Source of the DNA: Xanthobacter autotrophicus
GTDB taxonomy: Bacteria; Pseudomonadota; Alphaproteobacteria; Rhizobiales; Xanthobacteraceae
Reading direction: 5' to 3'
Assembly: GCF_029991245.1 (NCBI RefSeq)
Contig: NZ_JAIVFO010000040.1
Location: 1 to 32,337, forward strand
Length of the DNA: 32,337 bases
Of the stretch, positions 1 through 32,337 are shown in pieces. The notes beneath the pieces were generated by a model. That model did not search any database, was not told the DNA's origin, and saw nothing but the letters and a program-made list of their open reading frames with translations. A program made the position numbers and the translations under genes. Position 1 is the first letter of the stretch; each line of letters opens with the position of its first letter.

Positions 1-80
1 GACATTCCTCCTCCGCCACCGTGGTCACCGTCCGCCGCCGCACCCCGGCGGCTCCTGCCACGCCCACGGAGGCCCGCTCC

Positions 81-362
81 ATGCGACCCGATCTCGCCAC
101 CCTCCCGCCGCGCTACCTGCGCACCAAGGAAGCCGCCGAGTTTCTCAGCCTGTCGGCCCGCACGCTGGAAAAGCACCGCACCTATGGCACCGGCCCCGCC
201 TATCGCAAGCTGGGCGGACGCGTCGTCTATTCCATCGACGACCTGCAGGCATGGACCGAACGCGGCGCGGTCACCTCGACCTCCGATCCGCGTGGCACCG
301 TGCTGCCGGCGAAGCGCCACGCGCTTGCCGCCGGTTCGTTCGCCGGCCGCGCCGCGCGCTGA
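81..362 (+). CDS. AlpA/excisionase-like helix-turn-helix protein
   Basis: A 93-residue protein with a MerR/AlpA-type helix-turn-helix (HTH_17 style) at about residues 12-62. It contains the pattern LRTKEAAEFLSLSARTLEKH, followed by a wing strand (GRVVYSIDDLQAW). Such proteins bind DNA as small regulators or excisionases. The ATG at 81 is chosen because GGAGG lies at 68-72, eight bases upstream; an upstream in-frame GTG would add 20 low-complexity residues. The repA gene starts 11 bases after its stop, so it is probably the first cistron of the repA-parA operon and may regulate it. The C-terminal third is alanine- and arginine-rich and probably disordered. The exact role is inferred from position. 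Confidence 0.8.
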   Translation: MRPDLATLPPRYLRTKEAAEFLSLSARTLEKHRTYGTGPAYRKLGGRVVYSIDDLQAWTERGAVTSTSDPRGTVLPAKRHALAAGSFAGRAAR

Positions 363-373
363 ACGCACCACCC

Positions 374-1483
374 ATGGCGGCGCGGCATCACAGCCTCTCG
401 GAGCGCGGACAGCTGGATCTGTTCCGCGCCCTGCCGGGAGACTTCGCACTACGCGATGCGCAGGATCTCATGGCCTATCCCTTCTTCTCCCTCTCCAAGA
501 CGCCGCGCGTCGCGCCGATCGATTTCCGGACCGGCAGCATCGCCATCCGGGTCGAGGCCGTGCCCGACCACGGCATGGCGACCATCTGGGACGCCGATAT
601 TCTCATCTGGGCCGCCAGCCAGATCGTCGAGGCTCGCGACGCGGGGCTGCGCACCTCGCGCCTGATGGCGGCGACTCCCTATGAGATACTCACGTTCGTC
701 GGGCGCGGTACTTCCTTGCGCGACTATCAGCGCCTCAAGGCAGCGCTCGACCGTCTCCAATCCACGACGGTCTCGACCACCATCCGCCAGCCGGCAGAGG
801 GACGCCGGCAACGCTTCTCCTGGATCAATGAATGGCAGGAGCGCACCGACCGCAACGGCCGGCCCGACGGCGTCGACCTCATCCTGCCGGACTGGTTCTA
901 CCGCGCCGTGCTCGATGACGCGCTCGTGCTCACCATCGACCGGGCCTATTTCGGGCTGACGGGTGGGCTCGAGCGATGGCTATACCGCCTGGTGCGCAAG
1001 CATGGCGGGCGGCAACAGGACGGGTGGCGGTTTGATTTCCGGCACCTGCACCAGAAGTCGGGCAGTCTGTCGCCGTTCAAGCGCTTCGCCTTCGAGCTCA
1101 GGGATCTGATCCGGCGCCAGCCGCTTCCCGGCTACATGCTGTTCGTTGAGGTGGAGGTCAGCGGCCGGCTGCTGCTGGCCTTCGAGCCAGCCGCGCCCTG
1201 TGGACAGCCTGTGGATAGCCTCGTGCTATCGGGAACCCGGACTATCGTGCCATCGGGAACCGGTGCCTCGTGCTATCAGGAACCCAAACAGGCCTTAACT
1301 CCCTGTTCTGCATCAGGAAATCGCTCCCTTAACTTAGAGTCTAACCCAGAATCTAACTTTCAGAGGCGCGCGAGCGCTTTTGCGAGCGCCGCGGATCAGC
1401 ACCGGCAGGGTGCAAAGTGGGTTGGAAAAACGGCGCCTGACAGGCCCTCGCAGACGCCCCCTCGATCGAGGGGGCATCGATGA
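374..1483 (+). CDS. repA: Replication initiator protein A (RPA family)
   Basis: A 369-residue protein that resembles plasmid-type replication initiator protein A, a family also carried by many alphaproteobacterial ICEs. The conserved part spans about residues 1-275 (starting MAARHHSLSERGQLDLF, with LILPDWFYRAVLDD and RWLYRLVRKHGG). The last 90 residues are low-complexity and encode repeated SGTR/SGTG-like units; the DNA there forms an iteron-like array. Start ATG 374 gives the family-like N terminus; the longer frame from 251 would overlap the upstream gene. The stop overlaps the parA start by 4 nt. Inferred role: initiation of autonomous replication of the excised circle, together with ParA. 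Confidence 0.85.
   Translation: MAARHHSLSERGQLDLFRALPGDFALRDAQDLMAYPFFSLSKTPRVAPIDFRTGSIAIRVEAVPDHGMATIWDADILIWAASQIVEARDAGLRTSRLMAATPYEILTFVGRGTSLRDYQRLKAALDRLQSTTVSTTIRQPAEGRRQRFSWINEWQERTDRNGRPDGVDLILPDWFYRAVLDDALVLTIDRAYFGLTGGLERWLYRLVRKHGGRQQDGWRFDFRHLHQKSGSLSPFKRFAFELRDLIRRQPLPGYMLFVEVEVSGRLLLAFEPAAPCGQPVDSLVLSGTRTIVPSGTGASCYQEPKQALTPCSASGNRSLNLESNPESNFQRRASAFASAADQHRQGAKWVGKTAPDRPSQTPPRSRGHR
1199..1362 (+). other. Putative replication origin within the 3' end of repA
   Basis: In order: TGTGGACAG at 1199-1207 and TGTGGATAG at 1210-1218 (7 of 9 and 8 of 9 matches to the DnaA box TGTGGATAA, 11 bp apart); three iteron-like repeats at 1221-1285; then an AT-rich stretch at about 1317-1362. 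The AT-rich stretch contains the direct repeats AGAGTCTAAC (1336-1345) and AGAATCTAAC (1348-1357), 12 bp apart. DnaA boxes, iterons and an AT-rich unwinding element in one run is the known layout of iteron origins. All of it lies inside the repA reading frame. The function is inferred. Confidence 0.6.
1221..1285 (+). repeat. Three iteron-like direct repeats
   Basis: Consensus TCGTGCYATCRGGAACC occurs at 1221-1237, 1245-1261 and 1268-1284. Start-to-start spacing is 24 and 23 bp, about two helical turns, as in iterons bound on one DNA face. The copies differ from one another at two positions at most. A degenerate fourth copy may sit near 1306-1321 (TCTGCATCAGGAAAT). Confidence 0.7.
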
Positions 1484-2133
1484 TCATCGCGTTCCTCAAC
1501 CAGAAAGGCGGGGTCGGCAAGACCACCCTAGCGCTGCATCTCGCCGGGCAATGGGCCCGGCAGGGACAGCGGATCACACTGATCGACGCCGACCCTCAGG
1601 GCTCCAGCCTCGACTGGTCGCAGCAACGCAGCCGCGAGGGCCTGCCACGGCTGTTCGGTGTCGTCGGGCTCGCCCGCGATACGCTGCACCGGGAGGCCCC
1701 CGAGCTCGCGCGTGACGCGGATCACATCGTCATCGATGGACCCCCCCGCGTCGCCGGGCTGATGCGCTCGGCCTTGCTTGCTGCCGATCTGGTGCTGATC
1801 CCGGTTCAGCCCTCGCCCTTTGATGGATGGGCCTCGGCCGAGATGCTGGCGCTGATCCGCGAGGCGCGGTTCTACCGCCCGGAAATGTTGGTCCGGTTCA
1901 TCCTGAACCGCTGCGGCGCCCGCACCGTTCTCGCGCGCGAGACAGCGCAGACGCTGGCCGACCACGATCCGCCAGTGCTCGCCAGCACCATCGGTCAGCG
2001 CATCGCCTTTGCGGCGGCCGCGCAATCCGGACGTCTCGTCTTCGAGCGAGACGATGCCGGGCCGGCCAAGCGCGAGATCGCCGCGCTGAGCGCCGAGATC
2101 AATGGTCTCGACCTCGGGAGGTCGTCGGGATGA
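1480..2133 (+). CDS. parA: ParA-family partition ATPase
   Basis: A 217-residue deviant-Walker P-loop ATPase. The Walker A KGGVGKTT lies at residues 9-16 with the ParA signature lysine, followed by LIDADPQGSSLDW (A' box) at about residues 36-48 and VIDGPP (Walker B) near residues 84-89. Family role: ATP-dependent segregation of plasmids or excised ICEs, working with a small DNA-binding partner. It overlaps repA by 4 nt (ATGA at 1480-1483) and the next gene by 4 nt, so translation is probably coupled. It is the short form (about 210 residues) that lacks an N-terminal helix-turn-helix, so the neighbouring ribbon-helix-helix protein is the likely DNA-binding partner. Confidence 0.92.
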   Translation: MIIAFLNQKGGVGKTTLALHLAGQWARQGQRITLIDADPQGSSLDWSQQRSREGLPRLFGVVGLARDTLHREAPELARDADHIVIDGPPRVAGLMRSALLAADLVLIPVQPSPFDGWASAEMLALIREARFYRPEMLVRFILNRCGARTVLARETAQTLADHDPPVLASTIGQRIAFAAAAQSGRLVFERDDAGPAKREIAALSAEINGLDLGRSSG

Positions 2134-2375
2134 GCGAACGCCCGATCCACCGCGACTTCGCCTCCCGACCTGCCGATCCCGAGCACTGGATCAAGGCGGC
2201 AGATGGCTCGTCCGAACGCCGTCCCGGCGCCGCGTTCACCGCGCGGCTTACCATCGATGTGACGCCCGACCTGCGCGGGCGGATCAAGGTCGCCGCCTTC
2301 CGGCGCGGCGTCACCGTCGCCGAGATGCTGCGCGACCTCCTCGCGCGCGAATTCCCTCCCCAATCTGGAGACTAG
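2130..2375 (+). CDS. Small ribbon-helix-helix-like protein, probable ParA partner
   Basis: An 81-residue protein. Its C-terminal half (FTARLTIDVTPDLRGRIKVA, then a helical segment with GVTVAEMLRDLLAREF) has the strand-helix-helix pattern of Arc/CopG-like proteins. GGAGGT at 2117-2122 precedes ATG 2130. The start overlaps the parA stop by 4 nt. Position directly after parA suggests the centromere-binding or ATPase-stimulating component of a short-ParA system. That role is inferred; the family call rests on pattern only. Confidence 0.75.
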   Translation: MSERPIHRDFASRPADPEHWIKAADGSSERRPGAAFTARLTIDVTPDLRGRIKVAAFRRGVTVAEMLRDLLAREFPPQSGD

Positions 2376-2377
2376 CC

Positions 2378-2899
2378 ATGAGCGCGGCGTTTGCGCCCCG
2401 TGCGGCAAGCACGGCATTCGCACCTGTTCCCCCGTCCGATGCCATGACCCATGTCGAGCTGACCCATATCGAGAAGCGCATCGAGAACTGGATCCGCTTC
2501 GGCCATCACGCGCATGAGCAGCTATTGGATCGCCGCCGGCGCATCCTGTCTTTCCCTCCCGGCTGCATCTTCGCGTTTGTCCGATGGGCGTCGAACGACT
2601 TCGGCACCGTGGCCTCCCGCCTCGACATCGTGCGCTGCGTGGCGCCAGGCGAGAGCTACCAGACGCTGCCCTTCGTGCGGCCCGGTGGCGAGATCCTGCT
2701 GCGGGTGGATGGCTGGCCGAAGGTCGAGAAAATCCTGCAGCACATCGACGCCATTGAGGCGATCGGCATCGATCCGGCCACTGTCGCCCCCGATCATTGG
2801 GGCCATGTCGCGCACCGCACCAGCGTCGGCTTCGAGCCGCGCGCCTACACGATTGAGCGCCATCAGGCGTGGCTGAAGCGGCGGGAGTGCGGACAATGA
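2378..2899 (+). CDS. DUF2840 domain protein
   Basis: A 173-residue protein matching the DUF2840 family commonly found between parA and traF in alphaproteobacterial ICEs. Recognisable stretches are VELTHIEKRIENWIRFG, ILSFPPGCIFAFVRWASND and PGGEILLRVDGWPKVEKIL; the rest is charged and soluble, with no membrane segment. ATG 2378 is preceded by GGAG (2367-2370) seven bases upstream. An in-frame ATG at 2444 would begin exactly at the conserved part, so the first 22 residues may not be translated. The stop overlaps the traF start by 4 nt. The function of the family is unknown; the context ties it to conjugation or maintenance. Confidence 0.85.
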   Translation: MSAAFAPRAASTAFAPVPPSDAMTHVELTHIEKRIENWIRFGHHAHEQLLDRRRRILSFPPGCIFAFVRWASNDFGTVASRLDIVRCVAPGESYQTLPFVRPGGEILLRVDGWPKVEKILQHIDAIEAIGIDPATVAPDHWGHVAHRTSVGFEPRAYTIERHQAWLKRRECGQ

Positions 2900-3441
2900 G
2901 CCGCGCCGCCTATGTGCTGATAACGACCGTCGCCAGCGTCGGTGTGGCCGTCGCCGCCACGCTGCCGACGCCGCTCAAGCTGATCTGGAATGTCTCGGCG
3001 AGCGTTCCTGTCGGGATCTACTCGGTCGAGCCAGCGGATCATCTCGAGATCACCGATTTGGTGGCGGTGATGCCGCCGCCGCCGCTCGCCGCGTTCCTCA
3101 TCGCACGTGGCTATATCGGCGAAGGCACACCGCTGCTGAAGCGTGTGATGGGGCTCCCGGGGCAGGATGTCTGCCGTCTCGGTGAGGCGATTACGGTCGA
3201 TGGCGTGCCGCTGGGCGAAGCGCTGCCGCGCGATCGCTTGGGCCGGGATCTGCCGGTCTGGCAGGGCTGCCGGCGTATCGCTGCCGGTCATCTGTTCCTG
3301 ATGAACCCGGACGTCGGCGACAGTCTCGACGGACGGTATTTCGGACCGATTTCCGGCGGCACCGTCATCGGGCGGGCAATGCCGCTGTTCACGGATGAAG
3401 CCGGCGACGGCGACTTCATCTGGCGCGCGGCTGTACGCTGA
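2896..3441 (+). CDS. traF: TraF, S26-family conjugal transfer peptidase
   Basis: A 181-residue membrane peptidase. It has an N-terminal hydrophobic segment (residues 5-22), the serine motif NVSASVPVGIY with S36 as the likely nucleophile, and the lysine motif LLKRVMGLPGQ with K82 as the likely general base. In RP4, TraF is the peptidase that matures and cyclises the TrbC pilin; a trbC gene is present at 18842. ATG 2896 overlaps the DUF2840 stop and gives a family-like N terminus. The gene is intact, with both catalytic motifs in their usual order. Confidence 0.93.
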   Translation: MSRAAYVLITTVASVGVAVAATLPTPLKLIWNVSASVPVGIYSVEPADHLEITDLVAVMPPPPLAAFLIARGYIGEGTPLLKRVMGLPGQDVCRLGEAITVDGVPLGEALPRDRLGRDLPVWQGCRRIAAGHLFLMNPDVGDSLDGRYFGPISGGTVIGRAMPLFTDEAGDGDFIWRAAVR

Positions 3442-3442
3442 C

Positions 3443-4105
3443 ATGCATCGCGCTGCGCTCTTCCTCGCATCCGGACTGCTGATCGGCGGTGCGTCGCCTG
3501 GCTCTGCCAGCGCGCAACCTATGGCACCAACTGCAGCGTATTCGGTAACGTCCTACGCTGCCTTTATCGACGAGGCTGCGCAGCGCTTCGAGCTTCCGGC
3601 CCGCTGGATCCGTGCGGTCCTGCGGGCCGAAAGCGGAGGCGATCCGCGCGCTGTCTCTCCCGCCGGTGCCATGGGGCTGATGCAGATCGTGCCCGTGACC
3701 TGGGATGAGCTTCGCATCCATCACGGTCTCGGCGCCGATCCGCTCGACCCGCGCGACAACATCCTCGCCGGCGCCGCTTATCTGCGCCAGCTCCATGACC
3801 GCTATGGCAGCATCCGCGCCATGCTCGCGGCCTACAATGCCGGGCCGGCGCGCTATGAGGCGTCGCTTGCCGGCAAGCCGCTGCCGCCAGAGACGCGCAC
3901 TTACATCGCGGCTCTCGCGCCGATCATCGACAAGGAGTCTGCAGCCGGCGCCACCGGACCGGTGCAGCCAATGGCGCAAAGCTGGCGCCACGCGCCGCTG
4001 TTCGCCACGCCGCCCGCGCGCAGCAATCCAGTCGATTCCGGGTTCCTCGCGCCGCGATCGGACGCGCTGTTCGTTGCACCTTTGCCATCGCGGAGGGCGC
4101 CATGA
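3443..4105 (+). CDS. Lytic transglycosylase
   Basis: A 220-residue exported muramidase-like enzyme. A signal peptide (residues 1-24, probable cleavage after ASA) is followed by an SLT domain at about residues 37-150. Visible motifs are VLRAESGGDPRAVSPAGAMGLMQI, with the catalytic glutamate in RAESGGDP, and the AAYNAGP motif. It would open peptidoglycan for assembly of the Trb channel, the VirB1-type role. ATG 3443 follows the traF stop after a single base; no good ribosome binding site is visible, so translational coupling is likely. The C-terminal 70 residues are not conserved. The intergenic oriT candidate follows. Confidence 0.9.
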   Translation: MHRAALFLASGLLIGGASPGSASAQPMAPTAAYSVTSYAAFIDEAAQRFELPARWIRAVLRAESGGDPRAVSPAGAMGLMQIVPVTWDELRIHHGLGADPLDPRDNILAGAAYLRQLHDRYGSIRAMLAAYNAGPARYEASLAGKPLPPETRTYIAALAPIIDKESAAGATGPVQPMAQSWRHAPLFATPPARSNPVDSGFLAPRSDALFVAPLPSRRAP

Positions 4106-4164
4106 GCAGGCGGGGCCGCTTTCGCATGCTGTCGGGCTCTGGCGTTCCGTGGCGAGCAAGACGG

Positions 4165-4247
4165 CGCAGGACAGGAACCACGACCGCACGAGGGCAGGAT
4201 AAAAGAGCGCACATTGCGCGACGGTCGGGATGTTGGTTCTGCCTGCG
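4165..4247. other. oriT: Candidate origin of transfer (oriT), IncP-like
   Basis: The 244-bp gap before the relaxase gene contains GGGCAGGATA at 4192-4201. Its complement, TATCCTGCCC, is the RP4/IncP nic core. The predicted nick is on the minus strand between 4195 and 4194. The site sits between the arms of an imperfect inverted repeat. Positions 4165-4190 read CGCAGGACAGGAACCA and then CGACCGCACG. The complement of 4216-4247 reads CGCAGGCAGAACCA, then a 4-base insert, then CCCGACCGTCGCGC. A second hairpin (7-bp stem, one G-T pair) lies at 4257-4278. With this polarity repA and parA would enter the recipient first and relaxase, traG and trb last. Confidence 0.72.
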
Positions 4248-4349
4248 TTTGCCCGGGGCTTCGGCACCTTGCGGAGCCAAGCCACACATTTCACGCGCCA
4301 CGCAAATGGCTGAAAATCAAAAAATTTCTACACATTGCGAGGCTTCGCC

Positions 4350-6089
4350 ATGAGCGATGAACGCGAGTTCCGCGTCCGTCCCGGCCGCATCCGCTCGACC
4401 CGCGCCCAGCAGGCCCGCCCCTTCGTCGCCCAGGCGCTCGCTGCGGCCCGGAAGGCCGGCGGTGGGGTCTCTCGCTCCGGCAAGATCGCCGCCGGCAACC
4501 GCTCGCGTTTCGGAAGCGGACAGGTCGCCAGCCTTCAGGCCAGCCGCCGGATCACGCCGCTCTCGCGCGGCGCCGTGGTGAAGGCCCGCGTCGTCCGACA
4601 CACGGCCCGCGCGGGCTCCCTCAGTCAGCACCTCACCTATCTTCGCCGCGAGGGCGTCACTCGCGACGGGGAGAAGGCGCGGATGTTCGGTCCCGAGAGC
4701 GACAGCGTGGATGTCGACGCCTTCACCGAGCGCTGCCGCGATGACCGTCACCATTTCCGCTTCATCGTCTCGCCTGACGACGCGTTGGAGATGGAGGACC
4801 TGCGGGTCTTCACCCGTGACCTCACCCGGCAGATGGAGAAGGACCACGGCACCGGGCTCGACTGGGTCGCCGTCGATCACTGGAACACCGAGCATCCCCA
4901 TGTGCATCTGATCGTCCGGGGTCGCCGCGACGATGGCCAGGACCTCGTGATCTCCCGCGACTACATCAGCGAGGGCATGCGCGATCGCGCCCGCGACCTG
5001 ATCACCCAGGAACTCGGCCCGCGCACCGAGCTCGATATCCGCCGGAGTTTGGAACGCCAGATCGAGGCTGAACGCTGGACCATCCTCGACCGCCAGCTTG
5101 TCCGCGAGACCCGAGAGAGCGGCATCATCGACATGGCGCCGGTTCTCGGCCGGCAGCCGGACTACCACCATGCGTTGAAGATCGGGCGTCTGAGAAGGCT
5201 CGAAGCGCTCGGCCTCGCCACTGAGATCGGCAACGCGCAGTGGGTGATTGAGCCGGAAGCGGAAGCCACTCTGCGCGGGCTGGGGGAGCGCGGCGACATT
5301 ATCAAGCGCATGCACCGCGCCCTGACCGAACGCGGTATTGAGCGCGGCACGGCCAGCTACGTCCTTGCCGCCGAGAGCCTCGACGTGCCGGTGATCGGCC
5401 GGCTGGTCGCGCGCGGCCTCGATGATGAGCTCCACGGCTCTGCCTATGCCATCGTCGATGGCGTGGACGGGCGCTCCCATCACATCCGGCTGCCAGATCT
5501 CGATGCCGCCGGTGACGGCGCGGCCGGCTCCATCGTCGAACTTAGGACGTTCGACGATGCCCACGGCAAGCGGCGTGTCGCGCTCGCCGTGCGCTCCGAT
5601 CTGGATATCGCCCATCAGGTGACCGCTACCGGCGCCACCTGGCTCGACCGGCAGGCCATTGCGCGTGACCCCGTTGCTCTTTCGGACGGCGGCTTCGGCG
5701 CGGAGGTGAGCCAGGCACTCGACCGACGCGCCGAGCATCTCGTCCGCGAGGGTCTCGCCGAGCGGCAGGGACGGCGCGTCGTCTTCGCCCGCAACCTCAT
5801 CGACACGCTCCGCCGCCGGGAACTGGACGCCGTAGGCGAAAAGCTCGCCGCCGAGACCGGCTTGGCGTTCAACAAGGCCAGCACCGGCGAGTATGTCGCC
5901 GGCACCTATTGCCAGCGCTTGGTGCTCGCGTCCGGTCGCTTCGCCATGGTCGATGACGGGCTCGGCTTCCAGCTCGTGGCCTGGTCGCCCTCTCTGGAGC
6001 GCGAGCTCGGCAAGCATGTCTCCGGCGTCGCCCGTGACGATGGTGGCGTCGACTGGAGCTTCGGTCGCAAGCGCGGCCTCGGCCTCTGA
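4350..6089 (+). CDS. Conjugative relaxase, VirD2-like with DUF3363
   Basis: A 579-residue relaxase of the MOBP type. The three-histidine motif HWNTEHPHVHL lies at residues 177-187. The region around HLTYLRREGV (residues 94-103) carries Y97, a candidate nucleophile. The C-terminal half matches the DUF3363 region of ICE relaxases. The enzyme should nick oriT, stay bound to the 5' end and be delivered through TraG and the Trb channel. ATG 4350 is chosen with GCGAGG just upstream; a TTG at 4335 is possible. The 244-bp upstream gap with the oriT candidate also separates it from the repA-traF operon, so it may have its own promoter. traG follows after 18 bases. Confidence 0.9.
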   Translation: MSDEREFRVRPGRIRSTRAQQARPFVAQALAAARKAGGGVSRSGKIAAGNRSRFGSGQVASLQASRRITPLSRGAVVKARVVRHTARAGSLSQHLTYLRREGVTRDGEKARMFGPESDSVDVDAFTERCRDDRHHFRFIVSPDDALEMEDLRVFTRDLTRQMEKDHGTGLDWVAVDHWNTEHPHVHLIVRGRRDDGQDLVISRDYISEGMRDRARDLITQELGPRTELDIRRSLERQIEAERWTILDRQLVRETRESGIIDMAPVLGRQPDYHHALKIGRLRRLEALGLATEIGNAQWVIEPEAEATLRGLGERGDIIKRMHRALTERGIERGTASYVLAAESLDVPVIGRLVARGLDDELHGSAYAIVDGVDGRSHHIRLPDLDAAGDGAAGSIVELRTFDDAHGKRRVALAVRSDLDIAHQVTATGATWLDRQAIARDPVALSDGGFGAEVSQALDRRAEHLVREGLAERQGRRVVFARNLIDTLRRRELDAVGEKLAAETGLAFNKASTGEYVAGTYCQRLVLASGRFAMVDDGLGFQLVAWSPSLERELGKHVSGVARDDGGVDWSFGRKRGLGL

Positions 6090-6107
6090 CCCGAGAAAAG
6101 GACCACC

Positions 6108-8099
6108 ATGTCGGCGACGAAAATCCTCTGGGGGCAGATCTTCACCGTCCTGCTCATCGTGCTGGCGGCTATCTCGGGCGCCACACAATATGTGGCCTGG
6201 AGCCTCGGCTATCAGGCGCAGCTCGGCGCGCCGTGGTTCGCGCTTCTCGGGCTGCCGATCTACTACCCGCCGGCCTTCTTCTGGTGGTGGTATTTTTTCG
6301 ATGCCTATGCGCCGGAGGTGTTTTTCCGGGGGGCGCTGATCGCCGCCTCCGGCGGCTTCCTCTCCATCGCGGTCGCCATAGCCCTGTCGGTCTCGCGGGC
6401 GCGGGAGGCCTCCAGAGTCGAGACCTATGGTTCAGCGCGCTGGGCCGAAAGGGAGGAAGTCCGGTCTGCCGGGCTCCTCGGCACGGATGGCGTCGTGCTC
6501 GGCCGGTATGAACGGGACTATCTGCGTCATGATGGGCCCGAGCATGTGCTGTGCTTCGCGCCAACCAGGTCCGGCAAGGGCGTCGGCTTGGTCGTGCCCT
6601 CGCTGCTGACCTGGCCGGGATCGGCCATCGTCCACGATATCAAGGGCGAGAACTGGCAACTCACCGCCGGCTTCCGGGCCCGACATGGCCGCGTGCTGCT
6701 GTTCGACCCGACCAACGCCAAGTCCGCCGCCTACAACCCTCTGCTTGAGGTGCGCCACGGCGAATGGGAAGTGCGTGACGTCCAGAATATCGCCGACATC
6801 CTGGTAGATCCCGAAGGCTCCCTGGAAAAGCGAAACCACTGGGAGAAGACCAGCCACGCGCTGCTGGTCGGCGCCATCCTCCACGTGCTCTATGCCGAGA
6901 CGGACAAGACGCTCGCCGGCGTCGCGGCCTTCCTCTCCGATCCGAAGCGGCCGATCGAGACGACGCTCGACGCCATGATGAAGACCGGGCATCTCGGCGA
7001 GGCTGGCCCGCATCCCGTCATCGCCAGCGCCGCCCGTGAGTTGCTGAACAAATCCGACAATGAGCGCTCGGGCGTGCTCTCCACCGCCATGTCCTTCCTC
7101 GGCCTGTACCGCGATCCGGTGATCGCCGAGGTGACGCGGCGCTGCGACTGGCGCATCGCCGATATCGTCGGCGGCAAGCAACCGTCGACGCTCTACCTCG
7201 TGGTGCCGCCCTCCGACATCAACCGCACCAAGCCGCTGATCCGCCTGCTCCTCAACCAGATCGGTCGGCGCCTCACGGAAGACCTGCAGGCGAAGGGTGG
7301 GCGCCATCGTCTGCTGCTCATGCTCGACGAGTTCCCCGCGCTCGGCCGGCTCGACTTCTTTGAATCGGCGCTCGCCTTCATGGCCGGCTATGGCCTGAAA
7401 GCCTTCCTCATCGCCCAGTCTCTGAACCAGATCGAGAAGGCCTATGGGCCGAACAACTCGATCCTCGACAATTGCCATGTCCGCGTGAGCTTCGCCACGA
7501 ACGACGAGCGCACCGCCAAGCGCGTCTCCGATGCGCTCGGCACCGCCACCGAGATGAAGGCGATGAAGAACTATGCCGGCCACCGTCTCTCGCCTTGGCT
7601 CGGTCATCTCATGGTGTCGCGATCGGAAACTGCCCGTCCGCTGCTCACCCCTGGCGAGGTCATGCAACTGCTGCCCACGGACGAGATCGTCATGGTCGCC
7701 GGCACCCCGCCGATCCGGGCGAAGAAGGCCCGCTACTATGAGGATACACGCTTCCGGGACCGGGTCCTGCCGCCGCCAACGCCCTCTCGTGGTTCGACCG
7801 TCCGGCACGATGATTGGACCACGCTGCCGTTGCCAAGGCCACAGGAGGCAACGGGCGGGAGCCTCGCCGTCGACGGTCGCGACGATGACCCGACCGGCTC
7901 CGAGCACCGGCATCAGCCCGAGCTCAGCCGCGTGAAACCGCTCGAGAAAAGCCAACCCATCGAGAATGAGTTCGAGTTCGACACGGATCGCGACGACGAG
8001 ATGGAGGACGTCGCCACCCGGAACCGGCGCATGACTGGCCTGATGCAAGGCGTGGCTCGACAGGTCAGCCTCGATCCCAATGACGGCATGGAGCTCTGA
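6108..8099 (+). CDS. traG: TraG/VirD4 type IV coupling protein
   Basis: A 663-residue inner-membrane ATPase that couples the relaxosome to the mating channel. Membrane segments lie at about residues 10-32 and 75-95. The Walker A APTRSGKGVG is at residues 151-160 and the Walker B LLLMLDEFPALG is near residue 405. The AQSLNQIEKAYG segment follows, as is typical of TraG/VirD4. The last 110 residues are acidic and variable. A purine-rich AAAAGGA sequence lies just upstream of ATG 6108. It is full-length and uninterrupted. The next gene starts 5 bases after its stop. Confidence 0.95.
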   Translation: MSATKILWGQIFTVLLIVLAAISGATQYVAWSLGYQAQLGAPWFALLGLPIYYPPAFFWWWYFFDAYAPEVFFRGALIAASGGFLSIAVAIALSVSRAREASRVETYGSARWAEREEVRSAGLLGTDGVVLGRYERDYLRHDGPEHVLCFAPTRSGKGVGLVVPSLLTWPGSAIVHDIKGENWQLTAGFRARHGRVLLFDPTNAKSAAYNPLLEVRHGEWEVRDVQNIADILVDPEGSLEKRNHWEKTSHALLVGAILHVLYAETDKTLAGVAAFLSDPKRPIETTLDAMMKTGHLGEAGPHPVIASAARELLNKSDNERSGVLSTAMSFLGLYRDPVIAEVTRRCDWRIADIVGGKQPSTLYLVVPPSDINRTKPLIRLLLNQIGRRLTEDLQAKGGRHRLLLMLDEFPALGRLDFFESALAFMAGYGLKAFLIAQSLNQIEKAYGPNNSILDNCHVRVSFATNDERTAKRVSDALGTATEMKAMKNYAGHRLSPWLGHLMVSRSETARPLLTPGEVMQLLPTDEIVMVAGTPPIRAKKARYYEDTRFRDRVLPPPTPSRGSTVRHDDWTTLPLPRPQEATGGSLAVDGRDDDPTGSEHRHQPELSRVKPLEKSQPIENEFEFDTDRDDEMEDVATRNRRMTGLMQGVARQVSLDPNDGMEL

Positions 8100-8104
8100 T
8101 CGCC

Positions 8105-8551
8105 ATGGCAGGTCGCACGAAGAAGGCGCAAATTTCCGTCTATCTCGAGCCCGACATCATGGAGCTACTCGCGCACTACGCCGCCCAGCGCGACCAGTCC
8201 ATGTCCCTGATCGCCCAGGCCGCGATCGCCTCCTTCCTGTCGCCCGACAGCTCCGAGCGCCAGGAGGCCGCTCTTGCCCGGCGCCTCGGCCAGATCGATC
8301 GCCGCCTCGCGCGGCTGGAGCGGGATCTCGGCATCTCGACCGAGGCCTTCGCCACCTTCATCCGCTTCTGGCTCGCCACCACCCCCGCGCTGCCCGAACC
8401 CGCCGCCCAGGCCACGCGGGCCAAGCTCTCCGAGCGCTATGCAGCCTACACCCGCGCGCTTGGCCGGCGCCTCGCCAAGGGGCCGCAGCTGCGGCAGGAG
8501 ATCGGGGAGGATGTTGGTGGATCGGAGAAAGACGGGGGCGGCCGGAGTTGA
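8105..8551 (+). CDS. CopG/ribbon-helix-helix conjugation-associated protein
   Basis: A 148-residue protein with an N-terminal ribbon-helix-helix (KKAQISVYLEPDIMELLAHYAAQ, residues 6-28, then SLIAQAAIASFL). A charged helical region follows (residues 55-90) that could form a coiled coil. Genes of this type often sit directly between traG and trbB in related ICEs, and it is the last plus-strand gene before the cargo here. The role is probably transcriptional control of the transfer genes, or assistance to the relaxosome; this is inferred. The glycine-rich C terminus (EDVGGSEKDGGGRS) may have been altered at the cargo junction. Confidence 0.82.
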   Translation: MAGRTKKAQISVYLEPDIMELLAHYAAQRDQSMSLIAQAAIASFLSPDSSERQEAALARRLGQIDRRLARLERDLGISTEAFATFIRFWLATTPALPEPAAQATRAKLSERYAAYTRALGRRLAKGPQLRQEIGEDVGGSEKDGGGRS

Positions 8552-8724
8552 AGTTTGGCCGGCACTGGCGACGTCCACTTTGAGGCAGTCATGCGGAATC
8601 AGCCCGCGCTCTTGAAGCCTGATCGGGGATGTTCATGCGGTCGTTCTAAAATGACGCAGCCTGAATGTCCTCGGCGCTCGCCCAATGTTCCGCCATTCCT
8701 CGACCGAGAGCGATCATTTGCTCT

Positions 8725-10347
8725 TCACTCTGCCCCTGGAAGGGGGGGCAGACCCAACTCCTTAAGAAAAGCGTTGTGCTTCGCCGTCGACGCCCGGATT
8801 TGGTTCTCGATATCCACCAACTCGATTTGCGTAGCTGCCAGATCGATCTCCTCCTCACCGACAGCGGTGCTGATGTAGCGAGAGATGTTTAAATTATAGC
8901 CCTCCTCAGCAATTCTCTCCATGCTGACGCGCTTGGAATAGCGGTCCTCTTCCTTTCGGAACTGGTAGGCCTCGAGGATCTTGGCGATATGCTCGTCCGT
9001 GAGCTGGTTCTGGCGCTTGCCTTTCGCAAAGTGCTCTGCCGCGTTTATAAAGAGCACATCATCCGATTTCTTACATTTCTTGAGCACAAGGATGCAGACT
9101 GGGATCCCGGTCGAGTAGAACAAGTTGGCGGGCAAGCCGATGACCGTGTCGATATGACCGTCGTTCAGCAGCTTGGTGCGGATGCGTTCTTCGGCACCAC
9201 CCCGGAACAGGGCGCCGTGGGGCAGGATGATGGCCATCACGCCGTCATCCTTCAGATAGTGAAGTCCGTGTAGGAGGAAGGCGAAGTCGGCGGCCGACTT
9301 GGGCGCCAGCCCGTAGTTCTTGAACCGCACATCGTCGCCCATCGCCTCCGTCGGTTCCCAGCGCAAGCTGAAGGGCGGGTTGGCTACGATGGCCTCGAAG
9401 GAGGGCTTCTTGGCGGGATTCAACTCGCGTAGGATGTCCCAGTCATTGGTCAGCGTGTCACCGTGATAAATCTCGAATTCTGTGTCTTTGACGCCGTGCA
9501 GCAGCATGTTCATGCGCGCGAGGTTATAGGTGGTGATGTTCTTTTCCTGCCCGTAAATTCTGCCGATGCCGTGCGGTCCCATGCGCTTGCGCACGTTCAG
9601 CAGCAGCGAACCAGAGCCGCACGCGAAATCAAACACGCTGGCGAGCCGTTCTCTCTTTCCGGTTGCGGGCTCCTGGCTGTCGAGCGTCACGATCGCTGAC
9701 AGGATGTCTGACACCTGCTGCGGGGTATAGAATTCGCCGGCCTTCTTGCCGGAGCCGGCGGCGAATTGGCCGATCAGATACTCGTAGGCGTCGCCCAACG
9801 CATCCACATCGGATGAGAAGTCGGCTAGCCCTTCAGCGATCTTGGTGATGATGGTACAGAGTTTGGCGTTGCGATCTGCATAGGACCGGCCGAGCTTGTC
9901 AGAGCCGAGATTTATTTCCGAGAAAAGGCCACCAAACGTGCTCTGAAACGACTCGTTCTCGATGTATTTGAAGCCCGCCTGCAGAGTGTTCAAGAGTTCG
10001 TCGTTCCGGGTACGCGCCATATGGGCGATGCTGGTCCAGAGGTGTTCCGGCTTGATGATGTAGTGCGCCTTGAGGCGCATCTGCTTCTCAAAAGCCGCAA
10101 CATCATCGGGGTTCTGCGCATACCAGACCGATAGGGGCGAACGCCCGCCATTGCCAATCGCGTTGGGATCGGGGTAGTCGCGCCCCAGCTCCTTCTTCGC
10201 GGCCACCTCGTAATTGTCGGAGAGGTAGCGCAGGAAGAGGAAAGACAGCATGTAGTCGCGGAAATCGTCCGCGTTCATTGCGCCGCGCAGCTGGTCAGCA
10301 ATGTTCCAGAGCGTTTTGCCCAGCTGCTTTTGGATTTGGTCGTTCAT
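8725..10347 (-). CDS. hsdM: Type I DNA methyltransferase subunit HsdM
   Basis: A 540-residue N6-adenine methyltransferase. HsdM_N helical domain spans about residues 5-150. The AdoMet motif FDFACGSGSLLL begins at residue 239 and the catalytic NPPF is at residues 323-326. It methylates the HsdS-specified site and is required in the restriction complex. It is the last gene of a minus-strand operon and its start overlaps the PrrC-like gene by 4 nt. Oddity: seven C residues (coding strand) lie ten codons before the stop; one base fewer would extend the frame by about 34 codons to a TAG near 8646. The shorter end (ELGLPPLPGAE) looks natural for the family. Confidence 0.95.
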   Translation of the reverse strand: MNDQIQKQLGKTLWNIADQLRGAMNADDFRDYMLSFLFLRYLSDNYEVAAKKELGRDYPDPNAIGNGGRSPLSVWYAQNPDDVAAFEKQMRLKAHYIIKPEHLWTSIAHMARTRNDELLNTLQAGFKYIENESFQSTFGGLFSEINLGSDKLGRSYADRNAKLCTIITKIAEGLADFSSDVDALGDAYEYLIGQFAAGSGKKAGEFYTPQQVSDILSAIVTLDSQEPATGKRERLASVFDFACGSGSLLLNVRKRMGPHGIGRIYGQEKNITTYNLARMNMLLHGVKDTEFEIYHGDTLTNDWDILRELNPAKKPSFEAIVANPPFSLRWEPTEAMGDDVRFKNYGLAPKSAADFAFLLHGLHYLKDDGVMAIILPHGALFRGGAEERIRTKLLNDGHIDTVIGLPANLFYSTGIPVCILVLKKCKKSDDVLFINAAEHFAKGKRQNQLTDEHIAKILEAYQFRKEEDRYSKRVSMERIAEEGYNLNISRYISTAVGEEEIDLAATQIELVDIENQIRASTAKHNAFLKELGLPPLPGAE

Positions 10348-11564
10348 TGTGCAGGTGCTTCCTCGGGGGCGGGCGCAGGCGCTGGTGTTGCGGGAAGAAT
10401 TCCCGGTAGGGCGAACTCAAACCGCGTGATGAATTCGCGCAGAATGCGACGGAAAAGCTCCTTGTTGTCCTCGCCCATTTCCGTGGGTTCGTGGATGGCA
10501 TACGCGCCGTGGCTGAGCAGGTTCAGGGCACGGTTGAACAGCGCCAAGTCATCCTCACTGAGCTTCTTAAGGCAAAAAGCAATGCTCCGATGCCCGAAGA
10601 AGGACGCCGTTTTCTCCATGACACTGCGCAGGGCGTTGAAATGGAAGGTGTAGAGCTTTCCCTTGGCGGGATCGGCGGCATGCTGCAATTCCGCCAAAGT
10701 GGCGACGTGGTGGAAGAAGGGGGTGTCGTCGGTGGCCTGAAGCGTGTAGGCACCGTCTCCGTCCGGGCGGTGCAGGAAATAGCGCTTGTGGGTGATCCTT
10801 GGCTCGCCGTCGATTCGCCTGCCGAACTCGTTGCACATCACGTTGAAAAACAAGGAGTGATGCGAAGAAAAGATCACTTTGATCGGCGCAGGCACACCCG
10901 CACCATCTTTCCGCGTCGTCGCCCGACGAAGGAGTTTCGCCAGATCGCAGGCGACGGAGATCGCGTTGTTGTCATCGAGCGATGAGATCGGATCGTCGAT
11001 ATAGAGGTACTTCTTTCCCTGATAGGATTCATGACCGTCGAGCATGCGCTCACAGATCGCCATGAAAACGCACCAGATGAAGATGTTCTGCTCGCCGCGC
11101 GACACCTTGATGTTGGTCTCGTCGCCCTTTCGGAAACTCACGTAGTCCGGCTTGGAGACAGTCCCGTTTTCTGCGGGAAGCTCCTTGTAGGTGAAGTCAA
11201 ATTCAAAGTCGGCATAGCGAAAGAGGTACTGGGCAATTGTTTCGTCCAGCGCGAGTTCGGTCATCGCGTTGAAGAAGGACGACTTGTCGTTCAGTTGCAG
11301 GCGGCGCACGCTGTCGCCTTCGAGGTCGTTTTCCCAGACGAACAGATCCTCGGTGAAGGCGTTGAAATAGAGCGTGTCGGGGGTGCCGGTGGGGTTCTTC
11401 GTCTTATGCTTGCGCTTGCCTGCGTCCTTGAACTCCATCGACAGGCGCGTCTTGCCGGTGCGGTTATAGGCAAAAATCAATAGCAGCGAGACCGGCTTCG
11501 TGGGGTTGTTGAGATCGTCACGAAGCCGGGCCACCAGCGACCTCAAGTTATTGTATTTACTCAT
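10344..11564 (-). CDS. PrrC-like ABC-ATPase, candidate anticodon nuclease
   Basis: A 406-residue protein lying between hsdS and hsdM, with 4-nt overlaps on both sides. N-terminal ABC-type ATPase: Walker A AYNRTGKT (residues 32-39, alanine in place of the usual first glycine), signature-like VSRGEQNIF (154-162), Walker B/D-loop YLYIDDPISSLDD (186-198), and an H-loop candidate SSHH (233-236). The C-terminal region has R313, E317 and H352. Known: E. coli PrrC, about 396 residues, sits in a type I restriction locus and cuts tRNA-Lys using Arg320, Glu324 and His356. The same R-x3-E spacing and a similar distance to the histidine suggest the same activity. ATP-hydrolysing guard function and tRNA target are inferred. 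The main alternative is a non-nuclease AAA protein of the restriction locus. Confidence 0.78.
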   Translation of the reverse strand: MSKYNNLRSLVARLRDDLNNPTKPVSLLLIFAYNRTGKTRLSMEFKDAGKRKHKTKNPTGTPDTLYFNAFTEDLFVWENDLEGDSVRRLQLNDKSSFFNAMTELALDETIAQYLFRYADFEFDFTYKELPAENGTVSKPDYVSFRKGDETNIKVSRGEQNIFIWCVFMAICERMLDGHESYQGKKYLYIDDPISSLDDNNAISVACDLAKLLRRATTRKDGAGVPAPIKVIFSSHHSLFFNVMCNEFGRRIDGEPRITHKRYFLHRPDGDGAYTLQATDDTPFFHHVATLAELQHAADPAKGKLYTFHFNALRSVMEKTASFFGHRSIAFCLKKLSEDDLALFNRALNLLSHGAYAIHEPTEMGEDNKELFRRILREFITRFEFALPGILPATPAPAPAPEEAPAQ

Positions 11565-12850
11565 ACTTCGGCCTCCCCAATGGATGGGAAGAGCAGCTGC
11601 ATCAGCCCCTTCTTGTGGGTCTTGAGGGTGTCGAGCCTTCGGCTCTCGGCGGCGATGAGGTCGTCGAGGGAGGTGAGGCAGTCTGCGATGCGCTGTTGTT
11701 CGCGGGGCGATGGCAGTAGCATCTCAACTTTAACAAGGTCCGACTTCTTTACGTGGACGAACGAAGCTTTGAACCCATGCGTCCTTCTTGCAATTTCTTC
11801 TTCAACCTTCGCAAGAACCAGTAACGCGAACTGTAATGTGACCTGCTGATCATCCATCAGCACCTTGAAAATATGCTGATTCAAGACGCCAGACGGGCCA
11901 TTCCAAATACGAGCACCGAAAGACGAACCCAGCGTTCCAGACCAAGCAAATAGTAAATCTCCTGGTTCGACGCGGTTTCGTTCTGGCACTGGCTCTTGGG
12001 AGTAATTGAACTCAGCGGACGGGTCGTTCAGATTCTGGATGCGGATGATTGGAGTCCCGCTCGTTTGCCAATCCTCGGGCTTGAAGGCGCATCCGTTAAT
12101 GAGGCTAAACATCTCTTCAATTGTCCGAACTTCCCACTCCCCCGCCTCGCGAAACTCGGGGAAGCGGAGGCGCGGTTGGGTTTCGCCTTCCTGGGGGAAA
12201 AGCTGCTGCATCAGGCCCTTCTTGTGGGCCTTCAGCGCGTCCACCTTCCGCCCCTGCGCCGCGATCAGCGCGTCTGCAGAAGCCAAACAGTCGGCGATCT
12301 TTTGTTGCTCGAGGAGGGTCGGCGTTGCGATCTCTATTCCAAAGAATGTGTTTTTGCTGATGTTTAGCAAGCCGTTGCTTCGCGCGCCGCTCGTGATGTG
12401 CTTCTTGAGCTGGTTTCCGTGCTGATTCTGCTCAAAGCAGTACTGAAAGAAACCGTTCGAGTAGCCGGCTTTGAGGCGGAAGGCGATGAACACGTTAGGC
12501 GCAGCCACCTGACCCCAGCCTTGCAAGAGGTAAATGCACCCTTGGGGAAATTTTAGCGAATTGCCTTTGTTGAAGACAAAATCACCGTCTCGAACCAGAG
12601 TATAAAGCTGATACTGATTGCCAGAGATATCGCGCCCAAATTTCTCGGCCTGTGGGACGAAACCAATGCCAGCCGAAATGCTTACCGGGGTGAGCTTTTT
12701 TTCGCCAACACGTTCATCAACCGGAACAGATGCCCTTCGTAGGCTCACCGAATTCCATGCTGGAGCATCCTGAAACTCGGGGAAGCGCCGCTTCGGTACC
12801 AAGGCAGACCCACCGCTCGTCGCGGCAGACGATTTCATTTTACTGCTCAT
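11561..12850 (-). CDS. hsdS: Type I restriction specificity subunit HsdS
   Basis: About 429 residues with two target-recognition domains. Each is followed by a conserved helical repeat: EQQKIADCLASADALIAAQ with AHKKGLMQQLFP, and EQQRIADCLTSLDDLIAAE with THKKGLMQLLFP. Each domain is preceded by an RFPEF block. The two repeats are alike at DNA level too (11587-11700 and 12195-12314), which would allow exchange of recognition domains by recombination. The subunit sets the DNA site for HsdM and HsdR. ATG 12850 overlaps the hsdR end by 11 nt; an ATG at 12838 just after the hsdR stop is an alternative. The site recognised cannot be read from sequence. Confidence 0.94.
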   Translation of the reverse strand: MSSKMKSSAATSGGSALVPKRRFPEFQDAPAWNSVSLRRASVPVDERVGEKKLTPVSISAGIGFVPQAEKFGRDISGNQYQLYTLVRDGDFVFNKGNSLKFPQGCIYLLQGWGQVAAPNVFIAFRLKAGYSNGFFQYCFEQNQHGNQLKKHITSGARSNGLLNISKNTFFGIEIATPTLLEQQKIADCLASADALIAAQGRKVDALKAHKKGLMQQLFPQEGETQPRLRFPEFREAGEWEVRTIEEMFSLINGCAFKPEDWQTSGTPIIRIQNLNDPSAEFNYSQEPVPERNRVEPGDLLFAWSGTLGSSFGARIWNGPSGVLNQHIFKVLMDDQQVTLQFALLVLAKVEEEIARRTHGFKASFVHVKKSDLVKVEMLLPSPREQQRIADCLTSLDDLIAAESRRLDTLKTHKKGLMQLLFPSIGEAEV

Positions 12851-15800
12851 AAGCGCTGAGCCCCGAGATTTCACGGCCGCCGGCGCGCTTGAGGAGCAGC
12901 GGCATAAGGTCGGTCATCAAGTCCAGTTCCTTTACCCGACGGGCTTTCCAGTTCAGGCCGAGGGGTTCCATCAGGTCGGTCAGCGCCTCGCCATCAAAGA
13001 TCATCCGTTGCAGGATGCCATCGACGAAGCCATGAAGCGCCTCGGAGGCAAGGTCGTGCTTGCCCGCGATGCCCGCCAGCTCCGCCGCGTTCTTCTCTGC
13101 CTTGAATCGGCTATAGCCCTCGCGGATGGCCTTCTCACTCAGACCCTCACCCGCCTTCAGCGTGGCGATATAGGCGGCGATGTCCTCGCGCTCGTCCATG
13201 AACTTGGCGTCGGACTGGATCAGGCCGATCAGCTCCTCGCGGCTCATCTTCTGCTTGCCGGGGGTCGCCTCGGAATAGCGGGCGATCAGGCCCATGATAT
13301 AGTCGTAGTCGATGACGGCAGAGGCAAAGAGCACGAACTCGAAATCGATCTGGTCGGCCTCCGGGGTCGGCTTGTCCGCACCCTTACCCTGCTGAGCCCG
13401 AAGGCGCTGGGCTGTTTCCAGATAGGCACCGCGGAAACCCAGAAGGCTCTCGCGCGGCAGGACCTGTTCGATCGTGGCGGCGTTTTCCGGAGTCAAGTCG
13501 GTATACTGGTCAAGCTGGGTCTTGAGCCGCTGGACCTCCTTGAAATGCTCGATGAAGGCCGCGCGCGCCGCGTCGCCCTTGAGGTTGGGCACAGCGTCGG
13601 GGGCGCAGTCGAGGCCCTGCGATTTCATGAAGGCGTCGAGCTTCTGCACCGCGCTTTCAAGTTTCTGGATAACCACCGGGGCCTTGTCGACCAGCCAGAT
13701 TTCGCGGGCCTTTTCGGCAGCCGCCTCGCCCGAGAAAAGGGCGATGGCGGTATCGACGGCCGCCTGCTGTTGGCGGAAGTCGAGGATATTCCCATAGGGC
13801 TTGGTGGCGTTCAGCACTCGGTTGGTGCGCGAGAAGGCCTGGATCAGGCCGTGATGCTTCAGATTTTTGTCGACGTAGAGGGTGTTCAGGAACTTGGAGT
13901 CGAAGCCCGTCAGCAACATGTCCACCACGATCGTGATATCGATCTTGTGGTGCGACTGGTTGGGATAAGCCTTCTTCAGATCGGCATCAGGCCACTGCTG
14001 ATCTTTGATGCGCTTCTGCACGTCTTGATAATAGAGGTCGAATTCGCCGATCTTGTGGTTTGTACCGTAGTTGGCGTTGTAGTCCGCGAGGATGGCCTTC
14101 AGGGCCTCCTTCTTCTTTTCAGGTTCAACGGCGTTGTCTTCCTTTTCCTGTGGCAGATCCTCCTGAATCTGCTTCACGTCAGGATCGCCCTCGGCGGGCG
14201 GGGAGAAGACGCACGCGATGTTCAGAGGCCGGAAGCTCGGATCGGCGGCGTGCTTCTCGGCCTGCATGGCCTCGAACAAGGAGTGATACTCGATGGCGTC
14301 ATTGATCGACGACGTGGCAAGCAAGGCGTTGAACCGCCGCTGACCCGTGGCCGCGTCGTGCCTAGTCAGGATCGCCTCGATGATCGCCCGCTTGGCTAGC
14401 GGTTCACCCGGCTTCGGCAGGGATTTGCCCTGCGGCTTGAAGTAGTCGACATGGAAGCGAAGCACGTTTCCGTCTTCGATGGCATGCGTGATCGTGTAGG
14501 TGTGAAGACGCTGCTGGAAGAGGTCTTCCGTCGTCTTCATGCTGGCCTGCGTGTCTTCGATCTTCTGGTGAGCCGCGTTCTGATCGAAGATCGGTGTTCC
14601 GGTGAAGCCAAAGAGCTGCGCACGAGGAAAGAAATCCTTGATGGCCTTGTGGTTCTCGCCGAACTGCGACCGATGGCACTCGTCGAAGATAAAGGCGATG
14701 CGCTTGTCGCGAAGGGGCTCAAGCTGCTCCTTGAAGCTTTTTTTGCCATCCCTTTTCTGCTGCTTGTTACGCTTGCTGTTTTCGTCGAGCGCAAGGCCGA
14801 GTTTCTGGATCGTGCAGACGATGACCTTGTCGGCGTAGTCGTCTGAGAGCAGGCGGCGGACAAGGGATGCAGTGTTGGTGTTTTCCTCAACGCAGCCCTC
14901 CTGGAATTTGTTGAACTCCTCCCGCGTCTGCCGATCGAGATCCTTTCGGTCCACGACGAAGAGGCACTTCTCAATGTCCGGATTGTCCTTCAAAAGCGTT
15001 GATGCCTTGAAGGAAGTCAGCGTCTTGCCGCTGCCTGTGGTGTGCCAGATGTAGCCATTGCCGCAGTCTTGCGCGATGGAGTCGACAATCGCCTTCACCG
15101 CGTAGATCTGATAGGGACGCATCATCAGGAGCTTTTGCTCACTTGCGACCAGAACCATGTAGCGGCTGATTGTCTGGCCGAGCGTGCACTTCGCGAGAAA
15201 GCCTTCGGCAAAGCTGTCGAGATGGACAATCTTCTTATTGTCTACATCCGCGAATTCATATGCCGGCAGAAAACGCTCCTCCGCATTGAAGGCGAAGTGA
15301 CGAGAATTGTTGTTCGCGAAATAGAACGTTCGATCTCGATTGCTGACAATGAAGAGCTGTAGAAAACACAATATCGTTTTGGTATAGCCGTTTCCAGGGT
15401 CGTTCTTGTATTCGACAATCTGCTCCATCGCCCGACGAGGGCTAATGCCGAGGGTCTTCAGTTCAATCTGAACAACCGGCACACCGTTGATCAGCAAAAT
15501 TACATCGTACCGATGATGGCTATTGTCCGTGTTGATGCGGAGCTGATTGACCACCTCAAAATAATTTTTGCACCAGTCCTTGATGTTGACGAGGGTGTAG
15601 TTGAGCGGCGTGCCGTCATCACGGGTAAAGCTGTTGCGCTCGCGAAGGGTGCGGGCAGCAGTGAAGACATCCGGCGTGACGATCTCGTCTATCAGGCGCG
15701 CGAATTCGGAGTCAGTGAGGCTGACGCGATTAAGCGCCTCGAATTTCGTACGGAAATTCTGCTCCAGAGAGGCGCGGTCGCGAATGTCCGGACGATACTC

Positions 15801-15869
15801 ATATTTGAGATCGCGGAGCTTGTTGACCAAGGTCGCTTCTAGATCGCGCTCGGGTGTGACCATTGCCAT
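12840..15869 (-). CDS. hsdR: Type I restriction endonuclease subunit HsdR
   Basis: A 1009-residue motor-nuclease of the EcoR124I-like (type IC) kind. The PD-(D/E)xK nuclease reads D122-x13-E136-x-K138 (in YDVILLINGVPVVQIELKT), the same spacing as in EcoR124I. Superfamily 2 helicase motifs follow: TTGSGKT (277-283), DECH (396-399) and TGTP (423-426). Near the C terminus are the helical regions that contact the methylase. It translocates and cleaves unmodified DNA. The gene is intact, lies 9 nt after the phd-like gene and overlaps hsdS. The operon order R-S-(PrrC-like)-M differs from the E. coli prr order M-S-PrrC-R. Confidence 0.96.
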   Translation of the reverse strand: MAMVTPERDLEATLVNKLRDLKYEYRPDIRDRASLEQNFRTKFEALNRVSLTDSEFARLIDEIVTPDVFTAARTLRERNSFTRDDGTPLNYTLVNIKDWCKNYFEVVNQLRINTDNSHHRYDVILLINGVPVVQIELKTLGISPRRAMEQIVEYKNDPGNGYTKTILCFLQLFIVSNRDRTFYFANNNSRHFAFNAEERFLPAYEFADVDNKKIVHLDSFAEGFLAKCTLGQTISRYMVLVASEQKLLMMRPYQIYAVKAIVDSIAQDCGNGYIWHTTGSGKTLTSFKASTLLKDNPDIEKCLFVVDRKDLDRQTREEFNKFQEGCVEENTNTASLVRRLLSDDYADKVIVCTIQKLGLALDENSKRNKQQKRDGKKSFKEQLEPLRDKRIAFIFDECHRSQFGENHKAIKDFFPRAQLFGFTGTPIFDQNAAHQKIEDTQASMKTTEDLFQQRLHTYTITHAIEDGNVLRFHVDYFKPQGKSLPKPGEPLAKRAIIEAILTRHDAATGQRRFNALLATSSINDAIEYHSLFEAMQAEKHAADPSFRPLNIACVFSPPAEGDPDVKQIQEDLPQEKEDNAVEPEKKKEALKAILADYNANYGTNHKIGEFDLYYQDVQKRIKDQQWPDADLKKAYPNQSHHKIDITIVVDMLLTGFDSKFLNTLYVDKNLKHHGLIQAFSRTNRVLNATKPYGNILDFRQQQAAVDTAIALFSGEAAAEKAREIWLVDKAPVVIQKLESAVQKLDAFMKSQGLDCAPDAVPNLKGDAARAAFIEHFKEVQRLKTQLDQYTDLTPENAATIEQVLPRESLLGFRGAYLETAQRLRAQQGKGADKPTPEADQIDFEFVLFASAVIDYDYIMGLIARYSEATPGKQKMSREELIGLIQSDAKFMDEREDIAAYIATLKAGEGLSEKAIREGYSRFKAEKNAAELAGIAGKHDLASEALHGFVDGILQRMIFDGEALTDLMEPLGLNWKARRVKELDLMTDLMPLLLKRAGGREISGLSAYEQ

Positions 15870-15878
15870 AAATGCAAC

Positions 15879-16097
15879 TCAGTTCTCTTCAGTGCCGGTT
15901 GGATGGGTTGCCTTGCTCTTGGTCAAATTCCTGTCCTCGCCACCCACGTCGCCGACCTTCAATCTCTCGTATTCCTCAACTGCCATCACCACCACGACTG
16001 GTCGACCATGCTTAGCGACCAACACCGGTTCAGCGCGAGCCATGTCGATCAGTCGGCCGAAGCCATACTTCGCGTCTTTCGCGCTCAGAGTTTTCAT
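15879..16097 (-). CDS. Phd/YefM-family antitoxin-like regulator
   Basis: A 72-residue protein with the Phd/YefM fold pattern: LSAKDAKYGFGRLIDMARAEPVLVAKHGRPVVVVMAVEEYERL at residues 4-46, then a short charged tail. Family members bind operator DNA through the N terminus and neutralise a toxin with the C terminus. No Doc, YoeB or other small toxin gene is adjacent; hsdR starts 9 nt downstream. It is therefore probably the first cistron of the hsd operon and may act as its autorepressor (inference). ATG 16097 gives the standard MKTLSAKDAK start; the longer frame from 16136 would add 13 atypical residues and run into the palindrome. Confidence 0.85.
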   Translation of the reverse strand: MKTLSAKDAKYGFGRLIDMARAEPVLVAKHGRPVVVVMAVEEYERLKVGDVGGEDRNLTKSKATHPTGTEEN

Positions 16098-16418
16098 GGC
16101 GTGATTCCAAAACATGCATTCGGTAGTTTTGGCCAAATTGGCCTAAAACGCAACGGTGCCCGCTTTGTGATAAAATCGATGCCAAGCGGGTAGGGGGCGT
16201 GAAAATTGGCCGCTCTCGCTCCCACCCCACCGGAATCGGCGCCAGGAGATTATCCAACCGCGGCACTACCCGCAGCCGCCTATCAAGGATTGCCTCGACG
16301 GGTCCGGGGGGTGAGCGGGGTCAAGGCCGCGCGCCATCTCGCCCGCTTCGGCACCGTTCCCGGCTGCTCGCCTTGATACCGAATGCCCCCAAACGGGCAC
16401 GCCACGTGCCGCCCGCAA
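16098..16418. other. Intergenic region between the phd-hsd operon and fic
   Basis: This 321-bp gap lies upstream of the phd-hsd operon and downstream of fic, both on the minus strand. It contains the palindrome at 16131-16143, a second AAATTGGCC copy at 16203-16211, and a short GC hairpin near the fic end (TGCCC/GGGCA around 16385-16400). No convincing gene is seen; short frames here have arginine-rich composition typical of shadows. Confidence 0.6.
16131..16143. promoter_or_regulatory. Palindromic operator candidate for the phd-hsd operon
   Basis: GGCCAAATTGGCC is a perfect palindrome around a single central base, 34 bp upstream of the phd-like start codon. Phd-family proteins bind such palindromes in their own promoters. 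The half-site AAATTGGCC recurs at 16203-16211. Assignment to the Phd-like protein is inferred from position. Confidence 0.5.
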
Positions 16419-17534
16419 CTATCCGCGCGCACCCTGCAGGTTCAGCTGGTAGCGCGTATACCGGCGTTCCCCGGTTCGCGTCAGGGCGCCTTTTTCCACC
16501 AGATCGTGCAGGTCGCGCGTGGCGGTGGGGCGGGAGGTGCCGGTGATCGCGAGGTAGTTCTCCGCGCTCAGGCCGCCCGTGAAGCCGCCAGGGCCCTCAC
16601 GGAAGAGACGGGCGATCACCTTTTCCTGCCGTTCGTTCAGCTTGTCGCGGAAGCGATCGTAAAAATGCGCCTTGGCGATGTGGAAAGCCACGCGGCCAAG
16701 TGTCGTCTGCTGGGCCGCGATGATCGTTTCCGCGAAATAGACCAGCCAGCCCGTGACATCGAGCGTCCGCTGATGGACCTCGAGCTGATCGTAATAGGCC
16801 TTGCGATGCTGCTCGATGGTATGGGCGAGCGCGATCAGCGTCGGCTGCCCGATGTTCTGGGCGAGGGATTTTTCCGCCAGCGTTCGCCCAATGCGACCGT
16901 TGCCGTCCTCGAAGGGATGGATGCTCTCGAAATAGAGATGTCCGATCCCGGCCCGGGTGAGTGCGGGCAAGGGCGTTTCACCGTCGGTGGCCGAGCCATT
17001 GAACCAGGTGAGATAGGCGGCCATCTCGTCCGGAACCTGCGAGGATGGCGGCGCCTCGAAATGCACGGTCGGCCGATCCTGGCGGCCGGACACGATCTGC
17101 ATTGCCTCTTCATGGCGACGGTAGCCGCCGATCATCTCCAGATGCCGGCTGTCCGCCATCAGCATGCGGTGCCAGCGGAACAGCGTGTCGGCGTCGAGAG
17201 GGTCCGCCCAGCTCCGGTAGAGATCCACCATCATCTCCGCGATGCCGCGCTCTTTCGGCTTCACGTTGCGATTGTCGGTATCGAGGCCGAGCTGACGGCG
17301 CAGGGAGGATTGCACGCTGAGGCGATCCAGCGTCTCCCCTTCGATCGCGCTGGTCTTGACGGCCTCGTCACTGAGGAGTTCGATCCGCAGCAGCTCCCGC
17401 TCGTCATCGCTCACATGCCGGACCGCACCGATCACCTCGCCGGTGAGCAGCAGGAACCTCCGCTCCAGCGGTTCGAGGGCAACCGGATCATAGGCAAAAT
17501 GCGGCCAGCCGTGCTGCGTCCAGTTCCACGCCAT
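16419..17534 (-). CDS. Fic-domain protein, class II (DUF4172-Fic)
   Basis: A 371-residue protein. The DUF4172-type N terminus (WNWTQHGWPHFAYD) is followed by the inhibitory helix motif TSAIEG (residues 61-66, fits [S/T]xxxE[G/N]). The Fic core HPFEDGNGRIGR lies at residues 206-217, and a C-terminal winged-helix-like region (about 305-365) contains YLAITGTSRPTATRDLHDLVEKGAL. Fic enzymes transfer AMP or other nucleotides to target proteins; the glutamate of the inhibitory helix restrains activity. All catalytic residues are present. The target is unknown. It is a monocistronic cargo gene; nested inverted repeats overlap its start and promoter, so its own C-terminal DNA-binding domain may regulate it (inference). 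Confidence 0.92.
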   Translation of the reverse strand: MAWNWTQHGWPHFAYDPVALEPLERRFLLLTGEVIGAVRHVSDDERELLRIELLSDEAVKTSAIEGETLDRLSVQSSLRRQLGLDTDNRNVKPKERGIAEMMVDLYRSWADPLDADTLFRWHRMLMADSRHLEMIGGYRRHEEAMQIVSGRQDRPTVHFEAPPSSQVPDEMAAYLTWFNGSATDGETPLPALTRAGIGHLYFESIHPFEDGNGRIGRTLAEKSLAQNIGQPTLIALAHTIEQHRKAYYDQLEVHQRTLDVTGWLVYFAETIIAAQQTTLGRVAFHIAKAHFYDRFRDKLNERQEKVIARLFREGPGGFTGGLSAENYLAITGTSRPTATRDLHDLVEKGALTRTGERRYTRYQLNLQGARG

Positions 17535-17610
17535 GAGCGATAGAGTCTCCCGCTATAGCTCACATAATAGCGGATGCGTGATTGATAGATAGCCATCCTA
17601 TCGCTCATGG
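17531..17610. promoter_or_regulatory. Nested inverted repeats at the fic promoter
   Basis: A perfect 13-bp inverted repeat, CCATGAGCGATAG (17531-17543) and CTATCGCTCATGG (17598-17610), encloses a 7-bp inverted repeat CCGCTAT (17550-17556) and ATAGCGG (17567-17573). The left outer arm contains the fic start codon. On the minus strand, a TATTAT -10 candidate lies in the inner repeat. The arrangement fits an autoregulatory operator. Confidence 0.6.
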
Positions 17611-17873
17611 TAGAGCCGCGCCATTGCGCCCCGCAGGCTGATCGAGCGGCCCCATCCCCATTTCCTGCGCTGGCACAGGGAGCATTGCTTCAAGCCGTGA
17701 AGCGGAGGCTTCCTATGCCGCTTCCGATCACTGCAGCAGTTCCGCCGTTCGCCTGTCATTGCACGCCAGACTGCGACGCGGATCGAATCCTGTTGAACCG
17801 GCCTAATATAGGGCTCTTTTAATCATCCCCACCCGGGATGAGATCGTCAGGACCCCGGCACGTCGGGGTTGGC
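17611..17873. other. Leader region upstream of trbB
   Basis: No supported gene is seen; the frame 17607-17822 has no recognisable features. TAATAT at 17804-17809 is a possible -10 element but no good -35 stands 16-18 bases upstream. Since the cargo genes run in the opposite direction, trb transcription should start here unless it reads through the whole island. A short hairpin (GAAGC/GCTTC) lies at 17699-17712. Confidence 0.4.
17852..17869 (+). promoter_or_regulatory. Hairpin overlapping the trbB ribosome binding region
   Basis: ACCCCG (17852-17857) and CGGGGT (17864-17869) form a 6-bp GC-rich stem with a 6-base loop, ending 4 bases before ATG 17874. The 3' arm contains the G-rich sequence most likely to serve as the ribosome binding site, so translation of trbB could be restrained. 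If translation begins at ATG 17838 instead, the hairpin lies inside the gene. Confidence 0.35.
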
Positions 17874-18845
17874 ATGGCGGCAGCACATCATCATCAGGGT
17901 TTCGCCCGCGGCGCGCGGATGCTGCGCACGGCGCTCGGGACGGCCATCGCCCGGCACTTGGAAGACCCCTCCGTCGTCGAGGTGATGCTGAACCCGGACG
18001 GGCGGCTGTGGATCGACCGACTCGCGGAGGGACTATCCGACACGGGTGAGCGGCTCTTGCCCGCTGACGGCGAGCGCATCGTGCGGCTCGTCGCCCACCA
18101 TGTCGGCGCGGAGGTTCACGCTGGCGCCCCACGTGTTTCAGCCGAGCTGCCCGAGACGGGAGAACGTTTCGAGGGCCTGCTGCCGCCGGTGGTCGCGGCC
18201 CCGACATTTGCCATCCGCAAGCCCGCCGTCGCGGTGTTCACCCTGGAGGACTATGTTCGCGCCGGGATCATGTCCGCCGGACAAGCCGACGCACTGCGCC
18301 AGGGTGTCGCCTCTCGCGCCAATATCCTGGTGGCCGGCGGCACCTCGACGGGCAAGACCACTCTGACCAACGCGCTGCTCGCCGAGGTCGCGAAGACCTC
18401 CGATCGCGTCGTCCTCATTGAAGATACGCGCGAGTTGCAGTGCGCTGCGCCGAACCTCGTCGCCCTGCGCACCAAAGACGGTGTCGCCTCGCTATCGGAC
18501 CTCGTCCGTTCGGCGCTTCGGCTGCGTCCCGACCGCATCCCCATCGGAGAGGTGCGCGGCGCCGAGGCGCTGGACCTATTGAAGGCCTGGGGCACCGGCC
18601 ATCCCGGCGGCATCGGCACCATCCATGCCGGCAGCGCCATCGGCGCGCTGCGGCGGATGGAGCAACTCATCCAGGAAGCCGTCGTCACCGTCCCCCGCAC
18701 GCTGATCGCCGAGACCATCAATCTCGTGGCCGTGCTTGCCGGCCGCGGCGCGGCGCGCCGGCTCACCGAACTCGCTCATGTCGAGGGCCTTGGCCCCGAT
18801 GGCGACTACCGCGTCACCCCTGTCATCACCGGAGATCCCACATGA
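17874..18845 (+). CDS. trbB: TrbB, conjugal transfer ATPase (VirB11-like)
   Basis: A 323-residue hexameric secretion ATPase. Walker [10 protein letters not shown] lies at residues 155-163, with the VirB11-type Asp box ([12 protein letters not shown]), Walker B-like [12 protein letters not shown] and the His box ([12 protein letters not shown]) after it. It would power pilus and channel assembly at the inner membrane. ATG 17874 gives the short N terminus seen in the family; ATG 17838 would add 12 residues. It is the first gene of the trb operon and its stop overlaps trbC by 4 nt. Confidence 0.95.
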
Positions 18846-19174
18846 TCCGATCGCTCCATCGCGCCCGTAGCGCGGCCCGGTTGGCCGCGTCTGTCACCTG
18901 CATCAGCCTGATGGCCACGGCCAGCGCTCTTGCCTCTGGCTCCTCCATGCCGTGGGAGGCACCGCTGCAATCCATCCTTCAATCGATCGAGGGGCCGGTC
19001 GCCAAGATCATCGCCGTCATCGTCATCATCTCGACCGGGCTGGCGCTGGCCTTCGGCGACACGTCCGGTGGCTTCCGCCGGCTGATCCAGATCGTGTTCG
19101 GCCTGTCGATCGCCTTCGCCGCCTCGAGCTTCTTCCTGTCGTTCTTTTCCTTCGGCGGCGGAGCGCTCGTGTGA
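18842..19174 (+). CDS. trbC: TrbC, conjugative pilin precursor (VirB2-like)
   Basis: A 110-residue protein with a positively charged N terminus, a long signal segment (residues 12-31, ending SALASG) and two hydrophobic helices (about residues 51-71 and 82-104). This is the standard layout of TrbC/VirB2 pilin. In RP4, TrbC is trimmed and cyclised by TraF; a traF gene is present at 2896. It is coupled to trbB by a 4-nt overlap and to trbD by TGATG. Confidence 0.92.
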   Translation: MIRSLHRARSAARLAASVTCISLMATASALASGSSMPWEAPLQSILQSIEGPVAKIIAVIVIISTGLALAFGDTSGGFRRLIQIVFGLSIAFAASSFFLSFFSFGGGALV

Positions 19175-19443
19175 TGGCCGACACGATTGAGGTCCCCGGC
19201 TTCAGCATTCCGGTCCACCGGGCGGTGACCGAGCCGATCCTGCTCGGCGGCGCGCCGCGCGCTATCGCCATCGTCAATGGCACGCTTGCCGGGGCCGTGG
19301 GTCTCGGCCTGCGCCTGTGGTTGGTCGGCGTGGCCATCGGGGTGATTGGCCATGTCGCGGCGGTGTGGGCCGCGAAGCGTGATCCGCTCTTCGTCGAGGT
19401 GGTGCGGCGGCATCTGCGGATCCCCGCGCATCTCTCAGTCTGA
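19174..19443 (+). CDS. trbD: TrbD, mating-channel protein (VirB3-like)
   Basis: An 89-residue membrane protein. The conserved start EVPGFSIPVHRAVTEPILLGG is followed by one or two hydrophobic segments (residues 29-65) and a basic tail. VirB3-type proteins sit in the inner membrane with the VirB4/TrbE ATPase, whose gene follows after 10 bases. The start overlaps the trbC stop by one base. Confidence 0.93.
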   Translation: MADTIEVPGFSIPVHRAVTEPILLGGAPRAIAIVNGTLAGAVGLGLRLWLVGVAIGVIGHVAAVWAAKRDPLFVEVVRRHLRIPAHLSV

Positions 19444-19453
19444 GCGGGGTGCC

Positions 19454-21895
19454 ATGATGATGAACCTCGCTGAATACCGCAGCCGCAACCGCCGCCTTGC
19501 CGATTTCCTGCCCTGGGCTGCACTGGTCGCCCCAAGCATCGTGTTGAACAAGGACGGCTCGTTTCAGCGGACAGTGCGTTTCCGCGGGCCGGACCTCGAC
19601 AGCGCCGTGCCCGCCGAGCTCGTCGCGGTCGCCGGGCGGCTGAACAACGCCTTCCGCCGCCTCGGCTCGGGATGGGCGATCTTCGTGGAGGCGCAACGCC
19701 ATGCCGCCGCGACCTATCCGGCGAGCATCTTCCCCGATGCCGCTTCCGCTTTGGTTGATGCCGAGCGGCGGGCCGATTTCGAGGAGGCCGGCAGTCATTT
19801 CGAGTCGAGCTATTTCCTGACCTTCACCTTCCTCCCGCCGGCCGAGGACGCGGCGCGCACCGAAGGCTGGCTTTATGAGGGGCGGGACAAGGCGGGCCTT
19901 GATCCCCATGAGACGTTGCGGGGCTTTGCCGACCGCACCGATCGACTTCTCAACCTCATCGACGCCTTCATGCCAGAATGCCGCTGGCTCGATGACGGCG
20001 AGACGCTGACCTATCTGCACAGCTGTGTGTCGACGCATCGGCACCGTGTCCGCGTGCCGGAGACGCCGATCTATCTCGATGCGCCGCTCGCCGATCTGCC
20101 GCTCACCGGGGGGCTGGAGCCGCGCCTTGGTAACCAGCATCTACGGGTGCTGACCATCACCGGCTTTCCCACGGTGACGACGCCCGGCCTGCTCGATGAG
20201 CTGAACCGGCTGGCCTTTCCATATCGCTGGTCGACCCGGGCGATCCTGCTCGACAAGACGGATGCGGTCCGGCTGCTCACCAGGATCCGCCGCCAGTGGT
20301 TCGCCAAGCGCAAATCCATCGCCGCGATCCTGAAGGAGGTGATGACCAACGAGGCCTCCGTCCTTGTGGACAGCGATGCCGCGAACAAGGCTGAAGATGC
20401 CGACCTCGCGCTGCAGGAACTTGGCGCAGACCATGCCGGCATCGCTTATGTCACCGCGACCGTGACGGTATGGGACGCTGATCCCCGCATCGCCGACGAG
20501 AAACTGCGGAGGGTCGAGAAGGTTATCCAGGGTCGCGACTTCACGGCGATTTCGGAGACGATCAACGCGGTCGATGCATGGCTGGGCAGCTTGCCCGGCC
20601 ATGTATACGCCAATGTCCGCCAGCCGCCGATCTCGACGCTCAATCTCGCCCATATGATCCCGCTCTCAGCGGTGTGGGCGGGCGAGAGCAGCGACGCGCA
20701 TTTCGATGCACCGCCTTTGCTGTTCGGCAAGACCGAGGGCTCGACACCATTCCGGTTCTGCCTCCATGTGGGCGATGTCGGCCATACCCTCGTGGTGGGC
20801 CCGACCGGCGCGGGCAAGTCCGTGCTGCTGGCGCTGATGGCGCTGCAGTTCCGGCGCTATCCGAGAGCCCAAGTCTTCGCCTTCGACTTCGGGGGCTCGA
20901 TCCGGGCCGCGGCGCTTGCCATGAGCGGGGACTGGCACGATCTCGGCGGCGGTCTCAGCGAGGGGAACGCGGATGGCGTTTCGCTCCAGCCGCTTGCGCG
21001 CATCGATGAGGCTGCCGAGCGCGCCTGGGCCGCCGACTGGCTCACTGCCATCCTCACCCGCGAAGGCGTTATCATCACGCCGCAGGTGAAGGAACACATC
21101 TGGACGGCAATGACATCGCTGGCCTCCGCGCCCAGCGAAGAGCGCACCCTCACAGGTCTCTGCGTCCTCCTGCAGTCCAACGACCTGAAGCAGGCGCTGC
21201 GTCCTTATTGCATCGGCGGCGCCTGGGGTCGGCTGCTCGACGCCGAGACCGAGCATTTGGGCGCGGCCACGGTCCAAGCCTTCGAGACCGAGGAGCTGAT
21301 CGGGACGGAGGCCGCGCCGGCGGTGCTGGCCTATCTGTTCCACCGCATCGAGGACCGGCTCGATGGGCGTCCAACGCTTATCATCATCGATGAAGGCTGG
21401 CTGGCGCTGGACGATGAGGGCTTCGCCGGCCAGTTGCGGGAATGGCTGAAGACGCTGCGCAAGAAGCACGCCAGCGTGATCTTCGCCACGCAGTCGCTCT
21501 CTGACATTGATGGCAGCGCCATTGCCCCGGCAATCATCGAGAGCTGCCCGACACGCCTTCTGCTCCCCAATGAGCGGGCCATCGAGCCGCAGATCACCGC
21601 CATCTATCGCCGCTTCGGCCTGAACGACCGGCAGATCGAGATCCTCGCGCGGGCGACCCCGAAGCGGGACTATTACTGCCAGTCGCGGCGCGGAAACCGG
21701 CTGTTCGAGCTTGGCCTGTCCGACGTGGCGCTGGCGCTATGCGCGGCGTCCTCCAAGACCGACCAACAGGCCATCGGCAAGATCTTCGCCGAGCATGGTC
21801 GCGACGGCTTCCTGGACGCTTGGCTGCGTCATCGCGGCCTCGGCTGGGCCGCCGACCTCCTTCCCAACCTCTCCAATCTGGAGACGCAGCCATGA
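19454..21895 (+). CDS. trbE: TrbE, conjugal transfer ATPase (VirB4-like)
   Basis: An 813-residue ATPase. The N-terminal CagE/TrbE/VirB domain is followed by Walker A GPTGAGKS at about residues 449-456 and Walker B TLIIIDEGW near residue 640. ATQSLSDID follows, as in VirB4 proteins. It energises pilus subunit transfer and substrate passage at the inner membrane. Three consecutive ATGs (19454, 19457, 19460) follow the G-rich GAGCGGGGT; 19454 is used, though the conserved MNLAEYR begins at 19460. It overlaps trbJ by 4 nt and is full-length. Confidence 0.95.
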   Translation: MMMNLAEYRSRNRRLADFLPWAALVAPSIVLNKDGSFQRTVRFRGPDLDSAVPAELVAVAGRLNNAFRRLGSGWAIFVEAQRHAAATYPASIFPDAASALVDAERRADFEEAGSHFESSYFLTFTFLPPAEDAARTEGWLYEGRDKAGLDPHETLRGFADRTDRLLNLIDAFMPECRWLDDGETLTYLHSCVSTHRHRVRVPETPIYLDAPLADLPLTGGLEPRLGNQHLRVLTITGFPTVTTPGLLDELNRLAFPYRWSTRAILLDKTDAVRLLTRIRRQWFAKRKSIAAILKEVMTNEASVLVDSDAANKAEDADLALQELGADHAGIAYVTATVTVWDADPRIADEKLRRVEKVIQGRDFTAISETINAVDAWLGSLPGHVYANVRQPPISTLNLAHMIPLSAVWAGESSDAHFDAPPLLFGKTEGSTPFRFCLHVGDVGHTLVVGPTGAGKSVLLALMALQFRRYPRAQVFAFDFGGSIRAAALAMSGDWHDLGGGLSEGNADGVSLQPLARIDEAAERAWAADWLTAILTREGVIITPQVKEHIWTAMTSLASAPSEERTLTGLCVLLQSNDLKQALRPYCIGGAWGRLLDAETEHLGAATVQAFETEELIGTEAAPAVLAYLFHRIEDRLDGRPTLIIIDEGWLALDDEGFAGQLREWLKTLRKKHASVIFATQSLSDIDGSAIAPAIIESCPTRLLLPNERAIEPQITAIYRRFGLNDRQIEILARATPKRDYYCQSRRGNRLFELGLSDVALALCAASSKTDQQAIGKIFAEHGRDGFLDAWLRHRGLGWAADLLPNLSNLETQP

Positions 21896-22644
21896 CGCTG
21901 TCCCGTCCGCGCGCGCTCACCGTCGCCGTCGCGCTGCTGTCCGTGCCGCTCACCCTGTCACCCGTTCTGTCGCCGCCCGCGCAGGCACTCACGGTCTATG
22001 ACCCGTGGAACTACGCGGAGAACATGATGTCGGCCGCCCGGGCGCTGGAGCAGATCAACAACCAGATCACCTCGCTGCAGAACGAAGCGCAGATGTTGAT
22101 CAACCAGGCCCGCAATCTCGCCAGCCTGCCCCATTCCTCGCTGCAGCAGATCCAGCAATCGGTCCAGCGCACCCAGCAGTTGCTCGGACAGGCACAGAGC
22201 ATCGCCTTCAATGTCGGCCAGATCGACCAGGCCTTCCAGCAGCGCTATGGCAGCATCCCGCTCTCGGCCTCCGATGCCGATCTCGTCGCCGGTGCGCGCT
22301 CGCGCTGGCAGACCACGGTTGGTGGCTTGCAGGATGCGCTGCGCGTGCAGGCCGGCGTCGTCGGCAATGTCGACGCCAACAAGGCCGAGATGGCGACCCT
22401 CGTCGGCCAAAGCCAGGGCGCCACGGGCGCGCTTCAGGCCACGCAGGCCGGCAACCAGTTGCTCGCTTTGCAGTCGCAGCAGCTCTCCGACCTGATCGCG
22501 GTGATGTCCGCCAATGGGCGCGCCGCGGCGCTCTCCGAGGCGGAACGCGCAACCGCCGCCGAGCAGGGCCGCGAGCAGCGCCGGCGCTTCCTCACTCCGG
22601 GCGCCGGCTATCAGGCCGGCAATGCCCGCATGTTCAGCAACTGA
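21892..22644 (+). CDS. trbJ: TrbJ, P-type mating-pair protein (VirB5-like)
   Basis: A 250-residue exported protein. The signal peptide ends around PPAQA-LTVYDP (residue 33). The mature part is helical and glutamine-rich, with long amphipathic stretches (QINNQITSLQNEAQMLINQARNL) typical of TrbJ/VirB5. VirB5 proteins are minor pilus-tip components. It overlaps trbE by 4 nt and lies 12 nt before the trbK-like gene. Confidence 0.93.
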   Translation: MTLSRPRALTVAVALLSVPLTLSPVLSPPAQALTVYDPWNYAENMMSAARALEQINNQITSLQNEAQMLINQARNLASLPHSSLQQIQQSVQRTQQLLGQAQSIAFNVGQIDQAFQQRYGSIPLSASDADLVAGARSRWQTTVGGLQDALRVQAGVVGNVDANKAEMATLVGQSQGATGALQATQAGNQLLALQSQQLSDLIAVMSANGRAAALSEAERATAAEQGREQRRRFLTPGAGYQAGNARMFSN

Positions 22645-22656
22645 CGGGAGGCGAAT

Positions 22657-22926
22657 ATGGACGCAGCCAAGCTGGCCCGGCTCGGTGCGGTGATCTTCGT
22701 GGCCATCGCCGGCACGGCGGCGGTTCTGGAAATGAGCCGGGAGGAGAAGGTGGCGGAGCTGTCGCCAGTTCGGACCGTCGGGGCCGAGCGCGATGCGCTG
22801 CGCGATGAGCAGCGCCGCTGCCAGCAGTTGGGTGAAGTCGCCGCTCAGGACACCGCGTGCCTGAAGGTCTGGGCGCAGACACGCGACCGGTTTCTCGGGC
22901 ATCCCGCGCCGAACCAAGGCCGCTGA
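22657..22926 (+). CDS. trbK: TrbK-like entry exclusion protein
   Basis: An 89-residue protein with one N-terminal membrane segment (residues 7-24) and a charged C-terminal domain with two cysteines (RRCQQLGEVAAQDTACLKVW). Size and position between trbJ and trbL match the TrbK-alt group in alphaproteobacterial trb clusters, proposed to block entry of a second copy of the element. GGGAGG lies just upstream of ATG 22657. There is no lipobox, unlike RP4 TrbK. Confidence 0.83.
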   Translation: MDAAKLARLGAVIFVAIAGTAAVLEMSREEKVAELSPVRTVGAERDALRDEQRRCQQLGEVAAQDTACLKVWAQTRDRFLGHPAPNQGR

Positions 22927-22929
22927 GCC

Positions 22930-24159
22930 ATGAACGGCACTGGCGTCATCGACACTTTCCTGGGGGTCTTCACCTCCTATATCGACAGCGGCTTCGGTCT
23001 GCTTGGCGGCGAGGTCGCCTTCATCGCCACCACGCTCATCGTCATCGACGTGACGCTGGCGGCGCTGTTCTGGTCCTGGGGCGCGGATGACGACGTCATC
23101 GCCCGGCTCATCAAGAAGACGCTGTTTGTCGGCGTCTTCGCTTACATCATCGGCAATTGGAACACCCTCGCCCGCATCGTCTTCGAGAGCTTTGCCGGGC
23201 TTGGGCTGAAGGGCTCGGGAACGGCATTTTCCGTCAGCGACCTGATGCGTCCGGGCAAGGTGGCGCAGACCGGGCTCGAAGCCGGTCGGCCGCTACTCGA
23301 CTCCATCTCCGACCTGATGGGCTGGGTCGCCTTCTTCGAGAACTTCATCCAGATCGCCTGCCTGCTGTTTGCATGGGCGCTGGTGCTGCTCTCCTTCTTC
23401 ATTCTCGCGGTCCAGCTCTTCGTCACCTTGATCGAGTTCAAGCTGACGACGCTCGCCGGCTTCGTGCTGATCCCCTTCGGCCTGTTCGGCAAAACCGCCT
23501 TCATGGCCGAGCGGGTGCTGGGGAACGTCGTCTCCTCCGGCATCAAGGTCATGGTGCTCGCGGTCATCATCGGCATCGGCTCCACCCTGTTTGGCCAGTT
23601 CACCGCGGGGTTTGGGGGACAGACGCCCACCATCAATGACGCCATGGCCATCGTGCTGGCTGCCCTTTCCCTGCTCGGCCTCGGCATCTTCGGCCCTGGC
23701 ATTGCCGCGGGCCTTGTCTCCGGCGGCCCGCAGCTGAGCGCGGGGGCCGCGGTCGGCACGGGCCTCGCCGCCGGTGGCGCGCTGAAGGCGGCCGGCGGTG
23801 CGGCCAGCCTCGCCGTCCGGGGCGGTGGGGCGGCGCTCTCCGCGACGGCGGCCGCGGCGCGGGGCGGTGCGACGGCCTACAGCATCGGCGCGGCAGGCCA
23901 GTCCGGCATGGCGGGTGTCGCCTCGGGACTGGGTGGCGTCGCGCGGGCTGCGGGCTCCGCCGCCATCTCACCGCTCGCGAATGCCGTCGGCGGTACCGCC
24001 TCGGCTTCCTCGGCCGGCGAGATCCCCGATTGGGCCAAGCGCATGAAGAGCGGCCAGTCGCTTCGCCATGGCGTCTCCGCCGCCGCCCATGCTGTGCGCT
24101 CCGGTGACAGCCATGCCGGCGGCTCTTCCGTCTCCCTGTCTGAGAGCGACCGCACATGA
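22930..24159 (+). CDS. trbL: TrbL, polytopic channel protein (VirB6-like)
   Basis: A 409-residue inner-membrane protein. At least five hydrophobic stretches lie between residues 30 and 275, including FIATTLIVIDVTLAALFWSW and FALVLLSFFILAVQLF-like segments. The C-terminal third is rich in glycine, alanine and serine and ends in a soluble tail. This is the usual TrbL/VirB6 plan. The protein would form the inner-membrane part of the DNA channel. The stop overlaps trbF by 4 nt. Confidence 0.93.
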   Translation: MNGTGVIDTFLGVFTSYIDSGFGLLGGEVAFIATTLIVIDVTLAALFWSWGADDDVIARLIKKTLFVGVFAYIIGNWNTLARIVFESFAGLGLKGSGTAFSVSDLMRPGKVAQTGLEAGRPLLDSISDLMGWVAFFENFIQIACLLFAWALVLLSFFILAVQLFVTLIEFKLTTLAGFVLIPFGLFGKTAFMAERVLGNVVSSGIKVMVLAVIIGIGSTLFGQFTAGFGGQTPTINDAMAIVLAALSLLGLGIFGPGIAAGLVSGGPQLSAGAAVGTGLAAGGALKAAGGAASLAVRGGGAALSATAAAARGGATAYSIGAAGQSGMAGVASGLGGVARAAGSAAISPLANAVGGTASASSAGEIPDWAKRMKSGQSLRHGVSAAAHAVRSGDSHAGGSSVSLSESDRT

Positions 24160-24845
24160 GCCTCTTCAAGCGACCCGCGACCCATTACGGCACCTCGCCC
24201 GAGCCGGTCACGCCCTATCAGAAGGCAGCACAAGTCTGGGACGAGCGCATCGGTTCGGCCCGGGTGCAGGCCAAGAACTGGCGGCTGATGGCCTTTGGCA
24301 GCCTGTTCCTCTCGGCTGGCTTTGCCTCGGCGCTGATCTGGCAGTCGACGAGGGGCACCGTCGTGCCCTGGGTGGTCGAGGTGGATCGTCTTGGACAGAC
24401 GCAGGCCGTAGGGCCTGCAACCGGCGATTATCGCCCAACCGATCCGCAGATCGCGTGGCATCTTGCCCGTTTCATCGAGCAGGTCCGCAGCTTGCCGGCC
24501 GATCCCGTGATCGTGCGGCAGAACTGGCTCAGGGCCTATGAGTTCACCACCGATCGGGGCGCCGCCGCGCTCAACGATTATGCCCGCGCCAATGACCCCT
24601 TCACCCGGGTGGGCAAGCAGCAGATCGCGGTTGAGGTCTCCAGCGTGATCCGGGCCTCCCCGGATTCCTTCCGCGTCGCCTGGGTCGAGCGGCGCTATGA
24701 GAACGGCCAGCTCGCCGCCGCTGAGCGCTGGAGCGCGATCCTGACGCTGGTGATCCAGCCGCCGCGCGATGCCGAGCGCCTGCGCACCAATCCCCTCGGC
24801 ATCTATGTCAACGCCATCAGCTGGTCGCGGGAGATGAGCCAGTGA
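24156..24845 (+). CDS. trbF: TrbF, channel assembly protein (VirB8-like)
   Basis: A 229-residue bitopic protein. A cytoplasmic N terminus with conserved TPYQKAAQVWDERIG is followed by one membrane helix (residues 44-62) and a periplasmic VirB8-type domain (about 70-229). VirB8 proteins nucleate channel assembly. It overlaps trbL and trbG by 4 nt each. Confidence 0.94.
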   Translation: MSLFKRPATHYGTSPEPVTPYQKAAQVWDERIGSARVQAKNWRLMAFGSLFLSAGFASALIWQSTRGTVVPWVVEVDRLGQTQAVGPATGDYRPTDPQIAWHLARFIEQVRSLPADPVIVRQNWLRAYEFTTDRGAAALNDYARANDPFTRVGKQQIAVEVSSVIRASPDSFRVAWVERRYENGQLAAAERWSAILTLVIQPPRDAERLRTNPLGIYVNAISWSREMSQ

Positions 24846-25825
24846 ACACGTCTCTCCGTAAGCCCGCATCTCCGGCTTTCCGCCGATCCGCCTTTGCGGT
24901 TCTCCTGCTCTCGGCGACGATGCTGGGCGGTTGCGCATCGGCACCGAAGCCGCCACAGATCAGCTACGACAGTGAGGTGCCGGCGCTGCCGACGGTGCCG
25001 ACAGTGGTTGCGGATGACCGGCCGCGCCCGCTCCACACGCCGCCCGCCTGGACGCCGGCCAAGGGCGGCACGGACGCCAAAACGCCCGTCGCCCGCGTCG
25101 AGAACGCCAATGCGGCGGCCCGCGTGGAGCCGCGCCGCGAGGGCTATTACAACGCCATCCAGATCTATCCGTGGAGCGAGGGTGCGCTCTATCAGGTCTA
25201 TGCAGCACCCGGCCAGATCACCAATATCGCGCTGGAGCCGGGCGAGAGCCTGACCGGCGCCGGCCCCATCGCGGCGGGCGACACCGCCCGCTGGATCATC
25301 GGCGACACCGAGAGCGGCGAGGGTCTGAACCGGCGCGTCCATGTGCTGGTAAAGCCGACGCGGGCGGACATCGCCACCAATCTCGTCATCACCACCGATA
25401 GGCGCAGCTACATGATCGAGCTGCGGGCTGGCGAGAAGCCCTATATGCCGGCCGTCGCCTGGGCCTATCCGCAGGTTCCGGGAGCGCAGCGCGCCAGCGT
25501 TCCGGCGGCACCGGTCATCCCCAGCTTCGCGGCTCGCAACTATCGCTACGCGCTCACCGGCGACACGCCGCCCTGGCGGCCAATGGCCGTCTATGACGAT
25601 GGGCGTAAGGTCTATATCGAATTTCCGCGCGGCATCGTACAGGGCGAGATGCCGCCGCTCTTTGTCATCGGCGCCGATGGGGAAGCGCAGATCGTCAATA
25701 GCCGCATCCACCAGAACATCCTGATCGTCGACCGGCTGTTCGGTGCGGCCGAGCTGCGCCTCGGTGGCGGCGAGCGTCCGCAGAAAGTGCGGATCGAGCG
25801 CGCGGACGGGAGGCCCGCATCATGA
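24842..25825 (+). CDS. trbG: TrbG, outer channel lipoprotein (VirB9-like)
   Basis: A 327-residue protein with a lipoprotein signal; the lipobox MLGGC spans residues 27-31, so C31 is the lipidation site. The periplasmic body contains VirB9/CagX-type segments (RRVHVLVKPTRADIATNLVI, then RRSYMIEL). It forms the outer core complex with TrbI. The start codon is GTG at 24842 within GTGA, overlapping the trbF stop; the first ATG would be internal to the signal, so GTG is the better choice. The stop overlaps trbI. Confidence 0.94.
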   Translation: MNTSLRKPASPAFRRSAFAVLLLSATMLGGCASAPKPPQISYDSEVPALPTVPTVVADDRPRPLHTPPAWTPAKGGTDAKTPVARVENANAAARVEPRREGYYNAIQIYPWSEGALYQVYAAPGQITNIALEPGESLTGAGPIAAGDTARWIIGDTESGEGLNRRVHVLVKPTRADIATNLVITTDRRSYMIELRAGEKPYMPAVAWAYPQVPGAQRASVPAAPVIPSFAARNYRYALTGDTPPWRPMAVYDDGRKVYIEFPRGIVQGEMPPLFVIGADGEAQIVNSRIHQNILIVDRLFGAAELRLGGGERPQKVRIERADGRPAS

Positions 25826-27003
25826 GCAATCCGGATCATCATGACATTGAGGCTGATCTTGCCGCTCCGGCCACCGATCACGCCGCCGCCATGCGGCTGC
25901 GTCCCGAGCCGCCCCGCGTCACGCGTCTCTCCCGCAAGGTGCTGGCCGGTGCCGGGCTGGTTGTTAGCCTCGGCATTGGTGGCGCGTTGATCTATGCGCT
26001 GCAGGGTCGCGACAAGGGCACTGGCGGCGAGGAGCTTTATTCCACCCAGAACCGCTCCACGGCCGATGGCCTTGCCGGCCTGCCACGGGACTACACCGGG
26101 CCGATCCTGGGTCCGCCGCTGCCCGGCGATCTCGGCCGGCCGATCCTTGATGCGCAGAATCGCGGCCAGCCCGTGGTGCCGCCGACAATGACCGCGCCGC
26201 AGGTCGACCCCGAACAGCAGCGTCGTCTCGCCGAGCAGGAAGCCGCGCGGACCAGTCGCGTATTCTTCCAGGCTGCGCAGGCCCGCGCGCCGGCGTCGTC
26301 AGTGACGGGTGCCTCCGGCTTCAGCGGCCCTGGCTCGGCAGGAACGGGCGGCACGTCCTCACCCCAGGATCGCCAGCTTGCCTTCCTCAATGCCGCCGTC
26401 GATCGGCGCGTGGTCGCCTCCGACCGTGTCATGGCGCCGGCATCGCCCTATGTGCTGCAAGCAGGCGCCGTCATCCCCGCCGCGCTCATCACCGGCATTC
26501 GCTCCGATTTGCCGGGCCAGATCACCGCGCAGGTAACCGAGAACGTCTATGACAGCCCGACCGGCCGCATCCTGATCATCCCGCAGGGGACCCGGCTGCT
26601 CGGCCAGTACGACAATGGCGTCGGCTTCGGCCAGCGCCGGATCCTGCTGGTCTGGAACCGGCTGATCTTCCCCAATGGTCGCTCCATCGTGCTGGAGCGC
26701 CAGCCCGGCACGGATGCGCAGGGTTATGCCGGCCTCGAAGACGGCGTCGACATGCACTGGTGGGATCTCGCCAAGGCGGTCGGGCTATCGACGCTGCTCT
26801 CCGTCAGCGCCGAACTCGCGATGGATGACCAGGACGCGTTGATCCAGGCGCTACAGAGTGGGGCGCAGGACACCATCAACGATGCCGGCCAGGAGATCAT
26901 CCGCCGGCAGCTGCAGGTCGCGCCCACCCTGACCATCCGGCCGGGATTCCCGGTGCGGGTGATGGTGACGCGTGACCTCGTGCTCGAACCCTACAGGTAC
27001 TGA
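25822..27003 (+). CDS. trbI: TrbI, channel core protein (VirB10-like)
   Basis: A 393-residue protein. A cytoplasmic N terminus is followed by one membrane helix (about residues 35-57), a proline- and alanine-rich periplasmic linker (60-190), and the TrbI/VirB10 beta-barrel domain (about 200-393) with PQGTRLLGQYDNGVGFGQRR and a C-terminal FPVRVMVTRDLVLEPY. It spans both membranes and senses energy from the ATPases. It overlaps trbG by 4 nt; the DUF2274 gene starts 2 nt after its stop. Confidence 0.95.
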   Translation: MSNPDHHDIEADLAAPATDHAAAMRLRPEPPRVTRLSRKVLAGAGLVVSLGIGGALIYALQGRDKGTGGEELYSTQNRSTADGLAGLPRDYTGPILGPPLPGDLGRPILDAQNRGQPVVPPTMTAPQVDPEQQRRLAEQEAARTSRVFFQAAQARAPASSVTGASGFSGPGSAGTGGTSSPQDRQLAFLNAAVDRRVVASDRVMAPASPYVLQAGAVIPAALITGIRSDLPGQITAQVTENVYDSPTGRILIIPQGTRLLGQYDNGVGFGQRRILLVWNRLIFPNGRSIVLERQPGTDAQGYAGLEDGVDMHWWDLAKAVGLSTLLSVSAELAMDDQDALIQALQSGAQDTINDAGQEIIRRQLQVAPTLTIRPGFPVRVMVTRDLVLEPYRY

Positions 27004-27005
27004 CC

Positions 27006-27278
27006 ATGGCGAAGCTGAAACTTGGACCGATCACGAACGACAAGCCGGTGAAGGTGGCGCTGTCACTACCTGGCGCGCTGCACCGCGATCTTGTTGCCTA
27101 TGCCGAGGTGCTCGCGCGGGAAACCGGTCAGCCCACTCCGGATCCCGTGAAGCTTATCGCGCCAATGCTGGAGCGCTTCATCGCCACCGATCGAGAATTC
27201 GCCAAGGCCCGCCGCGAGACTGGCAGCGCCGCGAGCATCAGCGCGTCGCAGCCCGCTCCTGGGCCATCCTCCGTGTGA
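27006..27278 (+). CDS. DUF2274 protein
   Basis: A 90-residue protein. Its motif pattern (LKLGPITNDKPVKVALSLPG, then HRDLVAYAEVLARETGQ) matches the DUF2274 family that regularly follows trbI in these ICEs. The beta strand followed by helices suggests a ribbon-helix-helix-like fold, so it may be a regulator (inference). The C-terminal 41 bases of the gene overlap the end of the convergent LysR gene. It is the last gene of the trb operon. Confidence 0.86.
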   Translation: MAKLKLGPITNDKPVKVALSLPGALHRDLVAYAEVLARETGQPTPDPVKLIAPMLERFIATDREFAKARRETGSAASISASQPAPGPSSV

Positions 27279-28155
27279 GGCTGAGCAAGGTGCGCACCGC
27301 CGGATTATCGTTCTTCGGCGAATAGATCACCGAGAACGGGATCACCTCGCCGACGAGCGGCCGGTACACCACTTCCGGTACGCTGATAATTGTCTCGGAT
27401 TCCAGCACCGGCACAATCCCGCGCCCCGTGGCGACGAGGCCAAGAAGGCTGTAACGGGCAAGCTGCTGTGAGCTGATGCGCGGCGAGATGTCGAGTTCCC
27501 GGAACTTGCGTTCAAGGAACCCGCGCACCTCGTTGCCCGAGCCTTGGGTGCGCACGAGAAAGGTCTCATCGACGAGATCGCGCCAGGAGAGTGTCCTGCT
27601 CTGGGCCAGCCGGTGCAGGCGCGGCAAAGCGAAGAACAAAGGTTCGCTCCAGAGAGGGATAGCATCGCAGTCCGCCCAGCCTTGCCGGCCGAGAATGTAA
27701 GCGGCATCGAGATCGAACCGCCGTATCGCGGCCGCATGGCTCTCCGCAGGGGCTTCCACGAAATCGATATGCACGCCGGAATAGCGCTGGTCGTACCGGT
27801 GGAACAGGTCGGCCAGGAAGCCGGAGGCCAGCTTCGAGAACAGCCCAACCCTCAGGTGCCCTTCTTCCGCCCGGCCGAACGCCGCGGCCTCCTCGTTGGC
27901 CTCGCGAATCTGATCCAGCGCCTGGCGTGTCCGGCTGAGATATCTTTGCCCCGCCAGAGTGAGGTTCACCCCGCTTGAATGCCGAATGAACAGCGAGACG
28001 CCGATCTCATCCTCCAGATTCCGGACGCTCCGGCTGATGGACGATTCCTTGACCTCGAGTGCCACCCCGGCCTTGCGGAAGCTTCCGTGCTCGGCGGCCG
28101 CCACGAAATAGCGCAGATGGCGCAACTCGATCGAGGTGGAAAACGGCGCAGCCAT
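27238..28155 (-). CDS. LysR-family transcriptional regulator
   Basis: A 305-residue regulator. The N-terminal winged helix-turn-helix spans about residues 10-70 (ELRHLRYFVAAAEHGSFRKA, with VKESSISRSVRNLEDEIG) and the substrate-binding LysR domain about 95-300. It is the last gene before the tRNA border and faces the trb operon, overlapping DUF2274 by 41 bp. LysR proteins act with a small-molecule effector; the effector is unknown. Related ICEs carry a LysR-type gene near trb, so control of transfer is plausible but inferred. Confidence 0.9.
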   Translation of the reverse strand: MAAPFSTSIELRHLRYFVAAAEHGSFRKAGVALEVKESSISRSVRNLEDEIGVSLFIRHSSGVNLTLAGQRYLSRTRQALDQIREANEEAAAFGRAEEGHLRVGLFSKLASGFLADLFHRYDQRYSGVHIDFVEAPAESHAAAIRRFDLDAAYILGRQGWADCDAIPLWSEPLFFALPRLHRLAQSRTLSWRDLVDETFLVRTQGSGNEVRGFLERKFRELDISPRISSQQLARYSLLGLVATGRGIVPVLESETIISVPEVVYRPLVGEVIPFSVIYSPKNDNPAVRTLLSLTRRMAQERAATR

Positions 28156-28349
28156 TCGGGCTCCGGCGTGTTGAGTAGCTTCTGGATATTGATACCCAAA
28201 GTTGCGGCTACGTCGAGAGTTGCAGACGGGCTTTGCATCGCGGCCGTTCCGGGCGCCGCCATGCGCAGCGCATCAGTGCAGCGCCGCCGCTTAGAAAGCT
28301 GCCGAACGCACGCCATGGCATCCGAGAATTTTCTTCCGGGAGCATAGAT

Positions 28350-28389
28350 TCTGCTCAGAATATCGCGTTCGCGGGCAAATCTAAGCAGA
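28350..28389. repeat. Imperfect inverted repeat near the ICE border
   Basis: TCTGCTCAGAAT (28350-28361) and AATCTAAGCAGA (28378-28389) form a 12-bp inverted repeat (10 of 12 matches) with a 16-bp gap. It ends 49 bp from the tRNA. It may be an operator for the LysR gene or an arm site for the integrase or excisionase. Its neighbour GCCCCTAAGGGC (28395-28406) is a small hairpin. Confidence 0.5.
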
Positions 28390-28438
28390 AAATGCCCCTA
28401 AGGGCGTTTACTAAGTATCTGATTTTATTGGGAAAATT

Positions 28439-28460
28439 TGGAGCGGGCGATGGGATTCGA
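28439..28460. other. Probable ICE attachment site at the tRNA-Gly 3' end
   Basis: The tRNA is complete and its 3' end abuts ICE sequence, so this is inferred to be one attachment core (attR in this orientation). The core length cannot be fixed, because the second copy expected at the left end of the element is outside the window. No copy of the tRNA 3' sequence was noticed elsewhere in the window. Confidence 0.5.
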
Positions 28461-28513
28461 ACCCACGACCCCAACCTTGGCAAGGTTGTGCTCTACCCCT
28501 GAGCTACACCCGC
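28439..28513 (-). tRNA. tRNA-Gly (anticodon GCC)
   Basis: A 75-base tRNA with encoded CCA. The acceptor stem GCGGGTG pairs with CGCCCGC (one G-T pair). The anticodon stem-loop reads CAACCTTGCCAAGGTTG with anticodon GCC. The T-loop GGGTTCGAATCCC is canonical. The 3' end faces the ICE, so the element ends at the tRNA 3' half, a usual target of tyrosine integrases. Spurious protein frames with GIRTHDPN and MGFEPTTPT cross it. Confidence 0.97.
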
Positions 28514-28554
28514 ATCCATTTTGCCGGCGTCGCAGTGCGTCGCGGCGGTGCGTT

Positions 28555-28583
28555 CGTATGCCAAAACCCCACGCAGAATGCAA
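28555..28583 (-). promoter_or_regulatory. Possible promoter of the tRNA-Gly gene
   Basis: On the minus strand TTGCAT (28583-28578) and CATACG (28560-28555) are spaced by 17 bases, and the tRNA begins 41 bases after the -10-like element. Match to consensus is modest. The element lies outside the ICE, so integration would leave tRNA expression intact. Confidence 0.35.
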
Positions 28584-28671
28584 CAGGCATCACACCAACT
28601 TGTCCACAGGCTTCGCGCAAGGCCCGTCTCAGAACCTGAAAATACCAATAATCCTATAGTGTTAGTAAAAC

Positions 28672-29160
28672 TCATTCGCGATGAATGGGGTCGATCCACT
28701 TCACCGCCTCGGGCTTCTCCACCGGTTCGATCTCGAGATTTACCACCACCGGGTCCTGCCCGGAGCGCACCAGGACGCATTCCAGGACCTCGTCCGGGGA
28801 AGCGTTGATCTCCTGGTGGGGCACGTAGGGCGGCACGAAGATGAAATCGCCGGGGCCGGCCTCGGCCACATATTCCAGCTGTTCGCCCCAGCGCATGCGG
28901 GCGCGGCCCTTCACCACGTAGATGATGCTCTCCAGGTCGCCATGGTGGTGCGCCCCGGTCTTGGCATCCGGATGGATGTGCACCGTGCCGGCCCAGATCT
29001 TCTCCGCCCCCGCCCGCGCCCGGTTGATGGCGGCGGCGCGGTTCATGCCTGGCGTCTGGGCGGTGTTGGGATCGAGGCTGTCGCCGGGGATCACCTTCAC
29101 CCCGTGCGCGCGCCAGTCCACCTTACCGTGCCCGTCCTTTTGGGAATGATCCGTACCCAT
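28672..29160 (-). CDS. Cupin-domain protein
   Basis: A 162-residue single-domain cupin. Motif 1 reads [18 protein letters not shown], with metal-binding histidines and glutamate, and motif 2 reads [15 protein letters not shown]. It is a putative metal-dependent dioxygenase, isomerase or small-molecule binding protein; the substrate is unknown. ATG 29160 is chosen because GGGAGGACGAG stands immediately upstream; the frame continues to 29310 but those 50 residues lack cupin features. It diverges from ettA across 148 bp. Confidence 0.87.
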
Positions 29161-29238
29161 CTCGTCCTCCCTGTCGCCACGGCCCCGTTCGGGACCCATT
29201 CCGTTTATCCAGCCCCGCCCGTTCGGGCCCCCATTCCC

Positions 29239-29267
29239 TTGCCGCGCCGCCGCGCGGGGGCTAGAAC
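29239..29267 (+). promoter_or_regulatory. Possible ettA promoter
   Basis: TTGCCG (29239-29244) and TAGAAC (29262-29267) are 17 bp apart, 42 bases upstream of the ettA start codon. It has the spacing of a sigma-70 promoter with moderate consensus matches. Confidence 0.42.
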
Positions 29268-29308
29268 GGCGCCAACTCAACGCATCCCTTTTCAGGAGAC
29301 GGCGGCTC

Positions 29309-30964
29309 ATGGCGCCCTATCAGTATGCCTACCACATGCACGGCATGACCAAGGCCTATCCGGGCGGCAAGAAGGTGCTCGACAACGTGCACCTCTCCTT
29401 CTACCCGGACGCCAAGATCGGCGTGCTCGGCGCCAACGGCTCCGGCAAGTCGACCCTGCTGCGCATCATGGCCGGAATGGACAAGGATTTCTCGGGCGAG
29501 GCCCGCCCGGCCGACGGCGTGCGCGTGGGCTACCTGCCGCAGGAGCCGCCGCTGGATCCGGCCAAGACCGTCCGCCAGAATGTCGAGGACGGCGTGGCCA
29601 AGCAGAAGGCCATCATGGAGCGCTATAACGAGCTCGCCATGAACTACTCGGACGAGACCGCCGACGAGATGACCCAGCTCCAGGACGAGATCGAGGCCCA
29701 GGGCCTGTGGGATCTCGATTCCAAGGTGGAGCAGGCCATGAACGCGCTGGGCTGCCCGCCGGACGACTGGGACGTGACCCGCCTTTCCGGCGGCGAGCGG
29801 CGCCGCGTGGCCCTGTGCCGCCTGCTGCTGGAGCAGCCCGAACTGCTGCTGCTGGACGAGCCCACCAACCATCTGGACGCCGAGACGGTGAACTGGCTGG
29901 AAGGCCACCTGCGCACCTATCCGGGCGCCATCCTCATCGTCACCCACGATCGCTACTTCCTCGACAATGTCACCGGCTGGATCCTGGAGCTGGATCGCGG
30001 CCGGGGCATTCCCTACGAGGGCAATTATTCCTCCTGGCTCGGCCAGAAGCAGAAGCGCCTGCAGCAGGAGGGCCGCGAGGACGAGGCCCGCCAGCGCGCC
30101 CTGGCCCGCGAGCAGGAATGGATCGGCGCCAGCCCCAAGGCCCGGCAGGCCAAGAACAAGGCCCGTATCCAGCGCTATGACGAACTGGTGGAGAAGGCCT
30201 CGGAGCGGCAGCCCTCCGCCACCCAGATCGTCATCCCGGTGGCCGAGCGCCTCGGGCAGAACGTCATCGCCTTCGACCATCTCAACAAGGCGTATGGCGA
30301 CAAGCTTCTGATCGACGACCTCTCCTTCAAGCTGCCGCCGGGCGGCATCGTGGGCGTCATCGGGCCGAACGGCGCGGGCAAGACCACCTTGTTCCGCATG
30401 ATCACGGGCCAGGACAAGCCCGACGCGGGCACCATCGCCATCGGCGAGTCGGTCAAGCTCGGCTATGTGGACCAGAGCCGCGACGCGCTCGACGACAAGA
30501 AGACCGTGTGGGAGGCCATCTCCGACGGCAACGAGGTGATCTACGTCGGCAAGAAGGAGATCCCCTCGCGCGCCTATTGCGCGGCCTTCAACTTCAAGGG
30601 CGGCGACCAGCAGAAGAAGGTGGGCATGCTCTCGGGCGGCGAGCGCAACCGCGTGCACCTCGCCAAGGTGCTCCAGCGCGGCGGCAACGTGCTGCTCCTC
30701 GACGAGCCCACCAACGACCTCGACGTGGAAACCCTGCGCGCTTTGGAAGAGGCGCTGGAGGATTATGCCGGCTGCGCCGTCATCATCTCCCATGACCGCT
30801 TCTTCCTCGACCGCATCGCCACCCACATGCTGGCCTTCGAGGGCGACAGCCACGTGGAATGGTTCGAGGGCAACTTCGCGGATTATGAGGAAGACAAGAA
30901 GCGCCGTCTGGGACTGGATTCGGTGATCCCGAAGCGAATTCAGTACAAGAAGTTTTCGAGGTAG
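29309..30964 (+). CDS. ettA: Energy-dependent translational throttle protein EttA
   Basis: A 551-residue ABC-F ATPase with two nucleotide-binding domains. The first has Walker [10 protein letters not shown] (near residues 43-51), signature [11 protein letters not shown] and Walker [13 protein letters not shown]. The second has [24 protein letters not shown] and [12 protein letters not shown] charged linker between them (about residues 240-300) is the P-site tRNA interaction motif region. EttA binds the ribosomal E site and gates the first elongation step according to ATP/ADP. A core chromosomal gene; ATG 29309 follows AGGAG. Full-length and ended by a strong terminator. Confidence 0.97.
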
Positions 30965-30974
30965 GTGGGGAGGG

Positions 30975-31008
30975 GGCGGCCTCTCTCTGGAGAGGCCGCC
31001 TCATTTGT
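30975..31008 (+). terminator. Transcription terminator of ettA
   Basis: An 11-bp perfect GC-rich stem, GGCGGCCTCTC (30975-30985) and GAGAGGCCGCC (30990-31000), with loop TCTG is followed by TCATTTGT. It begins 10 bases after the ettA stop codon. The T tract is short and interrupted. Confidence 0.78.
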
Positions 31009-31029
31009 CAATTCCACATAAAAAACAAG

Positions 31030-31900
31030 CTACTCTTCTCCCAACATTTTCTGAGAACTTCTATAGAGACGCGGTCGAATCCGACTCTGATTAGAAATGT
31101 ATTCAATTATTCTATTTATCGCTCCGATTTGACTCTTAATTTCCGGAGTAACGGGAGCATCTACCAAAGAAGCTATTAAAGCCTGCCTAAGCTCAAGCCA
31201 TGTTATTTCTAAATCCTTAAAAATTGGATGGCGGAATTCGGCATATTTTTCCCGAAATGGCCTATTTTCTTGAATTAAATCTGCCAAAATCTTGTCTGTA
31301 TTTGATATTGATCTTGTATTATGCCTAGATATCTCAAGTATTTCTTCCAGAATTTCTGTATTTCTATTATTTTTATCTTCTTTTTTTATTGTCGATATAG
31401 AATCCTCTATTTTAGAATTGTCATCTATAAGATGATTTAGTTTATCAAATAACGTTGGCCACCACACATCATATATATCACGGAGCCTTGCCTCCTCTAA
31501 CCGACTCTCTTTTGTCAGTTCTGTTGAGACTGCATACCAACTTTCTAATATCTTCTTTTTCGAAGATGGTTGATTGGAATTGCAATATTGGGCCCTTAAG
31601 ATCTGCTCTCTTTATATTAATAAGAAATGGAGATACGTTTGCGCTGTCCATACTTTTCGATAACGCTCCGGCCTCAAAATTTAACCATGGAGCCTCAATA
31701 TTTGAATCAGTAACGCAAAGTATGCCATAGAACGAATCGGCCAGCTCTCCGGCTATATCTTGACTCCAACGAGTACCTTTGTCGATATCCTCTGATGAGA
31801 CATACGGTATAAGTGTCTGAACAACATTTGGCAGCCAGTCTCTAAGGCACATTGCTACCTTATGACTCAATTCGCCAGACCAGCTAATGAATACTTTCAT
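31030..31900 (-). pseudogene. TIR-domain protein gene with a one-base frameshift
   Basis: Two frames make one protein. The first part (ATG 31900, SD-like AGGA upstream) starts MKVFISWSGELSHKV and has DIDKGTRWSQDI and the motif PWLNFEAGALSK, where W72-L-N-F-E76 fits the WxxxE pattern of TIR NADases. The second frame continues with LEEARLRDIYDVWWP and ends at 31030. Removing one T of the TTTT at 31510-31513 joins them as LNRTDKESRLEEARLRD, giving about 289 residues. The C-terminal part is helical and may be an oligomerisation or sensing domain. The gene is strongly AT-rich, unlike its neighbours, so it was probably acquired. It resembles stand-alone TIR defence proteins. It could be a real mutation, a sequencing error or programmed slippage. 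Confidence 0.82.
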
Positions 31901-31981
31901 GATATTGTTCCTGGCCACGACATTGGCTCACGGAATTGCGTAGAAGGTATTTGCGCCAATTGTCAAGTTCGCGACTGGCCC

Positions 31982-32242
31982 TCACCCCACCTTCTCCTTC
32001 AGCCACACCTTGATGAGCGACTGATAGGGCACGTCCCTCTTGTTCGCCTCCACCTTGATGCGCTCCAGCAGCGAGACGGGCAGGCGCAGAGAGATGGAGC
32101 AGGTGGATGGCTTGAGGTTGGGAAAGCGCACCCGTTCGGCCGTGGCCGGGTCGAGATGGTCCGCGCTATCGTGGGTCTCCCAAAAGGCGCGCTCCTCCTC
32201 CTCGCTGGCAAAGGCCGGAGCCGGCGTAAGCTTCTTCGTCAT
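31982..32242 (-). CDS. CopG-type antitoxin (type II toxin-antitoxin)
   Basis: An 86-residue protein. The N-terminal half (FASEEEERAFWETHDSADHL) is a toxin-neutralising segment and the C-terminal half (STCSISLRLPVSLLERIKVEANKRDVPYQSLIKVWL) a ribbon-helix-helix DNA-binding domain. This matches the CopG_antitoxin (PF12441) pattern, often paired with a BrnT-type toxin encoded upstream. Only 95 bp upstream lie in the window, without a visible toxin gene. AAGGAAAGG precedes ATG 32242. Confidence 0.87.
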   Translation of the reverse strand: MTKKLTPAPAFASEEEERAFWETHDSADHLDPATAERVRFPNLKPSTCSISLRLPVSLLERIKVEANKRDVPYQSLIKVWLKEKVG

Positions 32243-32337
32243 GACGAAGCCTTTCCTTGCGGCGCAAAGGGCCGAGCGAGCTTGCGCACGGCCTCACAAC
32301 CGCCGCGATCAAGGCCCCCTCCCCCGCCCCCTAATGC

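Follow-up and report, generated by a model that had tools for sequence, protein, structure and literature searches.

The window, a stretch of 32,337 nucleotides of Xanthobacter autotrophicus DNA, carries a type I restriction-modification (R-M) operon in which a prrC-type gene is embedded, as supported by Pfam, PADLOC and the compared loci. In order of transcription, a Phd/YefM-like gene, with which the operon probably begins, is followed by hsdR, hsdS, prrC and hsdM, and a Fic gene lies further upstream. The restriction operon with prrC is carried by a mobile (conjugative) element. The genes are:

8725..10347, minus strand: hsdM, methylase subunit, 540 aa (TIGR00497, 393.7 bits; cut-off 242.75)
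10344..11564, minus strand: prrC-type gene, 406 aa, with a predicted N-terminal ABC-ATPase and a predicted C-terminal anticodon nuclease (RNase) domain
11561..12874, minus strand: hsdS, specificity subunit, 437 aa from a GTG start (Pfam PF01420, 1.8e-20; PADLOC Specificity_I, 8.1e-101); an in-frame ATG at 12850 is an alternative start
12840..15869, minus strand: hsdR, restriction subunit, 1009 aa (PADLOC REase_I, 1124.5 bits; Pfam EcoR124_C, 7.6e-69)
15879..16097, minus strand: Phd/YefM-type antitoxin-like gene, 72 aa (PF02604, 3.3e-12), ending just before hsdR
17534-16419: complete-looking Fic gene with the motif HPFEDGNGR, 321 nt upstream of the Phd-like gene

The reading frames of hsdR, hsdS, prrC and hsdM are open throughout, and their families are matched by Pfam, NCBIfam or PADLOC. 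An earlier sequence-only reading had described the open reading frame at 10344-11564 as tightly overlapping both of its neighbours; the frame is indeed real and intact, on the minus strand between hsdS and hsdM, and each junction is a 4-nt overlap (ATGA) that can be read directly from the sequence. The PADLOC PrrC model matches residues 5-385 of the product (E=2.6e-126) and Pfam AAA_13 also matches (5e-11), no stop interrupts the 406 codons, and dN/dS is low against 5 close relatives (~0.07-0.11; dN 0.045-0.089, dS 0.41-0.95), and for these reasons prrC is not a chance open reading frame. The substitution ratios also indicate purifying selection on the gene.

The PrrC-like identity suggested in that reading is well borne out. 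The PADLOC model gives 1.5e-147 for E. coli PrrC and 2.1e-142 for a Klebsiella relative (L156), NCBIfam returns no match for the window protein, and the latter shares 32% identity with E. coli PrrC (366 aligned columns, E=2e-45). Our E. coli reference (L082, plasmid NZ_CP116245.1; PrrC of 396 aa) is a stand-in for the prototype PrrC, and its K46 (which we take to be the prototype number), D287, R320, E324 and H356 all fall at the expected numbers. The last four numbers are those given for E. coli PrrC in the parts consulted of PMC2610378 and PMC3014915. With 406 aa and no CxxC anywhere, the window protein fits the PrrC length range of 341-416 aa, a family without a zinc hook (PMC2610378). By sequence, the gene is thus a member of the PrrC family, a known type of defence and not a new one.

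PrrC proteins form two lineages, each with its own R-M family: lineage A, with the order hsdM-hsdS-prrC-hsdR, and lineage B, with the order hsdR-hsdS-prrC-hsdM. Our main sample of loci, an uneven one, comprises the best 80 of 185 matches to the window protein; plasmid searches matched 114 and 113 records, of which 13 were chosen by hand. The order hsdR>hsdS>prrC>hsdM occurs in 66 of the 80 loci, hsdS>prrC>hsdM in 7 (among them L065, where prrC is broken) and prrC>hsdM in 5, while the remaining 2 have no hsdM: L078 reads hsdR>hsdS>prrC, and L039 reads hsdS>prrC, with a weak hsdR match located further on. Accessory genes break the gene order in part of the 80 loci. A location between S and M had been pointed out as unlike that of the known system; the position itself was correctly read, but it is not odd, because it is the rule for lineage B. 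The 13 lineage-A loci were scored by script as hsdM>prrC>hsdR, and in the 6 annotated ones hsdS lies in between; the script left it unscored because the query was the window HsdS. In both lineages prrC comes after hsdS, directly or with an accessory gene between them (the gap exceeds 350 nt in 8 lineage-B loci: L051, L055, L056, L076, L113, L115, L117 and L119), so that the lineages differ in the hsd gene that follows prrC.

In an unrooted tree, one branch (support 1.0, length 1.9) splits the two lineages exactly; a rerooted printout has 0.709 at the lineage-B node, a label that we take as shifted by rerooting. The methylases are divided in the same way: lineage-A HsdM proteins are 76-97% identical to that of L082, and those of lineage B (L001-L080, fragments excluded) 68-93% identical to that of the window, whereas HsdM of lineage A and lineage B are 38% identical. 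In a more even sample, E. coli PrrC was used to search 398 Pseudomonadota genomes and found matches in 21 of them: 8 of lineage A (G082 only a piece), 9 of lineage B (window included) and 4 long frames of 741-795 aa, taken as RloC-like by size alone. Stop codons inside the matched stretch in G149 and G391, together with the broken gene of L065, mean that not every copy in the family is working. When the window protein was used against 385 genomes of its class, the 12 matches comprised 4 of lineage B (window included), 4 of lineage A and 4 weak ones (E 2e-8 to 8e-4). Neither the split into lineages nor a prr operon led by a Phd gene is described in the parts consulted of PMC3874165, PMC12707154 and PMC3014915, and we claim no priority for either.

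Residues were counted on an alignment of 105 PrrC proteins, of which 92, counting that of the window, belong to lineage B and 13 to lineage A. Left out of the count were L065, whose frame is broken; L122, a fragment of 181 aa; L133 and L120, which repeat L003 and L014; and L123 and L124, which are of RloC size. The motifs of the window protein are:

11448..11471, minus strand: Walker A, AYNRTGKT, residues 32-39, aligned with E. coli AFNGTGKT; K38 in 90/92 lineage-B rows (the other two, one R and one gap)
11322..11366, minus strand: conserved block FNAFTEDLFVWENDL, residues 67-81; 11 of 15 columns invariant in 53 sequences
11088..11102, minus strand: ABC signature, SRGEQ, residues 155-159; S, R, G and E each in 92/92 of lineage B
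10974..11003, minus strand: Walker B / D-loop, YIDDPISSLD, residues 188-197; D191, P192, S195 and D197 each in 92/92
10860..10862, minus strand: H-loop (linchpin) histidine H235; 92/92 of lineage B, 13/13 of lineage A
10725..10727, minus strand: D280, favoured counterpart of E. coli D287; D in 88/92 of lineage B, 12/13 of lineage A
10626..10628, minus strand: R313 of the RNase triad (E. coli R320); 92/92 and 13/13
10614..10616, minus strand: E317 of the RNase triad (E. coli E324); 92/92 and 13/13
10530..10532, minus strand: R345 (E. coli R349); 92/92 and 13/13
10509..10511, minus strand: H352 of the RNase triad (E. coli H356); 91/92 (R in L033) and 13/13

The ABC-ATPase set is therefore complete in this protein: Walker A, signature, Walker B and H-loop. 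An alanine at the first position of Walker A had been taken as an oddity, a view that does not hold, since E. coli PrrC has alanine there as well; so do 13/13 proteins of lineage A and 90/92 of lineage B, the other 2 being gaps. The block FNAFTEDLFVWENDL, whose E. coli counterpart is YNAFTEDLFYWDNDL, is a candidate for the 15-residue ‘PrrC box’, placed independently of the published box letters. As proposed earlier, R313, E317 and H352 align with E. coli R320, E324 and H356, and conservation of these residues among homologues, the test set beforehand, is as high as the counts above show. Moreover, R345-x6-H352 fits the HEPN motif Rx4-6H, with R in 105/105 rows and H in 104/105. The aspartate D287 of E. 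coli PrrC contacts the wobble base of the tRNA and is kept in a subset of the family. Its column depends on the alignment: 83 rows place T278 there and 105 rows place D280, which we favour because some lineage-A proteins share the shortened loop. Loss of D287, considered on the 83-row alignment, was dropped once these short-loop proteins had been added.

Structure prediction, which had been proposed as a check, gave a divided answer. The full-length AlphaFold2 model, built on 53 sequences, has a mean pLDDT of 83.6 and a pTM of 0.73; its best Foldseek match in the PDB is a Rad50 head (E=2.3e-5), with heads of the SMC family among the next. A HEPN fold did not emerge from this search, in which all 8 matches with E<0.001 are ATPase heads. 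The C-terminal 117 residues, modelled alone, are helical (pLDDT 82.2); nevertheless, Foldseek with this isolated model found no PDB match better than E=1.6 among the best 50 of 94, Pfam gave nothing on this piece at E up to 0.1, and sequence searches of the PDB found no PrrC structure. We propose that the C-terminal domain could be a HEPN-type RNase, an assignment that rests on motif and family and not on fold. Profile-profile comparison of the two lineages, each aligned separately, does relate this part to the E. coli type of PrrC, as had been anticipated: hhalign gives 99.7% probability and E=3.4e-25 for the C-terminal parts, and 100% and E=1.2e-57 for the N-terminal ones.

In known systems, PrrC cuts a tRNA, halting protein synthesis when a virus disables restriction. 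We propose, with a probability of about 0.88, that the window encodes an anticodon nuclease of the PrrC family wired into the hsdR-hsdS-prrC-hsdM operon, latent on the R-M enzyme and triggered by phage to cut tRNA. PrrC would most likely be co-translated with HsdS and HsdM and kept inactive while bound to the type I R-M complex; an incoming phage that inhibits the restriction enzyme would free it or switch it on through its NTP-driven ABC head; the C-terminal HEPN-type RNase would then cleave the anticodon loop of a tRNA, with tRNA-Lys(UUU) as the probable target, and bring translation to a halt. What the data show is family membership, intact motifs, a conserved triad, the layout of the operon and, in the host, a gene for tRNA-Lys(UUU). 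Latency, trigger and tRNA target are inferred from E. coli PrrC and from PrrC170 of Klebsiella quasipneumoniae; we propose the same mechanism because the window operon matches that of PrrC170 in its four genes and their order, and because the host genome has a tRNA-Lys(ttt) gene. The idea of a two-layer defence, DNA restriction plus tRNA cleavage, has thus survived the tests available, with tRNA cleavage and R-M control of this protein put forward by analogy.

Among other readings, a rather unlikely one is that this PrrC-lineage protein acts on another tRNA, or at another position, than E. coli PrrC does, through a changed recognition stretch (284-294 in E. coli). This stretch is shorter and different in the window (TDDTPFFHH vs YGDSNKSFSYH), and the consulted part of a review allows that substrates may vary with the recognition sequence (PMC3014915); against this, the wobble-contact aspartate appears to be kept as D280 in 88/92 lineage-B rows, some lineage-A proteins also have a shortened loop, and tRNA-Lys is the target of PrrC170, whose operon is arranged in the same way, according to the consulted part of PMC11555353. 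There is next to no chance that the protein is a wobble-excising nuclease of the RloC type: the ABC motifs and the R-x3-E...H triad are common to RloC (PMC2610378), but 406 aa is far from the 658-897 aa of RloC, CxxC is absent, and the AlphaFold2 model lacks long coiled-coil helices. A reading in which the protein is an ABC-ATPase that assists the R-M system but lacks nuclease activity, or in which the copy has decayed, seems barely plausible. The breadth of the AAA_13 family and a C-terminal domain with no fold match could accommodate it; a triad and R345 conserved in 105 sequences except for one H, a low dN/dS and a frame free of internal stops all speak against it.

The Phd-like gene raises a further alternative, in which it would form a toxin-antitoxin pair with prrC, and its product, instead of the R-M complex, would silence PrrC. 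By phmmer with the window Phd-like protein, a search that may miss remoter Phd genes, a Phd-like open reading frame stands 10-152 nt ahead of hsdR, and on its strand, both in the window and in 15/76 other lineage-B loci (those with an hsdR start; L083 comes without upstream sequence, and L120 repeats L014). Such a lead position gives the pairing some ground. It is nevertheless very improbable, as the match is absent in 61/76 of those loci (L083 included) and found in 0/14 lineage-A loci, and hsdR and hsdS separate the Phd-like gene from prrC. The upstream Fic gene, the one possible toxin partner in the vicinity, is also of the more usual kind for Phd, as in the Phd-Doc pairing. As a conserved partner Fic was discarded, since the 3 relatives with a Fic match (L044, L059 and L076) have none ahead of hsdR. 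The Phd-like protein is likely a regulator of the operon.

Within the hsd operon, prrC occupies an optional slot. The window HsdM type, defined by E below 1e-180, is present in 12/398 and 6/385 genomes, that is, in 16 different genomes, 11 of which were also matched in the two genome searches for prrC. Of the other five, G427 lacks any open reading frame of at least 150 aa between hsdS and hsdM on the operon strand. G061 and G165 have in the slot a 336-aa frame, preceded by a 30-residue hsdM-like stretch, whose first 50 residues are RhuM-like by reading and not by family search; the 283-aa frame of G180 is taken as DinD-like, also by reading alone, and the contig of G701 ends before the slot. 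RhuM-like genes adjoin prrC in 13 fetched loci (one tested with Pfam, PF13310, 4.8e-109); RhuM-like and Fic/Doc-like genes were already listed beside PrrC/RloC by Anantharaman et al., in the part consulted (PMC3710099).

A wider and tentative hypothesis, which we hold as possible rather than probable, is that PrrC separately became the guard of two type I R-M families. In the second, a defined slot would take interchangeable cargo (PrrC, RhuM-like, DinD-like or none), and a Phd-type repressor or antitoxin would front part of the lineage, setting or sensing expression. If this is true, the host would offer a plug-in site to second-line effectors that monitor its restriction enzyme. Other guard effectors could readily be sought in the hsdS-hsdM slot of this R-M family.

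The closest known system is PrrC170 of K. quasipneumoniae, reported in 2024. As described in the consulted part of that work (PMC11555353), a clone of HsdR, HsdS, PrrC and HsdM restricts T1 and T7, expression of PrrC arrests growth, tRNA sequencing shows tRNA-Lys as the target, and PrrC170 is 35% identical to E. coli PrrC, compared with 32% for the window protein. Both have the order hsdR-hsdS-prrC-hsdM, and the placement of PrrC170 in lineage B rests on this gene order and on its 35% identity. L156, a relative on a K. quasipneumoniae plasmid that need not be PrrC170 itself, shares 47% identity with the window protein, and in its locus two additional genes separate hsdR from hsdS.

E. coli PrrC/EcoprrI (prrABCD) shares with the window the ABC-ATPase and RNase domains, the triad, the Walker A and a prrC directly after hsdS. 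Its order is hsdM-hsdS-prrC-hsdR, unlike that of the window, both in L082 and in the part consulted of a review (PMC3014915), and its tRNA-recognition loop is longer. Between the two loci PrrC is 32%, HsdM 38% and HsdR 33% identical; with an R-M partner this distant from EcoprrI, the masking of PrrC and its triggers may not be those known from E. coli. As to a type IC partner, the comparison covered the EcoprrI type and the HsdM of E. coli K-12 (type IA), to which the window HsdM is 24% identical; the window HsdR carries an EcoR124_C domain. RloC has the ABC motifs and triad in common with the window protein; it is roughly double in size because of no single feature shared with the window protein, carries a coiled-coil/zinc-hook insert absent here, and is rarely linked to R-M (PMC2610378).

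The PrrC kind, the order hsdR-hsdS-prrC-hsdM tested in another species and prrABCD on an ICE, in Vibrio according to the consulted part of PMC4857294, are therefore already known, and the window taken alone is largely confirmatory. Less expected are the optional prrC slot in the hsd operon and the Phd-type gene that leads part of lineage B. Across the sample, the anticodon nucleases that guard R-M systems form two lineages, which differ in R-M family and in gene order, and the lineage of the window travels on conjugative elements.

The slot between hsdS and hsdM, where prrC lies in the window, need not hold this gene. Restriction-modification operons of the same type lacking prrC were found in four retrieved loci, L163 (genome G427), L165 (G061), L166 (G165) and L168 (G180), wherein the slot is either empty (L163) or occupied by a RhuM-looking ORF (L165 and L166) or by an ORF of 283 aa (L168). 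A RhuM-like gene of about 335 aa also occurs near prrC itself in 13 loci of relatives, placed in the prrC/hsdM interval in 10 (of L028, L031, L032, L036, L040, L041, L045, L049, L054, L066, L113, L117 and L119) and in the hsdS/prrC interval in the other 3. The prrC of lineage B, which has the window's own order hsdR-hsdS-prrC-hsdM, is also carried by IncC/IncA plasmids (L083 and L156), with two genes separating hsdR from hsdS; for L156, from Klebsiella quasipneumoniae, the annotation gives their products as an ATPase of the TrlF type and a protein with an RNA-binding domain.

The surroundings of the operon in the window comprise the following features:

251-8099, plus strand: conjugation backbone, first part (RepA, ParA, DUF2840, SLT, relaxase-like DUF3363, TraG-type)
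15879-16097, minus strand: Phd/YefM-type antitoxin-like gene, directly ahead of hsdR
16419-17534, minus strand: Fic protein gene (DUF4172 + Fic), upstream of the operon and on its strand
17838-27278, plus strand: conjugation backbone, second part (T2SSE/TrbB-, TrbC-, TrbE-, TrbL-, VirB8-, CagX-, TrbI- and DUF2274-type genes)
28439-28513, minus strand: tRNA-Gly(gcc), 3′ end facing the mobile element
31030-31918, minus strand: TIR-TM defence gene, showing up as two ORFs
31982-32242, minus strand: CopG-type antitoxin gene (PF12441, 3.5e-32), adjoining the TIR-TM pieces

The two backbone parts flank the defence block, which is inserted on the opposite strand, and the tRNA-Gly gene is a possible attachment site of the mobile element. 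The TIR-TM pieces cover model positions 1-134 (31478-31918, minus strand) and 145-283 (31030-31467, minus strand).

The Phd/YefM-type gene is not peculiar to the window: among the other lineage-B loci with an hsdR start, 76 in all, 15 likewise have such an antitoxin-like gene ahead of hsdR. The Fic protein matches the PADLOC model SoFic (7.6e-45) and carries the motif HPFEDGNGR, and its TSAIEG stretch is similar to an inhibitory motif.
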